Below, one piece after another: positions 1 through 64,000 of a stretch of 64,000 bases of DNA. This stretch comes from Sulfurovum lithotrophicum (lineage in GTDB: Bacteria; Campylobacterota; Campylobacteria; Campylobacterales; Sulfurovaceae), in contig NZ_CP011308.1 in assembly GCF_000987835.1 (NCBI RefSeq), forward strand, positions 1,612,001-1,676,000, read 5' to 3'. How positions within the stretch are numbered: the stretch's first letter is position 1; each line of letters opens with the position of its first letter. Below the pieces are notes generated by a model. That model saw only the letters and a list, made by a program, of their open reading frames with translations, searched no databases and had not been told where the DNA came from. The position numbers and the translations under genes were made by a program.

Positions 1-1198
1 CAATGGCTTCATCCACCAGCATCCCCAGGGCTATAAGTGCCCCAAGCAGGGTCAGCATATTCAGACTGTAGCCTATCATATCCGCCGCGATCAGGGTGAT
101 CATGAAACTTGTCGGTATCCCTATGGCCACAACCAGTGCGATCTTGTAATTGACACTCAGCAGCAACGCCAAAAACACCAGTATGAGCCCGAAAAGAATA
201 TTGGAAGAGACCAGGTTCAAACGGTTTTTGATCCAGACAGAGGTATCGGTATAGGCTTCAAAAACCACGTCCTTATACTCTTTCTGTACCTCCTTGAGCA
301 TCTGTTTTATCTCACGGCTCAGGGCAATGGCATTTCCTTTTTTGGTCTTGTTGATATTGATAGAGATATTCTGCACACCGTTGAAGTGGGAAATTTCATT
401 GCTTTCGCTCAATCCAAATTGGACATGGGCAATATCACCGAGACGTACCCTTTTACCGGCAACACTGATCAGTGTAGCTTCCAGAGCTTTGGCTGACTTT
501 TCCCCGTTAATTGTAGAAAGATAGAGATGACTCCCTTTCTGTTCAATCGTACCTATGGGAAAGATGGAGCTGAGTGTGGAGATGGCTTTGTACACACCCT
601 CCTTCGACAGGCCGTAAGCATTAAGCTTGTCATTGTCTATCTGTATAAGTACCTCATCGTCCGCATCCCCACGGATACTGATACTGCTGAGATTCTTATA
701 GGTGCTCAGTTTGCTCTTGAGATCTTCAGCGATATTCAGAAGTCTCTTTTTAGGGACATCTCCTGAGATCGCAACGAGCAGCAAAGGAAAATCATGCACG
801 GTGATCTTGGCGATGGGTTCATCCATATCGGCAGGGAGGTCCCGTCTGATATTGGCAATCACATCTTTGACATCTCCCAGGACAAGCTGGTTCTCACTCC
901 CTTCCTTAATATCTGCACGGATGGAGAAAAAACCGTTCTGTATCACAGTATCTATATTGTTGATCTCGCTGATACTTTTTATTTCATCTTCAATGTTCCT
1001 GACCGCCATCTTATCCAATACATCTGCACTGGCACCGGGGTAGCCGCCGGTAATGGTTATCTGATCAAGTGTCGAAGGCGGGAAGATCTCTTTGGGAATA
1101 TCCTGGTAGGCAAAAATGGAAAGTACCAGCATGAAGGCCATCAGAATATGATTGATGACCGGCCTGTCAACAGCGAAAGTTACGAATTGACGGATCAT
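1..1198 (-). CDS. RND-family efflux transporter, N-terminal part (cut by window edge)
   Basis: I translated this stretch by hand; 399 residues are visible and the gene continues beyond base 1. It begins MIRQFVTFAVDRPVINHI, a typical cytoplasmic start plus first membrane helix (about residues 12-33). A long periplasmic porter region follows, then a second helix near 337-355, and the visible part ends in LGMLVDEAI, the helix-4 motif of AcrB-type proton-driven pumps. The AcrB motif carries two aspartates, and here the second is glutamate. The ATG follows the stop codon of the FtsL-like gene directly (TAGATG), so translation is probably coupled. The family exports drugs, metals or lipids; the substrate cannot be told. 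No adaptor or outer-membrane partner is visible beside it. Confidence 0.88.
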   Translation of the reverse strand, partial: MIRQFVTFAVDRPVINHILMAFMLVLSIFAYQDIPKEIFPPSTLDQITITGGYPGASADVLDKMAVRNIEDEIKSISEINNIDTVIQNGFFSIRADIKEGSENQLVLGDVKDVIANIRRDLPADMDEPIAKITVHDFPLLLVAISGDVPKKRLLNIAEDLKSKLSTYKNLSSISIRGDADDEVLIQIDNDKLNAYGLSKEGVYKAISTLSSIFPIGTIEQKGSHLYLSTINGEKSAKALEATLISVAGKRVRLGDIAHVQFGLSESNEISHFNGVQNISININKTKKGNAIALSREIKQMLKEVQKEYKDVVFEAYTDTSVWIKNRLNLVSSNILFGLILVFLALLLSVNYKIALVVAIGIPTSFMITLIAADMIGYSLNMLTLLGALIALGMLVDEAI

Positions 1199-1486
1199 CT
1201 ACTCTTCCGTATTGTCAAGTATAAAGATCGTATCGGTTACCCTGTTCTTAAATTTCAAGGCTTCAATATTTTGCTCAAGAAGGACCTTTTCGGCTTTGAG
1301 TGCTGAAACTTCCCTCTGCATCTTGTTGACCTCTTTGCTCTCATAATAGATCTGATTGCTCAGGTAGATCTTGATACCTGCCAGGATCAGTACAATCGAT
1401 ATGGAGATCAGAATGATCATCACCATTTTCCAGGTGATCCCGTCGGGTCTTTTTTTCTTCACGCCTTTTGCCATTTTAGCTGTCAC
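1199..1486 (-). CDS. FtsL-like small bitopic membrane protein
   Basis: A 95-residue protein with a basic cytoplasmic N-terminus, one membrane helix (about residues 20-42) and a heptad-rich segment (about 45-80) that should form a coiled coil. This is the architecture of the divisome protein FtsL. Its position directly after rsmH, overlapping it by 11 bases, matches the usual rsmH-ftsL order in bacterial division clusters. FtsL is too divergent in sequence for me to confirm by motif, so the call rests on topology and context. A second ATG at residue 5 would start just after the rsmH stop and is an equally possible start. Confidence 0.6.
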   Translation of the reverse strand: MTAKMAKGVKKKRPDGITWKMVMIILISISIVLILAGIKIYLSNQIYYESKEVNKMQREVSALKAEKVLLEQNIEALKFKNRVTDTIFILDNTEE

Positions 1487-2399
1487 TTTTGAACCTGAAA
1501 CTTCTGAGTTTGGCTGATCGGCTTCTGGGGTTGACCCTGAGCTCCTCTTTGGAGGCGGTCACCGGTTTGCGTGAGAGTGCTTTGCCCAATGCATGCTTCT
1601 TACCGCAGGTACAGCGGATCGCATGGGGATCACAGATACACTCCTGACTCCATTTTCTGAAGCGGTTCTTGACCAGTCGGTCTTCCAGCGAATGAAAGGT
1701 AATGAGTGAGACCACTTCCCCTTCATAATGTTTGGCTTCAATGGCATCAAGCAGCCCTTCTATCTCTCCGAGTTCATTGTTCACCTCTATGCGGATCGCC
1801 TGGAACATCAGGGTCGCCGGGTGTATTTTTCCTCCCGGGGGGATAACGCTTTTGGCTATCTCACTCAGCGCTTTGGCACTCTCTATGGGTGCTTTGGCCC
1901 TGGCATCAACCACAGCTGATGCCAGTTTTTTATAGGAACGAACTTCTCCGTAGGTATCGAAGATATACTCCAGCTTCTCTTTGGGATAGGTGTTGACCAC
2001 CTCATAGGCAGAGAGTGGCGCATTTGCATCCATACGCATATCGAGTGTTTCCGAATCAAAAGAGAAGCCCCTCTCTTTTTTATCGAGCTGCAAAGAGGAG
2101 ACACCAAAATCAGCAAGCAAAGCGGTCACAGGTGCTTCCTTCAGTGTGGGAAGTACCGTGGCGAACGTACCTTTATAAAGTGTGCTTCTGTCACTGAAAG
2201 GTTCCAGACGTTTCCTGGAAAAAGCCAACGCTTCATCATCCCGGTCAATACCGATATGTTTCAAATGATCGTAGCGTTTCAGTATTTCCGAACTATGCCC
2301 GGCATACCCAAGGGTACAATCGACGAAATACCCCTTCGGTACTCCCTCGAAACTCTCTAACACTTCTTCCAAAAGTACCGGTATATGCGGAATTTCCAC
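1476..2399 (-). CDS. rsmH: 16S rRNA (cytosine-1402-N4) methyltransferase RsmH (MraW)
   Basis: A 307-residue protein of normal family length. It transfers a methyl group from SAM to N4 of C1402 in the ribosomal P site. The N-terminus HIPVLLEEVLE is the RsmH hallmark, followed by the SAM-binding motif around DCTLGYAGHS (about residues 27-36) and GIDRDDEA. The C-terminal half carries SLITFHSLEDR and ends in the family's basic RSAKLRSFRF segment. It heads a minus-strand unit with the FtsL-like gene and the RND pump. The neighbourhood (bioA, chaperone, ftsA, ftsZ) resembles the Campylobacter and Helicobacter order. Confidence 0.95.
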   Translation of the reverse strand: MEIPHIPVLLEEVLESFEGVPKGYFVDCTLGYAGHSSEILKRYDHLKHIGIDRDDEALAFSRKRLEPFSDRSTLYKGTFATVLPTLKEAPVTALLADFGVSSLQLDKKERGFSFDSETLDMRMDANAPLSAYEVVNTYPKEKLEYIFDTYGEVRSYKKLASAVVDARAKAPIESAKALSEIAKSVIPPGGKIHPATLMFQAIRIEVNNELGEIEGLLDAIEAKHYEGEVVSLITFHSLEDRLVKNRFRKWSQECICDPHAIRCTCGKKHALGKALSRKPVTASKEELRVNPRSRSAKLRSFRFKSDS

Positions 2400-2456
2400 C
2401 TGTTTCCCTTCTTCTCAAAAGTGTTGTGCAGCAACCCATACCAACACTCTTCATTC

Positions 2457-2477
2457 TTCACTATTCACTATTCACTA
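2457..2477. repeat. three tandem copies of the 7-mer TTCACTA upstream of a promoter
   Basis: Three perfect head-to-tail TTCACTA units lie between rsmH and the aldolase-like gene. They end 12 bases before the TATAAT at 2489, so they occupy the -35 region of that promoter. Whether copy number varies between strains cannot be seen here. Confidence 0.75.
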
Positions 2478-2488
2478 AATATTACTGT

Positions 2489-2494
2489 TATAAT
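2489..2494 (+). promoter_or_regulatory. -10 element of the aldolase-like gene
   Basis: A perfect TATAAT lies 31 bases before the ATG at 2526. No clear -35 is present apart from the TTCACTA repeats, which fits Campylobacterota promoters that rely mainly on the -10 box. Confidence 0.5.
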
Positions 2495-2525
2495 AGCGAA
2501 ATAATCCTAACAAAGGTTTCCACAA

Positions 2526-3098
2526 ATGGACAAACATCTCATTGAAGAGATCAAACATGTCTCACTCTCTATGTTCAACAAGAACTTCTTTGGCGTTTAT
2601 CACGGATCGATCTCGGCGCGTATCTCGGCAAGCGGTTTCCTCATCAACAAAAAAGACACTATCCTCGATGAAATAACGGAAGAAGGGCTCATCGCACTTG
2701 ACTGTCACAAAAGAGATTACCGATGGAGTGAAGCAAGCATAGATGTTCCCATTCATGAACATATCTATGAGACCATCCCCAATGCCAAATATATCTGCTT
2801 CACCATGCCACCCTATGCCACTGCCTATTCATTAAAACACGGAAAGGTTTCTCCTCAGGATTTTCACGGCAAAAAGATCCTTGGGGAGATCATTGTATAC
2901 GACCCCCAGAGTATCGATGACTGGATAGAACGCGCTCCCTATGAGATACCGCAGTTCTTCCAAAAACATGACAGCCATCTGCTGCTTATCAAAGGATACG
3001 GGCTGATTTCATATGACAGAGATATTACCGAAATGGCAAAAAAGGTCGCCATTCTCGAGAACTCCTGCAGACTGCTGGCACTTTCCGCCAACCTGTAA
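2526..3098 (+). CDS. class II aldolase/adducin-fold protein lacking the zinc histidines
   Basis: A 190-residue protein that fits the class II aldolase/adducin N-terminal domain. It shows the GSISARI loop (about residue 29), an IHEHIYETIPNAKYI helix, PPYATAYSL, and the C-terminal KGYGLISYDRDI segment. Active relatives such as fuculose-phosphate aldolase bind zinc through a His-x-His before PPYA and a third His in the KGHG loop. Here these positions read FTM-PPYA and KGYG, so the canonical ligands are absent. The protein is therefore probably not a conventional zinc aldolase. It is a single gene between divergent rsmH and the Sel1 gene; its function is unknown. Confidence 0.75.
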   Translation: MDKHLIEEIKHVSLSMFNKNFFGVYHGSISARISASGFLINKKDTILDEITEEGLIALDCHKRDYRWSEASIDVPIHEHIYETIPNAKYICFTMPPYATAYSLKHGKVSPQDFHGKKILGEIIVYDPQSIDDWIERAPYEIPQFFQKHDSHLLLIKGYGLISYDRDITEMAKKVAILENSCRLLALSANL

Positions 3099-3257
3099 AG
3101 TTTTATCACACCCTCGTGTAGTTCGTGATCACCTTCGCTACATTTTTCCGTTACCGGCTTCTACTCACTCAATTGACTTATAACCAGTATACGGATAGCA
3201 TCATTATTAATATAACTAACACACAAGTGTCAATATCCGGGTAAAGTATATTTTTGT

Positions 3258-3263
3258 TATAAT
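3258..3263 (+). promoter_or_regulatory. -10 element of the Sel1-repeat gene
   Basis: TATAAT preceded by TTTTTG, 45 bases upstream of the ATG at 3309. An AGGA ribosome site sits just before the start. The rest of the 210-base gap after the aldolase-like gene shows nothing else I can name. Confidence 0.5.
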
Positions 3264-3308
3264 CAAAGAATTTTTAAACCCAATTACTTCTTATGCCAGG
3301 ATCAAAGA

Positions 3309-4667
3309 ATGAATCAAACCAAAAAGCGTCTTCAGATCATCAATATTGCTATTTCCCTTACCGATATCGAAACCATACAGCTGCAGATACTCAAACTCTC
3401 TGCACTCAGGTCAGACCCTAAACTCCAGGAGATCATCTCCGGCCTTCAGGCACAAAACTATGCCCAGACACAGGCGCTCATTACCACATATATCGAAACT
3501 CCGATGGAAGAGATCGTCCAGAGAACACCCCAGAATGATGAGGAAATCATAGATAAGTTTGATCTTTTCGTCACAACCCCTGAAGAGCCAAAAAAAGAGG
3601 AGACAGAACTCTTCGATTTCGATACACTGGTTAAAGAACCCAATAATAACAGTACAAAAGAAAGTACTGAAGAAGCGTTTTGGGAAGCACCAGAATCGGT
3701 ACAGACACAGCAAGACGATACTTTCGATGATCTGCTGAATCTGACAGCGGATGATGTCATGCCCGGCAACATTGAACTCGATATCAGTCATACACCCCAT
3801 GATGACTTCTTCGATACACCTGATGAAGATTCCCCTATGACCAAAGAGAGTCACATAGACACCAACTTCATCCCCAAAGATGATTTTTTCGATACCGTTG
3901 ACGGACTTGACACAGCTACTTCCCTTGACACTGAAAAGAACGGAGGCTTTGCAAACCTTTCCGAAACAGATAGAGAAGAGATACATGAAGAAACAGGTAT
4001 AGTGAAAGAGGAGACACTATTTGAAACTGTAGGCAAAGAAACACGCTGCGCGGTACCTGAAGCAGCCCCCGTACCACTAGACAAAAGTAAAGCAGAAAGC
4101 ATGGTGAACGAACATGAAACCCTTACCGGGGCAGTATACAAACCCATCCCCTATATTGACCAGAAACTCAAGAACATGTTGACACAATACCCTTCATTGC
4201 ATGAGAGCAGCGAGCGTTATGTATCAGTTGACAACTGGCTGCTGAAGATCAGCAACAGGGGATACACAGAGAAGGAGATAGAAGAGATCATTTCACATAT
4301 CCTGAAGCTCAAAGAGAGCAACGGTATTGCCGAAGCGGCACAGCTTCTGCTTATCAGTGCTGCAACAGAATCGAAATTCGCCCAATTCATGCTGGCTAGA
4401 GAACTTTTCAAAGGAGAACTGCTCGAAAAGAACCTGCCTGAAGCCTTTACTCTTATCAACCGTCTTGCCCTCGACGACTATCCCGAAGCGATCTGCGATC
4501 TTGCACAGTTCTACGAGAACGGGATAGGCATAGGAAAAGACAGAAAAAAAGCAGAGGAGCTCTACCGTGAAGCAATGGAACAGGGGGTTAAAAGAGCCGC
4601 TCTCCATTATGAAAGAGTACAAAAAGCCAACAGAGGACTTCTTGGAAAATTCTTTGGCAAAAAATAA
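3309..4667 (+). CDS. acidic protein with C-terminal Sel1-like repeats
   Basis: 452 residues without a signal peptide. The N-terminal ~95 residues look helical. Residues ~95-290 are low-complexity and very acidic, with recurrent DDFFDT motifs. The C-terminal ~130 residues form Sel1/TPR-like helical hairpins, for example FAQFMLARELFKGELLEKN and ICDLAQFYENGIGIGKDRKK, and the protein ends in a basic GLLGKFFGKK tail. Sel1 repeats mediate protein-protein contacts. The missing signal peptide suggests a cytoplasmic scaffold. The gene stands alone and converges on bioA. No specific function is recognised. Confidence 0.75.
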   Translation: MNQTKKRLQIINIAISLTDIETIQLQILKLSALRSDPKLQEIISGLQAQNYAQTQALITTYIETPMEEIVQRTPQNDEEIIDKFDLFVTTPEEPKKEETELFDFDTLVKEPNNNSTKESTEEAFWEAPESVQTQQDDTFDDLLNLTADDVMPGNIELDISHTPHDDFFDTPDEDSPMTKESHIDTNFIPKDDFFDTVDGLDTATSLDTEKNGGFANLSETDREEIHEETGIVKEETLFETVGKETRCAVPEAAPVPLDKSKAESMVNEHETLTGAVYKPIPYIDQKLKNMLTQYPSLHESSERYVSVDNWLLKISNRGYTEKEIEEIISHILKLKESNGIAEAAQLLLISAATESKFAQFMLARELFKGELLEKNLPEAFTLINRLALDDYPEAICDLAQFYENGIGIGKDRKKAEELYREAMEQGVKRAALHYERVQKANRGLLGKFFGKK

Positions 4668-4699
4668 TTCTATATTATTGTGGTACGTAAACACACACC

Positions 4700-6004
4700 C
4701 TACAATTTTAATCTTTTGATCCCCTCATATGCCACATCCATCATCCTGTCTATCTCTTCATACGTGATGATATAGGGAGGCATAAAGTAGATCACCTGTC
4801 CCAGTGGCCTTAAAAGCACTCCCTCATTCAAACCATGTGTATATATCTTCAACCCGATACGCTCTTTGACATCATACCCTTGAAGTTCAACTGCGGCTAC
4901 CATACCCTGCTGTCTGACCTCTTTGACATTTTCCAGAGCAAGAAAACGTTCCAGTTTCTCTTTAATGTATTGTGACTTCTTCTCATTCTCAGCCAAAACA
5001 TCGTTCTGTTCAAAAAGTTCCAGCGTCGCCAAAGCAGCCGAACAGGCTAGCGGATTGCCTGTATAGCTGTGGGAATGCAGGAATGCCTTGTACTCATTAT
5101 AGTCACAATAGAAAGCGCTGTAGACCTCGTTGCTTGTCATCACCACGGAAAGAGGCAGATACCCTCCGGTCAAGCCCTTAGAGAGTGTCATGAAATCTGG
5201 AGAAATGCCGGCATGGTCACAGGCGAACATCCTGCCCGTACGTCCAAATCCGGTCATGATCTCATCCGCGATGAGATGCACATCGTACGCTGCTGTCAAT
5301 GCTCTTGCACCCACAAGGTATTCGGGGTGATACATGTGCATTCCTCCTGCTCCCTGTATCAGCGGTTCAAGGATCAGTGCAGCGGTTTCATCTGCTTTGG
5401 CTTCAAGCACCTCTCTGAGTACATCAAGGGCTTCTCTGGCTGCCTCCACACTCTGGTCTTTGGGGACGGGGACCTGCCTGTTGGCAATAAGCAGCGGCTC
5501 GTAGGTCTCTTTGTAAAGCGACACATCTCCTACCGAGAGTGCACCCAGCGTCTCTCCATGATAGGAGTTCGTCAGGGAGAGAAAAAGTGACTTCTTTTTG
5601 CCTCTGTTCCTGTGATAGTGGTAGCTCATTTTCAGTGCTGCTTCGACCGCGCTGGAACCGTTGTCGACATAAAAGACTTTTTTCAACCCCTCAGGCGTGA
5701 TGTTTACAAGCCTGTGTGCCAGCTCCACAGCCGGTTCATGGGTAAATCCTGCCAACAGTACATGTTCAAGTGTGTCAATCTGTTTTTTCACTCTTTCATT
5801 GATAAAAGCATTGGCATGTCCGAAGAGATTTACCCACCATGAACTCACTGCGTCAATGTAACTGTTGCCTTCAAAGTCGTACAGATAGATCCCTTTGCCT
5901 GATTTTATCGGGATCAATGGCAGTGTTTCATGATCTTTCATCTGTGTACAGGGGTGCCATATCACTTCTAGGTCACGCTGCATCATTGTATTGTTGTTGA
6001 TCAT
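4700..6004 (-). CDS. bioA: adenosylmethionine-8-amino-7-oxononanoate aminotransferase BioA
   Basis: 434 residues, a class III PLP aminotransferase. It converts 7-keto-8-aminopelargonate to 7,8-diaminopelargonate in biotin synthesis, with SAM as amino donor. Diagnostic features are IWHPCTQMKDH at the N-terminus, the BioA-specific SSWWVNLFGHA (about residues 54-64), the DEIMTGFGRTG cofactor segment and the PLP lysine in TLSKGLTGGYLPLS. Other bio genes are not adjacent. In Helicobacter, as I recall it, bioA also flanks the chaperone-ftsA-ftsZ operon, and here it is divergent from that operon. Confidence 0.95.
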   Translation of the reverse strand: MINNNTMMQRDLEVIWHPCTQMKDHETLPLIPIKSGKGIYLYDFEGNSYIDAVSSWWVNLFGHANAFINERVKKQIDTLEHVLLAGFTHEPAVELAHRLVNITPEGLKKVFYVDNGSSAVEAALKMSYHYHRNRGKKKSLFLSLTNSYHGETLGALSVGDVSLYKETYEPLLIANRQVPVPKDQSVEAAREALDVLREVLEAKADETAALILEPLIQGAGGMHMYHPEYLVGARALTAAYDVHLIADEIMTGFGRTGRMFACDHAGISPDFMTLSKGLTGGYLPLSVVMTSNEVYSAFYCDYNEYKAFLHSHSYTGNPLACSAALATLELFEQNDVLAENEKKSQYIKEKLERFLALENVKEVRQQGMVAAVELQGYDVKERIGLKIYTHGLNEGVLLRPLGQVIYFMPPYIITYEEIDRMMDVAYEGIKRLKL

Positions 6005-6110
6005 TCTTTACCTCTTTACTTTCATGCCCAAGATTTATCATATCTTGTAATATCACAAGCTTATTTGGGTAAAATATTATACAAATTTTTCGATAGAAGG
6101 TAGATGAAGT

Positions 6111-7586
6111 ATGATTAGCTGGATGCAAAAACACAATAAATATCTCGTATGGACCATATGGGTAGCGACCATCGCATTTATAGGTGCGGGTTTCGTAGGC
6201 TGGGGAACGTACAGTTTCGGTTCCAAAGCGGGCAATGTTGCCAAAGTAGGTAACATTGAGATCAAACAGACACAACTCAATATGGCTTACAGCAACCTCT
6301 ACAATCAGTACAATGAGATGATGCAGGGTAAGCTCGATGAGAAAAAAGCCAAAGAGATGGGCCTGATTCAGCAGGCCTTCTCACGTATCGAGGTACAGGC
6401 CAAACTGCTTAACTTCGCACAGGAGATGGGGATCGTTGTTTCAGACAAAGAGGTGGCCAGGACACTTGCCGGCATCAAAGGTTTCCAGAAAGACGGTGTA
6501 TTCAATAAAGATATCTACAATGCCTACCTCAGAAGCCAGAGACTCAAAGCCAAGACCTTCGAAGCAACGCTCAAAGATGAGATCACCATCCAAAAGACCC
6601 TTGCACTTCTGCATACCGATGCACTGCCTCTTGAGGAAGAGACCGTATCGGCGGCAATGAATATCGCAGACAAGCTGATGTACAAAGTGCTTAAAAGCAA
6701 CGATGTCAATATCAGTATAGATGATGCCAAACTCAAAGCATTCTGGGAGACACAGAAAGAGAATTTCATGACCCCGCGAATGTACAAACTTTCTATTGTC
6801 TGGACAGCAACCAATGGTGTTGACGTGACCGACGAAGAGATCAAAGCATTCTATGATGAGAACTCTTTTAACTATACCGATGCTACAGGCAAGCAGCTTC
6901 TTTTCGATGAAGCCAAGGAGCAGGCGAGTAAAGACCTGAAGATTAAAAAGAGTAAAAAAACAGCACAGAAACAGTATATCGCATTTAAAAAAGGTAAATT
7001 GGAAAGTACCCAAAGTGTGACACTCCCCGCTAATGACACAACACTCTCCAAAGCACTCTGGGACGACATCCTTGCCAAAGACAGCGGCGATATCGTTAAG
7101 CCAAAAGTTGTCGGAGACAGATATGCCACTGTCAAGATAGAAGCAGTCGTCGAACCCAAAGTAAAAAGTTTCGAAGAGGCACGAGAAGAGGTCACAGAAC
7201 AATACAAACTCCAGGCCAGGAAAGAGACCCTGATGAAACTGGCCGAGACAACACTCAAAACACTGAACGAAAACAATGCAAATGTGTCCGAATATGTTAC
7301 TTTAGAGAAAAATGACAACCTGAAAACATTAAATTCAGAAGAAAGTTTACAATTTGTACAAAAACTCTTTACATCTTTAAAAGAAAAGGGTATTATAAGC
7401 ATAGCGGATAAAGTAGTAGTTTACAAAATTATGGACCAGAAATTCCTAACAGCTGAACAAAACAGAACAGATTTTGTAAAACAGACTGTCAATCAAATGA
7501 AAAGCAGAACATTTGAAGCCAACCTCATCAAGATGTTGGATGCAAAATATCCTACGGAAGTTTACATGGGAGGACTTAAAAATTGA
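6111..7586 (+). CDS. SurA/PpiD-type periplasmic folding chaperone (SurA_N domain)
   Basis: 491 residues with a short cytoplasmic N-terminus and one membrane anchor (about residues 14-36, VWTIWVATIAFIGAG), then a periplasmic body. Residues ~40-190 match the helical SurA N-terminal chaperone domain (KVGNIEIKQTQLNMAY, GVFNKDIYNAYLRSQ). The region ~220-360 corresponds to the parvulin position but lacks a crisp PPIase motif, so enzymatic activity is doubtful. It probably helps fold envelope proteins, as PpiD does. The ftsA start codon overlaps its last four bases, so the three genes form one unit. Confidence 0.85.
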   Translation: MISWMQKHNKYLVWTIWVATIAFIGAGFVGWGTYSFGSKAGNVAKVGNIEIKQTQLNMAYSNLYNQYNEMMQGKLDEKKAKEMGLIQQAFSRIEVQAKLLNFAQEMGIVVSDKEVARTLAGIKGFQKDGVFNKDIYNAYLRSQRLKAKTFEATLKDEITIQKTLALLHTDALPLEEETVSAAMNIADKLMYKVLKSNDVNISIDDAKLKAFWETQKENFMTPRMYKLSIVWTATNGVDVTDEEIKAFYDENSFNYTDATGKQLLFDEAKEQASKDLKIKKSKKTAQKQYIAFKKGKLESTQSVTLPANDTTLSKALWDDILAKDSGDIVKPKVVGDRYATVKIEAVVEPKVKSFEEAREEVTEQYKLQARKETLMKLAETTLKTLNENNANVSEYVTLEKNDNLKTLNSEESLQFVQKLFTSLKEKGIISIADKVVVYKIMDQKFLTAEQNRTDFVKQTVNQMKSRTFEANLIKMLDAKYPTEVYMGGLKN

Positions 7587-8959
7587 GTAATACAATTTTA
7601 GCTATAGACATTGGTTCGACTAAAGTATGTGCAATCATAGCTGAAATTGACGATGAGGGTAAACTTCAGGTACAGGGCCACGGGATCGCTAAATCCCAGG
7701 GGATCAAAAAAGGTGCCATTACCAACATCGAACTCTCTTCCCGTGCTATCAAAAAAGCCATTAATGATGCCAAGCGCATCGCCGGAAGCAATATCACTTC
7801 AGCAACAGTCTCCATTTCCAATGCATATGCAAAGAGCCTGAACTCCACAGGTATCGTCAACATTCCGCACAAAGACATCTCCATCAAAGAGATCAACCGT
7901 GTCATGCAGACTGCACTCTACAATGCCAATGTCCCCAACGAGTACGAAGTGGTCCATGTACTCCCCTACAACTTCAGAGTGGATGACCAGGATTTCATAG
8001 AAGATCCTTTCGGGATGAATGCCAGCCGCATGGAAGTCGATGTCAACATTATCATGACCCAGAAATCAAATCTTTCCAACCTTAAAAAAGCGGTACGTTC
8101 CGCCGGTGTAGAGATAGACGGTATCGTCCTGAGCGGTTACGCTTCCGCTATCGCAACGATGGATGAGGACGAGAAAGAACTGGGCGTCGCTGTCATAGAT
8201 CTTGGCGGGCAGACAAGCAATCTTGTCATCCATGTAGGCAACTCCATCAGATACAACGACTTCCTCGGTGTAGGCTCGAACCATATTACAAACGACCTAT
8301 CCATGGCACTGCACACACCACTGCAGATCGCGGAAAATGTAAAGATCCGCCATGGGAACCTTGTCGAGACAAGCAATGAAGTGATAGAGCTGCCTATTAT
8401 AGGCGATGAGGAGAACCGTAACGGCGTCTCGCTCGAGATTGTCCATTCGGTCATCTTCGCACGTGTTGAAGAGGCATTGATGATCCTCGCAAAATCACTT
8501 GACAAATCCGCACTCAAAGAGCAGATCGGTGCGGGTATCATTCTAACAGGAGGGATGACCAAACTCAAAGGTATCAGAGAATTGGCACAGTCCATCTTCC
8601 CTGCACTTCCGGTACGTATCGGGAAGCCAAGGGAGATCGATGGACTTTTTGACGAACTGAAAGATCCTGCATATGCTACTGTGATCGGTCTGCTGCTTTA
8701 CAAAGCGGGGGAACATACACAGTATGAAATCAACTTCCAGCAGGATCTTCTTCACTCCAAAGAGATGCATACAGACGATCTTGGTGATATCAGGATCGAC
8801 AAGACCGTCAAGGAGACAGAAGAACAGCGTGAAGTGAAAAAACCCAAAGAGAAAGATGAAAGTTCTGACAATATCATTTTCGATGACTTGCCGGATATCG
8901 GGGCTGACAAGCAAAACCCAATCAAAAAGCTGACCAACTGGGCCAAACAGCTTTTTTAA
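7583..8959 (+). CDS. ftsA: cell division protein FtsA
   Basis: 458 residues, an actin-like ATPase that anchors FtsZ filaments to the membrane. The N-terminal ILAIDIGSTKVCAII is the phosphate-1 motif, AVIDLGGQTSNLVIH the phosphate-2 motif and GIILTGGMTKLKGI the adenosine motif. An extended charged linker (about residues 390-440) leads to a C-terminal amphipathic helix (PIKKLTNWAKQLF) that should bind membrane. The start is TTG at 7583, overlapping the TGA of the chaperone gene. ftsZ follows after 30 bases with a strong AGGGAGG site. Confidence 0.97.
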   Translation: MSNTILAIDIGSTKVCAIIAEIDDEGKLQVQGHGIAKSQGIKKGAITNIELSSRAIKKAINDAKRIAGSNITSATVSISNAYAKSLNSTGIVNIPHKDISIKEINRVMQTALYNANVPNEYEVVHVLPYNFRVDDQDFIEDPFGMNASRMEVDVNIIMTQKSNLSNLKKAVRSAGVEIDGIVLSGYASAIATMDEDEKELGVAVIDLGGQTSNLVIHVGNSIRYNDFLGVGSNHITNDLSMALHTPLQIAENVKIRHGNLVETSNEVIELPIIGDEENRNGVSLEIVHSVIFARVEEALMILAKSLDKSALKEQIGAGIILTGGMTKLKGIRELAQSIFPALPVRIGKPREIDGLFDELKDPAYATVIGLLLYKAGEHTQYEINFQQDLLHSKEMHTDDLGDIRIDKTVKETEEQREVKKPKEKDESSDNIIFDDLPDIGADKQNPIKKLTNWAKQLF

Positions 8960-8989
8960 GAGATACATATTACAACAAGGGAGGAAAAA

Positions 8990-10159
8990 ATGGAAGAGTT
9001 CGAAATCAATGTCGTTGAGACAAAATGCCAGACAAACGGAGCAAAGATCAAAGCGATCGGTGTAGGTGGCGGCGGCGGCAACATGATCAACCACATGATA
9101 CAGGAGGGGATCAACAGTATCGACCTTATTGTCGCCAATACAGATGCGCAGGCACTTGAAAGTTCGCTGGCACCCTATAAAATGCAATTGGGTATGAATG
9201 CTACCAGAGGTCTGGGTGCCGGTATGGTCCCGGACAAAGGAAGAGAGGCGGCACTTGAGAGTTTTGAAGATATCAAGAGCATGCTTGAAGGTTCCGATAT
9301 TGTCTTTATCTCTGCAGGTCTTGGCGGCGGTACGGGTACCGGTGCGGCACCCATCATTGCACAGGCGGCAAAAGAGGTGGGCGCACTGACCGTTTCCATC
9401 GTGACAAGCCCGTTCAAGTTCGAAGGCAGAAAAAGAACGAAACTGGCGAAAGAGGGTCTCGAAGAGCTCAAAAGAGAGAGTGATTCCATCATTGTCGTAC
9501 CGAACGAAAAACTGCTTTCCATTGTTGAAAAAAACCTCGGTATCAAAGAGAGCTTTAGAATGGTCGATGACATCCTTGCTCAGGCTGTCGGCGGTATTTC
9601 CAAAGTGATCCTCTCCCATGGAGAGAACGACATCAACCTTGACTTCGCCGATGTCAAAACGGTCATGTCACATAGAGGACTGGCACTCATGGGTGCAGGG
9701 TACAGCACAGGAACCAACGCAGCATACGATGCAGCAAAAGCGGCCATCGAGTCTCCGCTGCTTGACAATATCTCCATTGACGGTGCGATGGGTGTACTTG
9801 TACACTTCGACATCCACCCTGACTATCCTATCATGGAGATCGGTGAAGCAATGAACATCGTTGAAGAGAGTGCCGATGAAGATGCATCCGTCATCTTCGG
9901 TACAACGACCAATCCAAATATGGAGATTGACGAAGTACGCATTACGATCGTTGCAACCGGATTTGAAGACAAAAATGCTATCCCGGAACCGACATCTGTT
10001 AAGAAGCCGACACAGACAACCATGCTGAACAACAATGACGCAAGCTCGGCAAATCCACTCCATACTTTTGGAGGAAAAAGGATCGTTGTAGGACAGGATT
10101 ATACAGAGAACGAAGATATTCTCGATGTTCCTACCTTTCTAAGAAAGCAGATGGATTAA
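8990..10159 (+). CDS. ftsZ: cell division GTPase FtsZ
   Basis: 389 residues, tubulin-like GTPase forming the division ring. The N-terminal loop carries GVGGGGGNMINHM, the tubulin signature reads GGGTGTGAAPIIA (about residues 108-120), and the T7 loop contains NLDFADVKTVM with the catalytic aspartates. After a variable linker, the C-terminal peptide ILDVPTFLRKQMD is the conserved tail that binds FtsA. Length and motifs are standard. It is the last gene of the operon. Confidence 0.98.
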   Translation: MEEFEINVVETKCQTNGAKIKAIGVGGGGGNMINHMIQEGINSIDLIVANTDAQALESSLAPYKMQLGMNATRGLGAGMVPDKGREAALESFEDIKSMLEGSDIVFISAGLGGGTGTGAAPIIAQAAKEVGALTVSIVTSPFKFEGRKRTKLAKEGLEELKRESDSIIVVPNEKLLSIVEKNLGIKESFRMVDDILAQAVGGISKVILSHGENDINLDFADVKTVMSHRGLALMGAGYSTGTNAAYDAAKAAIESPLLDNISIDGAMGVLVHFDIHPDYPIMEIGEAMNIVEESADEDASVIFGTTTNPNMEIDEVRITIVATGFEDKNAIPEPTSVKKPTQTTMLNNNDASSANPLHTFGGKRIVVGQDYTENEDILDVPTFLRKQMD

Positions 10160-10175
10160 AACAAGTTCATCTGCT
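10146..10175 (+). terminator. possible terminator hairpin spanning the ftsZ stop codon
   Basis: AGCAGATG (10146-10153) and CATCTGCT (10168-10175) are perfect complements separated by 14 bases that include the ftsZ stop codon. A pyrimidine-rich but not pure-T tract follows. A second short hairpin (AGAGAG/CTCTCT) lies at 10196-10215. Confidence 0.4.
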
Positions 10176-10282
10176 CTTCCCTTATTAAACCCAATAGAGA
10201 GACTCCTCCCTCTCTGTTACACTTCCGTTTAGTATTCTTTTGCTATTATATCCCTCCCAAATATTTTCTATAGGATCAACAA

Positions 10283-10861
10283 ATGAAATATATCAACAGA
10301 CTTTCAACCATAGTTGCCGCAACCGGTCTTGGTGCACTGCTCACTACAGGCGTGACCGGATGTACCAGCAGCAACACCCAGCAGGAAACAGCACAGGCTA
10401 AGGGCGCTTTTGTCATCATTGAGGAGACAGCCCCGGGCAAATACAAGATCAAAGATGAGTTCCCTGCCGATGAAACGCGCATTGTGCTCAAAGAACTCAA
10501 CGGTACGGAGAGAGTACTCACCAAAGAGGAGATGGACAAACTTGTCAAAGAGGAAGCAGCCAAGATCGATAACGGTACTTCAACTTTAACACAAAAGAAC
10601 CCGGAAGTCTCAGAGGGTATGGGACTGGGATCTGTCCTACTCTCCAGTATCGCCGGGGCAATGATCGGTTCATGGATCGGAAACAAACTTTTTGGAAACC
10701 AAAACTACCAGAACAACCGCAAAGCCGGATACAAATCTCCTTCCACCTACCAGAGAAGCCAGAAAAGCTTCAGTAAATCAAAAAAAAGTACCACTAAACG
10801 AAGCGGATTCTTCGGTAACAAAAAGAGTTCTACAAGAAGCGGTGGCTTCTTCGGAGGTTAG
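10283..10861 (+). CDS. UPF0323 family lipoprotein
   Basis: 192 residues. The signal peptide ends in a lipobox-like GVTGCTSSN (cysteine at about 27), so the protein should be lipidated. A conserved GAFVIIEETAPGKYKIKDE core follows, then a short hydrophobic glycine-rich segment (SIAGAMIGSWIG). The tail is rich in Ser, Lys, Arg and Gly with repeated RSGFFG/RSGGFFG motifs. This matches the UPF0323 lipoproteins of Campylobacter and Helicobacter. The next gene starts three bases after the stop, a pairing like E. coli ygiB-ygiC. Its molecular role is unknown. Confidence 0.88.
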   Translation: MKYINRLSTIVAATGLGALLTTGVTGCTSSNTQQETAQAKGAFVIIEETAPGKYKIKDEFPADETRIVLKELNGTERVLTKEEMDKLVKEEAAKIDNGTSTLTQKNPEVSEGMGLGSVLLSSIAGAMIGSWIGNKLFGNQNYQNNRKAGYKSPSTYQRSQKSFSKSKKSTTKRSGFFGNKKSSTRSGGFFGG

Positions 10862-10864
10862 ACC

Positions 10865-12043
10865 GTGATCACTTTACAGAAAACCACACCCCTGACAACA
10901 GAGTATCTTGAATCTCTCGGGTTTGTCTGGCATACGGACAGCGATGAGAGTGCCTATATCTCTGATGAACTCGTTGTCATTTCGGAAGAAGAGGCGAAGG
11001 CGTATTATGAGGCTGCCAATACCCTTTACGACATGTATGTTGAAGCCGGCGAATATGTAGTGGAGAACAACCTCTTTCATGAGATAGGCATCCCATTTAA
11101 TCTTATAGAAGCCATCAAAGAATCCTGGGAGAATGATGTACACTGGCACCTCTATGGACGCTTCGATCTTGCCGGAGGTATCGACGGCAAGCCTATCAAG
11201 CTGCTCGAGTTCAATGCTGACACACCTACCGCTCTTTTTGAGACTGCTGTTGTACAGTGGGCAATCCTGAAACAGAACGGATTGGAAGAGGCAGCACAGT
11301 TCAATGCTCTCTATGAAGCACTGATTGACAACTTTAAACGTCTTGTCACTCTCGATGAGGATGTCTCCGGTTTTGAAGAACGCTATGAAGGGTGGAAGTT
11401 TCTCTTCACTTCTATCAGGGGCAATGCCGAAGAAGAAAATACCGTCAGACTCCTGCAGCACATCGCAACGGAAGCGGGCTACACAACCCGGTTCGCCTAT
11501 ATAGACGAGATAGAGTTCTCTGCGGAAGAAGGGATCTTCTACAACGATGAGAACTACGAGCTCTGGTTCAAACTCATCCCATGGGAGGACATAGCACTGG
11601 AAGAGTCAGACCTTGCCATGCTGTTGACCAATATCATCAAGAACCAAAAAGCCATCATCTTCAACCCGGCCTATACACTGATGTTCCAGAGTAAAGGCAT
11701 GCTCAAGATACTCTGGGATCTTTACCCTGGCCACCCTCTCCTGCTTGAAACCTCGTTTGAGCCTCTACATGGAAAAAAACAGGTAGAGAAACCTCTCTTT
11801 GGAAGAGAAGGCGGCAATGTCAGCATACTCGACGTCAATGCACAGCCTATCGAATCGGTAGAGGGTGACTACGGGAACCATAAAATGGTCTATCAGGCCT
11901 ATACCGAACTGTCTACGGATTCTCAGGGATCATCATACCAGGCAGGAGTTTTCTATGCCTATGAAGCTTGTGGGCTTGGGTTCAGAAAAGGCGGGAAAAT
12001 ACTGGGCAATATGTCCAAATTTGTGGGGCACATCGTAACATAA
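10865..12043 (+). CDS. glutathionylspermidine synthase-like ATP-grasp protein (YgiC type)
   Basis: 392 residues starting at GTG. It resembles the C-terminal synthetase half of glutathionylspermidine synthase: WHLYGRFDLAGG and KLLEFNADTPTALFE are the peptide-binding and ATP-grasp signatures, FNPAYTLMFQSKGML and KPLFGREGGNVSI lie in the C-terminal half. It lacks the amidase domain, as YgiC-type proteins do. It probably ligates an amine to a peptide or carboxylate, substrate unknown. It is translationally close to the UPF0323 lipoprotein gene. Its 3' end has a decayed second copy at 13484-13640. Confidence 0.88.
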   Translation: MITLQKTTPLTTEYLESLGFVWHTDSDESAYISDELVVISEEEAKAYYEAANTLYDMYVEAGEYVVENNLFHEIGIPFNLIEAIKESWENDVHWHLYGRFDLAGGIDGKPIKLLEFNADTPTALFETAVVQWAILKQNGLEEAAQFNALYEALIDNFKRLVTLDEDVSGFEERYEGWKFLFTSIRGNAEEENTVRLLQHIATEAGYTTRFAYIDEIEFSAEEGIFYNDENYELWFKLIPWEDIALEESDLAMLLTNIIKNQKAIIFNPAYTLMFQSKGMLKILWDLYPGHPLLLETSFEPLHGKKQVEKPLFGREGGNVSILDVNAQPIESVEGDYGNHKMVYQAYTELSTDSQGSSYQAGVFYAYEACGLGFRKGGKILGNMSKFVGHIVT

Positions 12044-12057
12044 AGTTCCGATATTTG

Positions 12058-12082
12058 CAAGAGAGCCCCTAAGCCCCTCTTG
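12058..12082. terminator. possible bidirectional hairpin between convergent genes
   Basis: CAAGAG (12058-12063) and CTCTTG (12077-12082) can pair, followed by TTGTTTCT on the plus strand. It lies between the ATP-grasp gene and the convergent porin gene. The stem is short. Confidence 0.35.
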
Positions 12083-12105
12083 TTGTTTCTGGATTTGGGT
12101 TCAGA

Positions 12106-13413
12106 CTAAAAGTGGTACTGAAGATAGACGGTGTTATAGTTGCTACCGCCTTTGAAGTTCCCGTACTCCGAAGCGGACTTGAAGACTGCGGAGCGGTGGT
12201 GAATGTCGTACCCGAGCCAGAGACCATCGAGCGTGTCTCCGAAGATGTCCTCCAGGCTGATATCTGCAGAGAAGCCCAGGTGTTCAAGCAGTTTGCTCGA
12301 TTTTATGCCCGGATCCATATCGGCATTCTCTATGTAGGTGATATTTGTGACATACGAGATCCCTGTTGCAACACCAAGGCGGACACGCCACGGCAACGGG
12401 ATCGTGTAGTAGGCCTTGAGAGCAAGGACGAACTCTTCGCTCGTATCCTGTACCTCCGATGTATGGTGCCAGACCACTCCGGGTGTGAGGTAGATGGAGA
12501 CAGGAAAGTTAAAGAAAGTATCTGAGAGCGGATATCCGTAAAAGAGCGAGCTCATCGTGTTGTTGAACTTATCGGGGATCGTATCACCTACCAATATCTC
12601 TCCCAGGTTGGCCGTGGTAGCAAAACCGTAGGCGAGCCTGAAGTATGGTTTACTCTGCAGCTGGGTCTGCTCCGGCTTGTCCTTGTCATCCCTGAAAGCA
12701 AATCCAAGCCAGTACTCGTTCTGTCTGTCCTCACCGATATAGGTACTCTTTGTCGCTCCGCTATTGAGGAATTTCGTCTGTATTTTCCCGTAGAGGTAGA
12801 AATTGCTGTAGAGATGGTACCAGATATCCATTCCCAGTGCAAGGTCGATCCCTGAGTCAAGAGACTCCCTCTCCAGCCCGTAGTATCTCATATTGAAGCC
12901 ACTGCTCTTGTAGCTGGCGGTCGCATAGGGCATCAGGTCAAGATCGTTCCAGTAGAAGGTATGCTCATAAGTGAAGTTGCCGTAAGCATTGCCTTTCATG
13001 TCTGTCATCAGCTCAAGGTCTGCATACTGGCCCCTGGTAAAGGTGTAGCGCAGTTTTACCCCCGGATCGTAGCCATCGTCCTGGTATTCATTCTGCCTAT
13101 TTTCGGGAAAATCAGCCAAGCGGAGCCTGGTAAATGCCGCAAGGCTGAGATTATCAGCGATATCGGCACGATAGCCAAGTTCGGTACCATCGAAATAGAG
13201 GTGCTCACCGTTGTAGTAGAAGGTGGGAATGAAACTGACGGTAGTCTCACCGTTGTGGGTGGCAAAACGCTCATTGAAGGGAACGTTGACATGGCGCCAT
13301 ACCGCACCGACACCCCATCTGGGCTGACGGTATCCGGGAACATCAGGATCGGCATGCAGAGCAGTAAAAAAGAGAGAGTACACTGTCAAAAATAGTAAAG
13401 AGATTCGTTTCAT
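12106..13413 (-). CDS. MipA/OmpV-family outer membrane protein
   Basis: 435 residues with a signal peptide (LLFLTVYSLFFTALHA, cleavage near 21). The mature part has alternating beta strands rich in Tyr, Trp and Phe, and ends in YLQYHF, a C-terminal aromatic typical of outer membrane barrels. The N-terminal RWGVGAVWRHVNVPF, the FIPTFYYNGEHLYFDG strand pair and later VSIYLTPGVVWHH match MipA/OmpV, whose members are MltA-interacting or porin-like. It sits between the ATP-grasp gene and a decayed fragment of the same gene, so it may have arrived with a duplication or insertion. Confidence 0.82.
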   Translation of the reverse strand: MKRISLLFLTVYSLFFTALHADPDVPGYRQPRWGVGAVWRHVNVPFNERFATHNGETTVSFIPTFYYNGEHLYFDGTELGYRADIADNLSLAAFTRLRLADFPENRQNEYQDDGYDPGVKLRYTFTRGQYADLELMTDMKGNAYGNFTYEHTFYWNDLDLMPYATASYKSSGFNMRYYGLERESLDSGIDLALGMDIWYHLYSNFYLYGKIQTKFLNSGATKSTYIGEDRQNEYWLGFAFRDDKDKPEQTQLQSKPYFRLAYGFATTANLGEILVGDTIPDKFNNTMSSLFYGYPLSDTFFNFPVSIYLTPGVVWHHTSEVQDTSEEFVLALKAYYTIPLPWRVRLGVATGISYVTNITYIENADMDPGIKSSKLLEHLGFSADISLEDIFGDTLDGLWLGYDIHHRSAVFKSASEYGNFKGGSNYNTVYLQYHF

Positions 13414-13483
13414 GGATTGATTTTCCTGCCAAATAGTGAAGACAATTATAGTCTCTTTAGATTAAAATCAATCTATAAAATGA

Positions 13484-13640
13484 ATGGTCTATCAGGCTTA
13501 TATCGAACTGCCTGCAGATTCTCACGGCTCATCTTACCAGGCAGGTATTTTTCTATGTCTATGAAGCCTGTGGATTCGGGTTCAGAAAAGGCAGCAAAAT
13601 ATTAGACAATATGTCTAAATTTGTACAGCATATAATAAAA
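13484..13640 (+). pseudogene. decayed 3' fragment of a second YgiC-type ATP-grasp gene
   Basis: The sequence matches the last ~160 bases of the gene ending at 12043, at roughly four of five bases by hand alignment. It encodes MVYQAYIELPADSHGSSYQ and then, after a one-base insertion near 13550, YEACGFGFRKGSKILDNMSK in another frame. Many differences are at third codon positions, so the copy was probably a working paralogue before it broke. No upstream part remains; the other side is the promoter region of the porin gene. Confidence 0.85.
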
Positions 13641-13641
13641 A

Positions 13642-14481
13642 TTAGTCCCTGCCCGGCTTCATACACCCCTCACAGTCATATTGTATGATCTGCAGCTCTG
13701 GGAGATCGATGCGTACAGCGGTGAGTTTACCACCCCACAAACAGCCGGTATCAAGTGCCAGGACATGTTCATCCTGGTAGAAACCCAGTGTCGACCAGTG
13801 CCCGAAGATGATCTTCAGATCGATCTCTTCCCTGTTCTCACACTCAAACCATGGCTTCAATCCCTTTGCCTTCAATGCCTCTGTCGGCGGGCCTTTCTGG
13901 TCAAAATCAAGCCGGTGGTCTTTGTAGCAGAAACGCATACGGGTGAAGGCACTGACGATGTAGCGGTCGATGTCGATCTTACTCGAATCCCGGTTGAAAC
14001 GGTTGATACCGCTTTTGAACATCTTCTTCAGCCAGGCAGCAACACTTTCATCGTTTTGTAGTTTCTCCTCTATTCTGTTGGCATAACGTATCGCCATCCC
14101 AAGATCGAACTCAGGGGAGATACCGGCATGAGCCATACAGTATCCCAGTTTATAATCCACATGGAGAAATTTTTGCCCTCTCAGCCAGTCTATCAGTTCT
14201 TTTGCCCGTGGAGAGTTCAGAATGGGATCGATGGTTGGATTGGATTTTTTAATACCATAATAGGCTGCTATAAGTGTCAGATCATGATTGCCAAGCACCA
14301 CTTCTACACTCTCTTTGATACTGTAGATATACTCCAGCGTTTCCAGTGAAGCATCACCCCGGTTCACCAGATCACCGGCGAGCCATAGCTTGTCTCTTTT
14401 TGGATCAAAATCGATCTCCTCAAGAAGTTTCATAAATGCACTGTAGCATCCCTGAATATCTCCGATTGCCCAGACTGCCAT
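13642..14481 (-). CDS. apaH: symmetrical bis(5'-nucleosyl)-tetraphosphatase ApaH
   Basis: 279 residues, metallophosphatase that splits Ap4A into two ADP. The three phosphoesterase motifs are present: GDIQGCY (about residue 7), AGDLVNRGDASLETLEYI and LGNHDLTLIA, followed by MAHAGISPEFD and FGHWSTLGFY. Length is as in E. coli. It sits three bases after a DNA glycosylase gene, likely in one transcript. Confidence 0.93.
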   Translation of the reverse strand: MAVWAIGDIQGCYSAFMKLLEEIDFDPKRDKLWLAGDLVNRGDASLETLEYIYSIKESVEVVLGNHDLTLIAAYYGIKKSNPTIDPILNSPRAKELIDWLRGQKFLHVDYKLGYCMAHAGISPEFDLGMAIRYANRIEEKLQNDESVAAWLKKMFKSGINRFNRDSSKIDIDRYIVSAFTRMRFCYKDHRLDFDQKGPPTEALKAKGLKPWFECENREEIDLKIIFGHWSTLGFYQDEHVLALDTGCLWGGKLTAVRIDLPELQIIQYDCEGCMKPGRD

Positions 14482-14484
14482 GCC

Positions 14485-15012
14485 TTATTTCCTCACCCCA
14501 AGGGTACTTGTCACTTCGTTCGGGCGTATTCCCAATTTATCTGCATATTGTATAACTTTTTCTTCAAAGCTCATAGCGGCATAGGCAGGTGACGGTGATG
14601 GCAGATAGACTCTTTCGATCTCGAGATAGGAGAAGTGCGTTTCGAAAAGTGCCTGTGCTTTCTTGCCGGTTAAAGCAATCTTATCTATACTTGGATAGGC
14701 AGAGAGTAATACCGGGATATCATTCACCACTTCATCTTCCAGTGAACTGTCAAGTGAATTCTCACGCTGGCAGGATCCTATCATATCCCACAGCCCCAGT
14801 TTGCACTCTTTGAGCAGCCATATCTTCTGGTCACGATTGTTTACAGGGTAGAATGTAACTGCCTCAAGAATTTTCCAGAACTGGTTACGCGGATGGGCAT
14901 AGTAAAAATTGTTCTCGAATGATTTGATGCTTGGAAACGAACCCAGGATCAGTGTTTTTGTGTCATTGAAAACAATGGGTTTGAAAGGATGGTTCAATAT
15001 TTCTTCTTTCAA
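14485..15012 (-). CDS. uracil-DNA glycosylase superfamily protein, probably DNA-deoxyinosine glycosylase
   Basis: I chose TTG at 15012 because AGGAG lies six bases before it. The upstream GTG at 15048 would read through the palindromic repeat. The protein of 175 residues has KTLILGSFPSIKSFENNFYY near the N-terminus, then AHPRNQFWKIL and a late PSPSPAYAAM motif. The GSFPS motif and length point to the deoxyinosine (hypoxanthine) glycosylase branch, which removes deaminated adenine from DNA. It is followed closely by apaH. Confidence 0.82.
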   Translation of the reverse strand: MKEEILNHPFKPIVFNDTKTLILGSFPSIKSFENNFYYAHPRNQFWKILEAVTFYPVNNRDQKIWLLKECKLGLWDMIGSCQRENSLDSSLEDEVVNDIPVLLSAYPSIDKIALTGKKAQALFETHFSYLEIERVYLPSPSPAYAAMSFEEKVIQYADKLGIRPNEVTSTLGVRK

Positions 15013-15022
15013 TTGTATCTCC

Positions 15023-15098
15023 TGTAGGGTGCTGTCTCCTGACAGCACCTTTTGCTTAGCATATTTTTATTGGTGCTGTGGGGGCACAGCACCCTACA
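15023..15098. repeat. REPIN-like double hairpin element
   Basis: Two hairpins lie in inverted orientation around a 22-base AT-rich spacer. The first is GGTGCTGTC/GACAGCACC (15028-15049, loop TCCT), the second GGTGCTGTG/CACAGCACC (15072-15093, loop GGGG). The outer 13-mers TGTAGGGTGCTGT and ACAGCACCCTACA are perfect complements. This is the form of REP doublets (REPINs), whose units start with a GTAGGG-like head. It lies between the glycosylase and DUF4149 genes and could also stop transcription. Confidence 0.8.
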
Positions 15099-15100
15099 TG

Positions 15101-15580
15101 TTATTTACAAGCTTTCTGCATATTTCGTACTATCAAAACCAAAAGTGCCAATGAGAAGATCTTGAAGTTGATCTCACTGCCTTTATGCGTATTGAGAAAG
15201 GCTGCCGACTTGGTCATCTCTTCACCTGCCATCTGCATGGTCAGGATGTCCGGTATATAGTACTGTGAGAAGAGCAGACCGGTAGCAAATACAAAGAAAG
15301 TCGCTATCTGGGTAATGGTATCTCTCTCGAACTTTTTGTATTTATACCCTTCATACAACGCAACAACGATCAACATGAAATTCACCAGATAGGAGAGTCT
15401 TACAAAGTTCTGCGTCATAATGAGCCCTTCCTGGTAATGGCTCAGCACTTCACTGCCAAGCCACTGCTCCGTATGAAAAGTTACCGGTGCCACGACGATA
15501 CCGGCAAAAAGACCGGCACCCAGTGTGGCAGTCAGTAAAATGAGATAGGCCATTGTGGTGATTCTGAAATATTTGTTCAT
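15101..15580 (-). CDS. DUF4149-type integral membrane protein
   Basis: With the start at 15580, chosen for its AAGGAAA site rather than the upstream in-frame ATG at 15613, the protein has 159 residues. Four hydrophobic helices are visible: about 8-28 (AYLILLTATLGAGLFAGIVV), 60-78, 92-108 and 135-150. The segment VVAPVTFHTEQWLGSEVLSHYQ and the overall layout resemble DUF4149 membrane proteins. Function is unknown. It lies between two REP-like elements. Confidence 0.72.
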   Translation of the reverse strand: MNKYFRITTMAYLILLTATLGAGLFAGIVVAPVTFHTEQWLGSEVLSHYQEGLIMTQNFVRLSYLVNFMLIVVALYEGYKYKKFERDTITQIATFFVFATGLLFSQYYIPDILTMQMAGEEMTKSAAFLNTHKGSEINFKIFSLALLVLIVRNMQKACK

Positions 15581-15645
15581 TTGTGGTTTCCTTTGTTTTA
15601 AGCCTTTCGGCATAAGTTTTGACAGTATGCCAATTTCCTTCAGCC

Positions 15646-15666
15646 GTGCGTAGTACGCACCCTACG
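15646..15666. repeat. single REP-like palindrome overlapping the prmC stop codon
   Basis: GTGCGTA-G-TACGCAC is followed by CCTACG, so on the minus strand it reads CGTAGGGTGCGTACTACGCAC. The GTAGGGTGC head is shared with the REPIN at 15023-15098. The TAG inside the head is the stop codon of prmC. Confidence 0.72.
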
Positions 15667-16510
15667 CAAATCGGATGATGAATCCTCTGTCAAATCCCGC
15701 AAGGTCTTTGTAAAATTTGATGGATTGTACTCCAATTTCTTTAACAAAGGAAGCAATCGGCTCTTTCTGGTCATATCCCATCTCGCAGGCAAGCCATCTG
15801 ATACCTTTTTCTTTGACATCCCTAATGATCTGCTTGAGCAATTCATCGCCGACACGTCCGCCAAAAAGCGCCTCTCTGGGTTCATAGTCCACGACATTGG
15901 ATTCAAGCAGAAAACCCTCTGCGATATAAGGAGGGTTCGATACCACAAGCTCCACCGTTTCATCGATGTCGTCTATAAGGTTGGATCGACGCAGCTCGAT
16001 CTGTTTTTCCAGTCCAAACGTTTCAATATTCTTTTTTGCCATTCTAATCGGAGTTTCACAGATATCCGTAGCGATGATACCCAGTGCCGGAAATTTTCGT
16101 GCCAGGACAATGGAAATGGCACCTGAGCCTACGCCAATCTCAGCGATTCTGCTGATCTTCTCCCTTTCGATGATCCCGGCAACCAGATCGATAAGGATCT
16201 CCGTTTCAGGACGGGGAATCAGTACACCCTTCTCTACTTCAAGATGCAGGTCGTAAAAACTGGCACTGCCTACGATATACTCATAGGGCTCGTTGGCAGC
16301 ACGCCGTTCAACAAGATGTCTGTAGCCTTCAGGGTCCTCCATCTCATGACTATCATGTGTCACAAGATACATTCGGTCTTTTTGGAGATGATATGCCAAA
16401 AGCAGTTCCGCTTCGAACTGTGGCCGTTCGCAGCTCTGTAAAAGCTGAGATCTCGCCCATACCAGGGCCTCTTTCAATGTCATTTGTCCGTTCATTCTGA
16501 AGTTATACAT
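15662..16510 (-). CDS. prmC: peptide chain release factor N5-glutamine methyltransferase PrmC (HemK)
   Basis: Methylates the GGQ glutamine of release factors RF1 and RF2. I use the ATG at 16510, which has AAAGGT before it (282 residues); the ATG at 16483, giving MTLKEALVWARSQL, is also credible. The helical N-terminal domain ends at VLIPRPETE, the SAM motif is EIGVGSGAISI, and the catalytic motif is VVSNPPYIAEG (about residue 190). The last codon lies in a REP-like repeat, so the extreme C-terminus (GFIIRFA) may have been reshaped by it. Confidence 0.92.
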   Translation of the reverse strand: MYNFRMNGQMTLKEALVWARSQLLQSCERPQFEAELLLAYHLQKDRMYLVTHDSHEMEDPEGYRHLVERRAANEPYEYIVGSASFYDLHLEVEKGVLIPRPETEILIDLVAGIIEREKISRIAEIGVGSGAISIVLARKFPALGIIATDICETPIRMAKKNIETFGLEKQIELRRSNLIDDIDETVELVVSNPPYIAEGFLLESNVVDYEPREALFGGRVGDELLKQIIRDVKEKGIRWLACEMGYDQKEPIASFVKEIGVQSIKFYKDLAGFDRGFIIRFA

Positions 16511-16522
16511 TGATTTACCTTT

Positions 16523-16640
16523 AGCCCAAATTACGAAATAGAATTCCTGCAATCTTTGCTGTGCTCGTATTTGTGGGGTTTGTCTCAAGGATGCGATGAC
16601 AATATAAAGCGTGCTGAATTTCTATTTCGGGATTTAGGCT
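16523..16640. repeat. MITE-like element with ~23-base imperfect terminal inverted repeats
   Basis: The left arm (16523-16545) contains CCCAAATTACGAAATAGAA. The right arm (16617-16640), read on the minus strand, contains CCTAAATCCCGAAATAGAA. The ~70 bases between carry no open reading frame of note. Size (118 bases) and terminal inverted repeats fit a miniature mobile element, but no target duplication is obvious and no second copy lies in this window. Confidence 0.55.
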
Positions 16641-16662
16641 CAGGCAAACTTTAATACTATGG

Positions 16663-16668
16663 TATAAT
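16663..16668 (+). promoter_or_regulatory. -10 element of the DUF4442-like gene
   Basis: TATAAT 63 bases before the ATG at 16732, just outside the right end of the MITE-like element. No convincing -35 is seen. Confidence 0.45.
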
Positions 16669-16731
16669 ATATAATAAGAATGACAGGTTTCCGTGTGTGT
16701 CACCTGAAGTGATCATCCAAAGGCAATCACC

Positions 16732-17274
16732 ATGACTTCCTACACGTTCCCCCAATTTCCAAAGCATGCATTGTTGCAGAAGGTCAAGGATTCTTTTGTA
16801 AAAAGATTCCTCACAGACAAAGCAAGCATCCGATATCTTGAAGAGGGGTTCATTAAGGCAACAGACATTCCTTTTGTCCGTTTTATAGGTATCAAAGAGA
16901 AAGAAGAGATACTCTCTCTGGATCTGAAAAAAAATGTCTGCAACCATGTCGAGACCATACATGCAGCCGCACAGTTCACTCTGGCCGAGACAGAGAGCGG
17001 CATGCGTCTGCAGAGTCTATTTCCCGAACTTGAACAAAAGGTCATTCCTCTTGTCAGAGATGCCCAGATCAAATACAAAAAACCGGCTGCAAAGAAGATC
17101 ACCGCCCACTCCTTTGTAGAAGAGGAAGCCATAGAAAAATTCAAAACACAGTTCGGGAAAAAAGGAAGAGCTCTGCTTCAGATCAGGGTCGAGATCAGAG
17201 ATATCGACGATACGCTGACCAGCGAAACGTACATTACCTGGTTTGTTCAGGCACGACTGGACGAGAATGTGTAG
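16732..17274 (+). CDS. hotdog-fold protein, DUF4442-like
   Basis: 180 residues, no signal peptide. The segment IPFVRFIGIKEKEEILSLDL followed by NHVETIHAAAQFTLAETESG resembles the core of DUF4442/PaaI-type hotdog proteins, where the helix after an N-H motif packs against the sheet. Such proteins are often acyl-CoA thioesterases, but no catalytic residue can be assigned with certainty. The C-terminal half forms alternating strands (RALLQIRVEIRDIDD). It is monocistronic and converges on the M48 protease gene. Confidence 0.6.
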   Translation: MTSYTFPQFPKHALLQKVKDSFVKRFLTDKASIRYLEEGFIKATDIPFVRFIGIKEKEEILSLDLKKNVCNHVETIHAAAQFTLAETESGMRLQSLFPELEQKVIPLVRDAQIKYKKPAAKKITAHSFVEEEAIEKFKTQFGKKGRALLQIRVEIRDIDDTLTSETYITWFVQARLDENV

Positions 17275-17280
17275 TTACAA

Positions 17281-18564
17281 CTACTTCTCTTCTTTATCCA
17301 TATAGGTGAAAATCCCGTCATTTGGCAAGGACGGCTCTTCTCTCTTCTCCTCTTCAATCACTACATTACTGGCATCATACCCAAGCTCTTTTAGACGCTC
17401 GAGAACAGGCGGATGGGTATGGTAGAAAAAGATCACCAGCGGATGTGATTTGGGGAATGCTTTATTCTCCGTAATCAGTTTGAGCAGTGCAGAGACAAGG
17501 TTCTCTCTGCCTCCCATCTCTGAGCCGTATGCATCGGCAGCATACTCATTATGCCGGCTGACATAGGACATGAACGGTGTGAACACGAAACTCAGCAAAG
17601 GGAGCAGCAGCATCAGCATGGCGATCTGAACACCGGGATAGGGAGAAACATGCATCTGTATGAACAACGATTCGGGCAAGTGCCCAAAAAGATAGAAAGC
17701 GATGAAAAGAAGCAGTCCCATCAATGCAATATTCTTCCAGATGTCACCGTGTGAAAAGTGTCCGAGTTCATGCCCAAGAACGGCAAGCAGTTCTTTTTTG
17801 TTCAGCTTCTCAAGCAGAGTATCGTAGAGCACCACTCTTTTACTCTTGCCCAATCCGCCGAAGAAAGCATTGAGACGGCTGTCACGCTTACTGGCATCCA
17901 TTACGAATATCCCGTTACTCTTCAGCCCGGCTTTATTCATTAAATCCACGATGGCATCTTTGAGTTCCCCTTCTTCAAGTGGGGAAAACTTGTTGAAAAG
18001 CCCCATAAAAAAAGGCATGAGCAGGTTGGCGGCTACCGCAATAGTGAACATCAAAATGAATCCCCAGAGCCACCATGTCTCATATGAAGAGATGATCCAG
18101 GCCAGCACGGCAAATACAGCCCCACCAAGCACGAAGAAAAGCCCTGCCGACTTGAGGGCATCGACAATGAACATTTTCAGCGTCATTTTGTTGAAACCGA
18201 AACCTTCATCAATCTTGAAGGTCTGATAGAGAGAAAAAGGAAGCCCGACGGCATAGTTCACTGCAACGAAACCAAAAAGGAAAAAGACTGAACTCATTAC
18301 ATCACCGTCTACCTGAAGCAGTGAAGAGAGCCATGCAAACCCTGCAAATACCCACCAGAGGAACATCAGATAGTCCACAAAGGTTTCGATGATCCCGAGC
18401 TTCTCTTTTGCTACGGCATAATTTGCTGCCACGAGGTATTTTCCTGCCGGCATCAGAACAGGGTCTTTTCGTTTTTCCTGATTGATGTACCCTACCTGCA
18501 TAAACGAGATATAGAGTTTCATGAACGTATAAAGTGTATAGAGTCCGACAATGATTTCCAGCAT
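17281..18564 (-). CDS. M48-family membrane metalloprotease (Ste24/CAAX protease type)
   Basis: 427 residues. Several membrane helices flank the catalytic domain. The zinc site is VLGHELGHFSHGD (HELGH at about residue 264), and the third ligand is in NEYAADAYG about 70 residues later. The N-terminal PEPTIDASE-M48_N region with its long first helices makes this the Ste24-like class, not HtpX. In bacteria the role is probably membrane protein quality control, since prenylated CAAX substrates are absent. It is a single gene. Confidence 0.92.
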   Translation of the reverse strand: MLEIIVGLYTLYTFMKLYISFMQVGYINQEKRKDPVLMPAGKYLVAANYAVAKEKLGIIETFVDYLMFLWWVFAGFAWLSSLLQVDGDVMSSVFFLFGFVAVNYAVGLPFSLYQTFKIDEGFGFNKMTLKMFIVDALKSAGLFFVLGGAVFAVLAWIISSYETWWLWGFILMFTIAVAANLLMPFFMGLFNKFSPLEEGELKDAIVDLMNKAGLKSNGIFVMDASKRDSRLNAFFGGLGKSKRVVLYDTLLEKLNKKELLAVLGHELGHFSHGDIWKNIALMGLLLFIAFYLFGHLPESLFIQMHVSPYPGVQIAMLMLLLPLLSFVFTPFMSYVSRHNEYAADAYGSEMGGRENLVSALLKLITENKAFPKSHPLVIFFYHTHPPVLERLKELGYDASNVVIEEEKREEPSLPNDGIFTYMDKEEK

Positions 18565-18654
18565 AGTGTTCCTTTATATGAAAAGCACAATATATCACGA
18601 TGGACTTTAGCAAGCCTTAAAAGAGTATAATTTCACAAAAAAAGGGTTTTATCT

Positions 18655-20598
18655 ATGGCACTCATTGATCTTTTCGATATCAAAAAGCAGTACGATGTCA
18701 AAATGCTTCTCGACGATGTCGATTTTCACCTCAATGAAGGCGAGAGGGTCGCCATCGTCGGGAAGAACGGCTGCGGGAAATCGACCCTGATGAAGATCGC
18801 ACTGGGAGAAGAAGAACCTACGGACGGTAAGAGGATCATCGACCGTTCCATTCAGATAGAGATGCTTTCCCAGCAGCCTGTATTTGACCCTGCCCTCAAT
18901 GTAAAAGAAGCCATAGAGAATGAACTGACAGAACTCAAAGAGGCTAAAGAGCAGTATGATATGCTTTCTTTGCAGGTTGCTGAGAACTTTGAAGACAAAC
19001 AGCTTTTGGAAAAGTTCGAAAAAATCACTGCCTACCTTGACCACCACAATGCCTGGAGCCTGGACGACAAGATAGAACGGGTACTGCAGGAATTCAAACT
19101 CAAAGAGTATGAGAACCGTCTTGTCATCTCGCTTTCGGGAGGGGAACAGCGCCGTGTCGCACTGGCCTCGCTTATTTTGAAAAAACCCGAAGTCCTGCTG
19201 CTGGATGAACCGACCAACCATCTCGATGTCTATATGGTGGAATTCCTTGAAGAGATCCTTCTCAAAGAGAAGTTCACTCTGCTCTTCATCTCCCACGACA
19301 GGCATTTCATCGATACCATCGCTACACGTGTCATAGAAGTAGAGAACCGGAAACTCGTCTCCTACAGAGGAGGTTACCGCGACTACCTGGAGCAGAAAGA
19401 GGCACGTATGCAGTCACTGGCAAAACAGCACGAAAACCTGCTCAAACTGCTCAAACATGAAGAGGAATGGCTGGGGAAAAGCGTAAGAGCAAGAGAGAAA
19501 CGGAACCAGGGTAGAAAAAGGCGTGTCTTCGAACTGCGCGACCAGGCAAAAAGCAACCCTACCCTCATCCGAAAAATGCAGCTTGAACTCGAACGTGAGA
19601 AGAAACATTTCAACCGTGAAAAGAGTGTCGGTAAAAAGAAAATGCTCTTCGAGATAGAAAATTTGAATTATACGATCGCCGACAAAAGGCTTATCGTCGA
19701 CTTCAGCACACGTATACTCCAAAGGGACAAGATCGCCATTGTCGGTGTCAACGGTGCGGGAAAATCCACACTCCTCAGACTGCTTCTCGGACGCATAAAG
19801 CCTGACAGCGGCAGCATCAAGAAAGGGGATTTCACTATCGGTTATTTCGACCAGCACAGGGAGATGCTCAATGATGATGAAACACTCATCGGTACCTTCT
19901 GTCCCGACGGGGGAGACCATATCGATGTCAGAGGAAAGAGCATGCATGTCTATGCCTACCTGAAACTTTTTCTCTTTCCCGAAGAGTTCCTCGGCAAAAA
20001 GATTTCACAGCTGAGCGGCGGGGAGAAGAACCGTGTCGCACTTGCCCTGCTCTTTACCAAAAATGTGGACTGCCTCATCCTCGATGAACCGACCAATGAC
20101 CTGGATATCCAGACCATTAACATCCTCGAAGAGCAGCTGCTCAACTTTCCGGGTGCGCTCATTTTCGTTTCACACGACCGCTATTTTGTCGACAAGATCG
20201 CATCCAAACTGTACATTTTCAAAGGCAACGGGGTTATAGAAGAGTCCTACCAGAGTTATTCGGACTATCTCGAAATAGAAAAAGAGATAAAAGAGCTTGA
20301 AAAAATAGAGCAGGATATTTCGTCCAAAGCCAAAGAGGAGATAACTGCCGCTCCCAAAAAGGCACAGACCAAACTCAGCTACAAAGACCAGAGGGACCTC
20401 GACATTCTCCCCGACGAGATCGAGTCACTTGAGGCCAAGATGGATGAACTGAATGCCTGTCTTGGAGATCCGGATTGTTACCAGGAGAAAGGTTTGACAA
20501 AACTCAGCGAAGAGCTTGCCAAACTTGAAGAGATCTATGAAGAGAAGAGCGAAAGGTATCTGGAAGTACTGGAGCTTGCGGAGTCGTTTGGAACCTAA
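18655..20598 (+). CDS. ABC-F family ATPase (Uup-like)
   Basis: 647 residues with two ATPase domains and no membrane helices. The first Walker A is GKNGCGKST (about residue 37) with LSGGEQRRVAL and LLLDEPTNHLD; the second is GVNGAGKST (about 365) with LSGGEKNRVAL and LILDEPTNDLD. A charged interdomain linker of about 80 residues and a C-terminal coiled coil (about 560-645) place it in the Uup-like branch. ABC-F proteins act on ribosomes or branched DNA rather than in transport. The gene overlaps the end of convergent cmoB by four bases. Confidence 0.93.
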   Translation: MALIDLFDIKKQYDVKMLLDDVDFHLNEGERVAIVGKNGCGKSTLMKIALGEEEPTDGKRIIDRSIQIEMLSQQPVFDPALNVKEAIENELTELKEAKEQYDMLSLQVAENFEDKQLLEKFEKITAYLDHHNAWSLDDKIERVLQEFKLKEYENRLVISLSGGEQRRVALASLILKKPEVLLLDEPTNHLDVYMVEFLEEILLKEKFTLLFISHDRHFIDTIATRVIEVENRKLVSYRGGYRDYLEQKEARMQSLAKQHENLLKLLKHEEEWLGKSVRAREKRNQGRKRRVFELRDQAKSNPTLIRKMQLELEREKKHFNREKSVGKKKMLFEIENLNYTIADKRLIVDFSTRILQRDKIAIVGVNGAGKSTLLRLLLGRIKPDSGSIKKGDFTIGYFDQHREMLNDDETLIGTFCPDGGDHIDVRGKSMHVYAYLKLFLFPEEFLGKKISQLSGGEKNRVALALLFTKNVDCLILDEPTNDLDIQTINILEEQLLNFPGALIFVSHDRYFVDKIASKLYIFKGNGVIEESYQSYSDYLEIEKEIKELEKIEQDISSKAKEEITAAPKKAQTKLSYKDQRDLDILPDEIESLEAKMDELNACLGDPDCYQEKGLTKLSEELAKLEEIYEEKSERYLEVLELAESFGT

Positions 20599-21500
20599 AC
20601 GGCTTTGAGCGCCTTGATATATACCCTCTTGGGTGCAGGGTAGCCCTCAACTGTTTTTTCAGGGTCATTGGGATCAAGAAAATCCTCGAGGCTCTGCGTG
20701 TCTATCCACTCGGTCTTGCGCTGTTCATTCAGGTCGGTCTTCATGATCTCCAGTACCTCGACACTTTCAAATCCGGCTCTCAGACACCAGTTCTTCAGCG
20801 CATTCACCGTAGGTACGAAGTAAATATTTGGGATCTTGGAGTATCTGTCCTTTGGCGTGAGGCACATTTCCGCTTCTCCGTCTATCATGAAAGTATCAAG
20901 TATCAGTTCACCGCCTTTGTTCAGGCCTTTAAAAAGTGATTTGAGCATAGCCACAGGGTCTGAACGGTGGTAGAGAACCCCCAGACAGAACAGAGTGTCG
21001 AATTTGTGTTCATAAAACGCCACATGCTCAACACCCAGTAACTCGTAAACAATCCCGCTTTGAATGAAATGGTCAAGGAACTGAAACTGTGAATAGTAGA
21101 TGGCAGAGGGATCGAAACCGATGAGTTTTTCAGGTTTCTGGGAAAGCATCCGGAAAAGGTAATAGCCGTTATTACAGCCTATATCCCCTACTACTTTGCC
21201 TTTAAGATTGAAATGGGGTTCAAGCAGATTGTATTTGATCTGGCTTTGCCATTCGGAATCAATGAAAAGATCATTGATACGAAACGGCCCTTTTCTCCAG
21301 GGCTTCATCAGAAGAGCGGTCTCTCTGATCTGCTCTGCATCCTCATGAGAGAGATCCTCTATCTGGATATCAACGACATCGCCAAGGCTTACTTTGACAT
21401 TTTCATACTCCCCAAGTGCCTTGATCGCCTCCTGGTAAGGAACGATATTTTTCCAGGTCAGCCATTTTCGGCGCTCCTGCCGAAGCGTTTCGAGATTCAT
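20595..21500 (-). CDS. cmoB: tRNA U34 carboxymethyltransferase CmoB
   Basis: 301 residues. Uses carboxy-SAM to turn 5-hydroxyuridine at tRNA position 34 into cmo5U. Visible motifs are LLMKPWRKGPF (about residues 86-96), the SAM loop VGDIGCNNGYYLFRM and the LFCLGVLYHRSDP catalytic segment. The E. coli enzyme is about 320 residues. The partner gene cmoA is not in this window. The start follows the cyclophilin stop directly, suggesting a shared transcript. Confidence 0.93.
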   Translation of the reverse strand: MNLETLRQERRKWLTWKNIVPYQEAIKALGEYENVKVSLGDVVDIQIEDLSHEDAEQIRETALLMKPWRKGPFRINDLFIDSEWQSQIKYNLLEPHFNLKGKVVGDIGCNNGYYLFRMLSQKPEKLIGFDPSAIYYSQFQFLDHFIQSGIVYELLGVEHVAFYEHKFDTLFCLGVLYHRSDPVAMLKSLFKGLNKGGELILDTFMIDGEAEMCLTPKDRYSKIPNIYFVPTVNALKNWCLRAGFESVEVLEIMKTDLNEQRKTEWIDTQSLEDFLDPNDPEKTVEGYPAPKRVYIKALKAV

Positions 21501-22040
21501 CTATTTTTTGATATATGCGCGTTTGATGACCTGGTCGAACATCGGTCTGTCGCCTGCTGCTGTCGTAACATTTTCGATCTTGCGTACTACATCTTTCCCT
21601 TTAACTACTTCACCGAAGATGGTATAGCCTCCGTTCAGGTGCGGTGTCGGTACCGTTGTAATGAAGAACTGGCTTCCGTTGGTGTTGGGACCATGGTTGG
21701 CCATGGCCAGAAGGAAAGGTCTGTCAAAGATCAGGTTCGGTGCATATTCATTTTTGAACTCTTTATGCCAGATCGACTCACCGCCTCTTCCTGTGCCTGT
21801 CGGGTCACCACCCTGTATCATGAAACCTTTGATAACACGGTGGAAGATCAGGCCGTTGTAGTATCCGTTCTTCACATGTGTCACAAAATTCTCCACAGCA
21901 AGTGGTGCGGCTTTTGGAAACATCTTGAGCTCTATCTTCCCTACATTGGTTTCCAGCACGACGATCGGTGCTTTTTTAGCTGCGGCAGAAAGGTTTATTC
22001 CGCAAACCAGCAACAAACTTATCAATAGTTTTTTCATCAT
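21501..22040 (-). CDS. secreted cyclophilin-type peptidyl-prolyl isomerase
   Basis: 179 residues with a signal peptide (LLISLLLVCGINLSAAA, cleavage near 21). The mature protein is a minimal cyclophilin: FVTHVKNGYYNGLIFHRVI, GFMIQGGDPTGTGRGGES and GSQFFITTVPTPHLNGGYTIF hold the catalytic Arg, Phe, Gln and the proline-binding pocket. It should catalyse proline isomerisation in the periplasm. It lies between cmoB and a small unknown gene, all in the same direction. Confidence 0.94.
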   Translation of the reverse strand: MMKKLLISLLLVCGINLSAAAKKAPIVVLETNVGKIELKMFPKAAPLAVENFVTHVKNGYYNGLIFHRVIKGFMIQGGDPTGTGRGGESIWHKEFKNEYAPNLIFDRPFLLAMANHGPNTNGSQFFITTVPTPHLNGGYTIFGEVVKGKDVVRKIENVTTAAGDRPMFDQVIKRAYIKK

Positions 22041-22055
22041 CTCCTCTTCCTCTCT

Positions 22056-22364
22056 TTAGTTTTCAATCACATCATTGGAGCATTTGTCTATCTTTAGCTC
22101 TTTGAGTAGTATCTCGATGAATTCTCCACTCTCTCTTTGCAGTACATCATCATGAAATTCAATATAAAACGCTTCATGGTGGGTTTTGTCTGTATCGGCA
22201 TTGTCAAATACCAATGGTTCAAGACCGGTGATGCGAGAAGTTTTCTCAATGGCAGCATTGATCTCTTCTTTTAAATCTTCCCTGTTAACACCAAATACCA
22301 GACTCATTCCGGTGTAACGCTCCTCTTTTCTCACATTTGCGATGATTTCTTTGCATCTGTCCAC
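22056..22364 (-). CDS. small conserved acidic protein of unknown function
   Basis: 102 residues, no signal peptide, no membrane helix. The sequence is acidic and mixed alpha/beta, with segments such as GMSLVFGVNREDLKEEINA and HHEAFYIEFHDDVLQ. I do not recognise a family. It precedes the cyclophilin gene by 15 bases and follows rny in the same direction after 74 bases, so co-transcription is possible. Confidence 0.65.
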   Translation of the reverse strand: MDRCKEIIANVRKEERYTGMSLVFGVNREDLKEEINAAIEKTSRITGLEPLVFDNADTDKTHHEAFYIEFHDDVLQRESGEFIEILLKELKIDKCSNDVIEN

Positions 22365-22438
22365 TGTTTTACCTTTTTATCATAATAGTTATATCTAATT
22401 ATAACGCTTTTATTATTTCACTTTGCATAGTATTCATG

Positions 22439-23986
22439 CTATTTTGCAATACTCACAGCCCTTGTCTCCCGAATGACATTGACTTTGATCTCACCAGGAA
22501 ACTGTACCTTGTCCTTTATCTCTTTGGCGATCTCTTTGCTGAGAAGGACTGCTTCGTTGTCACTCATTCTATTGGCATTGACAAAGACCCTTATTTCCCG
22601 TCCGGCATTGATGGCATAGGCTCTTTCCACATTCTCTTTGGACGTGGCGATCTCTTCGATCTCCCTGACCCTTTTGGTAAAACTCTCAAGCACTTCTCTT
22701 CTTGCCCCCGGTCGTGCCGCACTGAGCGTATCTGCAGCACAGACCGCTGCAGACTCTACCGAGTCGGGCTCTTCATGTCCATGGTGGGCATAAATGGCAT
22801 TGATAACCGTGGGGTGTTCATTGTATCTTTTACAAAGCTCTGCACCGATCTCTACGTGGGATCCGCCCATATCCTGAGTCAGGGCTTTGCCGATATCATG
22901 CAGGAGTCCCGCACGCAGGGCAAGCTTCTCGTCTCCGCCCATTTCCGCCGCCATAACCCGAGCCAGCTTGGCCACTTCCAGGGTATGCGCCAAAGCATTC
23001 TGCCCGTAACTTGCACGGTATTTCAAACGGCCTATGAGTTTGACCAGCTCTTCATGCATTGGGAAAAGCCCCAGGTCAATGAGGATATTCTCCCCCTCTT
23101 CATAGGTTTTATCTTCAAACTCTCTCTCCACTTTCTCATGCACCTCTTCGATCCTACCGGGGTGAATGCGGCCGTCCTCGACCAATATCTCTATGACCCG
23201 TGTGGCAATGGCCCTGCGGTAAAGGTTGAAAGAACTGACCAGTATGACACCCGGCGTCTCATCAATGACGATATCGACCCCAAGGAGCATCTCGAGTGCT
23301 TTGATATTCCGCCCCTCTTTCCCGATGATTCGCCCCTTGTGTTCGTCACTGGGAAGATTGACCAGGTTGATGAGCCTCTCACCGGCAAAATCACCTGCAA
23401 AACGTGTCGTTGCCTGAGCCAGTATATAGTTTGCCTTCTTTTCGCCCTCTTCTTTGGCAAGCTTCTCATATCTGCGCACAATGGAAGCGATCTCTGCCCG
23501 ACTCTGTTCTTCTACCTTCTCGAGAATATACGCTTTGGCTTCCTCCCGGGTCATAGCGGCAGTATGCTGGAGTTTGTTCACTACTTCGGCTATCTGCTTT
23601 TGTCTTTTTTCTTCGAGTGTATCAAGTGCTTTTTCTTTTTCGAGGATCCGCTGTTCAAGCAGCGACAAAGCCTCTTCCTCTTTTTTCAGAGCTTTCTGCT
23701 CCAGGATCAAAGCCCTGTTGCGCCCCTCCACCTGTGCAAGACGCTTCTGCAACTCCGCTTCATGTTCAAGCTCTTTCGTCTTGATCTTCATTTGCGATTC
23801 CTGCAGCATAAGCTCCACTTCATTACTGATGGCTTTGGCCTTCGCTTTCGCTTCCATCTCAAGATGTGCGAATTTCTTTCGGGTACTGTTTTTGAGCCAC
23901 AGGTAACATGCACCTGCCCCAACGGCCGCGCCGGCAATGCCGGAAATGCCTGTTATAGTTCCTATCATATGTTTTTCCTTTTTCAA
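22439..23986 (-). CDS. rny: ribonuclease Y
   Basis: 515 residues, membrane-anchored endoribonuclease that starts mRNA decay. An N-terminal helix (about residues 7-28) is followed by a long coiled coil (30-190), a KH domain with GKEGRNIKALEMLLGVDI (about 220), and an HD domain with LRAGLLHDIGKALT as the metal site and IYAHHGHEEPDS further on. The C-terminal VFVNANRMSD and FPGEIKVNVIRET match the family end. Length is standard. The 5-formyl-THF ligase gene is just upstream on the same strand. Confidence 0.96.
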   Translation of the reverse strand: MKKEKHMIGTITGISGIAGAAVGAGACYLWLKNSTRKKFAHLEMEAKAKAKAISNEVELMLQESQMKIKTKELEHEAELQKRLAQVEGRNRALILEQKALKKEEEALSLLEQRILEKEKALDTLEEKRQKQIAEVVNKLQHTAAMTREEAKAYILEKVEEQSRAEIASIVRRYEKLAKEEGEKKANYILAQATTRFAGDFAGERLINLVNLPSDEHKGRIIGKEGRNIKALEMLLGVDIVIDETPGVILVSSFNLYRRAIATRVIEILVEDGRIHPGRIEEVHEKVEREFEDKTYEEGENILIDLGLFPMHEELVKLIGRLKYRASYGQNALAHTLEVAKLARVMAAEMGGDEKLALRAGLLHDIGKALTQDMGGSHVEIGAELCKRYNEHPTVINAIYAHHGHEEPDSVESAAVCAADTLSAARPGARREVLESFTKRVREIEEIATSKENVERAYAINAGREIRVFVNANRMSDNEAVLLSKEIAKEIKDKVQFPGEIKVNVIRETRAVSIAK

Positions 23987-24017
23987 AGAAAAAGAAATGT
24001 ATTGCTCTGCTTGCTTT

Positions 24018-24572
24018 TTACGGTACGACTATCCTGTCTGCCCTGACATCATGTCCATCCGTCACTATTTGGCTGCTATAGCACAATTGGCGTGCCACAA
24101 ACACAGTTGTTCCTATATTTTTCATCTCTTTTTCAAAAAATCTGTCGTACATACCTTTGCCGAAGCCTACACGTCTGTGTGTAAGGTCTACGCCAACGAT
24201 CGGTACAATAGCTATATCTATTTTTTTCTTTCTAAACTGTCTTGAATATTTTGGTTCTTTGATACCGAACCGCTTTGTTTTCAGCGGATATCTATATTTT
24301 ACCAAGCTAAAACTTTTACCTTCCATAAACGGGACATAGAGCTGACGCCTTTGTCGTCTGAGTACTTTTATAAGCGGGTAAAGATTCACTTCCAGCTCCA
24401 GCGGAAGGTAGAGCATGATCACTCTGGCATCCATCTCTTCGATGATTTCATAAAGTTTGGAGAGTACCTTTTTGTCTTTGACATAGTTGTTCTTGCGACT
24501 GATCTCCTTGAGGCGCTCCAGGCATCTTTGCCGGAACTGCTTCTTTCGTCTTTCTTTGCGTATAACTTCCAT
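24018..24572 (-). CDS. 5-formyltetrahydrofolate cyclo-ligase family protein
   Basis: 184 residues. Converts 5-formyl-THF to 5,10-methenyl-THF using ATP. The N-terminal RKEFR-like motif appears as RKERRKKQFR. The C-terminal signature reads PIVGVDLTHRRVGFGKGMYDRFF, with the glycine-rich GFGKGMYD loop and a following basic stretch. The N-terminal half is more divergent than in E. coli YgfA. It starts 81 bases from the divergent TlpA gene and precedes rny. Confidence 0.9.
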   Translation of the reverse strand: MEVIRKERRKKQFRQRCLERLKEISRKNNYVKDKKVLSKLYEIIEEMDARVIMLYLPLELEVNLYPLIKVLRRQRRQLYVPFMEGKSFSLVKYRYPLKTKRFGIKEPKYSRQFRKKKIDIAIVPIVGVDLTHRRVGFGKGMYDRFFEKEMKNIGTTVFVARQLCYSSQIVTDGHDVRADRIVVP

Positions 24573-24653
24573 ATTAATGCTCTTTTGGTATAATCTTTCA
24601 GACTTTTATGCGGTACACAGAATGCACCAATGACATTATAACCAAGGAATCAT

Positions 24654-25304
24654 GTGATCAGTATCAAGCCCCTGCTTTTAAGTGTCATTTTGCTTTTTGT
24701 CACAGGATGCAATGACAAAAAAGAGAAAGAGATGGTCCCAACGGAACAAATAGAGGCATGTACCGGCCCCAAAGAGCAAAATATTTCAGAGCAAAACTGT
24801 TCAGAGAATAACAACAGCAACCTCACCAAGATCAGTACCATGTCTGAGAGTACCACTATCCTTAAAAGTATCAAAGATGAGACACACGGTGTAATGGTGG
24901 ACAAAAACCGTTTCATCATCAACGATGTCAAACAGCCCGTCGTTCTTGTCAACTTTTTCAGTACCTGGTGCCCTCCCTGCCGTGGACAGATCCCCTATTT
25001 TGAAGATCTGCAGAAAAAATACAAAAAAGAGCTTTTTGTGACAGGCATACTTGTCAATGACGATGCCAATGCCACCAAACTCGAACAGTTCTACACCAAA
25101 TACCATATGGACTATTTCGTCTCCAGCGACATTGAGAACAACTATGTCACGAAAAAAGTGATCAAAGCACTGAAGCTTGATGCGAACTTCACCCTTCCCC
25201 TGACTGTTCTGTACAAAAACGGTAACTACTATACCCATTACGAAGGGCCGGTTCCCGTTGAAATGATCGATCACGATATCAGAACCGCCATTAAAGAAAA
25301 ATAG
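24654..25304 (+). CDS. TlpA-like thioredoxin-fold lipoprotein
   Basis: 216 residues from a GTG start. The signal peptide ends in LLFVTGCND, a lipobox with cysteine at about 19. After a ~60-residue linker the thioredoxin domain shows VLVNFFSTWCPPCRGQIPYF with the redox CPPC motif (about residues 107-110), as in TlpA/ResA. It should reduce or transfer disulfides in the periplasm, for example during cytochrome c maturation. The cis-proline appears in FTLPLTVLYKNG. ftsY follows after 32 bases. Confidence 0.92.
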   Translation: MISIKPLLLSVILLFVTGCNDKKEKEMVPTEQIEACTGPKEQNISEQNCSENNNSNLTKISTMSESTTILKSIKDETHGVMVDKNRFIINDVKQPVVLVNFFSTWCPPCRGQIPYFEDLQKKYKKELFVTGILVNDDANATKLEQFYTKYHMDYFVSSDIENNYVTKKVIKALKLDANFTLPLTVLYKNGNYYTHYEGPVPVEMIDHDIRTAIKEK

Positions 25305-25336
25305 ACGACAAGAAAAAATCAAAGGAAATAGATACG

Positions 25337-26203
25337 ATGTTCAACCTGTTCAAAAAAGTATTGGGAAAGACCAATGATGCCATCAAAGAGGTCGTAGAAG
25401 AAAAGAAGAAAGAGATCAGCAAAGAGGAGTTCGAAGATATCCTGCTTGAAGCCGATGTCAATTATGAACTGATCGAGAGACTGCTTGACGCTCTGCCTGC
25501 GAAGATCAACCGCCTCCAGGCTTTCAACTCACTAATCTCGGTATTTCAGTATAAAGCGGACTGGAAAGAGAGCGATGCCAAACCCTATGTCGAAATGATC
25601 ATCGGTGTCAATGGAGCGGGAAAGACCACCACCATTGCCAAGCTCGCCTACCGTTATCAGCAGGAAGGAAAGGGAGTCATTCTAGGAGCGGGAGACACTT
25701 TTCGTGCCGCAGCCATCGAACAGCTCATACGATGGGCGGATAAGCTCGAAGTGCCCATTGTCTCCACAAGACAGGGACATGATCCCTCGGCAGTGGTCTA
25801 TGATACCATTGAAGCCGCCAAGGCCAGAGGACTCGACCGTGTCATTATCGATACAGCAGGAAGACTGCACACACAGACCAACCTCAGTGAAGAGCTCAAG
25901 AAGATGATCCGTGTCGCAGGCAAGGCGATGGAAGGGGCACCGCACCGTAAAATGCTCATCCTCGACGGTACACAGGGAAGTTCCTCGGTCAATCAGGCCA
26001 AAGCGTTCGATGAGATGATCGGCATCGACGGCATCATCATCACCAAACTCGACGGTACCGCCAAAGGCGGATCGGTACTGAGCATTGCCGATGAGCTGCA
26101 AATGCCCATTTTTTACATCGGAACGGGAGAGCAACCCAAAGACCTCATCCGCTTCAAGGCCAACGAGTACGTCAACACCATCCTGGACGAGATCTTCGTC
26201 TAG
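25337..26203 (+). CDS. ftsY: signal recognition particle receptor FtsY
   Basis: 288 residues, a compact FtsY with N and G domains and no long acidic A domain. GTPase motifs are GVNGAGKTTTIAKLAYRY (G1, about residue 93), GAGDTFRAAAIEQL (G2), IDTAGRLHTQTNL (G3) and ITKLDGTAKGG (G4 plus closing loop). It docks ribosome-SRP complexes at the membrane for co-translational insertion. The ATG has AAGGAAA before it. The end overlaps the convergent acyltransferase gene by four bases. Confidence 0.97.
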   Translation: MFNLFKKVLGKTNDAIKEVVEEKKKEISKEEFEDILLEADVNYELIERLLDALPAKINRLQAFNSLISVFQYKADWKESDAKPYVEMIIGVNGAGKTTTIAKLAYRYQQEGKGVILGAGDTFRAAAIEQLIRWADKLEVPIVSTRQGHDPSAVVYDTIEAAKARGLDRVIIDTAGRLHTQTNLSEELKKMIRVAGKAMEGAPHRKMLILDGTQGSSSVNQAKAFDEMIGIDGIIITKLDGTAKGGSVLSIADELQMPIFYIGTGEQPKDLIRFKANEYVNTILDEIFV

Positions 26204-26880
26204 AGACCGAAACGCTCCATGTAGACTTCCCGGAGATCACGCTTCTCCCTGAAATCGATCAACTCACCGATCTCGACGACAATCTCTCTTTTGACCGCAC
26301 TGTCGTCGATCGCCTCTTTAAGAATCTCTGCCGCATTCCCGCGTATATAGACCGGCAGTATCGGCAGCCTGTTCTTCAGGGCGATGATACGTGACCCTTC
26401 CTTAAAGGTATCTACCGGTCTGTCACTCTTGTTACGTGTCCCTTCCGGAAAAATGAAGATGGAGCTCCCCGCTTTTACCCCCGCCTTGACATCTGCAAAG
26501 AATCCCGCCATCTGGCTCTTCTCCCTGTCAAGAAGGATACAGCCGGCATTACGTACGAACATGCCGAAGAAGAAGGAGTTGTAGAGCTCTTTTTTGGCAA
26601 TCCAGAGACCGAAGATATCGGTATCTTTAAGCACTACCTCTATCAGCGGCGGGTCAATGATCGTACGGTGGTTGCTCACAAGAAGGTACTGCCCCTCCGT
26701 AGGAAGCCGCTCTACATGCTCGGTACGCACCTCGATATTCAGTGCCTTGAGCTGATCGAAAGCGTATGCCAGACGCAGACGCTTCTTCTCTTTGGGGTCG
26801 TCGGTACGTTTGAGTTTCAGTCCGTAGGAATTTGTCAGGTAGAGTGCGATAAAGAACTGTTTGATCTTGTTGAGTGTCAC
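26200..26880 (-). CDS. lysophospholipid acyltransferase family protein (PlsC-like)
   Basis: 226 residues. The acyltransferase motifs are VSNHRTIIDPPLIE (NHx4D, catalytic His at about residue 71) and FIFPEGTRNKSD (about 148). It should acylate a lysophosphatidate-type acceptor at the inner membrane. One hydrophobic segment lies near the N-terminus. Whether it is the main PlsC or an accessory enzyme cannot be decided. It is divergent from radA. Confidence 0.88.
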   Translation of the reverse strand: MTLNKIKQFFIALYLTNSYGLKLKRTDDPKEKKRLRLAYAFDQLKALNIEVRTEHVERLPTEGQYLLVSNHRTIIDPPLIEVVLKDTDIFGLWIAKKELYNSFFFGMFVRNAGCILLDREKSQMAGFFADVKAGVKAGSSIFIFPEGTRNKSDRPVDTFKEGSRIIALKNRLPILPVYIRGNAAEILKEAIDDSAVKREIVVEIGELIDFREKRDLREVYMERFGL

Positions 26881-26959
26881 GCCGCTTCCTCGCAGTGAAA
26901 TAAGAGAAATATTATATCCAAAAGGATTTAAATTTATTGGTAAGACGTAACTTACGATA

Positions 26960-27010
26960 AATGATTCCTTAAGGTCAACAATGAATCAACCCCAGTGTCG
27001 GGGAATCATT
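26960..27010. repeat. 9-base inverted repeat between divergent plsC-like gene and radA
   Basis: AATGATTCC (26960-26968) and GGAATCATT (27002-27010) are perfect complements 33 bases apart, in the 222-base divergent intergenic region. It could be a regulatory site or a weak hairpin. No function can be assigned. Confidence 0.35.
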
Positions 27011-27102
27011 CCCGGCTTAAATTAAAATATGACAATTTGACATATTTAACGGCATCTTTCCCAGAATCGCCTATACTTTTTGAAAATACCCGGGAGAAAG
27101 CA

Positions 27103-28455
27103 ATGGCAAAGAAAAAAACACTGTTTGAATGTCAGGCATGCGGATTTCAGTCTCCAAGATGGATGGGAAAATGTACCTCCTGCAACCAGTGGGAGACCAT
27201 GGTCGAACTTACGGCAGACCAGATCAAGTTCCTGAATGAAACATCGAAAAGCAGCAGTAGCGGTTCGGTACGTTCCAAAGCGCAACCCATCACACAGATC
27301 GAAGAGGACAATATTACCCGCTTCCCGTCAGGAAGCTCCGAACTCGACCTTGTACTTGGAGGCGGTGTCGTTCCGGGTTCTTTGACCCTCATAGGCGGCA
27401 GTCCGGGTATCGGTAAATCGACGCTTCTGCTGAAGATCGCTGGCAATCTTGCACAGCAGAGAAAAAAAGTACTCTATGTCTCAGGAGAGGAATCTGCCGG
27501 ACAAATCAAACTAAGGGCCAACAGGCTCGACGCCAACCACGAGAACCTTTTTCTGCTTCCCGAGATCAGCCTGAGTACCGTACTCTCCGAAATCTCCAAT
27601 GAAAATTACGAATTCATCGTCATCGACTCCATTCAAACACTCTACTCCGATGAAACACCTTCAGCACCGGGCTCCGTTACACAGGTGCGTACCATCACTT
27701 TTGAACTGATGCGTGTTGCCAAGAGTATGCATATTCCTATCTTCATCATAGGCCATATCACCAAAGACGGTTCCATCGCCGGACCAAGGGTCCTGGAACA
27801 TATGGTCGACACGGTACTCTACTTTGAAGGTGATAGCAACTCCGAGCTCAGACTGCTGCGCGGCTTCAAGAACCGTTTCGGCTCCACCAATGAAGTCGGT
27901 ATCTTCGAAATGAACAAGAGCGGCCTGAACGATGCCAAAAGCATGGCAGGCAGATTCTTCGACAAAGAGAAGCTGCAGTCGGGTTCCGCCCTGACCGTCA
28001 TTATGGAAGGAAGTCGCCCGATCATCATAGAGGTACAGGCACTCGTCTCCGAATCCTACGGGCATCCGAAGCGAAGTTCTACCGGATTTGACAACAACCG
28101 TTTGGGTATGCTCCTTGCCCTGCTGGAGAAGAAACTGGATCTGCCTCTGGGTACCTATGATGTCTTTATCAACATCTCCGGCGGTATCAAGATCAACGAA
28201 CCCTCCGCCGACCTTGCCATCATCGCGGCCATACTCAGTTCTTACCGTGACAGGGAACTGAGCGCAGAGACACTCTTTCTCGGAGAAGTGAGCCTCACCG
28301 GAGAGATACGCGAAATATCAGGACTGACTCAACGTCTCAAAGAGATGAAGACACAGGGCTTCAGCAAAGCGGTCATCCCCAACAAACCTATGGAAGAAAC
28401 AGAGATCAAATGTTTCATAGCCGACGAAGTCTCCAAAGTAGTGGAATGGATGTGA
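27103..28455 (+). CDS. radA: DNA repair protein RadA
   Basis: I place the start at 27103 (MAKKKTLFECQACG), with GGGAGAA before it, rather than at the longer in-frame ATG at 26995. The 450-residue protein has a four-cysteine zinc finger (CQACGFQSPRWMGKCTSC), a RecA-like Walker A (GGSPGIGKST), the RadA-specific GFKNRFGSTNEVG motif and a C-terminal Lon-like domain (GGIKINEPSADLAIIAA). RadA drives branch migration in recombination repair. acpS follows. Confidence 0.96.
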   Translation: MAKKKTLFECQACGFQSPRWMGKCTSCNQWETMVELTADQIKFLNETSKSSSSGSVRSKAQPITQIEEDNITRFPSGSSELDLVLGGGVVPGSLTLIGGSPGIGKSTLLLKIAGNLAQQRKKVLYVSGEESAGQIKLRANRLDANHENLFLLPEISLSTVLSEISNENYEFIVIDSIQTLYSDETPSAPGSVTQVRTITFELMRVAKSMHIPIFIIGHITKDGSIAGPRVLEHMVDTVLYFEGDSNSELRLLRGFKNRFGSTNEVGIFEMNKSGLNDAKSMAGRFFDKEKLQSGSALTVIMEGSRPIIIEVQALVSESYGHPKRSSTGFDNNRLGMLLALLEKKLDLPLGTYDVFINISGGIKINEPSADLAIIAAILSSYRDRELSAETLFLGEVSLTGEIREISGLTQRLKEMKTQGFSKAVIPNKPMEETEIKCFIADEVSKVVEWM

Positions 28456-28504
28456 GCAGCGTTAAAAAATCGACACTTTACAACATTTTCGATATACTCT
28501 TTCC

Positions 28505-28864
28505 ATGAAAGTCGGAACAGATATCATTCAAATTGATCGCATTGAAAAACTCATCGATCGCTACGGTGACACATTCAAACAGCGTTACCTGAGTAAAGAA
28601 GAGATCGCTACAGCAAAAAAAGTCGAAACGCTTGCCGGGTACTGGGCGGCCAAAGAGGCCATTGCAAAGGCTTTTGGCTGCGGCATAGGCGCCCAGCTGG
28701 CCTTTCACGACATTATGATAGCCAAAGACAACAGGGGCGCGCCCTATTTTACTCTGAGCGAGGAAGCACGCAAAACCTACACTGTCCACTCCGCTTCCGT
28801 CTCTATCAGCCATGATGGCGGTTTTGCCATTGCCATTGCTGCGATCGATTTTGAAACAGCTTGA
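28505..28864 (+). CDS. acpS: holo-[acyl-carrier-protein] synthase AcpS
   Basis: 119 residues. Transfers 4'-phosphopantetheine from CoA to the acyl carrier protein. MKVGTDIIQIDRIEKLI holds the Mg-binding Asp, and LAGYWAAKEAIAKAFGCG the catalytic WAAKEA box with Glu and Lys. The C-terminal SVSISHDGGFAIAIA matches the family. Size is standard. Confidence 0.95.
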   Translation: MKVGTDIIQIDRIEKLIDRYGDTFKQRYLSKEEIATAKKVETLAGYWAAKEAIAKAFGCGIGAQLAFHDIMIAKDNRGAPYFTLSEEARKTYTVHSASVSISHDGGFAIAIAAIDFETA

Positions 28865-28917
28865 ATTTCCCCAGGGAATTATATTACAATATTGACACTA
28901 CTTTAGAAGGATAAAAA

Positions 28918-29325
28918 ATGAAGTATCTACTCATGATCGTCTCTGTTGCACTCCTGTTTACAGGATGTATTGAACAGAGTCCAAAAGTCAACAAAGCACC
29001 CGTAAAGGCCAAAGAGACCAATGCCACAAGCTATGTAGCTCCACCCCCACCGAAAAAACATATCAAACTCAAAGAGGTGCAGGATGACAACTATTCCCCG
29101 GAATATATGTACCCAGACGACAAATACAAAAAAGACAAGCTTGTTGAGGCAAAAGGGGACAGTACTGCTGCTGAGGCCATAGAAAAAGCGGCTGCGAGTA
29201 TGAGCAGAGCAGAATGTATCTCCATGATCGGACAGGAAAAATTCGACAAATATACACAGATGTACGGAAACGAAGAAGCATCCATCAAACGCTGTACACT
29301 TCTAAAATCCATACAAAAAGGCTAA
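28918..29325 (+). CDS. small lipoprotein of unknown function
   Basis: 135 residues with a signal peptide ending in LLFTGCIE (lipid cysteine at about 17). A proline- and lysine-rich linker (SYVAPPPPKKHIKLKEV) precedes an acidic and Tyr-rich stretch, then a small helical C-terminal domain (SRAECISMIGQEKFDKYTQM, IKRCTLL) with two cysteines. I do not recognise the family. It lies after acpS in the same direction with its own AGAAGGA site. Confidence 0.75.
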   Translation: MKYLLMIVSVALLFTGCIEQSPKVNKAPVKAKETNATSYVAPPPPKKHIKLKEVQDDNYSPEYMYPDDKYKKDKLVEAKGDSTAAEAIEKAAASMSRAECISMIGQEKFDKYTQMYGNEEASIKRCTLLKSIQKG

Positions 29326-29338
29326 ACTGCCTCCTGCA

Positions 29339-30328
29339 CTATTTACGCAGATGAATCATCTTGAAGCGGTCACCCATCATGGTGGGGGCGATCAGTGTTT
29401 TGATCTTGTCTGCTTCACGCATGTATCTTTCCTGTGTCGTCTGTGAAGCGAACTGTTCGAGTATTTCTATCAATCCAAAACGTATCAAAGCCCTTGCCTG
29501 TGTTTCATAACTCTCTTCTTTGAAACCCGCTGACTGAAAGGCTTCAAGGACATGTTTGAAGTTCACATCATAGGTAATGTCATCTTTCCCAAAAGACTTT
29601 GAAAGATCCAGTGCCTCGTCAAAAAGAGGGAAAGTCTCATGTGCCCGGTAGACACGGATGGAAAAGTCATTGCGAACATACTTCTCACCGTAGTCAAAAC
29701 TGACAAAGTCACACTTCTTTATGCCGGATGCCATCGCTTTGGCAAAATCCTCATAGCCCACAGCGACTTCACCCTGCTTCAGGTAATGCCCTTTGGCCCA
29801 TTCCAGCATCTTTGAAGGAGCCGGCTCCCACGATATGGTATGATCTTCTACGACGGCTATCTGTTCATCCTTGAGAAGTTCACAGGGAAAGGCATCGAAG
29901 ATCTCGTTGGCAACGACAAAAGCGTATTGGGCATTTACTTCGGAGAGATCTTCAAAGTGTGTTACGGTTACATCGTCCCCGAAACGCTCTTTGATGTATG
30001 CCGACTGTGCCTCCCGGACTTCTGGCTGACGCTCGACAATACCGAATTTGAGTGTCTGAACCAGAGAAGGGTCGCAGGTGTAAAGCCACTGTATCATGTC
30101 GCAGATCAGGTATCCCTGATGCGCTCCCACCTCGATGAGCCAGCCGTTCCTGTCCGCTTCGCCCTCTTTGAGCATTTTGAAAAAATAGTTGGCGATGCTT
30201 GCACCGAAAAAACTGCTGGTACTCACTGCCGTATAAAAATCCCCCGACTTTCCTATGGCCTTGAAGTTTTTGTAATATCCGTTCTCTCCGTAGAGCCATT
30301 CGTTCATATATTCGCTAAAGTACATTTT
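29339..30328 (-). CDS. MidA/NDUFAF7-like SAM-dependent methyltransferase
   Basis: I prefer the ATG at 30328 (MYFSEYMNEWLYGENGYY), which matches the usual family start; an upstream ATG at 30370 would overlap the TolC-like gene by 56 bases instead of 14. The 329-residue protein shows GDFYTAVSTSSFFG, the SAM site WLIEVGAHQGYLICDMI, and FVVANEIFDAFPCELL, all found in MidA. The human homologue methylates an arginine in complex I subunit NDUFS2. A parallel role on NADH dehydrogenase here is inference. Confidence 0.85.
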   Translation of the reverse strand, partial: KMYFSEYMNEWLYGENGYYKNFKAIGKSGDFYTAVSTSSFFGASIANYFFKMLKEGEADRNGWLIEVGAHQGYLICDMIQWLYTCDPSLVQTLKFGIVERQPEVREAQSAYIKERFGDDVTVTHFEDLSEVNAQYAFVVANEIFDAFPCELLKDEQIAVVEDHTISWEPAPSKMLEWAKGHYLKQGEVAVGYEDFAKAMASGIKKCDFVSFDYGEKYVRNDFSIRVYRAHETFPLFDEALDLSKSFGKDDITYDVNFKHVLEAFQSAGFKEESYETQARALIRFGLIEILEQFASQTTQERYMREADKIKTLIAPTMMGDRFKMIHLRK

Positions 30329-31529
30329 CCATCCGTACATAAAGTTTGAGAAGCTGTAACTGTTTGTCAATACTGTAAATACGCTGATCGAGTCTTCTGA
30401 TCTGTTGCGAATTCTTCATCACATTGGCATCATATACAGTTTTTTCTCCCGCTTGTGCGAGGTTCTTCGTCACTTTGTAGAGATTACCGTAGATCTTCTC
30501 GTCTTTTCTGGCCAGAGAGATCTTTTTGTCGAGGATATGCAGACTGTTGCGTATCCAGTCATATTCCTCATTGACGGTATGCTTCCTGTCGATCACTTCT
30601 GTGGCAGCCCTGAGTTTCTCCACTTTACTCAACTCTATATCGCTGAATGCATTCACATCGATAGGCATCGAGATACTGAATCCGTAATTATAGTAGCTTT
30701 CATTCAGGTTGGGACTGGGGAAAAGCGGGTTAAGGTCACCATCTATGTATTGCCCATGAAGCGAAACGGTCGGAAGGTATTTTGCCCAGGTTGTTTTTTC
30801 TTTATAGTCCATTTCAAGTGCATGCAGGCTGTCTCTTTTGAGTTCGAGATTTTTACGGGTATAGTTTTGTTTGTCTATAAGTTTAAGTTTTGGAAGCCTC
30901 AGCTTGTCAGGATTTTTATCACTCAGAACAGAAAAACGCTGCTTGAGCTCCATTTCGTTCAGACGCATCTCAAGCAGTGCCGTTTCATCCTGGCTCTTCT
31001 TCAGTATTGCCTGGTCAAGAAAACTGCTGTCCAGAATACCCGCTTCATAACTGTCACGTTTCTGCCGTATGTCAATAGTATCATTCTCTATCTGGTACCG
31101 CATCTTCTCCTTTTCAAGCCTGATACGCTTGAGATTGAAGAGAACCGCAACGGCATCACCGATCATCTGACGTCTCTGCAATGTGATGTCGGTTCTGTTC
31201 GCATTTCTCAATGCCCCAGAGTATTTGATGGCATAATATATCCCGCCCGATTTGAAGATCGGCTGGTCTATAGAAACAGAAAATGTACTGGTATCAACAG
31301 TTCCTGTCCTGAACTGGGTCGTATAATTCTTCCCGTAGCTTACCGTTACCGGATTGATCCAGCTTTTGGAAAGTATATCGCTCTGCAACTCATTTCCCTG
31401 AAACTGATAGTCAAAAAGAGACTCTTTGGTGCCGGAGAGTATCTCGCTCAACTCATCTGCTCCAAGAGAAGAGATGAACAGAAGACTACAAAGAAGATAT
31501 AGCCGCTTCAAAACGTTTGAACCCTTCAT
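30315..31529 (-). CDS. TolC-family outer membrane efflux protein
   Basis: 404 residues with an N-terminal signal peptide (LYLLCSLLFISSLGA, cleavage near 24). The body has two long alpha-helical, coiled-coil halves separated by beta-rich segments (VSYGKNYTTQFRTGTVDTST, TVSLHGQYIDGDLN, YGFSISMPIDVNAFSDIELS), the layout of TolC-like channels. It is on the short side for the family. The start overlaps argD by 44 bases; a TTG at 31511 would shorten the overlap. No pump or adaptor gene is adjacent. Confidence 0.82.
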   Translation of the reverse strand: MKGSNVLKRLYLLCSLLFISSLGADELSEILSGTKESLFDYQFQGNELQSDILSKSWINPVTVSYGKNYTTQFRTGTVDTSTFSVSIDQPIFKSGGIYYAIKYSGALRNANRTDITLQRRQMIGDAVAVLFNLKRIRLEKEKMRYQIENDTIDIRQKRDSYEAGILDSSFLDQAILKKSQDETALLEMRLNEMELKQRFSVLSDKNPDKLRLPKLKLIDKQNYTRKNLELKRDSLHALEMDYKEKTTWAKYLPTVSLHGQYIDGDLNPLFPSPNLNESYYNYGFSISMPIDVNAFSDIELSKVEKLRAATEVIDRKHTVNEEYDWIRNSLHILDKKISLARKDEKIYGNLYKVTKNLAQAGEKTVYDANVMKNSQQIRRLDQRIYSIDKQLQLLKLYVRMENVL

Positions 31530-32670
31530 CGATCTCTTCTTTGCTAATGGTAAGGCTTGGCAGGAAACGTACCGTATTGCGCCCTGCTTTAAGTACTACC
31601 AAACCTTCTTTCATACTGTTTTTGATACTATTTCCCTGTATCTGCGCACTCTTGGCACGCAATCCGCGCATCAGACCGAGTCCGACCTCTTTTTCGAAAA
31701 GGTTTTCATACTTCGCCGCTATCTCCTGAAGCTTTGCTTCAAAATAGAGCAGTGTTTCATGCAAGCCCCCATCATCATAGAATTCGGAAAGAATGTCCAG
31801 AACAGCTAATCCAGCTGCCGTACTCAGGTAGTTGCCCCCAAAAGTACTGCCGTGGTCACCCGCGCTCAGCACATCTTTGTGCTTCGTCATCACCGCACCG
31901 ATGGGCACACCTCCGCCAAGCCCTTTGGCAAGCGTCACAATGTCCGGTTCTATTTCATAGAGGTTCGATGCGAGGAACTCACCCGTTCTGTAGACACCGG
32001 TCTGCACCTCATCGACGATGAGCAGCACATTCTTCTCCCTGAGATGGGCTGCGAGTTTCTGAACTTCCTCTTTTTCAAAAGGCTGCACTCCTCCCTCACC
32101 CTGCACCAGTTCGAGCAATACCGCAACAGTCTCGTCATCGATGGCATCATAAACATCCGCGATCCCCGGCACATAACTGAACCCGGCAGGATACGGCGAG
32201 AAGTTCGGTGTATGAAAACTCTCCTGCCCTGTCGCCTTGACCGTCGTGATGGTACGTCCGTGGAAAGAGTGTTCCAGTGTGATGACCTTGTATCGTTTGT
32301 TCTCAAACTGTGTCTCGCCGTATTTTCGTGCTATCTTGATGGCACCTTCGTTCGCCTCGGCGCCCGAGTTGGCAAAGAAAACACCCATATCATATCCGGA
32401 AAGTTCCACCATTCTCTGCGCGAGTTTCGCCTGAGGTTCTATCACCTGCAGGTTGGAGATGTGGATGATCTTCTTTGCCTGTTCGCAAATGGCAGATGTC
32501 AGCCTCTCATTCCCATGCCCCACAGAGTTCACTGCAATCCCTGACGCAAAGTCTATGTAGTCACGTCCGTTCTCATCATACAGTGTAGACCCCACACCCT
32601 TTACAAAGTTCGTGTAATCACGCGCATAGGTCTGCAGTACGTATTTTTTGTCCAATTCTTCAAGTGTCAT
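31486..32670 (-). CDS. argD: acetylornithine aminotransferase ArgD
   Basis: A 394-residue class III PLP aminotransferase for arginine synthesis, which may also act on succinyldiaminopimelate. I use the second ATG (MTLEELDKKYVLQTYARD) because GGAAAAG lies before it; the ATG at 32682 is four codons longer. Motifs are FVKGVGSTLYDENGRDYID, HGRTITTVKATGQ, LLIVDEVQTGVYRTG and the PLP lysine in TLAKGLGGGVPIGAV. A TATAAT at about 32702-32707 should be its own -10 box. Confidence 0.94.
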   Translation of the reverse strand: MTLEELDKKYVLQTYARDYTNFVKGVGSTLYDENGRDYIDFASGIAVNSVGHGNERLTSAICEQAKKIIHISNLQVIEPQAKLAQRMVELSGYDMGVFFANSGAEANEGAIKIARKYGETQFENKRYKVITLEHSFHGRTITTVKATGQESFHTPNFSPYPAGFSYVPGIADVYDAIDDETVAVLLELVQGEGGVQPFEKEEVQKLAAHLREKNVLLIVDEVQTGVYRTGEFLASNLYEIEPDIVTLAKGLGGGVPIGAVMTKHKDVLSAGDHGSTFGGNYLSTAAGLAVLDILSEFYDDGGLHETLLYFEAKLQEIAAKYENLFEKEVGLGLMRGLRAKSAQIQGNSIKNSMKEGLVVLKAGRNTVRFLPSLTISKEEIDEGFKRFEAAISSL

Positions 32671-32719
32671 GTTCTTTTCCATTATGAATTATTCTTGTTG
32701 ATATTATAGCAGAGTGTTG

Positions 32720-35272
32720 TTATACATCATTACAGCTCTTGATCTTATCTTTGTATTTCACATCCAAGAACTTAAAATGCTTTTTAGCATAAGATATCTG
32801 CCATGCTTCCCTACTTCGCATATCTCTATGTTTATCACTTCCTTTTGTTTCTACCACAAAAGCTCCTTCACTCTCATCATATTTGATAACTGCAAAATCG
32901 GGACTATAATTTCCTAATGGTGTTTTGATTTTAAATCGCTTAGGGAGCTTTGCAAAAAATTTGAAGTGTGTATCAGCACATCCAATAAAGTCTTTTTCTA
33001 TACCAGAATCCCACTGCTCTGCATCATATAAGCCTCTTTTGCAATCTTCCAAGTCATACCCCTCTAGTACATCAGGAAATACATTGACAAATTCATAATA
33101 TTCACCGTTTTCTCTATAGGCTATACCATCGGCTGTTTCTGTAAGTACTTCATGCTTTGCATCATCAAATGCTTCTAATGCTCTTTTGATGTAGCTGTCA
33201 CTATTACGGATAAAAGGTTTCAGGTCAACTTCACCCAATATCTCTATAATCATCTTTCTGGTAAGTCCTATCTCTTGTTCTATCAAAGAGACCAGGTCTG
33301 GCAATGTCTGTTCAAAGTTCAAGCCATAACTTTTCTCTTCAGCCACATAACCATAAATATCATCTTCTATCGTACCAAACTGTCTTACAATCTTTTGTTC
33401 TCTAGTTTCTATCTCTTGCAGTTTTCTGATGACTTTTTCTTTGTATCTCTCTTCGTCCAGTTTGAGTTCAAAAATCGTTTTACTTTTTAGCTTTTTCCAC
33501 AAAGCTCTAAATTCATTACTAAGTTCCACTTCTGCATATTTTCGTGTAGCAACCTTTTTCTTCTTTATATTATTTGGAATGCTACCGTCACTTACCCCAC
33601 TTGCTTCATACTCAAGCTGTAAACTTTTGGCAAACTCATCAAAACTTTCATTTGCAACCACGGTAAGCCTGTTGATCTCTTTGTCCTCTACTCTATTCCC
33701 GAACTTATCTACTGCCAGACGCACACCACGCCCCAGTATCTGTCGTTTTTTCATCTCTGATTTTGTATCGTTAAGCGTGGTGATGAAAAATACATTCGGA
33801 TTATCCCATCCCTCTTTTAAGGCACTATGAGAAAAAATAAAACTTGTCTTCTCTTCGAAACTCAAAAGTTTCTCTTTTTCTTTCATAATCAAGTCATAGG
33901 TTTTTTTTGCCAGTTTTCTATCACTGTCATTGTTTTTCAAGTCATCTATATACCCTGACTTTCGCTTTGCAAAATAGTACTTATAGACATCACTGGCCTC
34001 TATCTCTTTAAAACTTTCATAATTCACTTTCAGTCTATCGAACTCTTGACAAAAGTGTCTTTGCATCCATCCATCCTCTTCTTCAAGAAAGTTTGCCACC
34101 CTGTCTATAAAAAAAAGACTCAACACCTTGATATTTTTGGCTTTTAGTACTTCGTATTTTTCCATATGCATGGCTATAGCTTCTGTTATCTGCTGTTCTT
34201 GTATCTGACGTTTCACCTGACCATTGATCTGACTCAATTCTAAGCGTAAACCATTCTCAAACTGTATAAACATCTCTCTTGCGTTTATCTCATTGACTAT
34301 AAACCCAGAGTAGATTGGGTTCTTTGTTTTATCCTTCAGGCTGTCATTGCCTTTTATCTTGACTGATTTTGTCACAAATTCATCTTTATTTTTGATGATG
34401 AGTTCCAGTGTTGCCACGGGTCTTTTTGACTTTTTGTCTATCTCTATTTTGAGTACATTCACATAAGTATCATTGACCGTTTGATTTTCACTAAGGGCTA
34501 GTACATCTATCTGTTTTACCAAGCCTTGCGCCAATGCTTCTCTAGGCGTAAGTGTGTAGATTAAGTTGTAGTAGTTTTTATGTGTAGCAGAAAATCTAAG
34601 CGTAAAGAGTGGATTGAGCTCTGCTATAGAGGTTTTGCTCAGTTCACTTTCCATATTTTGTGGTTCATCAAGTATGAGTATGGGGTTGGTCTTTTGCAAG
34701 CTCTCTTTAGGTGTGCCTGCAAATCCCTCTTGTGTCATGTTTAGTATGGTATTGGCTCTTTTAAAACTGTCTATAGTCATCACCATGACCTGTAAACCAT
34801 CATCACGTATAAAGTGCTTCAAACTCCCTAGCCTGGAAGAGTCATACTCAAAGTAATCATAAGGAAACCTATACTGTGAAGAAAAGTGTGCTTTCATACT
34901 TGCCAAAGAACTGAGTACTCCTTCTCGAATAGCGATAGAGGGTGTAATGATAATGTACTTATTCCACCCATACTTTTCATACAGTTCCAGTATAGACTTG
35001 ATATACACATAGGTCTTCCCCGTTCCTGTCTCCATCTCCACAGAAAAGTCACGACTCTGTAACATCAAAGATTCTTCTATGCCATTCTCTCTTTGTACCC
35101 GCTGTAAGTTCTCCAGTATCGCTACATCATCCAGAATGTATCCATTGCCACACACGGCTTCACCATCAAAAATATCATACTCACATACCTGTCTGTTCTG
35201 ACCCTGAAAAAGATCTACTATAGACGTTATGGCTTTGGTCTGGTGGGGTTGAGTAGTGTATTTTAGCTGCAT
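32720..35272 (-). CDS. res: type III restriction endonuclease subunit Res
   Basis: An 850-residue protein from the ATG at 35272 (MQLKYTTQPHQTKAI), preceded by GGAAAGAGAG and overlapping the abi stop by ten bases. It is an SF2 helicase with Walker A in VEMETGTGKTYVYIKS (about residue 80), a DExx-type box ILDEPQNM (about 200) and motif VI near KRQILGRGVRLAVD. The C-terminal endonuclease domain has NYSPDFAVIKY and AFVVETKGS, a PD-(D/E)xK site. It cuts DNA after translocation from unmethylated sites recognised by Mod. The gene looks intact. Confidence 0.95.
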   Translation of the reverse strand: MQLKYTTQPHQTKAITSIVDLFQGQNRQVCEYDIFDGEAVCGNGYILDDVAILENLQRVQRENGIEESLMLQSRDFSVEMETGTGKTYVYIKSILELYEKYGWNKYIIITPSIAIREGVLSSLASMKAHFSSQYRFPYDYFEYDSSRLGSLKHFIRDDGLQVMVMTIDSFKRANTILNMTQEGFAGTPKESLQKTNPILILDEPQNMESELSKTSIAELNPLFTLRFSATHKNYYNLIYTLTPREALAQGLVKQIDVLALSENQTVNDTYVNVLKIEIDKKSKRPVATLELIIKNKDEFVTKSVKIKGNDSLKDKTKNPIYSGFIVNEINAREMFIQFENGLRLELSQINGQVKRQIQEQQITEAIAMHMEKYEVLKAKNIKVLSLFFIDRVANFLEEEDGWMQRHFCQEFDRLKVNYESFKEIEASDVYKYYFAKRKSGYIDDLKNNDSDRKLAKKTYDLIMKEKEKLLSFEEKTSFIFSHSALKEGWDNPNVFFITTLNDTKSEMKKRQILGRGVRLAVDKFGNRVEDKEINRLTVVANESFDEFAKSLQLEYEASGVSDGSIPNNIKKKKVATRKYAEVELSNEFRALWKKLKSKTIFELKLDEERYKEKVIRKLQEIETREQKIVRQFGTIEDDIYGYVAEEKSYGLNFEQTLPDLVSLIEQEIGLTRKMIIEILGEVDLKPFIRNSDSYIKRALEAFDDAKHEVLTETADGIAYRENGEYYEFVNVFPDVLEGYDLEDCKRGLYDAEQWDSGIEKDFIGCADTHFKFFAKLPKRFKIKTPLGNYSPDFAVIKYDESEGAFVVETKGSDKHRDMRSREAWQISYAKKHFKFLDVKYKDKIKSCNDV

Positions 35273-36144
35273 AATCTCTCTTTCCAATCTTCACTAAATC
35301 CCATATTATGCAGAGGTATATCAGGATACTCCTCCAGCAATGAGACTATTTTGCTTTTAAATCCATCGGCTGTTTCAAGCCTGTCAAACATATAGCTCAA
35401 CATAAGTATCACGACAAATATCTTATCATTTTTTAATCCCTGAAACGCTGTTACTTTTTTAGGGAGGAGTGCTTTGATAGCGAACTGTTTGTTCCACACT
35501 CTTCCGTGATGTGCACAGATGTTACGTACATGATTGGTGACATGCAGCCAGTTTTTGAGTACTTTTGGTGGTATAAGCAGTTTGGCTGTCATGGTTTCAT
35601 GCTCTGGTTTAAGGGCTTTAAAAAGTTTGGAAAGTGTGGAAAAAGAAATGATCTCTACCATCATCCATACAGGAAGTATGTCAGAGCTATACTGCTTTTT
35701 AAAATGCGTCACAAAGGCTTCTCTCGAACGGTTTGTTTCTCTTTGTATCGTTTGCATGAGATTGATGTACTCTGTATAGCCAATATTCAGATTTTCTTTT
35801 TTCATATAGCCAAAAGCACCTGTCTCTTTGGAGAGGTTATAGGCTATATTTGCCCTGATATTGATCTCCAAAGTTTCTATGGCATCAAATACAATCTTAC
35901 GCAGTGCTTTATCAAAATAATACACTCTAAGAATTTCTTCAAATCTCGTATCAGCATTAAAAATATCTTTTTCATACTGAAACGGCAAGAAATAGGCACT
36001 CAATCTATAGTAGCTGATATGCTCCAGTTTTTTACGTACCAAATCTGTATCTGTGACTACCAGACCACGAGATATTAGCAAGGCTATCTGTTCATCATAA
36101 TTAAGGTGTTTTTTTGTGAAAGTGTGGGAAATCATAAGAAGCAC
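35263..36144 (-). CDS. Abi_2 (AbiD/AbiF-like) HEPN abortive-infection protein
   Basis: 293 residues. It starts at GTG 36144 or, more likely, ATG 36135 (MISHTFTKKHLNYDEQIA). The N-terminal region LLISRGLVVTDTDLVRKKLEHISYYRLSAYFLPF is the Abi_2 signature. The C-terminal half contains NHVRNICAHHGRVWNKQF, an R-x4-H motif (about Arg205-His210) typical of HEPN ribonucleases. Abi_2 proteins are thought to arrest infected cells by RNA cleavage. The gene lies between mod and res, all on one strand, and overlaps res. It has its own strong promoter. Confidence 0.9.
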   Translation of the reverse strand: MLLMISHTFTKKHLNYDEQIALLISRGLVVTDTDLVRKKLEHISYYRLSAYFLPFQYEKDIFNADTRFEEILRVYYFDKALRKIVFDAIETLEINIRANIAYNLSKETGAFGYMKKENLNIGYTEYINLMQTIQRETNRSREAFVTHFKKQYSSDILPVWMMVEIISFSTLSKLFKALKPEHETMTAKLLIPPKVLKNWLHVTNHVRNICAHHGRVWNKQFAIKALLPKKVTAFQGLKNDKIFVVILMLSYMFDRLETADGFKSKIVSLLEEYPDIPLHNMGFSEDWKERLCS

Positions 36145-36191
36145 TTCCCCGTTGGCACATTGTAAAGAGGTGGAGGAAGTATGTTGGGAGT

Positions 36192-36220
36192 ATTATAGCA
36201 CAGTGCACTGAAAATGTCAA
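36192..36220 (-). promoter_or_regulatory. perfect-consensus promoter in front of the abi gene
   Basis: On the minus strand TTGACA (36215-36220) and TATAAT (36192-36197) are separated by exactly 17 bases, the ideal sigma-70 layout. Transcription should begin near 36185. The resulting short leader has ACTTCC pairing with GGAAGT around GGGGAAG, the only candidate ribosome site. Confidence 0.85.
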
Positions 36221-36226
36221 CTTCCA

Positions 36227-38101
36227 CTACAGCACCTCCAAATCCAAATTCTCACGCAAGTTTAACTTCACATTGGTGGTCAATGCCTTTTCATAACAGA
36301 TGAGTTTTGCATCTTTAGGTACATCGTGTACGATATCACCTGTTATCTCTTTGTCAAAACTAAAGTAGAAAATTTTCTCATCTTCACTAAGCGTAATAAA
36401 ACTGTAGTTATCTGTTTTTACTTCACCGATCTCTGCACTCAATGTAAACCCATTTTTAAGCCCTACTTCATAGACGATGTCCAGCGCTTTAGCTCCCTGG
36501 GTGAGGATATTCTCATGAAACATACTCATCTTGAGCATCTTCTCTATCTCTTCGTAGCTCATATCTGGTCGTTTTTTTACCTCTTTGAAGATTTGGAAGT
36601 TGGAGTTGTCCAATCTAAAGGACTTGAAACCCTCTTGGTAGTCCAGCTTTTTCATCGCTCTTTTGATGCGTTCTTTGGTGATATCAGATATCTTTGTGTA
36701 CCCTGCTTTGTAGGCTTCACTCTTTTCATCAGTAGCTTCAGGGAGTTGGACTAAGATGTACTTGCGGTTACCACCGTCTTCTTTATTTAAATCCATAACT
36801 GCATGGGCAGTTGTCCCACTTCCTGCGAAGAAATCTAGAATAATGTCATCATTTTTAGTGACAAAACCAATTAAGCGACTAAGGATAAAATGTGACTTTG
36901 GGTTATCAAAGACTGAACGACCCATCATTGACTCAAAGACTTTAGTTGAAGTTCTTCCATCCTCATAAATCATACTTCTAAGTACATCTTTGGCATTCAA
37001 TAATCTTTTTTTAGGCTTTATTAAAACTGTCTCATCTTTGCCAAAGAGTATATCATTATTGTTAATCATATTCCTCATTGTATTTTCTGGGAACCGAAAC
37101 CCTTTTGCAGGTATTTTACAAGGTTTTCTTGTTACTTCATGTAGCACTTCGTATTTATATCCGCCAAATTTTGTATTAGCAATATCACCATCATGGAAGA
37201 CACCTTTGTCATCTACATTGTCATAGTGGGTTACTTTGTCAAGTTCATTTTTATTACTTTTAATCCATTTTCGTAATTCAAATTGGATAACTTCTGTATC
37301 ATCGTCAAATTTTTCTTTCAATTCTAAATATTTTTTTTGAATCTTTAATGCATTTTCACTTTTACGTTCCCAATTATCTTGTAACTCTATATTTTTTGCA
37401 TAAACAATCATATACTCATGCTCAACATTTATTTGAGTTTTATTATTATCTGTCGCAGTTTTCAGGATCAATTGTCCTACAAAATTCTCCTCCCCATAAA
37501 TCTCATCCATCACCTTACGAAGATTATGCACTTCATCATCATCTATACTCACAAAAATGACCCCATCATCTTTAAGAAGATTACGGCTTAGCCAAAGCCT
37601 TGGGTATATCATGTTAAGCCAGTTGGTGTGTCTGCGTCCTGTACTGTTGGTTTTGGTAGTGGTGTAACCCTTATTACGGAGTTGATCTGTCTGTATGAGG
37701 TAGTTTTGTATGCTGTCACCCCATGTGTCAGAGTAGACAAAGTCTTTGTCTTTGTTATACGGAGGATCGATGTAAATCATCTTGACTTTTTTGTGGTAGG
37801 AGAGTTGCAGGAGCTTCAGCACTTCCAGGTTGTCACCTTCTATGAAAACATTATCACCATCAGGGATTTCTTTGTCTTCATCCACTTTCAGTGTAGCATT
37901 GGTCTTTTCGCGTATGGTCTTGTAGCAGTCTCTTTTGCCAGCCCAGGTAAAGCTGTAATGCTCACGAGACTCATTGACTTCATCAGCAAATACGTCTTTC
38001 AGTTTCTCAGGAATAATCTCCCCATCTTCAAATATCTCAGGAAGTATCTGTTGGAGTTGGCGTAGCTTTTGCTGTTTGATATCGAGGCTCTCTAAAGTCA
38101 C
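36227..38101 (-). CDS. mod: type III DNA-methyltransferase subunit Mod
   Basis: 624 residues from a GTG start preceded by AGGA. It is a beta-class N6-adenine methyltransferase: the catalytic KMIYIDPPYNKDKDF lies at about residue 110 and the SAM motif DFFAGSGTTAHAV at about 423, the catalytic-before-SAM order of type III Mod. The middle (about 190-380) is the variable target-recognition region. Mod sets specificity and protects host DNA. An A8 tract near 37331 is in this gene but is short for phase variation. The target site cannot be read from sequence. Confidence 0.95.
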   Translation of the reverse strand: MTLESLDIKQQKLRQLQQILPEIFEDGEIIPEKLKDVFADEVNESREHYSFTWAGKRDCYKTIREKTNATLKVDEDKEIPDGDNVFIEGDNLEVLKLLQLSYHKKVKMIYIDPPYNKDKDFVYSDTWGDSIQNYLIQTDQLRNKGYTTTKTNSTGRRHTNWLNMIYPRLWLSRNLLKDDGVIFVSIDDDEVHNLRKVMDEIYGEENFVGQLILKTATDNNKTQINVEHEYMIVYAKNIELQDNWERKSENALKIQKKYLELKEKFDDDTEVIQFELRKWIKSNKNELDKVTHYDNVDDKGVFHDGDIANTKFGGYKYEVLHEVTRKPCKIPAKGFRFPENTMRNMINNNDILFGKDETVLIKPKKRLLNAKDVLRSMIYEDGRTSTKVFESMMGRSVFDNPKSHFILSRLIGFVTKNDDIILDFFAGSGTTAHAVMDLNKEDGGNRKYILVQLPEATDEKSEAYKAGYTKISDITKERIKRAMKKLDYQEGFKSFRLDNSNFQIFKEVKKRPDMSYEEIEKMLKMSMFHENILTQGAKALDIVYEVGLKNGFTLSAEIGEVKTDNYSFITLSEDEKIFYFSFDKEITGDIVHDVPKDAKLICYEKALTTNVKLNLRENLDLEVL

Positions 38102-38169
38102 AAGGCAATCCTAAATTAAGATGGTATATTTTAGCGTAAAAATCAAAAATCAATACATAAAAAATGTTC

Positions 38170-38189
38170 CAGGTGACAATAATAACCTG
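38170..38189 (-). terminator. small hairpin downstream of the mazF-like gene
   Basis: CAGGT (38170-38174) and ACCTG (38185-38189) can pair. On the minus strand the hairpin is followed after a few bases by ATTTTTT, as expected for a terminator of the toxin-antitoxin operon. The stem is only five pairs. Confidence 0.4.
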
Positions 38190-38247
38190 TCAGGGAATAA
38201 GAGAGAAAAAAGAATATCAGGGACTGTTAGAAACATTTCCCACATTC

Positions 38248-38565
38248 CTACATAAACCGCATACAAAGCACATCGATCACTTTCTGCTGAAGTTTGGGAT
38301 CAAGCAGGGAAATTTTCTTGTCAAGGCGCTGCTTTGAGATCGTCCTTACCTGATGACAGAGCAGTATCGCCTCTTTTCCGTTTAGTGTAAATAACACTTC
38401 ATTCGGATAGACCTTTCTTCCGGTCTTTCGTGATGTTACCGGAATGACCGTTACAATATCCATCTGATTTTCGATATCGTTAGAAATGACAAGAACCGGC
38501 CTGTGACCTGCCTGTTCTCTGCCTACAACAGGACTGAGGTTTGCCCAGTAGATGTTAAAATGCAT
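38248..38565 (-). CDS. mazF: MazF/PemK-family toxin (mRNA interferase)
   Basis: 105 residues. NIYWANLSPVVGREQAGHRP and VLVISNDIENQ form the MazF beta-barrel start, with the conserved GREQAGHRP loop holding the catalytic Arg; VTVIPVTSR and AILLCHQVRTISKQRL complete the fold. MazF cleaves mRNA at short motifs. The gene overlaps the upstream antitoxin gene by 11 bases, the standard order. It sits just upstream of mod on the same strand, separated by about 150 bases. Confidence 0.93.
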   Translation of the reverse strand: MHFNIYWANLSPVVGREQAGHRPVLVISNDIENQMDIVTVIPVTSRKTGRKVYPNEVLFTLNGKEAILLCHQVRTISKQRLDKKISLLDPKLQQKVIDVLCMRFM

Positions 38566-38803
38566 CTACTTCACCGTCTGCATATTTAAAATCTTCCTGT
38601 ATCTGCTCAATATCTTCAATGACCATGGGATCATTGGCCATCTGTTCGATCTGTTTTCTGTAATTCTCTTTTTTGATCGATTCGACCGTTTGTTTCAGGG
38701 AAGAGGAAACAAGATCTGAAAAGTTCTTGAAGTGATCCATGACACCCTCCTCTTTCAACTGTAAAAAAAGATGTTCGTCGATCGAAACTGTTTTTCTTAT
38801 CAT
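38555..38803 (-). CDS. ribbon-helix-helix type antitoxin of the MazF-like toxin
   Basis: 82 residues. The N-terminus MIRKTVSIDEHLFLQLKEEG has the strand-helix pattern of ribbon-helix-helix DNA-binding proteins. The C-terminal half is acidic (IEDIEQIQEDFKYADGEVDAF), typical of a toxin-neutralising tail. Position and overlap with mazF make it the antitoxin. An AAGGATTTCAG site precedes the ATG. It probably represses its own promoter through the inverted repeat at 38816-38836. Confidence 0.87.
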   Translation of the reverse strand: MIRKTVSIDEHLFLQLKEEGVMDHFKNFSDLVSSSLKQTVESIKKENYRKQIEQMANDPMVIEDIEQIQEDFKYADGEVDAF

Positions 38804-38815
38804 CTGAAATCCTTG

Positions 38816-38836
38816 TATGTATAACTTTCATACATA
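38816..38836. promoter_or_regulatory. probable operator of the toxin-antitoxin operon
   Basis: TATGTAT (38816-38822) and ATACATA (38830-38836) form a perfect inverted repeat with a seven-base spacer, immediately before the antitoxin start. Ribbon-helix-helix antitoxins usually bind such repeats. A GATAAT that could serve as -10 lies at its upstream edge on the minus strand. Confidence 0.6.
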
Positions 38837-38945
38837 TTATCATACTTTTTATCTTATGTCAATCATACACAACACAATTCTTCCATTCTCAATATAAAAA
38901 CGATATAATCTTTCTTCGTAAATCCAGGAACAGAAAGGCTGCCAA

Positions 38946-39248
38946 ATGATCTACAGAAGCGGAAAGATACAGTTTCTTTTCTGGACGGCATTTTTCTCTG
39001 TATTGATCTATCTCTGGCTCGCTGCAGTCGGTCTGCAGACATTTGTGCTTCCCGATGAGCCTCCCATGGAATTCCCTACACATGTAGCAACACTGATGTT
39101 CATACTGTTCGGACTGCTCATCATTACGACATTGGCAGGAGTGGTCGTCTCCATGATGATCTCCAACCGCTTCTACATCCAGTTTTTCAGCGGTATGACC
39201 ATCTTCATCTTTGCCTCGATGATCTTTGCCAAAAGCTTTTTCGGATAA
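38946..39248 (+). CDS. small three-helix membrane protein of unknown function
   Basis: 100 residues with three hydrophobic segments: about 9-30 (FLFWTAFFSVLIYLWLAAVG), 48-71 (LMFILFGLLIITTLAGVVV) and 77-97. There is a short basic N-terminus and no recognised family. It ends three bases before the convergent molybdopterin oxidoreductase gene. A role as a membrane partner of that enzyme is possible but unsupported, since they are on opposite strands. Confidence 0.6.
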   Translation: MIYRSGKIQFLFWTAFFSVLIYLWLAAVGLQTFVLPDEPPMEFPTHVATLMFILFGLLIITTLAGVVVSMMISNRFYIQFFSGMTIFIFASMIFAKSFFG

Positions 39249-39251
39249 TCC

Positions 39252-41036
39252 CTATACCCTTTCAACCAGTACTTTAACCTCCTGATAACAGGCATTCTCT
39301 CCCCCGTCACTTAAAATGCTTGGAGTCAGATAGTTCACCCCCCGTGTATTGGCAGTGATGATGAGACAGTCAGGCCTAAGGTCTTCATTGATCCTGACCG
39401 TAAATTCGCCAGAGCCGTGCTCTGAACTTACTTTGACCCTTTCGCCCTCGGCATAGCCGGCATCGGGTGGCAGCTGTACGGTCTCTTCTCTGACGAACTG
39501 CGTATTGAGCGATTTGGAAGACTTGGGTGTCAACAGCCAGAAGCTTTCGTCTTTGGGTTTGTTCTTGCTCTCTTTTCGGTACTTTCTGAAACGTTTGGTA
39601 TTGATGAAGTCATCTTCGAACTCATCTATGAACTCGAATTCATCATCTTCTTCTCCGAAGCCTTCGGCATAAGGTGCATCCTGATGTGCGGGCGAGATGT
39701 AATGCTCCCCTTCCCTCTCACACTGGGACAGCCAGGCATCCAAGTAGTACTCCTCGGACTGCAAACCGTCAAATCCGAACAGGTCGAAGAGTCTGCTGGT
39801 GAAATCATATTCGCTGATACCAATGTCGGCGTCAAGAATTTTATTCATCTTCTGGACATACTGATGCCCGTAACTCAGCCTGACATCTTCTTTTTCAAAG
39901 AAGTTCTTTGCGGGAATGACGATCTTTGCCCTTTTGGACGTTTCATTCTCATACAGGCCGAAATAGATCAGGTTCTCGACCGCTTCGAGCTCTTTTCTGA
40001 CACGTTTGCTGTCCGGCATGGACTCGGCAGGGTTCCCTCCCTGTACCAGAACAGTCCCGAATTTGGAGAACTCTGCTGTCGCTTTGGGCACACGCTTGCA
40101 CTCCACCTCAAACGGATCCTCAAATCCCAGTTTGGAGTTTGAAAGGAAACTCACCCCACAGCCCTCTTTTCCGAAAAGCCCAAGCGTTGCCGCCAGGGAG
40201 TCAATGGCATGCATCGTGTAGGCTCCTGTGGAGTATTTCTGTACACCGTTACCCACAAGAAAGACCACTTTTCTGTCACGCAGGTAGTTCAAAATACGTC
40301 CCATATCTCCCAGATCGACACCAATATAGGCCAGTATGGCTTTGATACGGTGTTCACGTGTATAATCGTAGAAATCTTCATATTCGGGAGCGAATTCATC
40401 CATCCACTCGGTATCTTCAGTATCTTCCATGAAAATGAAACGGGCCAGCATGATCGCAACATAATAGTCGGTTCTCGGCTGTATCTGAATATGCAGGTCA
40501 GCCTTTTTGGCTATGGCAGTCTTTACCGGGTCTATCACCACAATGTGTTTGCCTTCCAGAAAAGGCATGATATGCGAATTGGTCACGGTAACGTTCCGTC
40601 CCCAGACCACAACGGTCTCAGCCTTTTCTATCTGCTCAAGCGGAAGGTTCCTGTTGATACCGCGTCCCATGATGATCCCCGCATCGCCTGCCCCGTCACA
40701 GAGACTTCCCCTGGTCAGTGTACCGTCTATCTTTTCCATGAAAAGATCGGTGATCCCCTGCATGACCCCCAGGTTGCCCGAGCCTCTCCAAAGCAGAGAG
40801 CTGTCTGTTTTGAATGCTTCCGCAACCGCCTGCATCGCCTCTTCCATGCTCACTTCTCTGCCATCGATACGCGGTTTCTCGATACGCGGTGTTTCGAACA
40901 TATGTTTGTTGAGCAGAGCACAGAGCGCACCGTTGCCTGTTGGATGCTCTTTGTCCCCTTTTATTTTGAAATTATCATCTTCTACGATGATCCTGCAGGC
41001 ATCGTAGCAGTCAAGTCCACATGCTGTCTCTTTCAT
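39252..41036 (-). CDS. molybdopterin oxidoreductase (DMSO reductase family)
   Basis: 594 residues, no Tat signal, so cytoplasmic. The N-terminal cysteines C6, C10, C14 and C39 should hold a [4Fe-4S] cluster (CGLDCYDAC). Molybdopterin segments include SLLWRGSGNLGVMQG, VVVWGRNVTVTNSH, VLVQGGNPAESMPDS and the C-terminal VKVSSEHGSGEFTVR. Cys113 in RGSLCDGAG is where family members bind molybdenum. A very acidic insert (about 470-490, GFGEEDDEFEFIDEFEDDF) is unusual. The substrate cannot be told; formate dehydrogenase-like proteins are the nearest large group. The adaptor-like gene upstream overlaps it by four bases. Confidence 0.85.
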   Translation of the reverse strand: MKETACGLDCYDACRIIVEDDNFKIKGDKEHPTGNGALCALLNKHMFETPRIEKPRIDGREVSMEEAMQAVAEAFKTDSSLLWRGSGNLGVMQGITDLFMEKIDGTLTRGSLCDGAGDAGIIMGRGINRNLPLEQIEKAETVVVWGRNVTVTNSHIMPFLEGKHIVVIDPVKTAIAKKADLHIQIQPRTDYYVAIMLARFIFMEDTEDTEWMDEFAPEYEDFYDYTREHRIKAILAYIGVDLGDMGRILNYLRDRKVVFLVGNGVQKYSTGAYTMHAIDSLAATLGLFGKEGCGVSFLSNSKLGFEDPFEVECKRVPKATAEFSKFGTVLVQGGNPAESMPDSKRVRKELEAVENLIYFGLYENETSKRAKIVIPAKNFFEKEDVRLSYGHQYVQKMNKILDADIGISEYDFTSRLFDLFGFDGLQSEEYYLDAWLSQCEREGEHYISPAHQDAPYAEGFGEEDDEFEFIDEFEDDFINTKRFRKYRKESKNKPKDESFWLLTPKSSKSLNTQFVREETVQLPPDAGYAEGERVKVSSEHGSGEFTVRINEDLRPDCLIITANTRGVNYLTPSILSDGGENACYQEVKVLVERV

Positions 41037-41824
41037 TTCAGTTCAACCTTCAGTAGTTTTGAAAACCTCTTTTTGGGCGCAGGAATGTATATCTCCGCAC
41101 GGTAGGAAGAGATGAATTTTTCATCTGCCACATTCCATACCTTATTGATTCTATACGCCGTTTTCTTTCCGTCGATATAGACTGTTCTGCTTTTTACATC
41201 TTTAAGTTCTTCAGGCTCCAGGAAAAGCACCAGCTTGGCTTTGCTGATATCCTGTACCTCGGCCAACGGTGTACCCGGATTGACAAAGTCTCCCTCGCGA
41301 ACCATCAGTTTATAGAGATATTTTTTCTTTAGAACAATCGATTTTTTTCCTATTGTATCGCTCAAAAGCGCTACTTTGTATTTCATGTCGATAAGCTGTT
41401 TCTCCAGACTGACGATCTTTTCGCGTGTCGAAAGATACTGTGTCTTTGCAGAAGTATAACTATTGTAGGCATTGTCTTTCTGGGTCTTTGAAGCAGTACT
41501 CAGTTTCGAGATACGCTGATAGTATCCTTCCTGTCTCTTGACTGTGCTGCTCAGACTGCCGGCTATGTCCTGATTGATACTGATCATCTGTTCAAGAAGC
41601 TGTACACTTTCCTGACTGTCTTTGAGGTTAATGTTGTCCATCACATCATCCAGATGGATCACTCTGCGCTCTTGCACCAATGTACCCTCGGCATCAAGGT
41701 CAGCCTCAAGTACCAAAGCGCTCACGGCAGACTTCAGTACCACACTCTCATAGGGTTCCACCTTGGCATAGTGCACCTTGGCGAACACGAACAGCGGCAG
41801 TAAAAACCAAAGCAGTATTTTCAT
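41033..41824 (-). CDS. HlyD/membrane-fusion-like periplasmic protein
   Basis: 263 residues with a signal peptide (LLWFLLPLFVFA, cleavage near 15). A beta-rich start (HYAKVEPYESVVLKSAVSA), then a long coiled-coil hairpin (about 70-155), then a lipoyl-like half (LMVREGDFVNPGTPLAEVQD) and a beta-barrel piece (AKLVLFLEPEELKDVKS). This is the order of membrane fusion adaptors of efflux pumps. No pump lies beside it. Instead its stop overlaps the start of the molybdopterin oxidoreductase gene by four bases, a puzzling pairing. Confidence 0.75.
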   Translation of the reverse strand: MKILLWFLLPLFVFAKVHYAKVEPYESVVLKSAVSALVLEADLDAEGTLVQERRVIHLDDVMDNINLKDSQESVQLLEQMISINQDIAGSLSSTVKRQEGYYQRISKLSTASKTQKDNAYNSYTSAKTQYLSTREKIVSLEKQLIDMKYKVALLSDTIGKKSIVLKKKYLYKLMVREGDFVNPGTPLAEVQDISKAKLVLFLEPEELKDVKSRTVYIDGKKTAYRINKVWNVADEKFISSYRAEIYIPAPKKRFSKLLKVELK

Positions 41825-41889
41825 ATGTCTCTCACTCTATTTTTTGACCGATTATACCCAAATAGCGTTAAGGACTGCTCTATAAGGGG

Positions 41890-43050
41890 TTAAAGACGGC
41901 CCTTGAGATCCACTTTCAGTACCCAGACATCACTGTCTCTTCTTCTGTCCGTTTTCCTGTCCCCAACAATAAGATATCCGTCATCAAGTGCCATAATATC
42001 ATAGCCGACATCATCCGCTTCACCACCGTAGGTTCTCTCCCAAAGCAGCTTGCCGTTGCTGTCTATCTTGAAAAGGTAAAGATCGAAACCGTTACGTCTG
42101 GTAAAACTCTCGCTTCGCCCAACAACCACAAATCCGCCATCGGCACTTGCTGCAACGGCAAATGCTTCATCCTCACGGCTTCCTCCGTAACTTTTTTCCC
42201 AGAGCAGCTTACCTTTTTTGTCTGTCTTTACCACATAGGCATTCATGTAGTTTCGTCCAAAACTGTCCGTATTCCCTACAAGCAGATACCCATCCTTCGT
42301 CGCTACCACAGCACGTGCGGCATCGTCATCTTTGCCACCAAAAGCAGCATACCATTCTTTTTTACCCGATTTGTCGAGTTTCACCAGATAGGCATCACTG
42401 TCACCGTGGCCATAGCTCTCCGTATCACCCGCTGCAAGGTAGCCGTCCCCTGTGGCAATGAGGCCGTAAACACGGTCATCATCCTTACCGCCATAGTAGC
42501 CGCCCCAAAGCTTGTCACCGTCTTTGTCAGTTTTAAAGATGTATGGGCTAAGGTCTTCATCAAAGAACTGCAAATGTCGTTCATATCCGGCAAAAACAAG
42601 CTCCTCTCCGTCAGAGACCACAGCAGTACCGTAATATTCGTCGGAATCATCCCGGTAGAATGTGGTCTGCCAGTAGGGCTTGCCTTCACTGTTCACTTTC
42701 ACCATATAAAAGCTCATGCGTTCATTGCCGTAAGTCTCCGTAGACCCCATAAAGACATAATCATTTCCCTGGCGCGCGATCGCATTCGCCTCTTCGTCAT
42801 CTTCCCCGCCGTAAACTTTCGACCAAATCTTTTTGCCGTTCCGGTCTATATTGATCAGGTAGGCATCAAAGTCCCTGTCCTTCGTAAAACTCTTGGTCTT
42901 TCCTGCGATCAGAAAGCCATTCTCCGTCCTGACAACAGCCTTGGCGACATCATCTTCATCACCGCCGAAGACTTTGCTGAACGTCCCCAAATTCTGCGCA
43001 GCAAAAAGTGTCACACCCGTACACATAATTCCTATCAATACTTTTCTCAT
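41890..43050 (-). CDS. secreted protein of seven ~50-residue repeats, probable beta-propeller
   Basis: Start at 43050 (MRKVLIGIMCTGVTLFAA), with GGGAGAG before it, which gives a clean signal peptide. The mature protein consists of seven repeats with the pattern W-x2-x2-YGG-x-xDD-x8-DGYLxxGxT-x5-DAYLxKxDxxGK. Seven copies of a four-strand unit would close a seven-bladed propeller. The Asp-rich loops (GGKDDD, GGEADD) look suited to calcium. Partner and function are unknown. The gene appears monocistronic. Confidence 0.8.
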   Translation of the reverse strand: MRKVLIGIMCTGVTLFAAQNLGTFSKVFGGDEDDVAKAVVRTENGFLIAGKTKSFTKDRDFDAYLINIDRNGKKIWSKVYGGEDDEEANAIARQGNDYVFMGSTETYGNERMSFYMVKVNSEGKPYWQTTFYRDDSDEYYGTAVVSDGEELVFAGYERHLQFFDEDLSPYIFKTDKDGDKLWGGYYGGKDDDRVYGLIATGDGYLAAGDTESYGHGDSDAYLVKLDKSGKKEWYAAFGGKDDDAARAVVATKDGYLLVGNTDSFGRNYMNAYVVKTDKKGKLLWEKSYGGSREDEAFAVAASADGGFVVVGRSESFTRRNGFDLYLFKIDSNGKLLWERTYGGEADDVGYDIMALDDGYLIVGDRKTDRRRDSDVWVLKVDLKGRL

Positions 43051-43206
43051 TATTCTCTCCCATAAATATATATAATTTATCATAATAAAAAGTAACTTAA
43101 AAACAAATCAGTGAAAAAAGTGAAAGAAGGAGACTATGATACTCAATATTATCATCCTTGGTGCATTTCTTCTAGATACGTGACTCATCTATCTTGCGTA
43201 TACGTT

Positions 43207-44763
43207 CTAGAAAACAAGCATATACCAAAGTCCACCCTCAAACTTCTTTGTCAATGTTCCATCCAACTGCTTGACACAGATATCTATGAATGTACTTCCT
43301 AGACCTTTAGCCATAGGCATTGATGCGATATCTACTACCTCTTCACCATTGTCCCTGTAGACAAAGGTATAATGTCCGTTTTTCTCTTCCAGTGAGATAG
43401 TGATCTCCAGCCCTTTCTTGTTTTGTGCATACTTTATGGTGTTAGTCAGCATCTCATTGACCATGAGTCCAAACTGTATCATGGTGTCCAGTGGCAGGAT
43501 CAGTGATCTATCTACATCTACCGCAAGCGTGAATGTCTTGTTCTTGCCAAACATCCCAAGGAGTGAAGCTTCAAGCTTTTTGATATAGGCATAGAAGTTG
43601 ATCTCACTAAAGTTGTCCTGCTTATAGAGTATCTCATGCACTGCCGCAATGGCATCGATACGCGACTTGCTTTTGAGAAGATGGTTCCGGACATCTTCAG
43701 ACTCTTGCATCGCTTGAAGTCCCAACATAGAGGTGGTAATGTTTAGGTTGTTCTTGACTCTGTGATGAACCTCTTTGAGTAGTATGTCTTTTTGGGCATT
43801 GGAGGATTCAAGCTTATCCACATAAGACTTGATGATAGCTGACATGATCAACGCTACAAAAAGTGTGATAAACAGTGAGATGAAGATATCCATATAGTAT
43901 GTTTTCTTCAAAGAGCCCGTAAAGTCACTAGCTTTGGCTCTGACAAGTATGTGCAAGTTAAGTTCAGGTATATACTTGATGTTGACAAAGTACTGATGCT
44001 CATCTTTTGTGAAACTAAAAGAGGTTGCATACTGAGAGCTTATTGCCTTGCTAAAAGGAGTATATTCACTGATCTCATTAAGATTTTTTGCTTGATTCTC
44101 TTTTTGTGCCAAAATGATATTTTGATCTTTGTCGTAAATGGAAACCTCAAGCCGATACTTCTTTTTAAACATATTGAGCATGCTGTTGACTGAACCGATC
44201 TTCACCCCTGTACTTGTGATACCAATCAGCTTATCTTTTTTGTCAAATATCTTGTTATTCATAAACATGATCACTTCTGTATCTATCTTGGCATTGGTAT
44301 CAATATTTATCTCTTTGTCATCTGGAGAGTCTTTGAACCTGAAGTACCAGCTGTTATCTTTGTTCTCAGGATTCAATGTTTCCAAAAATCCATCTTGCGT
44401 ATAGTAAGCCCTGGTTCTTTCAGATACCAGAATGGCACTGAGAAGTCCATACTTGTTTTTGATAGCACTGAGATAATTCTTAACACTATCAGGTCTCTTT
44501 TCATTATCCTGAAGCCACTCAGCGATAAAGGTATTATTTGCCATCATCGATGTGATCAGATAGGGTTGCAATACCTGTTTTTGTATATCTGTATAGATGT
44601 TATCGAGAGAAAGAGGCAAAGACTGTTCTTCTATCTGATCGTGTACAAGTGTAAGTGTTGTCTTATAATTTATAAAAGAGAGGACTACTATTAGTGATAT
44701 GAGTAACAGTACAATAATAATAACAAGTTTGTAGTTTTTATTCATAGACTCTTTTAATATCAA
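43207..44763 (-). CDS. sensor histidine kinase, Cache-like sensor and HisKA_2-type kinase
   Basis: 518 residues. Two membrane helices (about 10-30 and 285-310) enclose a ~250-residue periplasmic domain resembling a double Cache sensor (SWYFRFKDSPDDKEIN, IGITSTGVKIGS). The kinase has VHHRVKNNLNITTSMLGLQ (phospho-His near 331), then the ATPase segments MVNEMLTNTIKYA and GLGSTFIDI. This is the HisKA_2 type. No response regulator gene sits on the same strand. The regulator at 46032 may serve both this kinase and the divergent one. Confidence 0.92.
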   Translation of the reverse strand: MILKESMNKNYKLVIIIVLLLISLIVVLSFINYKTTLTLVHDQIEEQSLPLSLDNIYTDIQKQVLQPYLITSMMANNTFIAEWLQDNEKRPDSVKNYLSAIKNKYGLLSAILVSERTRAYYTQDGFLETLNPENKDNSWYFRFKDSPDDKEINIDTNAKIDTEVIMFMNNKIFDKKDKLIGITSTGVKIGSVNSMLNMFKKKYRLEVSIYDKDQNIILAQKENQAKNLNEISEYTPFSKAISSQYATSFSFTKDEHQYFVNIKYIPELNLHILVRAKASDFTGSLKKTYYMDIFISLFITLFVALIMSAIIKSYVDKLESSNAQKDILLKEVHHRVKNNLNITTSMLGLQAMQESEDVRNHLLKSKSRIDAIAAVHEILYKQDNFSEINFYAYIKKLEASLLGMFGKNKTFTLAVDVDRSLILPLDTMIQFGLMVNEMLTNTIKYAQNKKGLEITISLEEKNGHYTFVYRDNGEEVVDIASMPMAKGLGSTFIDICVKQLDGTLTKKFEGGLWYMLVF

Positions 44764-44896
44764 AATGTTTCTTGAACTATTTGGCTTTCACCTATAAATA
44801 TTATAACACCTTAGTATGTCATAATCGTGTCATTTTAAGAACTAAAGTTATGCTACAATTTTAAAAATTGTAAAATAGATAGAGAAGGTTTCAATA

Positions 44897-46039
44897 TTGT
44901 ATAAATACTTCCCATACAAAACCATGAACCATCATGAGATCCTGCTTTATGGTTTTCACTTTAGTTTTCTCTTTATCTTTATCCTCGCAGTGATCAGAGA
45001 TCTTCTCTTTGGAAACTACTTTAATGCCAGTATCAACTTCAGTGCCTTGGTTACGACTGCATTTAGCTACTATCTTTTACACTTCTGGTCCAAAAAAGAG
45101 CTTGCAAGCTATCTCATCATCGCTATAGCAGTCATCCCTCTTTATATCCTGATCTACTTTAACCACTTTGGCAACATGGTCATCATTTATGTTATTTTGC
45201 TCCCTCTAGCAACATTTTTTCTCATCCCTTTCAAAAAAGCACTCATTATCAACGGGTTTATCTATATACTGCTCATCGGTATATTGTACTATCTCTCTAT
45301 CGCACAACCTGAAACACCGATCATCAACAACCCTTTAGCCTTGATCAACATCGCTTTTGTCTCCATGCTCACTGTCTTTTTTGGTATCTTTTATCATCTG
45401 GCGATAGAATCTACGCTCTCCAGTCTTATCTACTCAAACAGCCAAAAAGACATCCTGCTTTGTGAAGTACACCATCGTGTCAAGAACAACCTCAATGTCG
45501 CCGCATCCATGCTGGGTCTACAAGCCCTACAGGAGTCTTCAGAGCTTCAACCTCACATACTCAAAAGCAAATCACGCATCGAAGCCATAGCCACGGTTCA
45601 TGAAATGCTCTACCGACAGGAGAGTTTTGACAAGGTACGCTTTTATGACTATGTCCTACGGCTTGAAAAACTCTTGGGGAAAGCCTACAAACACGATAAT
45701 ACCTATCAGTTTAACCTCAATGTAGACAGAGACCTTGCACTACCGCTGGATACTATGGTACAGCTGGGTCTAATACTCAATGAGATGATCACAAACTCAC
45801 TCAAATATGCCAAAAACCCACAAGGTCTGCAGATAGATATCTCTATGACCCAAACCTCAGAAGGCTATCTCTTCAACTATAAAGATAATGGCATAGAGTA
45901 CCTTGATACAGATCAAATGACCCAGCAAAAAGGTCTGGGCATGAGACTCATAGAACTCAGTACTCAACAGATAGAGGGTAGATTAGAGATATACTATATG
46001 AACGGATTATCTTATATCATAAGGATGGAAGATGCATAA
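44897..46039 (+). CDS. sensor histidine kinase, multi-helix membrane sensor and HisKA_2-type kinase
   Basis: 380 residues from a TTG start preceded by AGAAGG. The first ~165 residues hold about six membrane helices with short loops and no large periplasmic domain. The kinase part reads VHHRVKNNLNVAASMLGLQ (His near 192), KSKSRIEAIATVHEMLY, LNEMITNSLKYA and GLGMRLIEL. It is closely similar to the kinase domain of the divergent gene at 43207-44763. The response regulator gene overlaps its last eight bases. Confidence 0.93.
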   Translation: MYKYFPYKTMNHHEILLYGFHFSFLFIFILAVIRDLLFGNYFNASINFSALVTTAFSYYLLHFWSKKELASYLIIAIAVIPLYILIYFNHFGNMVIIYVILLPLATFFLIPFKKALIINGFIYILLIGILYYLSIAQPETPIINNPLALINIAFVSMLTVFFGIFYHLAIESTLSSLIYSNSQKDILLCEVHHRVKNNLNVAASMLGLQALQESSELQPHILKSKSRIEAIATVHEMLYRQESFDKVRFYDYVLRLEKLLGKAYKHDNTYQFNLNVDRDLALPLDTMVQLGLILNEMITNSLKYAKNPQGLQIDISMTQTSEGYLFNYKDNGIEYLDTDQMTQQKGLGMRLIELSTQQIEGRLEIYYMNGLSYIIRMEDA

Positions 46040-46733
46040 AATTGTAATCGTAGAAGATGAACTCATCGCTGCAGAGTACCTCAAACAAGTACTTCAGAAC
46101 AATCACTTTGAAGTACTTGCTGTCATAGACAAAGGAGAAAGGGCACTCAGGCGTATCCCCAAGCTCAATCCTGATATCGTACTGATGGATATTATGCTAA
46201 AAGACCACATCAGCGGCAGTGAAGTAGCCCTCTCACTCAAACACACTGCTCCGGATATCGCAGTGATCTTCCTCACTGCATACAGTGACGATGAGATGAT
46301 AGACTATGCGGTTGAGTCTAACAGTTACGGCTACATGATCAAACCGTATGACGAGACCAATATCCTCACCACACTCAAGATCACACTGGCACGCCTCAAA
46401 GAGAACAAACAGGAAAATACAGTACAAATGACCCAAAAAAAAAGATCCTCTGTCTATATCACGAAGTATCTCTATTTTGACATGGAGAAGAAACGGCTCT
46501 TTCAGCATAACAAAGAATTACCCCTAGGCAGTAAGTCTCTGGCGATACTTGAAACACTCTGCAAGCAGCCCAATGTCACGGTCTCGTCAGAACAACTCTC
46601 TCTGGCCGTTTGGGATGAGCCTAAAGAGAATAGAATGCTCCGTACACAAATTTCAAGACTCAAAAAAGAGATAGATGCTGATATCATCCAAAATGTCAAA
46701 GGTCTGGGATACAAAATTGTTTGTGAGGTCTAA
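46032..46733 (+). CDS. response regulator, receiver plus OmpR-type winged helix
   Basis: 233 residues. The receiver has the acidic pocket VEDELIAAEYL, phospho-acceptor Asp in IVLMDIMLKDH (about residue 52), IFLTAYSD and the Lys in YMIKPYDE. A ~20-residue linker containing an A9 run (46435-46443) leads to a winged helix (LPLGSKSLAILETL, LRTQISRLKKEID, IQNVKGLGYKI), so it should bind DNA. It is the partner of the kinase it overlaps. Its targets are unknown; the envelope genes that follow are candidates. Confidence 0.93.
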   Translation: MHKIVIVEDELIAAEYLKQVLQNNHFEVLAVIDKGERALRRIPKLNPDIVLMDIMLKDHISGSEVALSLKHTAPDIAVIFLTAYSDDEMIDYAVESNSYGYMIKPYDETNILTTLKITLARLKENKQENTVQMTQKKRSSVYITKYLYFDMEKKRLFQHNKELPLGSKSLAILETLCKQPNVTVSSEQLSLAVWDEPKENRMLRTQISRLKKEIDADIIQNVKGLGYKIVCEV

Positions 46734-46740
46734 AGGCTTT

Positions 46741-47679
46741 TTACTTCTTTGAATTTCGGATATGCATATTTGCTTCCTTAAGAAGCTCAGATATGACTGT
46801 TTGCATACTTCGTGACTCCTTATCTTTTACTGCCCATCCATTACTTTTTGTCATCATTGTTTCAGCCGTGTATATTTTTTTGTCTGACTCTATAATAAGT
46901 TGTATATGCTTTGTCCGTTTCACTGGAGCCAAAGAGAGTGTCAATATGAACATAAAAGCATTACCGGCATCGGTATCCCATCTACCTTCAATTAAAGTGA
47001 TCGAAAGAGGCTTTTTAAATGTATGTTCCTTTAACGCTTTCAAGAGATATCTCTGAACTAACTTGGCGTCTTCTTTGGTACCGCTTTTAGTTTTATAGAT
47101 AAAATTCAAAGATTTTGTTTTAAATGTATAGGTGGTATAGGCAGACTGATTGCTATCTGATACTTTATCTCTTTTTTGCTTACTCGTTCTCCTGTAATCT
47201 TTTGCATGAAAACTGATCTTTTTGATAAAGTATGGCAGTGTCTTTTTAAAAGATTCAGAGTTTATCAGTGCCAATACCTCTTGATTATTGGCATGTACTT
47301 TTTTTAATGGCACCAGTGAACGAGAAAGGCTCTTCCATTCGCTTTTTGTCTGTAACATACCTACTCTCCAACCATGACACTTTTCACATTTTTTCTGATT
47401 GAGATAGGCTATCTGCTCCTCTGTATTATTGGCGAAGAAATCTACATAGTCAGATACCTCATCTTTACTGTAGCTGTCACTCTGAATATACTTGACTACA
47501 TCCAGATTATTTTTATGTATCTCTTTGAGTGCTTCTCCACCATCCATCATCAAATGTTTCCACTCCTTCTTAGACTTCAAATGTGAAAGTTGTATTTTCC
47601 CCTTATGACATGAGCTACAATACTCACCACTTGATGCGATCAGGACCACAGGTAACATTAACAGATAAACCAGTTTCAT
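46741..47679 (-). CDS. periplasmic c-type cytochrome with two CxxCH motifs
   Basis: 312 residues with a signal peptide (LVYLLMLPVVLIASSG). Two heme-binding motifs are present: CSSCH at residues 21-25 and CEKCH near residue 99. Each is followed by a similar helical stretch (SKKEWKHLMMDGG and TKSEWKSLSRSLV), so the N-terminal half is a duplicated mini-cytochrome. The C-terminal ~130 residues (KSLNFIYKTKSGTKEDAKL onward) form an alpha/beta domain I do not recognise. It probably carries electrons in the periplasm. Confidence 0.8.
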   Translation of the reverse strand: MKLVYLLMLPVVLIASSGEYCSSCHKGKIQLSHLKSKKEWKHLMMDGGEALKEIHKNNLDVVKYIQSDSYSKDEVSDYVDFFANNTEEQIAYLNQKKCEKCHGWRVGMLQTKSEWKSLSRSLVPLKKVHANNQEVLALINSESFKKTLPYFIKKISFHAKDYRRTSKQKRDKVSDSNQSAYTTYTFKTKSLNFIYKTKSGTKEDAKLVQRYLLKALKEHTFKKPLSITLIEGRWDTDAGNAFMFILTLSLAPVKRTKHIQLIIESDKKIYTAETMMTKSNGWAVKDKESRSMQTVISELLKEANMHIRNSKK

Positions 47680-47710
47680 TTTTTCTCCTTTTTTATATAT
47701 CTACAACTTA

Positions 47711-49699
47711 CTACCATGAACTACCGCTGCCTCCGCCAGCACCACCAAAAGAACTACTTCCAGAAGAACTTCCCGTGCTATTACTTGACAACCCCATAAC
47801 TCCCGTGTTGCTACTGTTTATGTGGTTTCGTAGCATATCACTGCGCAGCAGAGACTTCATCAACGTATTACATTTCTGTTTGGCTAAAGGTATGTTCATG
47901 ATATCATACATCTTCAACCAGTGTATCACCTGACCAAAAAGGATCGCATAAGGAAGCATCTTCTCCATATAGTCAGGATCCTCTTTCAGTCTTCTTTCTA
48001 TCTCATCCTCTTTCACAGATTTTAGAAATATCTCCAAGCCCTTAAGCTCTCTGAGAATATCTGTACCTTTTTGCGTATAGCATCCCAACTTCCACATAAA
48101 CGTTATAGAGAAGATGATTAGAAGTACCATCACTGTGATATAACTGCTTACAACATCCATCACCCCCATACCGTTTTGCCTTGGAAACATCCCAAGCTCC
48201 ATCAGCACAGCCCATATACCTATACCTGCAAATAAAAGTGCTATTTTCACCCTAGAAGAGAGATTGAAAAAAAAGACCACGATCCAGGGCAACAAAGCAC
48301 TAAAAACACAAAAGACTATATAGCTCACCTCTTCTCCTCCATAGTCTGTGTTCATAGCAATCACGACAGAGAAAACAAAGATCGGGACAAATACTGCAAA
48401 TATTATTCGGATACTTCGTTGTCTTATTTTTCTGAGATCTCCTACTGTATAGCCTTGTTTTTTTGCCCAGCCATACAATGCGTTATAGATAGCGGATATT
48501 TTTGTAAAAAGTGTATGATATTCTGAAACAGTAGCCTTCTTTGGAGAGAAGTATGCTTTGCTGTCAAACAGTGCATCGAGTAGTTGCCACTGGTCATCAC
48601 TAAGTGATCCTCTCTCCTTGGCTACCCTTCGAAGTATGATATCCTCACTTTCCTCTTCTATCTCTATATACCCAAGGTATGCGAGTTCCAGTATCGCAGC
48701 ATAAAGATCATCTTCATCAAGGTTTTTATCAAAAAGCAGCCCCATTTGGAATACTGAAAGGTTCCGAGGGGCATTATAACGAACCATAATACTTCTGGTA
48801 TCTTTTTTGAGTCCCAGAGCATCTCTTTTCAGCCATACGAGACCCAACAACAGCAAAAATACTATCCAGCTCCACACTCCAAACTCTTCCCTTCTCTCCT
48901 CTCGAAAGATCCTCTCTTTTACAAGCTTGTCCCTGTATGCTTCATCTGCCTTCTTCTCTTCTTCCCTTTTTTGAGCCAACGCTTCAAGATGCCTCCTGCC
49001 CTTTTCTATCTTCAATACTGTATCCTGCCCTAGCACACCTCTGGGAAATACTATCTTCACGGAAGCTCTCTTTTGATTGGCGTTGATCTGCAAGTAATGT
49101 TCATCTATCCATATATACTCATCAGACTTTGCAGGAGAGACAACGACTAGGTTGTTTTTATGAAGCTTTGAGGGCAAGAAAAGGTTTACTTCTGTCTGCA
49201 AGACAGGTACTCTCCATCCATCCCCTACTGCATTCCAGTGCAACTGATCTTTATCGGCTTGAAAGGATGAAGGCATAATGGCATTACGACAACGATACTG
49301 TATGGTATAGTGTCTTTGATCCGATACTCTTTTATCTTTTGAACCGATTTTGATAAAAATGACTTCTTTACCTGAAGAGCTGCTAAGCTTCTTCATCCAT
49401 GCTACCTCTTTCGCATCCATCGTGACTTCAAAATCTTCCAGCTGCACATCAACATCTACTCCCCACTTCACACCATTAACATCACCAAATGTATATGCGT
49501 GTGTAGGTATCTCTCTATAGATACCATGCTTTTGTGTCTCTTTAAAGTCATACAAGATAGACTCCGTCACCACAAACTCACCACTTGGCTCTAGTGTAAC
49601 ATTAACCTCAAAGTGTTCTATATGCTCAGCGAACAGACCCGTACCAAGAAATATCCAAAAGGTGAAAATAAGATTCCGAATCAAATTGGGTGACTGCAT
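47711..49699 (-). CDS. DUF2207 family membrane protein
   Basis: 662 residues. A signal sequence is followed by a ~230-residue extracellular domain (HFEVNVTLEPSGEFVVTESI, KHGIYREIP) typical of DUF2207. A membrane helix at about 276-292 precedes a cytoplasmic winged-helix-like part, then several helices (about 445-545). The C-terminus is low-complexity Ser/Gly ending SSFGGAGGGSGSSW, a tail shared by many DUF2207 and TPM proteins. Function is unknown. The Hcp-like gene ends 13 bases upstream, suggesting one operon. Confidence 0.87.
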   Translation of the reverse strand: MQSPNLIRNLIFTFWIFLGTGLFAEHIEHFEVNVTLEPSGEFVVTESILYDFKETQKHGIYREIPTHAYTFGDVNGVKWGVDVDVQLEDFEVTMDAKEVAWMKKLSSSSGKEVIFIKIGSKDKRVSDQRHYTIQYRCRNAIMPSSFQADKDQLHWNAVGDGWRVPVLQTEVNLFLPSKLHKNNLVVVSPAKSDEYIWIDEHYLQINANQKRASVKIVFPRGVLGQDTVLKIEKGRRHLEALAQKREEEKKADEAYRDKLVKERIFREERREEFGVWSWIVFLLLLGLVWLKRDALGLKKDTRSIMVRYNAPRNLSVFQMGLLFDKNLDEDDLYAAILELAYLGYIEIEEESEDIILRRVAKERGSLSDDQWQLLDALFDSKAYFSPKKATVSEYHTLFTKISAIYNALYGWAKKQGYTVGDLRKIRQRSIRIIFAVFVPIFVFSVVIAMNTDYGGEEVSYIVFCVFSALLPWIVVFFFNLSSRVKIALLFAGIGIWAVLMELGMFPRQNGMGVMDVVSSYITVMVLLIIFSITFMWKLGCYTQKGTDILRELKGLEIFLKSVKEDEIERRLKEDPDYMEKMLPYAILFGQVIHWLKMYDIMNIPLAKQKCNTLMKSLLRSDMLRNHINSSNTGVMGLSSNSTGSSSGSSSFGGAGGGSGSSW

Positions 49700-49712
49700 C
49701 TTACTCTTCCCA

Positions 49713-50639
49713 TCACTGCCCCTTTATCAACCTATAGTTCCGGCACGATGGCTCATATCCACTCTCACACGCTTTTTTGAACAGAGACAACGCTTTGGGT
49801 ACATCTACTTTAAGAGAAATACCTGTGTAATAGAGCAGTGCAAGATTGTACTGTCCCTGAGGATCACCATAGTCACTGGCTATACGGTAGTAGGGTACAG
49901 CCTTGGCATAACTTCTTTTTACACCCAACCCTTTTTCATACATAAAGCCCAGATTTGAACACCCTTGCGGGTAGGCACAGTTGCAAGCTTTTTCATACAG
50001 AGTGATCGCCTTTTGGTAGTCTTTTGTCAGTCCGTTTCCATACTGATACATGACACCCAAGTTACTGCACGCCACCATATCTCCGCCACTACACCCCTTA
50101 ACATAAGGCTCAATGGCTTTTTGATAGTTACGAACCCTACTTGACCCTTGATGGTAAAAAACACCTAGGTTTCGACACCCTATAGAGAGGTTATGGTCAC
50201 AGGCTAGTTTAGCAAGTCTGATAGCCCGCACCTCATCCTTTTTTACCCCATTACCATTGCTATACATCAGTGCAAGGTTACTACACCCGGGATAACTCTT
50301 CTGCTTACACCCTTTGGCAAAAAAATACGCTGCTCTCTTCATATGTTTCTTGATACCCGCGTTACCCTCATAAAATATCAGACCAAGATCCGTACACCCA
50401 TCTGCATAACCAAGCATACAGGACTTAGCACACAGCTCTGCAGCATTCAGATACTCTTTTTTGACTTTGGCACTGCTCTGAAAGTGTATAGCAAGCTCAT
50501 AACAACCCTTAGAATCATTGTTCTCGCAAGCGATCTTATTTGCCTCAACGCTATCAGCAGAGAGTAGTAGTGGAGCTATCATCAGAAGAAAAAACAGTAC
50601 CTGTTTCATCATTAACATAACTACCAACCATTTTTTCAT
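49713..50639 (-). CDS. secreted Sel1-repeat, cysteine-rich protein (Hcp-like)
   Basis: 308 residues with a signal peptide (VLFFLLMIAPLLLSA). The mature part is a series of 36-residue Sel1 repeats, each with a pair of cysteines eight residues apart (for example CAKSCMLGYADGCTDLG and CKQKSYPGCSNLALMYSNG). This matches Helicobacter cysteine-rich proteins (Hcp), which are disulfide-pinned solenoids in the periplasm or medium. Some bind beta-lactams, but their true role is unclear. It precedes the DUF2207 gene. Confidence 0.88.
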   Translation of the reverse strand: MKKWLVVMLMMKQVLFFLLMIAPLLLSADSVEANKIACENNDSKGCYELAIHFQSSAKVKKEYLNAAELCAKSCMLGYADGCTDLGLIFYEGNAGIKKHMKRAAYFFAKGCKQKSYPGCSNLALMYSNGNGVKKDEVRAIRLAKLACDHNLSIGCRNLGVFYHQGSSRVRNYQKAIEPYVKGCSGGDMVACSNLGVMYQYGNGLTKDYQKAITLYEKACNCAYPQGCSNLGFMYEKGLGVKRSYAKAVPYYRIASDYGDPQGQYNLALLYYTGISLKVDVPKALSLFKKACESGYEPSCRNYRLIKGQ

Positions 50640-50730
50640 CTTCTTCTCTCCTTTTATCTACCTACTTGAGGTGCCATCCTAGATAATCATTCTATCTATC
50701 TTATAAACATATCAAGATACTTCCTCTCAC

Positions 50731-51201
50731 TCACAGACTACCTACATAGCTCAATTTTACTTCATTTGTACCCTCTTTAAAAAAGAGTACCAACGATGCA
50801 GGAAGCCCTTGACTGGATGATTTTTTTGCGATCCAAAGCTTATACTCCACACCCTTATCATACGTCCCTACACTTGGATGCCCTATCTCTGTGGTTTTCA
50901 GCTTCTGTATACATGTTACTTTGACAGGGTAGGCATAATGTTTTGCATTACTCTGTGCTTTTTTAAACTGATATCGATAGGTATCACTGTCCAGACTTGC
51001 CTTATCCCTATTCAGAAGAGACTTATGCATCAGTTGCACTACCATTTTGGCACTCTTCTCATAACTGTTGTTTTGCATCGTTTGGATAAAAATATTTATG
51101 ATCTCTATGGCTTGTTTTTCCAATGTTTTTGGCATGCTATCTCCTGCATTCACACTCATTGCCAATAATGCCCAGACTAACATATATTTAACACTATTCA
51201 T
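50731..51201 (-). CDS. secreted protein of unknown function
   Basis: I use the ATG at 51201 (MNSVKYMLVWALLAMSVNAG), which gives a signal peptide; the ATG at 51279 adds 26 unlikely residues. The 156-residue protein has a helical start (LEKQAIEIINIFIQTMQNNS) and ends in beta strands (LPASLVLFFKEGTNEVKLSY). No family recognised. It lies in a run of minus-strand secreted proteins. Confidence 0.65.
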   Translation of the reverse strand: MNSVKYMLVWALLAMSVNAGDSMPKTLEKQAIEIINIFIQTMQNNSYEKSAKMVVQLMHKSLLNRDKASLDSDTYRYQFKKAQSNAKHYAYPVKVTCIQKLKTTEIGHPSVGTYDKGVEYKLWIAKKSSSQGLPASLVLFFKEGTNEVKLSYVGSL

Positions 51202-51313
51202 TTCATTTTCTTTTTTTTGATAAAGTTCTTTCAGTTGATGTGAGCTGCCAAAATGTACTCTGTGCACAGCGTGATACAAATGAAAATAAAAAACCTAATA
51301 GATACTTCATGAA

Positions 51314-52099
51314 TCACTCCTCTCTGACAATTATCTCTTCAAACACAAGATCATTCATCTTCACCCAGTACCTAAAATCTCTCTTTTTGCCTCTATAAAG
51401 TACTTTGATCCATGTATGTCCTTCACTACTCACCATATCCAGAACTTTACTGATCTTATCACCTTGAATGAGATAACTTTTGAGTCTTTTACCGTCCCAA
51501 CCGTCATAAAAGTAGGCTTTCTTGACTTTGACCTTCACATTATGGGCGCTATAATCTGTTAGCATATTACCTTCTTCTTCATCTGGCCACGAAGTACTGG
51601 CACTTAAAAACAGAAATGCTCTTCCCTCTTTATCTATCTGATAATAGTCATGAAAATACCCCGTACCACTCTTCATCGGTGCATGCAGTACCTCTGTATT
51701 GCCTATAATAGTCAGGTTGGACACATTGCTAAAGTATTTATGAAACTGAGCCTTTTTAGGATCATAAAAATAGTAATCAGCAAAGACATTGAGTCCACCA
51801 TAACCAACACCTACAATTACGCCGATATCGGCATACCCATCAAAGTTAAGATCTTCAAAAAACAAACTCTCAGAGATATCAGAGACAAATTTCTTATAGT
51901 CCATAAAGTCTTCAGAGATATCAGGCAACACAATCCGCTTCTTGCCTATCTCTACAGCTATATGTTGTGTATCCCAGTTTACATATGCAGTGGCTTTTTT
52001 ATCTTTGGTAAGGTTGAAGTCATATGCTGTAGTATTTATATCACTACCAGCATACACCATACTCACAAGAAATAAAACACTCAAAAATAACTTTTTCAT
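51314..52099 (-). CDS. secreted protein with a calcium-binding-like repeat (XAC2610/FG-GAP-like)
   Basis: Start at 52099 (MKKLFLSVLFLVSMVYAG), whose A is shared with the TGA of the upstream gene; the ATG at 52111 is four codons longer. The 261-residue protein has a signal peptide and LFFEDLNFDGYADIGVIVG, a DxNxDGxxD loop found in VCBS/FG-GAP and XAC2610-like proteins. The C-terminal SSEGHTWIKVLYRGKKRDF looks like a small SH3-type module. Function unknown. Translation is coupled to the upstream gene. Confidence 0.7.
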   Translation of the reverse strand: MKKLFLSVLFLVSMVYAGSDINTTAYDFNLTKDKKATAYVNWDTQHIAVEIGKKRIVLPDISEDFMDYKKFVSDISESLFFEDLNFDGYADIGVIVGVGYGGLNVFADYYFYDPKKAQFHKYFSNVSNLTIIGNTEVLHAPMKSGTGYFHDYYQIDKEGRAFLFLSASTSWPDEEEGNMLTDYSAHNVKVKVKKAYFYDGWDGKRLKSYLIQGDKISKVLDMVSSEGHTWIKVLYRGKKRDFRYWVKMNDLVFEEIIVREE

Positions 52100-52542
52100 C
52101 AGTGTATACACCCCATATAGACAGTGGTACGCTTCACGTAGGCATCTGGTACATAGTGTCGTATACGATTAAGAAGGCTTTTATCCACCTTCTCACCACT
52201 TGCTGCTACTACAATGTAATACCCTTTGGTAAATTCCTCATACGCATCAGAGGGCTCTACACTCAGATAGACACCATCATCATACCTCCCTCTGGCAATA
52301 TAACAGGGATACGCATAGCCATTTTCATCACACTCTGCACGGGGATGCGAGATCATGATCTCTTCATTGTACTTCAAAGCTCTCAGATCAAGCCTCACCC
52401 CACTCTTTTTTGCCAACTTTTGAGCAAACTCTTTTGCTTCACTATAGCTTTTTGTAGACTTAACGATAAATATTGACTTGATAACACTCTGCTGGGCGAT
52501 CATATCTTCCACACCATACAGCTGACCAAAAGAGAGTACCAT
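52099..52542 (-). CDS. secreted protein of unknown function, start codon uncertain (AUA?)
   Basis: From the first ATG (52542) the protein has 147 residues. The frame is open further up, and MKRIWKIWIAMVLSFGQLYG would be a proper signal peptide if the ATA at 52572 were the start; AAGGAG lies six bases before that ATA. The mature part has a SPOR-like feel (SIFIVKSTKSYSEAKEFAQK) and a cysteine pair in CDENGYAYPC. No family recognised. The stop overlaps the next gene's ATG (TGATG). Confidence 0.65.
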   Translation of the reverse strand: MVLSFGQLYGVEDMIAQQSVIKSIFIVKSTKSYSEAKEFAQKLAKKSGVRLDLRALKYNEEIMISHPRAECDENGYAYPCYIARGRYDDGVYLSVEPSDAYEEFTKGYYIVVAASGEKVDKSLLNRIRHYVPDAYVKRTTVYMGCIH

Positions 52543-52584
52543 TGCTATCCATATCTTCCAAATTCGTTTTATCTCACACTCCTT

Positions 52585-52688
52585 TTATAACTTTGACTCA
52601 GAATTCCGACATCTATCAAAAGCAGCCTTCCGATAAAATAGACCTTTGCTTCCGCACGCTCTTCGCCCCAGTAGAGCCCTATAGACAC
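52585..52688 (-). pseudogene. possible coding remnant between two secreted-protein genes
   Basis: A minus-strand frame, open from GTG at 52688 and further upstream, reads SIGLYWGEERAEAKVYFIGR and ends at TAA just before the AAGGAG of the next gene. The stretch is richer in GC than its surroundings and has a codon-like pattern, but no ribosome site precedes the GTG. It could be the 3' end of a lost gene. It fills the otherwise empty 52573-52726 gap. Confidence 0.35.
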
Positions 52689-52726
52689 AGTATCTGTCTC
52701 ATTTGAACCCGAATTATAAAGTAAAA

Positions 52727-52993
52727 TCAATACCCGCTTAAGCTTCTTGAAGCATTGCCGTTTTCATCATAACACTTACCACTGTTTGAGTGACATTTTG
52801 AAGAAGAAGATTTGATATTACCACAGTTTCCCTCTTGGTTATCACAGATCTTTTTTGCTTCTTTTCTAGCACTTGAACTGTCACCTGCTACACAAACACC
52901 TACACCGCTTTTGTCTGAAAAAGTAAAACATTTAGCCTCTGCTCCTGCACCCATTGCCAACACCAAAAGTGTTCCTACTACGATATGTTTCAT
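52727..52993 (-). CDS. small secreted cysteine-rich protein
   Basis: 88 residues. A signal peptide (VGTLLVLAMGAGAEA, cleavage near 20) is followed by a 68-residue mature peptide with six cysteines and many Ser, Lys and Asn (CFTFSDKSGVGVCVAG, CDNQEGNCGN, CHSNSGKCYDENG). Six cysteines suggest three disulfides. No family recognised. An AAAAGGA site precedes the ATG, so expression is credible despite its size. Confidence 0.65.
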   Translation of the reverse strand: MKHIVVGTLLVLAMGAGAEAKCFTFSDKSGVGVCVAGDSSSARKEAKKICDNQEGNCGNIKSSSSKCHSNSGKCYDENGNASRSLSGY

Positions 52994-53056
52994 TTAAATC
53001 CTTTTTTATTTAGATACATATATTATAGACTCAAAGTGTGTCATAAACGTATCACA

Positions 53057-53695
53057 CTACTTTTTAGGTTTTTTACTGAAACACCGCATCAATGCAGCAC
53101 GCGTAGAAGATTCATCCGGGTATTTTCCAAAATGTTTTTTACCGTTACTCTGGCACGATGAGATACTGCGTTCACAAGAGTAGTACTGCTTTTCATCTTT
53201 ACTCCCGTAGCAGATATAATTACCCTGTTTTACCTCATCAGGACAGGCTATTTTTTTTCCTTCTATCCATACTTTTTCATCTTTTGGACGAAGATCAAGC
53301 AGTGTCACAGGACCACCCAAACCATTGCCATAGTCTCTTACTTCACTGTAATTGACAAACTCAAGCATCAAACGATTTTTCTTATCCAGCCATACTTGAC
53401 CCGAATCACACTCACCGCTACAGTAGTATCTTCCTTTCTCTGCTTCACAGTCAAGATGATGATTTTGATATATTTTTCCTGCTGCTTTTACTGCCACTCC
53501 AACATAATTTTGAAAATTCTTTTTCCTAATCTTAGGAAGCTTTACCACGTAAACTGCCTCTATAGACTTCACTGAAGATTTACTCTCACCAGATGCTATA
53601 AAGTGTTGTGGATCATAACTATAACACTGCAGTTCTTCTGCATAAAGCACCCCTATCATCATACCTATCCATAAAAATACGATAAAATTTTTCAC
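53057..53695 (-). CDS. secreted cysteine-containing protein of unknown function
   Basis: 212 residues with a signal peptide (FIVFLWIGMMIGVLYAE). The mature part contains several Cys pairs (HLDCEAEKGRYYCSGECDSG, CPDEVKQGNYICYGS, YYSCERSISSCQ), so it is probably disulfide-bonded in the periplasm. Strands dominate the first half. No family recognised. It follows the 5'-nucleotidase-like gene after ten bases and is likely co-transcribed with it. Confidence 0.65.
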   Translation of the reverse strand: MKNFIVFLWIGMMIGVLYAEELQCYSYDPQHFIASGESKSSVKSIEAVYVVKLPKIRKKNFQNYVGVAVKAAGKIYQNHHLDCEAEKGRYYCSGECDSGQVWLDKKNRLMLEFVNYSEVRDYGNGLGGPVTLLDLRPKDEKVWIEGKKIACPDEVKQGNYICYGSKDEKQYYSCERSISSCQSNGKKHFGKYPDESSTRAALMRCFSKKPKK

Positions 53696-53705
53696 CTTTT
53701 ACTCC

Positions 53706-55283
53706 TCAATGCACGATCTCTAAACGTCCATCTTCAGGCTTTGGACTCAACACCTTATGTACTTCAATGAACTCTGCCATGATAGAGTAAAATGTCGTGT
53801 AGGTGTTTTTAAGCTCCGTACCATACTTTTTGAACCAGTAGTACCCGTCTCCCTCATGTTTGACAATAAAAGAGTTGCTCAGTACCGTATACTCTTTTTG
53901 TGGATCTACATCGACCCATTTTTCACCTTGAAGTACTTTGATCTCTTCTACCCTTGTACCGGGTTTGATGACCTTAGCATCCTCTATTTTCTGTACATTT
54001 CCAGGAAGATTGATACGGTACTTCAGCCCTGAGACATGCATCAGACCTCCCTCACCGTAACTTGCTGCACTTCTTTCGAGTATCTCTTTGAGGTATTTTC
54101 CTTTGAGCTTCAAGATGTAGGCATAGTTGCCAAACTCATCGATGGATTTGAGCATCTCATCGGTGATATTTCCTGCTTTGTAGACCTTTTTACCTCTAAA
54201 TGCCCCAGCATTGTTCAGTACGATATCTACCTTGAACTTCTCTCGCATAAGATCGTTGACAAGGTTCGCTACGGTTGACTCACCTTTACGTACTGCGTCA
54301 GAACCAAGGTTCCATGAGGTTTCCGTCTTTCCAAGCACAACAGCTTCGGGAAAACCTTCTTCATACTTTTTAACCTTTGCCATGATAGCCTTATCTGCTC
54401 TGTTGGTAGCAGGTACAGACACTTTGGTCATCTTCATCTCTTTGCTTAGGACTTTGAGGTTTTCATCCAACGGGATATCCACTTTGATGATCTGTACGCC
54501 CTGCTCTCCCCCATTGACAATAGAGGTACCACGGATACGTCCCATCTTTTCAACATACTCATGAGAGTGTCCACCAAAGATAAGGTCTATACCCTTAACC
54601 TGTTTTGCCAGTGCAACATCTTTTTTGTACCCTATATGTGAAAGCAGTACGATCACATGCACACCTTCACCTTTGAGCGTTTTGACCATCTTCTTTGCCG
54701 TAGTGACATTGTCCGCAGTGATCTTCACATTTCTCTCACTGGTGACCAGTGGCAGATCTTCTGTCATCGCAGAGAAAAATCCTACTTTCACCCCATCCAT
54801 CTCTTTGATAAGGTATGGTGTACATTTCCCCTTCAGTGCAGAGTTTGAGACATCCAGATCACTACATATCACCTTGAATTTCATACCATCCAAGGCCGTA
54901 GAGAGCACCTTGCTTCCTTTATCAAACTCATGATTTCCCAAAACATAGAGATCATACCCGGCATCAGACATCAGGGAGAATATCGCTTCTCCTTTATAGA
55001 TATGAAAAAACTTATTCATCAGGTCGTCCCCTGCGGAAACAACGACTGTATTTGGGTTCTCTTCTTTCAGTTGTTTATAGGCAGTAGCGAGGTTGGCTAT
55101 ACCACCCATCATCACCTCTTCTTTTTTCCCATCTCCATCAAGATCAAACTTTTGCATAGAAGGACTCATCATCCCCTGCAGATCCGCTGTACCTATGATG
55201 CTTACCATCTTCTGCTCTGCCAGTAAAGCAGAGGAAAACAACATTACACATAAAGAAACTATAAACTCTTTTTTTATCTTCAT
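53706..55283 (-). CDS. 5'-nucleotidase/UshA-like metallophosphoesterase
   Basis: 525 residues with a signal peptide (cleavage near 22). The metallophosphatase domain shows VVVSAGDDL, YVLGNHEFDKG, VIVLLSHIGYK and LIFGGHSHEY. The usual first motif D-x-H-G reads ADLQG, so a metal-ligand His is replaced by Gln. An EF-hand-like DLDGDGKKEE follows. The C-terminal 5'-nucleotidase domain has NLVNDLMREKF, VLNNAGAFRGKK and YTVLSNSFIVKHEGDGYYWF with the substrate-stacking aromatics. It probably hydrolyses nucleotides in the periplasm. Confidence 0.9.
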   Translation of the reverse strand: MKIKKEFIVSLCVMLFSSALLAEQKMVSIIGTADLQGMMSPSMQKFDLDGDGKKEEVMMGGIANLATAYKQLKEENPNTVVVSAGDDLMNKFFHIYKGEAIFSLMSDAGYDLYVLGNHEFDKGSKVLSTALDGMKFKVICSDLDVSNSALKGKCTPYLIKEMDGVKVGFFSAMTEDLPLVTSERNVKITADNVTTAKKMVKTLKGEGVHVIVLLSHIGYKKDVALAKQVKGIDLIFGGHSHEYVEKMGRIRGTSIVNGGEQGVQIIKVDIPLDENLKVLSKEMKMTKVSVPATNRADKAIMAKVKKYEEGFPEAVVLGKTETSWNLGSDAVRKGESTVANLVNDLMREKFKVDIVLNNAGAFRGKKVYKAGNITDEMLKSIDEFGNYAYILKLKGKYLKEILERSAASYGEGGLMHVSGLKYRINLPGNVQKIEDAKVIKPGTRVEEIKVLQGEKWVDVDPQKEYTVLSNSFIVKHEGDGYYWFKKYGTELKNTYTTFYSIMAEFIEVHKVLSPKPEDGRLEIVH

Positions 55284-55303
55284 GACATCCCTCCTTGCTA
55301 TAT

Positions 55304-56740
55304 TTACGACTCTCTTGGTGGAGGTGTTGCATCACTGCGCAGTGGTGGTGTTGCCTCCCCTTGCTGAGCTTCTTCTCTCTCCTCCTTACGCGGGGGAGGC
55401 GTTGCACTGCTCTGTCCTGATGGTGGTGTTGCCTCTCTTGCAGTATGAGCCTCTGCACTGTTTTGCGTTGCTTTGTTTTTCTTTCCAAACTTAGCCATTG
55501 CTATAGCAATACCTACACCTACACCGATAATAGCCAGTGAAAGCAGTGGTCTGGAACCAAACCAAGCCAATGCGATAACGATAGACCCAAGGATCAAAGT
55601 CAACACACCCGCAATGATGCTTGTCACACCACCTACCAAAGAACCCAACATCGGTATCACCTTAGCCAGTGTTGCGATGATCCCCATCATCATAGTAAAG
55701 GCAATATACATCAACACCAGACCAACCCCTCTGAGTATCCACGTCAGAACACTGTTTGCATCCAGCTCCTCTTTGAAGATCGTAACTGCCTCTACTTTTC
55801 CGTTGCGGGTAAAGACAAATGACTTGCCATTTTCTGTGACATACGGTACCAGCTTTTTACCTTCTTCTTTTGCTGCGTAAGTGTACTCACCTGCTGGTGC
55901 ATAAGTGTATGTGATCTTGATATCACCTATCTGTGGACCATGCATTCCAGTCTGCGTTCCTGTTTGGGTTATGCTGTGTGTGTTCAGACTGACCTGTGAC
56001 ATCTGTATACCTGTATGTGTCTGAGGTACATAAAACTGTGTTGGAATATAGAGATAGCTCTTCTTATTATAAGCATCACCGATACGTTCAGGCATACTGT
56101 TAAGCCCTGCATAACTTTGAGATGCACCCAGACGGAACACCATGTTTCTGTCTAGATAAAACTCTCCCAGCATCGCATCCGTACCAAAACTCTCACTTTT
56201 GTAATTCATAGATGGATTCTGGTGATTTTCCCGTACTTTGAAAAAAGTGGAATCTATCGAAGAGGAAGACCATACCTTCACATAGTTATAGGTTGTGATG
56301 GTCTCCGTACCTCCGCCAAGCTTATCTTTGGTCTCCGTACTCTTGTTCTCCTGCCACTGATACATCTCTACATGACGTCGTAATAAAAGCCCATCTGTTT
56401 TAACACCGAACTGAGGATCGACTACTTCACTGAGGGGTTTGACATACCCCTGTACAAGTACCGCTTTGCCATCCAACGCAGCATCAAACTTTGGTTCAGG
56501 AAGTTTGGTAATCTTTTCCTGCATCTCTTTAAGTGCAGTAGCCTGTTCGACACTTCTACCTTCATTCCACCATAAAAGTACAATAGAACCGATCAGCAGC
56601 AATATCCCTACAAAGATACCCTTAAATGAGTTACCTATATTTTGTCCATAGCTTGTGTATGTTGTCTCCGTAAATGTATCATTGCCAAAACTGTTACTGC
56701 TGTTACTACTACCAAAATTTTTGTTGAAATTAAATTTCAT
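55304..56740 (-). CDS. TMEM43-family membrane protein with Thr/Pro-rich repeat tail
   Basis: 478 residues. A Ser/Asn-rich start leads to a membrane helix (about 41-60) and WWNEGRSVEQATALKEM, the TMEM43 hallmark. A large extracytoplasmic domain (about 80-320) and three or four C-terminal helices (about 335-410) complete the family layout. The last ~60 residues are a charged tail with four ATPP units, encoded by palindromic DNA (see 55333-55400). TMEM43 homologues are linked to membrane organisation; the bacterial role is unknown. A broken AIM24 gene lies just upstream. Confidence 0.85.
   Translation of the reverse strand: MKFNFNKNFGSSNSSNSFGNDTFTETTYTSYGQNIGNSFKGIFVGILLLIGSIVLLWWNEGRSVEQATALKEMQEKITKLPEPKFDAALDGKAVLVQGYVKPLSEVVDPQFGVKTDGLLLRRHVEMYQWQENKSTETKDKLGGGTETITTYNYVKVWSSSSIDSTFFKVRENHQNPSMNYKSESFGTDAMLGEFYLDRNMVFRLGASQSYAGLNSMPERIGDAYNKKSYLYIPTQFYVPQTHTGIQMSQVSLNTHSITQTGTQTGMHGPQIGDIKITYTYAPAGEYTYAAKEEGKKLVPYVTENGKSFVFTRNGKVEAVTIFKEELDANSVLTWILRGVGLVLMYIAFTMMMGIIATLAKVIPMLGSLVGGVTSIIAGVLTLILGSIVIALAWFGSRPLLSLAIIGVGVGIAIAMAKFGKKNKATQNSAEAHTAREATPPSGQSSATPPPRKEEREEAQQGEATPPLRSDATPPPRES
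55333..55400. repeat. palindromic repeat cluster inside the TMEM43-like coding tail
   Basis: CACTGCGCAGTG (55333-55344) is a perfect palindrome. GCCTCCCC (55353-55360) and GGGGAGGC (55393-55400) are perfect complements. GGTGTTGC-like units recur through 55314-55440 and encode the ATPP tail repeats. The pattern resembles REP-type palindromes that have been taken into a reading frame. Confidence 0.6.
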
Positions 56741-56751
56741 CTTTTCTCCTT

Positions 56752-57169
56752 TTAGTTAAATCTGTCACCCATAGCAAGGTCACCAAGCATACCAAGTGCC
56801 GAGCCTTCACCTTTGTCACTGCCGCCATACTGAGGTGCCGCTGAGAGCATACGTCCTGCCAGCCTGGAGAATGGCAACGACTGTATCCATATTTTTCCAG
56901 GACCTCTAAGTTTGGCGAAGAAGAATCCCTCTCCACCAAAGAGCCCGGTTTTTATACCGCCTGCCTGTTCTATCTCAAACTCTATATGCGGCTCCATTGC
57001 CACAAGACATCCAGTATCGAGGTGAGACACTTCTCCTTCTACCAAGTCTACCTCTTTAAGCATACCTCCAGCATGTATAAAGGCCATGCCATCACCTTCA
57101 AGCTTCTACTGTGCTTACAGGACCATACTTTGTGCCGTTATCATATTCTAAAAACCACTGTACACTCAT
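56752..57169 (-). pseudogene. AIM24 (TIGR00266) gene with an internal deletion, GYF-like start retained
   Basis: A good AGGAG site and ATG at 57169 open a frame reading MSVQWFLEYDNGTKYGPVST, a GYF_2-like beginning, but it stops at TGA (57098). A second frame then runs from EGDGMAFIHAGG to GDRFN and is the C-terminal part of AIM24/TIGR00266 proteins (VSHLDTGCLVAMEPHIEFEI, GLFGGEGFFFAKLRGPGKIW). Intact relatives have about 230 residues or more, so the middle is missing and the frames no longer match. The 111-residue C-terminal piece could still be made from ATG 57087. Confidence 0.75.
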
Positions 57170-57195
57170 TGTATTTCTCCTTTAAAACTTTATGA

Positions 57196-58551
57196 TTAAA
57201 ATTTATTTTTAGCTAAAAACTTTTTTGCACTTGCAGAACCACTCTTTGCAGCTTTCGTAATCCACTGCTTGGCTTTTTTTCTATCTTTTTTGACACCTTC
57301 ACCATAATAATACATTGCACCTATATTATATTGTGATTGAGAGTGCCCTTGTTTTGCTGCTTTTGTATACCATTTTGCTGCTTTTGCAAAATCTTTTTTA
57401 CCACCTTTGCCACCATCATAAAGAAGTGCCAAATTTGATTGTGCTTCAACATAACCTTGCTGTGCAGATTTTTTATACCATTTTCTTGCCAGTACATAAT
57501 CTTTTTTTGTACCTTTGCCATATTCATACATGTAACCCAAATTATTTTGAGCCATAGCATGTCCTTGTTTAGCAGCTTTAGTAAGTAAGGTAAATGCCCC
57601 TTTATAATTTTCCACTTTAACATAAAGTGTTCCAAGCTCAAACTGTGATGGCGCATAATTTTGCTTAATAGCTTTCATAAACCATCGTTCTGCTGCAATA
57701 TAATCTTGTTTAACTTCACGACCACCCATGTAAATGAGACCCAAATTATGTTGCGCATACTTATTACCTTGATTTGCAGATTTTAGATAAAGTTCTATAG
57801 CATATTTTGTATTTTTTGCATATCCACCTTCAGCATTATCATACATATAGCCCAGTTTAAGCTGTGCACCGGCATGCCCTTGATTCGCAGCTTTAGTGTA
57901 CCATTGTCCCGCTTCTTTAAGATCTTTTTTCACATCTTCACCATAATAATATTTTTGACCCATAAGATATTGTGCATCAACATATCCCAATACTCCAGCC
58001 TCTGTAAACCATAGTAATGCCGAAGTGATATCTTTGTCAACACCTAAACCATTCTCATACATGGATCCTAAGTTATATTTTGCAACAGCAGATCCTTTTT
58101 TAGATGCTTCTGAAAATAATGCTATTGCTTTTTTATAATCTTTATCAACACCTAACCCATCCCTATACAGAAGTGCTAAATTATTGATAGCATTCAAATG
58201 CCCTTGATTTGCTGCTTTTTCATATAATTTTATTGCTTTACTATAATTCTGTGGTACTCCCTGACCCTCATCATACATTACACCTAAATTATACTGTGCA
58301 TATTTAGATCCATTGTTTGCAGCCTTTGTATACCAAACAGATGCCATACGAGCATCTGCTGCAAGTCCTTTACCAAAATAATACATATGTCCCATTAATT
58401 CTTGGGCACCCAAATTTCCTTTATCTGCTAAAGGTTTTAGAATTGCCATAGCAACCTTGTAATCTCCACTCACATAAGCTGATTCACCTTCCTTATATGT
58501 TCCTGCATATATACTACTTATTAACATAATACCAATCAATATATACTTCAT
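57196..58551 (-). CDS. secreted Sel1-repeat protein
   Basis: 451 residues with a signal peptide (LIGIMLISSIYAG, cleavage near 17). Almost the whole mature protein is about a dozen 36-residue Sel1 repeats of the form A-x-YNLGxMYxxGxGVxKDxxKAxxWYTKAAxQG. Unlike the Hcp-like gene at 49713 the repeats lack cysteine pairs. Such solenoids bind other proteins. The DNA is AT-rich and internally repetitive, so copy number may vary between strains. It has its own upstream region of about 200 bases containing nothing recognisable. Confidence 0.88.
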   Translation of the reverse strand: MKYILIGIMLISSIYAGTYKEGESAYVSGDYKVAMAILKPLADKGNLGAQELMGHMYYFGKGLAADARMASVWYTKAANNGSKYAQYNLGVMYDEGQGVPQNYSKAIKLYEKAANQGHLNAINNLALLYRDGLGVDKDYKKAIALFSEASKKGSAVAKYNLGSMYENGLGVDKDITSALLWFTEAGVLGYVDAQYLMGQKYYYGEDVKKDLKEAGQWYTKAANQGHAGAQLKLGYMYDNAEGGYAKNTKYAIELYLKSANQGNKYAQHNLGLIYMGGREVKQDYIAAERWFMKAIKQNYAPSQFELGTLYVKVENYKGAFTLLTKAAKQGHAMAQNNLGYMYEYGKGTKKDYVLARKWYKKSAQQGYVEAQSNLALLYDGGKGGKKDFAKAAKWYTKAAKQGHSQSQYNIGAMYYYGEGVKKDRKKAKQWITKAAKSGSASAKKFLAKNKF

Positions 58552-58771
58552 GTTCTTCCTTTAAACTAATATATAACTATTATAATAATTATGTGTGTCA
58601 AAAACGTGTCAAACAGATAAGGTGGTATTTAAGTTTCGATAAATAATGCAGTAGATCTTCTTAAAAAAGTAGATGATTTTGAATAATTTTCATTGTTTGG
58701 CATGTAGCTTAAATAGCATTTAGCGCCTAGATATAGGGATTATTATTAATTATGTTAAGAGATGAAATAGT

Positions 58772-59120
58772 AGTCAGGTGCAACGATAAGCCGGGTTTTG
58801 TCGTTGGGTAGTTATTTATCTAGGCGTATAGTTGCCCATACGCTCAAGCGAAGTATGAGTGCCGACTGAACGGCTTGTGAGACTTATACCATATACTTCT
58901 TGCTGCGGACAGGGTTTACCTGGCTGAGCGTGTTACCATGCTCACCGGTGGGCTCTTACCCCACCCTTTCACCCTTACCAGGCTAAGCCTGGCGGTTTAC
59001 TTTCTGTTGCACTTGCCCTCAGATTACTCTGGCCATCCGTTAGATGGAGTCCTGTCTCACCTGCAGCCCGGACTTTCCTCTCGTGACACAAATGTCACCA
59101 GCAACTACCTGTTGCACCTG
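58772..59120 (-). ncRNA. rnpB: RNase P RNA, bacterial class A
   Basis: On the minus strand the sequence begins CCAGGTGCAAC, which pairs with GTTGCACCTG at the 3' end (helix P1). Near the start it has GAGGAAAGTCCGGGCT, the conserved P4/CR-I region. In the middle it has AGGGTGAAAGGGTGGGGTAA followed by GAGCCCACCGG, and near the end ACAAAACCCGGCTTATCG. These are the universal RNase P RNA blocks in the correct order, over about 350 bases. With its protein subunit it matures tRNA 5' ends. The exact ends are estimated from P1 and the promoter. Confidence 0.93.
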
Positions 59121-59125
59121 GACGG

Positions 59126-59131
59126 ATTATA
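59126..59131 (-). promoter_or_regulatory. -10 element of rnpB
   Basis: TATAAT on the minus strand, about seven bases before the estimated 5' end of the RNase P RNA. Confidence 0.6.
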
Positions 59132-59184
59132 CCATAAATTATGCAAAAAAACATCCCTCAGAGCGTTTGTGCCCAAAAAGATAT

Positions 59185-59475
59185 CTACTCACATTGAGTA
59201 ACGATAGAGGAGACCAGATCGATAAAGACCGTGTTGATCCTGTCTTCTATTTCCTGATCTACTATAGTGGCTTTGATCTCTCTTTCCAGTTCCTCATCCA
59301 GTCCTCTGTCCTCCAGCATCTTTTCTGCTACAGCCAAACGTCTGAACATCTTTTCAAGCTCCTGCTCTACGATGTTCTGATTCGCTGTTTTTGCTGTTTC
59401 AAAATAGGTGGATTTAGGGGTACGGCCCATAAAGTCCATACCATAATCATCTTCATCGTCTTCAAATATACCCAT
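59185..59475 (-). CDS. small conserved acidic protein downstream of the oor operon
   Basis: Start at 59475 (MGIFEDDEDDYGMDFMGRTP), with AAGGAAA before it; the longer frame to 59562 has no ribosome site. The 96-residue protein is acidic at the N-terminus and helical afterwards (QNIVEQELEKMFRRLAVAEK, EREIKATIVDQEIEDRINTV). A similarly small gene follows oorC in Campylobacter, as far as I recall. Function unknown. The oor terminator lies between it and oorC, so it may have its own promoter. Confidence 0.7.
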   Translation of the reverse strand: MGIFEDDEDDYGMDFMGRTPKSTYFETAKTANQNIVEQELEKMFRRLAVAEKMLEDRGLDEELEREIKATIVDQEIEDRINTVFIDLVSSIVTQCE

Positions 59476-59620
59476 ATGTATTTCCTTATTATTATTTATT
59501 TTTGGTTTTATCTGTAAATTATCTTGCTGTATACAAGAGAAATTTCTCATGATTATAACCAAGTTATGTAAATGTTTCTATCGATAGTAATTGTATGGTG
59601 AATGTAAAAAGGGGAGTGTC

Positions 59621-59642
59621 AAACACAGTATATACTGTGTTT
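59621..59642 (-). terminator. 22-base perfect palindrome after oorC, probable terminator
   Basis: AAACACAGTAT is followed directly by its complement ATACTGTGTTT. It lies 11 bases after the oorC stop on the minus strand. On that strand it is followed, after about ten bases, by CCCCTTTTT. It may end the oorDABC transcript or be an operator for the small downstream gene. Confidence 0.55.
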
Positions 59643-59653
59643 AACTATATATA

Positions 59654-60220
59654 TCATGCAGAAGCTTTTTCCATTGCTTCAAGCGCATACTTTTTCCCAA
59701 GCTCATAAGCTTTCAGGTTAAGTTCATGTACCTTTTTAGGTACCTTGGAAAGCATCGTATCAATAAGTATCTGCTCATCCAAAGCATTTGTAAATGTATT
59801 GGCAATCGCGAGAGCAACAACAGATTGTGTAATTACATTCCCCACTTCTTCTTTGGCGATAGTAATAATAGGTATTTCAACAATATTCCATTTTTTTCTA
59901 TCTTCTTCTGTCGGGTGTACCAAATTTGGCTCTACAACAATAGTCCCGCCTTCTCTCACACCGTTTTTAAAGAGTTTATAACTTGCTTCTGCAACAGAGA
60001 GCATAAAGTCAACTTCTCCATCTATCGCATACGGATAGAATATCTCTTTATCATCCAGCTGAATATCCACAACCGTTGGACCACCACGTACTTGTGATGT
60101 ATATGTTGCTGTTTTGACTCCATATCCGCCTGCTTTGATCTTTGCAGCTGCAAAGATCTCGCCAGCCAGAAGAACACCTTGACCACCGACACCGGTAAAT
60201 CTCATTACTATTCTACTCAT
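59654..60220 (-). CDS. oorC: 2-oxoglutarate:acceptor oxidoreductase, gamma subunit
   Basis: 188 residues. MRFTGVGGQGVLLAGEIFA is the glycine-rich start of the gamma domain that binds near the CoA site, followed by GVKTATYTSQVRGGPTVVDI. It completes the four-subunit enzyme that interconverts 2-oxoglutarate plus CoA and succinyl-CoA plus CO2 using ferredoxin or flavodoxin. It is last in oorDABC, 11 bases after oorB. Confidence 0.94.
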   Translation of the reverse strand: MSRIVMRFTGVGGQGVLLAGEIFAAAKIKAGGYGVKTATYTSQVRGGPTVVDIQLDDKEIFYPYAIDGEVDFMLSVAEASYKLFKNGVREGGTIVVEPNLVHPTEEDRKKWNIVEIPIITIAKEEVGNVITQSVVALAIANTFTNALDEQILIDTMLSKVPKKVHELNLKAYELGKKYALEAMEKASA

Positions 60221-60231
60221 CCTCTGGCTCC

Positions 60232-61089
60232 TTATATTTTTTTCTCAAAGTCATCTTGGGTAATCTTACCTCTCAGACCTTGATGTACTTCTTGAACTTC
60301 CTTATACATATCACAGTATTCATCCGCTTCAGTATCCTGCTTTAGGATACCTGTTGGAAGCAGGTTCATCTGTTCTTCAGGAGACAAAGTATCATATTTC
60401 TTTTTGGAAACCGTAATGCTGTCGATCCAGTCAAGGTTTTCCATAGCATTTGCCATTTTATTCTTTCTACCGAGGTTGATATGACAGTTTGAAAGGGCTT
60501 CAACATATGCAAAACCTTTATGCTGGAGTGCTGCAACAAAAAGTTTTTCGAGTTTCTTGGGCGATGTAACATTTTCTCTACCGACAAAGGAAGCTCCTGC
60601 TGCTTCAGCAAGCTTACAGCCATCAAATGTTGGATCAATGTTACCTGCCTTCTGGGAAACAGTCCACATACCTCTTGGTGTAGTTGGACTTGTCTGCGAG
60701 TTGGTCAGACCATAAATAAAGTTCTGGATGATGATCATTGTAATATCAATGTTTCTTCTACATCCGTGGATCGTATGGTTACCACCAATTGCAAGTGCAT
60801 CACCGTCACCGGCGACACAGACTACATATTTGTCCGGATTAGCAAGTTTGATACCTGTTGCATATGCTACAGTTCTACCGTGTGTAGTATGTACCGTATT
60901 GAAATCAACATAGGAAGAGAACCTTCCTGAACAACCGATTCCTGACACGACACACATATCATCTTTGTTAATACCCAATTTATCTACCGCTCTGATAAAT
61001 GATTTAAGTATAACACCATCACCACATCCCCAACACCATAGTGTTGGCATCTTCTCCGTTCTTAAGTACTCATCGTAATTAAATGCCAT
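60232..61089 (-). CDS. oorB: 2-oxoglutarate:acceptor oxidoreductase, beta (TPP-binding) subunit
   Basis: 285 residues. The TPP-Mg motif is CVAGDGDALAIGGNHTIHGC (about residues 91-110) and ends with IIQNFIYGLTNSQTSPTT. The N-terminal PTLWCWGCGDG and VVSGIGCSGR carry cysteines that probably bind a [4Fe-4S] cluster. It forms the active site with OorA. The start lies two bases from the oorA stop, so expression is coupled. Confidence 0.95.
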   Translation of the reverse strand: MAFNYDEYLRTEKMPTLWCWGCGDGVILKSFIRAVDKLGINKDDMCVVSGIGCSGRFSSYVDFNTVHTTHGRTVAYATGIKLANPDKYVVCVAGDGDALAIGGNHTIHGCRRNIDITMIIIQNFIYGLTNSQTSPTTPRGMWTVSQKAGNIDPTFDGCKLAEAAGASFVGRENVTSPKKLEKLFVAALQHKGFAYVEALSNCHINLGRKNKMANAMENLDWIDSITVSKKKYDTLSPEEQMNLLPTGILKQDTEADEYCDMYKEVQEVHQGLRGKITQDDFEKKI

Positions 61090-61091
61090 GG

Positions 61092-62231
61092 TTAAAATAC
61101 CTCCTTAACTTTTTCAATAATATCTGCTGGTGAGAATGGACGGCCATTCACTTTAACCAATTTTTCTATATCCAGTCTTCCCATAGATCTTTGAATCTCT
61201 TCGAGATATTGACCCATATTCAATTCAACAGAAAGTACTTTGTCAAATTTCTGTCCAAGTTCATGCATTTTCGCTTCCGGACTTGGCCATAGCGTAATAG
61301 GTCTGAACATACCGACTTTGACACCCTGCTCTCTGAGCATATTTACTGCTTCTTTGATAGCAAGTGATGCAGAACCGTAACCGATCAGAAGGATCTCCGC
61401 ATCGTCAAGCATATACTCTTCATAGCTCTCCAGCTCATCTTCATGTTCTTCTACTTTTCTAAACAGTCTGTCGATCAGTTTTCTACATGTTTCGATCTCT
61501 TCTGTCGGGAATCCCATGGCATCATGGTGAAGTCCTGTATAGTGGTATCTGTACCCTGTAAACATAGGGTTTAGAACCGCAGGCTCATCCTGTGCTACAC
61601 CGTATGGTTTGTAATCTGCAGGATCGCCTTCAAATTTCTTTCTTGGCACGATACCTTTTTCAACTTCTTCTGCTGTCGGGATAACCGCTTTCGCATGCAT
61701 ATGACCCAGTGTTTCATCCAACAATACGATAATCGGCTGCATAAATCTGTCTGCCAGGTTAAAGGCTCTTACTGTCTCTGTATAACATTCTTCCAAAGTA
61801 CCTGCACATAAAGTAATGGATTTGTAGTCACCATGTGAGGGGTTTTTAGCTTGTGACACATCCCCTTGGGATACACGTGTCGGAAGACCTGTTGACGGAC
61901 CACCTCTCATAACATTCACTACTACCAAAGGAACTTCTGCCATTTGAGCAAGTCCGAGGTTCTCCGCTTTCAGGGAGATACCTGGTCCCGAAGTAGCAGT
62001 AAATGATCTTATTCCACTCATACTTGCACCTATTGCTGCACAAATACCTGCGATCTCATCTTCCATTTGAATTGCCGTTCCACCTTTTTTAGGTAGCAAA
62101 TCAGAACTGACATGCATTACCTCACTTGATGGTGTCAGTGGGTATCCGGCAAAAAACATACATCCGGCATCCACTGCTGCCATTGCAGACAGTTCATTTC
62201 CACTTGAAATAACTTCTCTTGTTGCTGACAT
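61092..62231 (-). CDS. oorA: 2-oxoglutarate:acceptor oxidoreductase, alpha subunit
   Basis: 379 residues. ISSGNELSAMAAVDAGCMFFAGYPLTPSSE is the start of the pyrimidine-binding domain, FTATSGPGISLKAENLGLAQ the conserved loop, and GPSTGLPTRVSQGD follows. The C-terminal region has the transketolase-C-like ILLIGYGSASLAIKEAVNML. It pairs with OorB. The ATG overlaps the oorD stop by one base. Confidence 0.95.
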   Translation of the reverse strand: MSATREVISSGNELSAMAAVDAGCMFFAGYPLTPSSEVMHVSSDLLPKKGGTAIQMEDEIAGICAAIGASMSGIRSFTATSGPGISLKAENLGLAQMAEVPLVVVNVMRGGPSTGLPTRVSQGDVSQAKNPSHGDYKSITLCAGTLEECYTETVRAFNLADRFMQPIIVLLDETLGHMHAKAVIPTAEEVEKGIVPRKKFEGDPADYKPYGVAQDEPAVLNPMFTGYRYHYTGLHHDAMGFPTEEIETCRKLIDRLFRKVEEHEDELESYEEYMLDDAEILLIGYGSASLAIKEAVNMLREQGVKVGMFRPITLWPSPEAKMHELGQKFDKVLSVELNMGQYLEEIQRSMGRLDIEKLVKVNGRPFSPADIIEKVKEVF

Positions 62232-62563
62232 TAGTTAGCCTCCTTATAATCTTCGGGTAATCTCCACCCATTGTTGATAATTGCTTCCTGTCTCGCTTTT
62301 GAAGCATCTGTGAGTTTTGCGAATTTAAATTCTTTTTTCTCTGCTACATAAATTGCGAAATCCGGACAAACAAGCTCGCACTCGTTACATCCTATACATG
62401 ATTCCGGTGCGACGATGCTGATCATCGCTCCCAGAACCGATGTTGGTTCCTGTTTCATTGAAAGTACACCTGCAGGACATGAATCCACACAGATATCACA
62501 GGCTTTACATCTATCGGTGTTTACCCATACCGGAGTATTTTCCGGAGCTGCCATTGTTGACAT
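62231..62563 (-). CDS. oorD: 2-oxoglutarate:acceptor oxidoreductase, ferredoxin-like delta subunit
   Basis: 110 residues with two [4Fe-4S] motifs: CKACDICVDSCPAGV (about residues 18-32) and CIGCNECELVCPDFA (about 56-70). It passes electrons between the catalytic subunits and ferredoxin. It is the first gene of the operon, with AAAAGGGGAAA before the ATG. The 229-base region upstream contains AT-rich promoter-like sequence and the sucCD terminator. Confidence 0.94.
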   Translation of the reverse strand: MSTMAAPENTPVWVNTDRCKACDICVDSCPAGVLSMKQEPTSVLGAMISIVAPESCIGCNECELVCPDFAIYVAEKKEFKFAKLTDASKARQEAIINNGWRLPEDYKEAN

Positions 62564-62752
62564 ATTTTCCCCTTTTTATTTTTGAAATATTAAGTGAGAT
62601 TTGTTATTCACTAAAATTAGAATAGCTTACTTTTAATAATTTAACTATAAATAAGTGGTAATTATGTGGAGTATAAGTGGGGTTGTTACCTTTTGAAGCA
62701 ACAAAAAAAGTGTAATATTTGGAAATTTTATATGACGTAGGAAAAAGAGGAA

Positions 62753-62770
62753 CGGGGTGAGAACACCCCG
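62753..62770 (-). terminator. terminator of the sucCD operon
   Basis: CGGGGTG (62753-62759) and CACCCCG (62764-62770) form a seven-pair GC-rich stem with a four-base loop. On the minus strand it is followed by TTCCTCTTTTT. It stands 23 bases after the sucD stop. Confidence 0.75.
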
Positions 62771-62792
62771 CTAAACCGTTAAAGCCAAATGG

Positions 62793-63665
62793 TTATTTTG
62801 ACAGTACTTCTTTTACAGCTTTACCGATCTCCGCAGGAGAAACAACTACTTTTACACCGGCTGCTTCTAATGCTTCCATCTTCTCTTTTGCTGTACCGGC
62901 ACTGCCGCTTACGATAGCCCCGGCATGTCCCATTGTTTTACCTTTTGGCGCAGTTTGACCCGCAATAAAAGCAACAACAGGCTTCGTGATCTGCTCTTTG
63001 ATCAGTTTTGCCGCCTGAATTTCAAGGTCTCCGCCAATCTCACCGATCATTACGATGCATTCCGTATCCGGATCCGCTTCGAACATAGGAAGAATCTGCT
63101 TGTAGGAGAGACCGATGATCGGGTCTCCGCCGATACCGACTGCTGTAGTGATACCATACCCCACATTACACACCTGGTTTGCACCTTCATAGGTCAATGT
63201 TCCAGATTTCGAGATAAGCCCGACATTCCCTTTTTTGAAGATCATACCCGGCATAATACCGATCTTGCACTCTTCTGCCGTAATAATACCCGGACAGTTT
63301 GGCCCGATAGTCTTCATACCGTGTTTTGTCGCATACGCTTTGGCTGCCTGCATATCTTTAACCGGAGCACCTTCCGTAATGATCACAGCAAGCTCAATGC
63401 CCGCTTCTGCCGCTTCCATCACTGCATCACCGACGAATGCAGGTGGAACGAAGATCATAGACACTGTAGCTCCTGTCTCTTTGACCGCTTCTGCTACCGT
63501 ATTGAATACCGGCTTGCCCAAATGTACCTGGCCACCTTTGTTCGGTGTAACACCGCCTACAATGTTCGTACCGTAGTCAATACACTGCTCCGCATGAAAA
63601 GAACCTTCTTTACCTGTAAAGCCCTGAACGATTACTTTTGTATCTTTATTTACCAAAATTGACAT
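62793..63665 (-). CDS. sucD: succinate-CoA ligase (ADP-forming), alpha subunit
   Basis: 290 residues. [28 protein letters not shown] is the CoA-binding Rossmann start (quoted parts: [14 protein letters not shown]), [20 protein letters not shown] and [13 protein letters not shown] follow, the latter with the phospho-histidine (about residue 247). The enzyme makes succinyl-CoA from succinate, the substrate of OorDABC in the reductive TCA cycle. The ATG shares its A with the TAA of sucC (TAATG). Confidence 0.96.
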
Positions 63666-64000
63666 TATATCTCTCCTTTCGCCGCAGCAACTGCTTTTGC
63701 AGCGCCGTCACCCAGATCTTCAGCAACGATCAGGTTTGAAATGTTCGCATTTTTAAGGATCTCTGCTGCTTCCGGAGCATTCGTTCCATCAAGACGTACG
63801 ATCACAGGCACATGCACATCCGTAATATTCGTCGCTTCGATAATACCATTCGCTATTCTGTCACATCTTACGATACCACCGAAGATATTGACGAAGATCG
63901 CTTTGACATTTGGATTCTTGAGAATGATCTCGAAACCTTTTGCAACGGTCTCCGCATTTGCTGAACCACCTACATCAAGGAAGTTCGCCGGTGTACCACC
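63665..64000 (-). CDS. sucC: succinate-CoA ligase, beta subunit, C-terminal part (cut by window edge)
   Basis: Translated by hand: 111 residues are visible before the TAA at 63665. They start [19 protein letters not shown] and contain [36 protein letters not shown] and end AAAKGEI. These are the nucleotide- and CoA-side signatures of SucC. The rest of the gene lies beyond base 64000. It is translationally coupled to sucD. Confidence 0.95.

Follow-up and report, generated by a model that had tools for sequence, protein, structure and literature searches.

Within the window, i.e. the whole analysed stretch of 64,000 nucleotides from Sulfurovum lithotrophicum, one type III restriction-modification (R-M) locus was found. 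It consists of mod, a gene for an Abi_2/AbiD protein of the HEPN type (abi) and res, all located on the minus strand. The mod gene (36227..38101) encodes a type III DNA methyltransferase of 624 aa with a GTG start. Its product was recognized by the profiles Pfam N6_N4_Mtase (99.9 bits) and PADLOC MTase_III (526 bits), and the motifs DPPYN and FAGSGTT are both present in the translation. The res gene (32720..35272) encodes a type III restriction subunit of 850 aa, combining an SF2 helicase with a PD-ExK nuclease (ResIII 55 bits, RE_endonuc 103 bits, PADLOC REase_III 655 bits; motifs GTGKT, DEPQ and PD-x13-ExK). The start of res was refined to the ATG at 35272, and homologues with the N-terminus MQIKY back this start codon. 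Judged from the translations, all features expected of a type III R-M system were found, namely a DPPY-type motif and FxGxG in Mod, and an SF2 helicase and PD-ExK in Res.

The abi gene (35263..36135, minus strand) lies between mod and res and codes for a predicted HEPN ribonuclease toxin. The start was refined from the sequence to the ATG at 36135, resulting in a protein of 290 aa. The score for Pfam Abi_2 (177.6 bits) is above the cut-off of 25.6, and PADLOC AbiD was matched with 258 bits. The R-x4-H motif (R-N-I-C-A-H, with R204 and H209 in RNICAHH) is invariant across an alignment of 10 sequences. Over its full length the protein matches PDB 8vz6, the structure of an AbiF protein with its non-coding RNA (PbAbiF-AbiFr), with an E value of 3e-77. 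R204 and H209 align with the RNSCCH site of this structure and, by analogy with the homologues, are probably the catalytic residues. AbiF-type proteins are proposed ancestors of Cas13. The first-pass annotation had described a HEPN Abi gene within a type III operon, three genes on one strand with abi and res overlapping, and a link to RNA-controlled AbiF toxins and the ancestry of Cas13; profiles, motifs, coordinates and the match to 8vz6 bear this out. The overlap between the abi stop and the res start comprises 10 nt (ATGCAGCTAA, 35263..35272, minus strand), which suggests translational coupling. A comparable overlap of 10 nt with res was seen at locus L236, though a different gene occupies the slot there.

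The gap between mod and abi measures 91 nt and contains a predicted promoter and a conserved hairpin RNA, so that the interest already expressed in this non-coding leader was justified. The promoter (36192..36220, minus strand) is a sigma-70 promoter with a 12/12 match (TTGACA-17-TATAAT, extended -10 TG) and the sole one of this quality within the 64 kb. By reading, a 12/12 promoter is also present at the orthologous locus L069 and at the type I locus L005. A palindrome in the promoter spacer, CAGTGCACTG, was considered as operator and rejected, as such palindromes occur at chance frequency within the window. Similar spacer palindromes in L069 and L005 are the sole point in favour of this idea.

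The structured RNA (36143..36185, minus strand) was recognized by conservation, covariation and the match to an RNA model, R1. Its 5' arm (36180-36173) is followed by CAC (36172-36170), a conserved loop CUCUUUACAAU and GUG (36158-36156), which CCAAC joins to the 3' arm (36150-36143). In an alignment of 13 sequences 97% of the cells were paired, compared with 37-55% when the arms were slid, and five of the eight outer pairs had changed on both sides. With 85 sequences, aligned by fitting to the model, all 11 of 11 pairs had changed on both sides. The R1 model matches the window leader at 36133-36193 with an E value of 1e-15, the window being one of its training sequences, and this match at the abi leader is the single one across the whole genome. 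Weak matches in G009 and G300 (E 0.004-0.02) fall within genes and were attributed to chance. Among the best 80 relatives of AbiD, the RNA directly precedes the AbiD/F gene in about 75 cases, which are spread over many phyla. Folding of the single leader sequence was modestly better than that of shuffled sequences (z about -1.3); this is too weak as proof of structure, and covariation was used instead.

A hairpin with CC-UCU core, supported by covariation, is thus found directly before an Abi_2 gene. On these features the leader RNA is related to, but divergent from, the abiF RNA (RF03085), which acts as antitoxin to AbiF toxins. In the Rfam scan of the locus the window leader did not reach the gathering cut-off of RF03085 and gave no match to it at E values up to 10; the scan of the locus alone returned only snoRNA-like matches, which were regarded as chance. 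The leader of G015, another type III locus with mod...abi-res, scored 47.1 bits with RF03085 (cut-off 37), and that of G334 was also above the cut-off with 41.0 bits. The range of abiF RNA extends well past the reach of Rfam.

For the AbiF of Clostridioides difficile, the RNA antitoxin RCd22 and a toxicity dependent on the R and H residues are experimentally established (PMC12373285). The window module shares with AbiF-RCd22 and PbAbiF-AbiFr the full-length family (PF07751), the R-x4-H motif, the hairpin architecture with the core CCUCUn..ACAAUG directly upstream, and an own sigma-70 promoter. It differs in its position between mod and res and in its RNA, which is too divergent for RF03085. 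In the clade of the window the RNA has no usual terminator U-run; CUUCUU is present, and the AUG follows 7 nt past the stem. Neither an intrinsic terminator of the RCd22 type nor a separate downstream Shine-Dalgarno sequence was found at the window leader. Thus, a free short RNA would need processing or pausing for its release. The Shine-Dalgarno sequence of abi (GGGGAAGU, 36143..36150, minus strand; GAGGAAGU in the L069 orthologue) lies inside the 3' arm of the stem, 7 nt before the ATG at 36135, and not downstream of a terminator. In this compact form the antitoxin stem and the ribosome-binding site of the toxin are the same bases.

Acquisition by transfer had been proposed from the AT-richer composition. 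This is backed by a GC content of 36-39% over 33-39 kb, compared with 44-50% in the neighbouring stretches on both sides. Furthermore, fdh and argD, which flank the locus, stand immediately next to each other in many members of the genus; this empty site supports acquisition of the R-M locus. A MazEF pair located upstream (38248-38803) was rejected as part of the R-M system, since it is absent from the sister locus L069 and since in G405 MazEF occupies this very site while the R-M genes are missing. L069 itself was not counted as an independent recurrence, because it is the insertion already seen in the window, at the identical position in a sister species.

An R-M operon context was found for 22 of the best 80 AbiD relatives (three type III, 19 type I). 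In 16 of these 22 loci, of both types, the restriction subunit is the next gene after abi, and start and stop often overlap at this junction. The type III associations of AbiD are polyphyletic, with at least four separate ones. A unique insertion without recurrence, which had been named as the counter-case to the first-pass annotation, does not agree with several independent type III lineages and many type I loci. Most AbiD relatives are located outside R-M operons; the module is therefore independent of R-M.

On balance we lean towards the capture of an AbiF-type RNA-toxin module by a type III R-M operon, in which it would serve as a back-up layer behind restriction. Gene order, promoter, conserved covarying RNA, Shine-Dalgarno sequence inside the stem, overlap and recurrence are read from the sequences; RNA binding and toxicity of AbiD are likely by analogy with homologues, and we infer its trigger and its cooperation with restriction. 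After capture into the slot between mod and res, the strong internal promoter would produce a short hairpin RNA, which would bind and inhibit the AbiD ribonuclease as AbiFr and RCd22 do with their partners. The folded RNA, with the toxin Shine-Dalgarno sequence as its 3' arm, would also block translation of its own toxin, and res would be translated off the same message via the 10-nt overlap. If a phage stopped host transcription, destroyed the RNA or overwhelmed restriction, the RNA pool would fall; AbiD would then be made and freed, and RNA cleavage would lead to dormancy or death. A two-layer defence of DNA restriction and RNA cleavage may reasonably be inferred and had been put forward in 2013 for R-M operons with HEPN genes (PMC3710099).

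RNA-toxin pairs are addiction-type elements, and CreTA is known to stabilise CRISPR-Cas as an addiction module. The RNA-AbiD pair could likewise guard the R-M island against loss, with a secondary anti-phage action. The island was acquired at a site that had been empty before, and loss of the operon with abi inside would also remove the antitoxin. We consider this rather unlikely: G122 and G131 have kept the RNA and lost abi, so the toxin can go first, and, according to the literature, phage resistance was the trait by which known AbiD/F members were isolated. Neither point is decisive.

The normal adjacency of mod and res assumed in the first-pass annotation did not hold in the class, where 16 of the 30 type III loci examined, window included, have other genes in between. 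These are unrelated genes, among them Fic and whole CBASS and Pycsar systems, and the gap is a slot worth searching for further defence genes. As it takes many unrelated genes, position alone is no proof of cooperation between abi and restriction. The module, which carries its own promoter, could be an independent defence gene using a site that tolerates insertions. This appears quite unlikely, as the repeated placement right before the R subunit with overlapping junction and the recurrence in type I operons, where the genes are ordered differently, speak for selection on position. In type II R-M systems controller proteins delay restriction. A similar timing control, by which RNA leader and AbiD would govern expression of the restriction subunit and so delay cutting until methylation is complete, could explain the junctions in the 16 of 22 loci, the Shine-Dalgarno sequence in the stem and a promoter setting abi-res apart from mod, but is distinctly improbable, as an R gene does not follow most of the AbiD/RNA modules, an overlap with res is also seen for other slot genes that lack such an RNA, and the conserved R-x4-H points to selection for catalysis.

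Within the favoured reading of a back-up layer, the RNA might even be one switch for both layers. When folded, it would hide the Shine-Dalgarno sequence, neutralise the toxin and limit the restriction subunit via the overlap; when lost in infection, both would rise together. We regard this extension as quite doubtful. If true, restriction would be under a common, RNA-based control in operons that carry the module ahead of the R subunit.

PrrC is an anticodon nuclease guarded by a type Ic R-M system. The window operon resembles PrrC-EcoprrI in having a (predicted) HEPN ribonuclease gene within an R-M operon; PrrC is restrained by the R-M protein complex, whereas for AbiD, which has no ATPase domain, the cognate RNA is the likely inhibitor by analogy. 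PrrC-EcoprrI acts as second line once restriction is blocked (PMC3710099). The survey of HEPN genes by Anantharaman et al. (2013; PMC3710099) names Abi2/AbiF/AbiD among those embedded in R-M operons, and a defence in several layers is proposed there. The survey predates the discovery of the RNA antitoxin, and the RNA, the Shine-Dalgarno sequence in the stem and the position before the R subunit are not among the features described in the part consulted. Both the presence of Abi_2 genes within R-M operons (2013) and the RNA control of AbiF (2025) are already known; the combined module, with embedded Shine-Dalgarno sequence and coupling to the R subunit, adds a variant to these. No description of the mod-Abi_2-res arrangement was found in the open-licence literature.

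The module joins two facts described apart, Abi_2 HEPN genes in R-M operons and the control of AbiF-type proteins by a small RNA. As the RNA-toxin pair recurs inside R-M operons of many bacteria, DNA restriction may have a direct connection to cell suicide built in. Should the proposed mechanism hold, restriction would be linked to RNA-cleaving suicide by an RNA sensor; the hairpin concerned is 43 nt long and can be probed by single-base changes. Like type III systems of the EcoP1I/EcoP15I kind, the locus encodes Mod and Res on one strand, each with its full set of motifs; unlike them, it has the toxin module between mod and res. Like other cases of 'guilt-by-embedding', it holds an extra defence gene inside a known defence operon. 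It differs from these cases in that an RNA-toxin pair, equipped with a promoter of its own, is what is embedded, and units of this type recur directly before the R subunits of two R-M types.

The three genes of the locus are encoded on the minus strand, and Pfam, NCBIfam and PADLOC were concordant for each of them. The type III methyltransferase gene mod (36227-38101) encodes DPPYN and FAGSGTT, abi (35263-36135) is an Abi_2/AbiD gene with the motif RNICAHH (R-x4-H), and the type III restriction enzyme gene res (32720-35272) encodes GTGKT, DEPQ and PD-x13-ExK. With the likely start codons ATG 36135 (abi) and ATG 35272 (res), the end of abi overlaps the start of res by 10 nt (ATGCAGCTAA). The shared strand, motifs and overlap were as described in the first-pass annotation. 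A second, distant type III locus of this genome (G000:C1:839282-841063) has adjacent mod and res.

Acquisition by transfer had been proposed from the AT-richer composition. The GC content is 36-39% in the R-M locus, compared with 44-50% in the surroundings. Among the 41 genomes representing the genus, the flanking fdh-like gene and argD are directly adjacent in many (L210, L216, L219, L222, L226-L228, L230, L231, L233), so the R-M locus is an insertion between them, in agreement with the proposal. A Sulfurovum MAG (L069; Abi 93% identical) carries mod-abi-res at the same site without the MazEF-like toxin-antitoxin pair located directly upstream of mod in the window (38248-38803). In genome G405 (L212) MazEF and a 100-aa gene occupy this site without R-M genes. 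MazEF was ruled out as part of the R-M system on these grounds and is an element of its own that shares the insertion site.

The gap from the stop codon of mod to abi contains a sigma-70 promoter with 12/12 consensus bases, 17-nt spacing and an extended -10, the only one of its kind in the 64-kb window. Its spacer contains the palindrome CAGTGCACTG (36200-36209), and palindromes persist at the same place in L069 (GGTGCACC) and L005 (AGTGCACT). The palindrome is a possible operator but may also be due to chance. Downstream of the promoter, the block AACAUACUUCCUCCACCUCUUUACAAUGUGCCAACGGGGAAGU is conserved in front of almost every AbiD homologue that was detected in the class. The stem arms, ACUUCCUC/GGGGAAGU in the window, changed together in relatives: ACCCCCUC/GAGGGGGU in G125, ACCCCUCC/GGAGGGGU in G217 and GUCCCUUC/GAAGGGAU in G174. 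For 13 sequences 97% of the cells were paired, compared with 37-55% with the partner slid, and both-side changes occurred in 5/8 outer pairs. The covariance model R1 found a single site in the whole window genome, the abi leader. Applied to 80 loci of other genomes, R1 located the RNA immediately in front of abi in Lentisphaeria, Ignavibacteriales, Nitrosomonas, Pseudomonadales, Chitinophaga and others. With the extended model R2, some 75 of the 80 loci showed the RNA immediately ahead of abi, about 50 of them outside the training set. Both-side changes were seen in 11/11 pairs of the R2 alignment, which is fitted to the model and leans towards structure. The non-coding leader, pointed out earlier as interesting, hence holds a conserved, covarying RNA.

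The link to RNA-controlled AbiF toxins was also borne out. A profile of ten AbiD proteins matched 8vz6, described in a review as the PbAbiF-ncRNA structure (PMC12737573), over the full length (E 3e-77). AbiF of C. difficile is toxic, requires R202/H207 and is neutralised by its RNA RCd22 both in cis and in trans (PMC12373285). The scan with RF03085, the Rfam model of abiF RNA, did not report the window leader, and the window RNA is therefore not classed as a member. Leaders of G015 (47.1 bits) and G334 (41.0) scored above the cut-off, that of G029 (36.8) nearly reached it, and those of G367, G361, G125, G288 and G060 were below. Because all these matches in homologous leaders fall on the same bases, the window RNA is assigned by homology as a divergent relative of abiF RNA. 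In the majority of distant loci a U-run (terminator) comes after the stem, with the Shine-Dalgarno sequence and start a further 13-50 nt on. Members of the window clade have the start codon 3-8 nt past the stem, and their 3' arm serves as the Shine-Dalgarno sequence; because of this double role, we infer that RNA folding and toxin translation would be mutually exclusive.

Recurrence of mod-Abi_2-res was examined among the 80 best AbiD relatives from a search of genome contigs, using gene lists of selected loci and PADLOC spot checks. Type III operons contained 3/80 (L069, L082, L103) and type I operons 19/80; these numbers are minimum values, since many contigs break off close by, and not population estimates, because the search ranked window-like Abi first. 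In 16 of these 22 R-M-embedded loci the restriction subunit is the next gene. Within the class mod...abi-res also occurs in G015 and, with a divergent Abi_2, in G237; in Helicobacter-family genomes hsdM-abi is followed by hsdS/hsdR. The arrangement is not a unique insertion. In L090 mod gene fragments remain around abi. A FastTree phylogeny with 101 Abi proteins requires the type III label to change five times, four of these imposed by well-supported branches, which indicates that the association arose or moved on several occasions.

The evidence best supports an AbiF-type toxin module under RNA control that was captured ahead of the restriction subunit and probably forms a second layer. The idea of HEPN proteins in R-M systems dates from 2013 (PMC3710099); a non-exhaustive search of the open-licence literature turned up no account of the RNA module within R-M operons. 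The RNA-AbiD module may also be an addiction element or control res expression. Finally, the position before res may be an accident, as the mod-res slot takes many genes. Type III mod and res had been assumed to be normally adjacent, but among 30 class loci with both ends seen, window included, this held for only 14 (three with split mod), and 16 have intervening genes. Besides Abi, the slot contains, by names partly assigned by eye and only in part profile-checked, DUF3800, AAA ATPase with DUF4276, KAP ATPase, a Schlafen AlbA_2 protein, a whole type II CBASS set of patatin, cyclase, E1-E2 and JAB (L250, G031), a Pycsar cyclase (L242, G233), a PrrC-related ATPase with Fic (L247, G029) and an MNT pair (L257, G195). 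Slot genes often overlap res or end 0-4 nt from it. What speaks against an accident is that abi recurs ahead of R genes in two types of R-M operon, together with the overlaps.

Two to three tandem copies of abiF-type RNA, some with diverged loops, precede abi in L082:7654-7984, L138:40-306, L126:7701-7958 and L121:7665-7982; all four loci are R-M-embedded (post hoc; small numbers). In L085 (7884-7949, minus) the RNA is immediately upstream of abi but encoded on the other strand, an arrangement that speaks for its ability to act in trans. The RNA is retained without abi in G122 (L149) and G131 (L150), in the latter between hsdS and hsdR. In G015 a duplicate of the res 5' end (L253:5281-5661, reverse-strand coordinates) precedes the RNA-abi cassette, followed by an intact res; the duplicate may be a remnant of the insertion of the cassette.

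Follow-up and report, generated by a model that had tools for sequence, protein, structure and literature searches.

Mutations of TMEM43 are found in a heart disease, and AIM24 is a protein of the mitochondrial inner membrane; both families also occur in bacteria. Human TMEM43 is reported to have four transmembrane segments (PMC7889174), and our limited literature search found no assigned role for a bacterial TMEM43. Prokaryotic AIM24 has been reported beside TerD genes, in a source stating that no role has been ascribed to it in prokaryotes (PMC5822837). Two further systems serve as points of comparison: XAC2610, which inhibits a peptidoglycan hydrolase (PMC10933484), and the YdjGHI-PspA membrane-stress complex, in which membrane proteins anchor a soluble assembly (PMC8581546). 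A T6SS paper retrieved under 'DUF124' concerns DUF1240 and was set aside. Here, we examine a 64,000-nucleotide stretch of the Sulfurovum lithotrophicum chromosome (the window) that carries a TMEM43 gene and an AIM24 remnant within a run of genes for predicted exported proteins. We tentatively propose that this cluster represents a modular envelope island with TMEM43 at its base that recurs in other genomes, and in which docking of a partner protein, protection of the cell wall and regulation would come together.

The cluster comprises 12 consecutive minus-strand open reading frames, G1 to G12, at 46741-58551 (Table 1), and an RNase P RNA gene, itself outside the island, marks its boundary. The first-pass annotation had described a dozen consecutive genes and had named the families correctly: DUF2207 N- and C-terminal domains, Sel1 (in two proteins), Metallophos with 5_nucleotid_C, TMEM43 and the C-terminal part of AIM24 all score over the curated Pfam cut-offs, and the duplicated-motif cytochrome it proposed is the last gene, G1, with CxxCH at residues 21-25 and 98-102. 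Its four unassigned proteins with cysteines became five unnamed reading frames (G4-G8), one of which, G5, has no cysteine and falls in the XAC2610 family. Signal peptides or membrane helices had been expected throughout; a hydropathy scan flags eight of the 12, and G12 (with a signal-peptide-like N-terminus) and G4 (only from its internal Met) look exported by eye, but the AIM24 remnant shows neither feature. Predicted export of G6 depends on its start codon: a signal peptide is present with the ATA at 52572 and lost with the ATG at 52542. Promoter and terminator scans did no better than shuffled sequence (42 hits where 44.4 were expected, and 7 where 8.6 were), so no operon limits were taken from them, and a repeat search returned nothing pointing to a mobile element.

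Table 1. Features of the cluster and its flanks, in window coordinates
Feature	Position	Strand	Basis
G12: Sel1-repeat protein, 10 repeats, 451 aa	57196..58551	-	Pfam Sel1 303 bits
GYF_2-AIM24 5' fragment, 23 codons then stop from deletion junction	57098..57169	-	sequence
G11: AIM24 C-terminal part, 111 aa	56752..57087	-	Pfam AIM24 profile 136-205 of 205
G10: TMEM43 protein, 478 aa	55304..56740	-	Pfam 199.1 bits, cut-off 23.3
G9: predicted exported 5'-nucleotidase/UshA-type metallophosphoesterase	53706..55283	-	Pfam Metallophos + 5_nucleotid_C
G8: predicted exported protein, 212 aa, 9 Cys	53057..53695	-	sequence, predicted model
G7: small predicted exported protein, 88 aa, 6 Cys	52727..52993	-	homologues in G084 and L050 islands
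G6: predicted periplasmic protein	52099..52572	-	homologues in G084 and L050 with signal-peptide-like starts
G5: predicted exported XAC2610-related protein	51314..52111	-	NCBIfam NF047539
G4: predicted exported protein, family unnamed, likely start internal Met 27	50731..51279	-	sequence
G3: cysteine-rich (16 Cys) Sel1/Hcp-like protein, predicted exported	49713..50639	-	Pfam Sel1 140.8 bits
G2: DUF2207 membrane protein, glycine-rich end	47711..49699	-	Pfam, N and C domains
G1: predicted exported, two CxxCH modules and unnamed C-terminal domain	46741..47679	-	sequence
OmpR-type response regulator, convergent with cluster	46032..46733	+	Pfam; phyletic pattern
HisKA_2 membrane histidine kinase, pairs with regulator	44897..46039	+	Pfam
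Second, related HisKA_2 sensor kinase, divergent from first	43207..44763	-	Pfam; dCache match below cut-off
RNase P RNA gene, directly upstream of cluster	58771..59120	-	Rfam RF00010 286.5 bits

TMEM43 is rare in the phylum (over cut-off in 9 of 397 genomes), and the genes around it recur. The fullest counterpart is a Sulfurovum MAG locus, L050, where GYF_2-AIM24, TMEM43, G6, G5, G7, G1 and Sel1 lie in a single run; this locus was found via TMEM43, and none of its cargo genes had served as a query seed. Subsets of the island occur in genomes G084, G050, G106, G072 and G126, the last with a Sel1 gene preceding AIM24-TMEM43, and three Roseobacter replicons from two strains carry TMEM43 with exported cysteine-containing proteins. 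The family sample has 21 genomes with TMEM43; AIM24 adjoins it, in either gene order, in 11 of them and is not adjacent in the other 10. These counts, like all those given here, are inflated by kinship between genomes, and some queries were seeded from TMEM43 loci. Five genomes in g11 and g4 with both genes hold them on different contigs, and a tblastn search for AIM24 in eight distant TMEM43 loci (L061-L068) found nothing at E 0.01. Full-length G1 is present in 3 of 150 genomes, always linked to TMEM43, and otherwise only as a contig-edge fragment in G034; since the G1 profile was seeded by those same three genomes, what it adds is that it picked up no full-length copy unlinked to TMEM43. A G5 profile seeded from the window and G072 found another TMEM43-linked copy in G084.

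The cluster is thus more than chance because it recurs in other genomes, which contradicts the first of the two conditions, absence of recurrent association and separate transcription of all genes, that the first-pass annotation had required together for giving up a shared function. The recurrent neighbourhood brings together TMEM43, AIM24, the G1, G5, G6, G7 and G8 families, Sel1, 5'-nucleotidase and a two-component system, but we reject DUF2207 as part of the core: 81 of 150 genomes carry the family, against 22 with TMEM43, the genome's other copy (at 1.10 Mb) lies away from any island beside what by eye is a LemA-like protein, and there are only weak links, as in G045, where G4 is followed by a DUF2207-like protein.

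The predicted model of G10 (pLDDT 72.6) places a transmembrane helix before a large beta domain, followed by three transmembrane helices and a disordered C-terminal tail with PPxR repeats, and hydropathy agrees on four helices, the first of them separated from the rest by the large domain. No Foldseek match to this fold was found at E 0.001, the best VIA match (Z 7.2, rmsd 12.5, 176 aligned) is uninformative, and solved structures include no sequence relative of TMEM43 or of G5. In a TMEM43 tree with 9 of its 20 inner branches starred, we use two placements: the window copy pairs with that of G126 (support 94/82, not starred), and the second copy of S. lithotrophicum itself stands apart, with G033, at a starred position.

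The AIM24 remnant recognised in the first pass is indeed incomplete, matching only the C-terminal part of the Pfam profile and falling short of a full-length domain, but it arose by an internal deletion of about 614 bp (measured against L028) in a GYF_2-AIM24 gene. The 5' end of that gene is kept: the fragment upstream can be aligned to the initial 60 nt of the genome's intact copy, in which the GYF_2 domain was identified. That intact gene, at 855 kb, is paired elsewhere on the chromosome with the second TMEM43. AIM24 is also broken in G126, by a different deletion, and in G084, by a frameshift that is possibly an assembly error; AIM24 is therefore dispensable at this locus. The remnant's dN/dS to its relatives is 0.03-0.05 (5 of 6 pairs computable), like that of intact copies (6 of 15 computable), but synonymous sites are saturated, so the ratio does not separate a recent deletion from a retained fragment. 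Scores against the AIM24 family (TIGR00266, PF01987) lie at 230-244 bits for the sample's 14 intact GYF_2-AIM24 copies. TMEM43 is present in 15 of 16 genomes with GYF_2-AIM24 and in one of five with AIM24 lacking a GYF_2 match; one of these five, in G068, begins so close to a contig end that a GYF_2 domain could have been cut off. We reject a link through GYF_2 alone: 76 of 150 genomes have the domain, which sits mostly on proteins of about 360 residues other than AIM24, and only the AIM24 fusion tracks TMEM43. In Sulfurovaceae, the N-termini of these other proteins look YdjI/SPFH-like in the four that were read.

A short motif, PPxR, is common to the two proteins. Across 589 ORF translations it occurs in 16 of 23 TMEM43 and 12 of 16 AIM24 proteins, and in 3 of 550 others; read individually, 13 of 16 GYF_2-AIM24 proteins (the G021 protein left out) carry it behind GYF_2. 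GYF_2-AIM24 accompanies PPxR-tailed TMEM43 in 14 of 15 genomes and tailless TMEM43 in one of six (Fisher p 0.0017, kinship ignored). Individual cases depart from the pattern: in G118, GYF_2-AIM24 adjoins a tailless TMEM43, in G030 a tailed TMEM43 has no AIM24 match, and three g11 linkers that were read have proline-rich stretches without Arg. The sharing of PPxR between TMEM43 C-tails and GYF_2 linkers, and its rarity elsewhere, suggests that GYF_2-AIM24 docks on TMEM43.

Among the exported cargo, G5 scores 56.5 bits against NCBIfam NF047539 (XAC2610-related, cut-off 35), and five scanned homologues also exceed the cut-off; by this profile G5 is an XAC2610-family protein, related to an immunity protein that acts on a peptidoglycan hydrolase. 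Among homologues of G4, G6 and G7 and other cargo, Pfam recognised nothing over cut-off except MORN_2 and LprI proteins in G072, a genome of another genus, and Pfam and NCBIfam domain scans of the cluster proteins recognised no effector gene. The model of G8 (pLDDT 58.5) weakly resembles eight-stranded barrels that include lysozyme inhibitors. Brucella PhiA is one such inhibitor. The VIA matches of G8 to PliC (Z 5.8, rmsd 3.2, 83 aligned), Neisseria ACP (Z 5.8, rmsd 3.0, 80 aligned) and PhiA (Z 5.2, rmsd 3.3, 78 aligned) are weak, all below Z 8 and level with lipocalins and other unrelated barrels, and G8 gave no match, to PliC/MliC inhibitors or otherwise, in Pfam at E 0.1 or NCBIfam at E 1. 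G9 reaches no NCBIfam equivalog cut-off (UshA 84 of 600 bits, SoxB 122 of 550 bits). Part of the cargo probably protects the cell wall. The case for protection draws on the family assignment of G5 by sequence, the LprI of that other genus and a weak fold match. As to anti-phage defence, PADLOC gave no support: among ten proteins (eight island proteins, the genome's intact AIM24 and the regulator, with G3, G7 and G12 left out) only the regulator matched any of its models, and that weakly and by way of the receiver part.

The cluster does lie next to a two-component system, as first annotated, with the convergent regulator gene 7 bp away. The regulator's five closest relatives in 150 genomes (its own included) are all in TMEM43 genomes, three of them beside the island; a kinase homologue adjoins the island in G084 (split in two frames) and G072, and an N-terminal fragment does so in G126. 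We consider it probable that this pair regulates the island genes.

Together, these observations lead us to the following model. TMEM43 would act as an inner-membrane scaffold, with one transmembrane helix, a periplasm-facing beta domain, three further helices and a cytoplasmic, unstructured PPxR tail. Cytoplasmic GYF_2-AIM24 would bind this tail through GYF_2 and cluster TMEM43 at the membrane, with the PPxR in its own linker serving as a competing intramolecular ligand; in S. lithotrophicum, the intact protein encoded at 855 kb may serve both TMEM43 proteins. The operon would supply periplasmic proteins (XAC2610-type, Sel1/Hcp, the cysteine-containing G6-G8, the nucleotidase and the CxxCH protein), part of which probably shields the cell wall from lytic enzymes, under the probable control of the kinase and regulator next door. 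It is possible, if speculative, that TMEM43 and GYF_2-AIM24 constitute a previously unreported bacterial membrane-organising module, in which GYF_2 would read the tail PPxR, the linker would compete, and a cytoplasmic AIM24 assembly would be coupled to a periplasmic platform serving exchangeable exported protective proteins. Recurrence, gene content, the deletion and the distribution of the motif are observed here; docking, topology, protection and regulation are inferred.

Other explanations account for parts of these data. One is that the island stores periplasmic immunity proteins (XAC2610, LprI, Sel1 and small cysteine-containing proteins) gathered against foreign effectors or lysozymes, with TMEM43 and AIM24 no more than a frequent landing site. 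The family of G5, LprI in G072, cargo that varies from island to island and the barrel matches of G8 would all fit such a store, but those matches do not set lysozyme inhibitors apart from lipocalins, the domain scans of the cluster proteins recognised no effector, and the regulator's closest relatives track TMEM43 instead of being scattered; we consider this explanation unlikely. We also find it unlikely that the cluster is an ordinary envelope-stress operon, whose kinase and regulator induce unrelated exported proteins that form no physical complex: the mostly tight gene spacing and the linked two-component system are as expected of one, yet it leaves unexplained both the PPxR common to TMEM43 tails and GYF_2-AIM24 linkers and the link between the GYF_2 fusion and the presence of TMEM43.

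Repeated capture of small exported genes with no functional unity, the alternative raised in the first-pass annotation, is very improbable as a full account. Cargo gain and loss is real: sets differ between the islands compared, GC ranges from 0.34 to 0.49 across the cluster genes, and the G4, G5, G6 and G8 families also occur away from TMEM43, including in genomes that lack it. The multi-gene recurrence in L050, G084 and G072 nevertheless goes beyond capture, and the island is not mere small-gene capture. With a recurrent core and differing sets, both earlier alternatives are partly true, and the island is best described as a conserved core with exchangeable exported cargo.

A recurrent operon and a rare motif common to both proteins turn the TMEM43/AIM24 question into a direct binding test. 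The setting of the XAC2610-type proteins is also new, since their neighbour here is a proposed membrane scaffold and not an effector. If our model of a TMEM43-based module is correct, it would make two families whose eukaryotic members are of medical or cellular interest accessible in a simple system.

Compared with described systems, the locus combines familiar parts in a different arrangement. XAC2610 is the immunity protein X-Tfi of the Xanthomonas killing T4SS; G5 and its homologues share its family profile, and the putative inhibitor G5 differs in that no partner lysozyme-like effector was recognised among the scanned cluster proteins. G2 has both DUF2207 domains, as in the DUF2207-LemA association, but without a LemA neighbour. 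YdjGHI-PspA of Bacillus subtilis is alike in outline, with membrane proteins anchoring a soluble assembly; no PspA or YdjGH was recognised among the cluster proteins, and AIM24 is not an SPFH protein. Unlike AIM24 as previously reported, the island form has an N-terminal GYF_2, a proline-rich linker and TMEM43 rather than TerD as its neighbour, and the window copy is an internal-deletion remnant. G10 shares with TMEM43/LUMA (PF07787) the Pfam domain over cut-off and, in its predicted model, the four transmembrane segments; what sets the bacterial proteins apart is that many copies carry a PPxR C-tail and sit beside GYF_2-AIM24 and exported cargo.

Gene order around TMEM43 shows a core that is conserved, exported cargo that is exchangeable, and a two-component system linked to them. 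The first-pass annotation had described a dozen consecutive minus-strand genes here, and we recover them as twelve ORFs, numbered G1 to G12 against the direction of transcription (Table). The host genome is a single contig of 2,217,891 bases, of which the window covers positions 1,612,001-1,676,000. The widest intergenic gaps in the cluster precede G6 (184 bp), the AIM24 remnant (108 bp) and G3 (91 bp), and the remaining gaps span -13 to 63 bp; ORFs called across the RNase P RNA gene are probably spurious. G6 seems to be translated from an ATA codon, for which an AGGAG is well placed; no in-frame ATG, GTG or TTG lies upstream of it before a stop, and only this start provides the signal peptide present in G6 homologues. 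A second DUF2207 gene in the same genome (G000:C1:1102800-1105300; L196 4828-7286), away from the island, lies beside a LemA-like protein (assigned by eye), which seems to be the usual setting of DUF2207.

Table. Features in and around the cluster, with its genes in order of transcription
Feature	Position	Strand	Remark
Cluster of twelve ORFs	46741-58551	-	
G12		-	Sel1
AIM24 gene start fragment	57098-57169		upstream of G11
G11		-	AIM24 remnant
G10		-	TMEM43
G9		-	5'-nucleotidase
G8		-	
G7		-	
G6		-	
G6 apparent start region	52542-52572	-	ATA codon with AGGAG
G5		-	
G4		-	
G3		-	Sel1, 16 Cys
G2		-	DUF2207
G1		-	two CxxCH
RNase P RNA gene	58771-59120	-	directly upstream of cluster
OmpR-type regulator and its HisKA_2 kinase			downstream of cluster, convergent
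Second related kinase			beyond the regulator-kinase pair

TMEM43 and AIM24 are each found in 22 of 150 sampled genomes of the family (21 over the cut-off in either case); across the phylum, TMEM43 matches in 10 of 397 genomes, nine over the cut-off, and eight of these nine belong to this family. AIM24 adjoins TMEM43, and comes first, in all eight same-genus genomes with an over-cut-off TMEM43; named Sulfurovum MAGs are among the genomes of this genus. Among g8 genomes the two adjoin in all three having TMEM43, with TMEM43 first, and where g11 and g4 genomes have both (four and one, respectively), the genes lie on separate contigs. One strand of a Sulfurovum MAG locus (L050), picked up by the TMEM43 pattern with none of its cargo genes used as query, encodes an ABC ATPase, GYF_2-AIM24, TMEM43, G6, G5, G7, a 259-residue protein, G1 and Sel1. 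The island of genome G084 comprises AIM24, TMEM43 (split over two contig ends), G6, G7, other ORFs and G5, followed, as they are in the window, by the regulator and kinase in convergent orientation; that of G126 comprises Sel1, an AIM24 remnant and TMEM43, then the kinase only as an N-terminal fragment. The islands of G050 (split over two contigs) and G106 end in G1 and a G8 homologue, respectively. In G072, from another genus, the regulator and kinase are divergent from 5'-nucleotidase, LprI, TMEM43, G5 and others, with a G8 homologue and a Sel1 protein on the opposite strand. G026 has G4, three Sel1 proteins and G5; it has no TMEM43 match, and a short ORF further downstream (L198 8903-9157) resembles the TMEM43 N-terminus by eye. 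A second island type, with other exported proteins, occurs in G033, G110, G118 and as a copy at 855 kb in the window's own genome. In G033, four families of exported proteins (F5, F13, F41 and F42) are present as duplicates flanking the AIM24-TMEM43 pair (L029 6661-15277).

The window's AIM24 gene is broken: a fragment upstream of the remnant corresponds to the beginning of a GYF_2-AIM24 gene, and about 614 bp are missing relative to the paralogue at 855 kb. That paralogue encodes an intact GYF_2-AIM24 protein of 344 residues (GYF_2 42.9 bits, AIM24 234 bits), and a second TMEM43 gene comes immediately after it. In G126, AIM24 lacks another segment, of about 542 bp, and in G084 it has a frameshift, perhaps due to misassembly.

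The seeds of the G1, G5 and G8 profiles came from TMEM43 loci. G1 matches in 44 of the 150 genomes, at full length in three, all of them seeds; among the matches listed, those in the other 41 are partial only, mostly to the CxxCH module, and G034 has a C-terminal fragment at a contig edge. G5 matches in 10 genomes, and its strong unseeded matches are G084, linked to TMEM43, and G035, G026 and G004, where no intact TMEM43 adjoins. For G8, 24 genomes match; the strong unseeded ones, G019 and G045, are both unlinked to TMEM43, and most remaining matches cover a short C-terminal stretch only. G6, with the window protein as only query, is found in six of the 150, TMEM43-linked in G084 and unlinked in four others, and G4 in five, beside an intact TMEM43 only in the window. 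At a threshold of E 1e-40 the regulator matches in 26 of the 150 genomes, five at 49% identity or above and the next at 46%. These five (the query's own genome, G084, G072, G032 and G060) are all TMEM43 genomes, and in three of them the regulator lies beside the island; with the query left out, the chance of four out of four falling among 20 of 149 is 2.5e-4 before correction for kinship, three of the four being from one genus.

TMEM43 C-tails finish in repeats such as TPPPR, and of the 16 GYF_2-AIM24 proteins read (G021 not among them), 13 have PPxR immediately after the GYF_2 domain; three g11 linkers are proline-rich and lack the arginine. We took a motif census of 589 distinct, overlap-thinned ORF translations of at least 100 residues from the window and fetched family loci (44 sources; the overlap rule removed the L029 pair). 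Strict [TS]PPxR, with limited x, is found in 20 of these, 16 TMEM43 and four GYF_2-AIM24. With families assigned by BLAST, loose PPxR occurs in 16/23 TMEM43 (one of the seven without it is cut at a contig end), 12/16 AIM24 and 3/550 others; with families assigned by pattern, the values are 16/22, 12/16 and 3/551. By genome, GYF_2-AIM24 is present in 16, 15 of them with TMEM43, and AIM24 lacking a GYF_2 match in five, one with TMEM43 (G068, among the five, has AIM24 starting too near a contig end to judge, and a weak match in G105 is left out). Fifteen of the 21 over-cut-off TMEM43 genomes (G138 left out) have the PPxR tail, 14 of them with GYF_2-AIM24, and six are tailless, one with GYF_2-AIM24; coming from related genomes, these counts represent few independent events. 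GYF domains bind proline-rich peptides; among the publications listed in our literature search, none concerned binding by bacterial GYF_2. In this family GYF_2 also occurs on proteins with the N-terminus MGLF[DE]WIGGQFIDVIEW, which look YdjI/SPFH-like, and the four read (L203, L204, L206, L212) lack PPxR.

The TMEM43 model, built from twelve sequences (mean pLDDT 72.6), comprises a TM helix, a beta domain (residues about 93-313; pLDDT mostly above 85 except at 236-266, where an insert is disordered), three helices modelled less confidently (pLDDT about 53-90) and, from about residue 430, a tail without order; we found no PDB relative. The last helix is followed by basic residues, which suggests that the tail is cytoplasmic. 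G5, which has no Pfam match, scores 56.5 bits against the NCBIfam XAC2610-related cut-off of 35, and all five homologues scanned (the G004 homologue left out) pass it, at 37.5, 44.7, 36.7, 45.6 and 54.5 bits. PMC10933484 describes XAC2610 as an immunity protein whose cognate effector is a GH19 enzyme that degrades peptidoglycan, and gives it a beta-propeller fold resembling those of the inhibitors Tsi1 and PliI. For G8 the model is of poor quality (pLDDT 58.5), and its best VIA rows, tied with unrelated barrels, include PliC (Z 5.8, rmsd 3.2, 83 aligned), Neisseria ACP (Z 5.8, rmsd 3.0, 80 aligned) and Brucella PhiA (Z 5.2, rmsd 3.3, 78 aligned). We propose, with support decreasing in this order, that TMEM43 serves as a platform, that GYF_2-AIM24 may dock on its tail and that the cargo may protect the cell wall.

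Outside the phylum, six plasmid records match TMEM43, and we examined four: three from Roseobacter (L254, L255 and L257; two from one strain) and one from Methylobacterium. In the Roseobacter records an array of genes comes after TMEM43 whose products contain cysteines and begin like signal peptides, including DUF4453 in L254 and L257; the Methylobacterium plasmid has no such array after TMEM43. AIM24 is not annotated within the 4-5 kb TMEM43 flanks of these plasmids, whose gene table is incomplete. These neighborhoods suggest that TMEM43 associates with exported cargo beyond Sulfurovum as well and that the AIM24 partnership is not universal. PMC5822837 places AIM24 in ter gene clusters, beside TerD; on a Pseudomonas nitroreducens plasmid (L253 5049-8388), an AIM24 protein whose start resembles GYF_2 and whose linker is proline-rich, both by eye, lies two genes from a TerD-family gene, in agreement with that reported setting.
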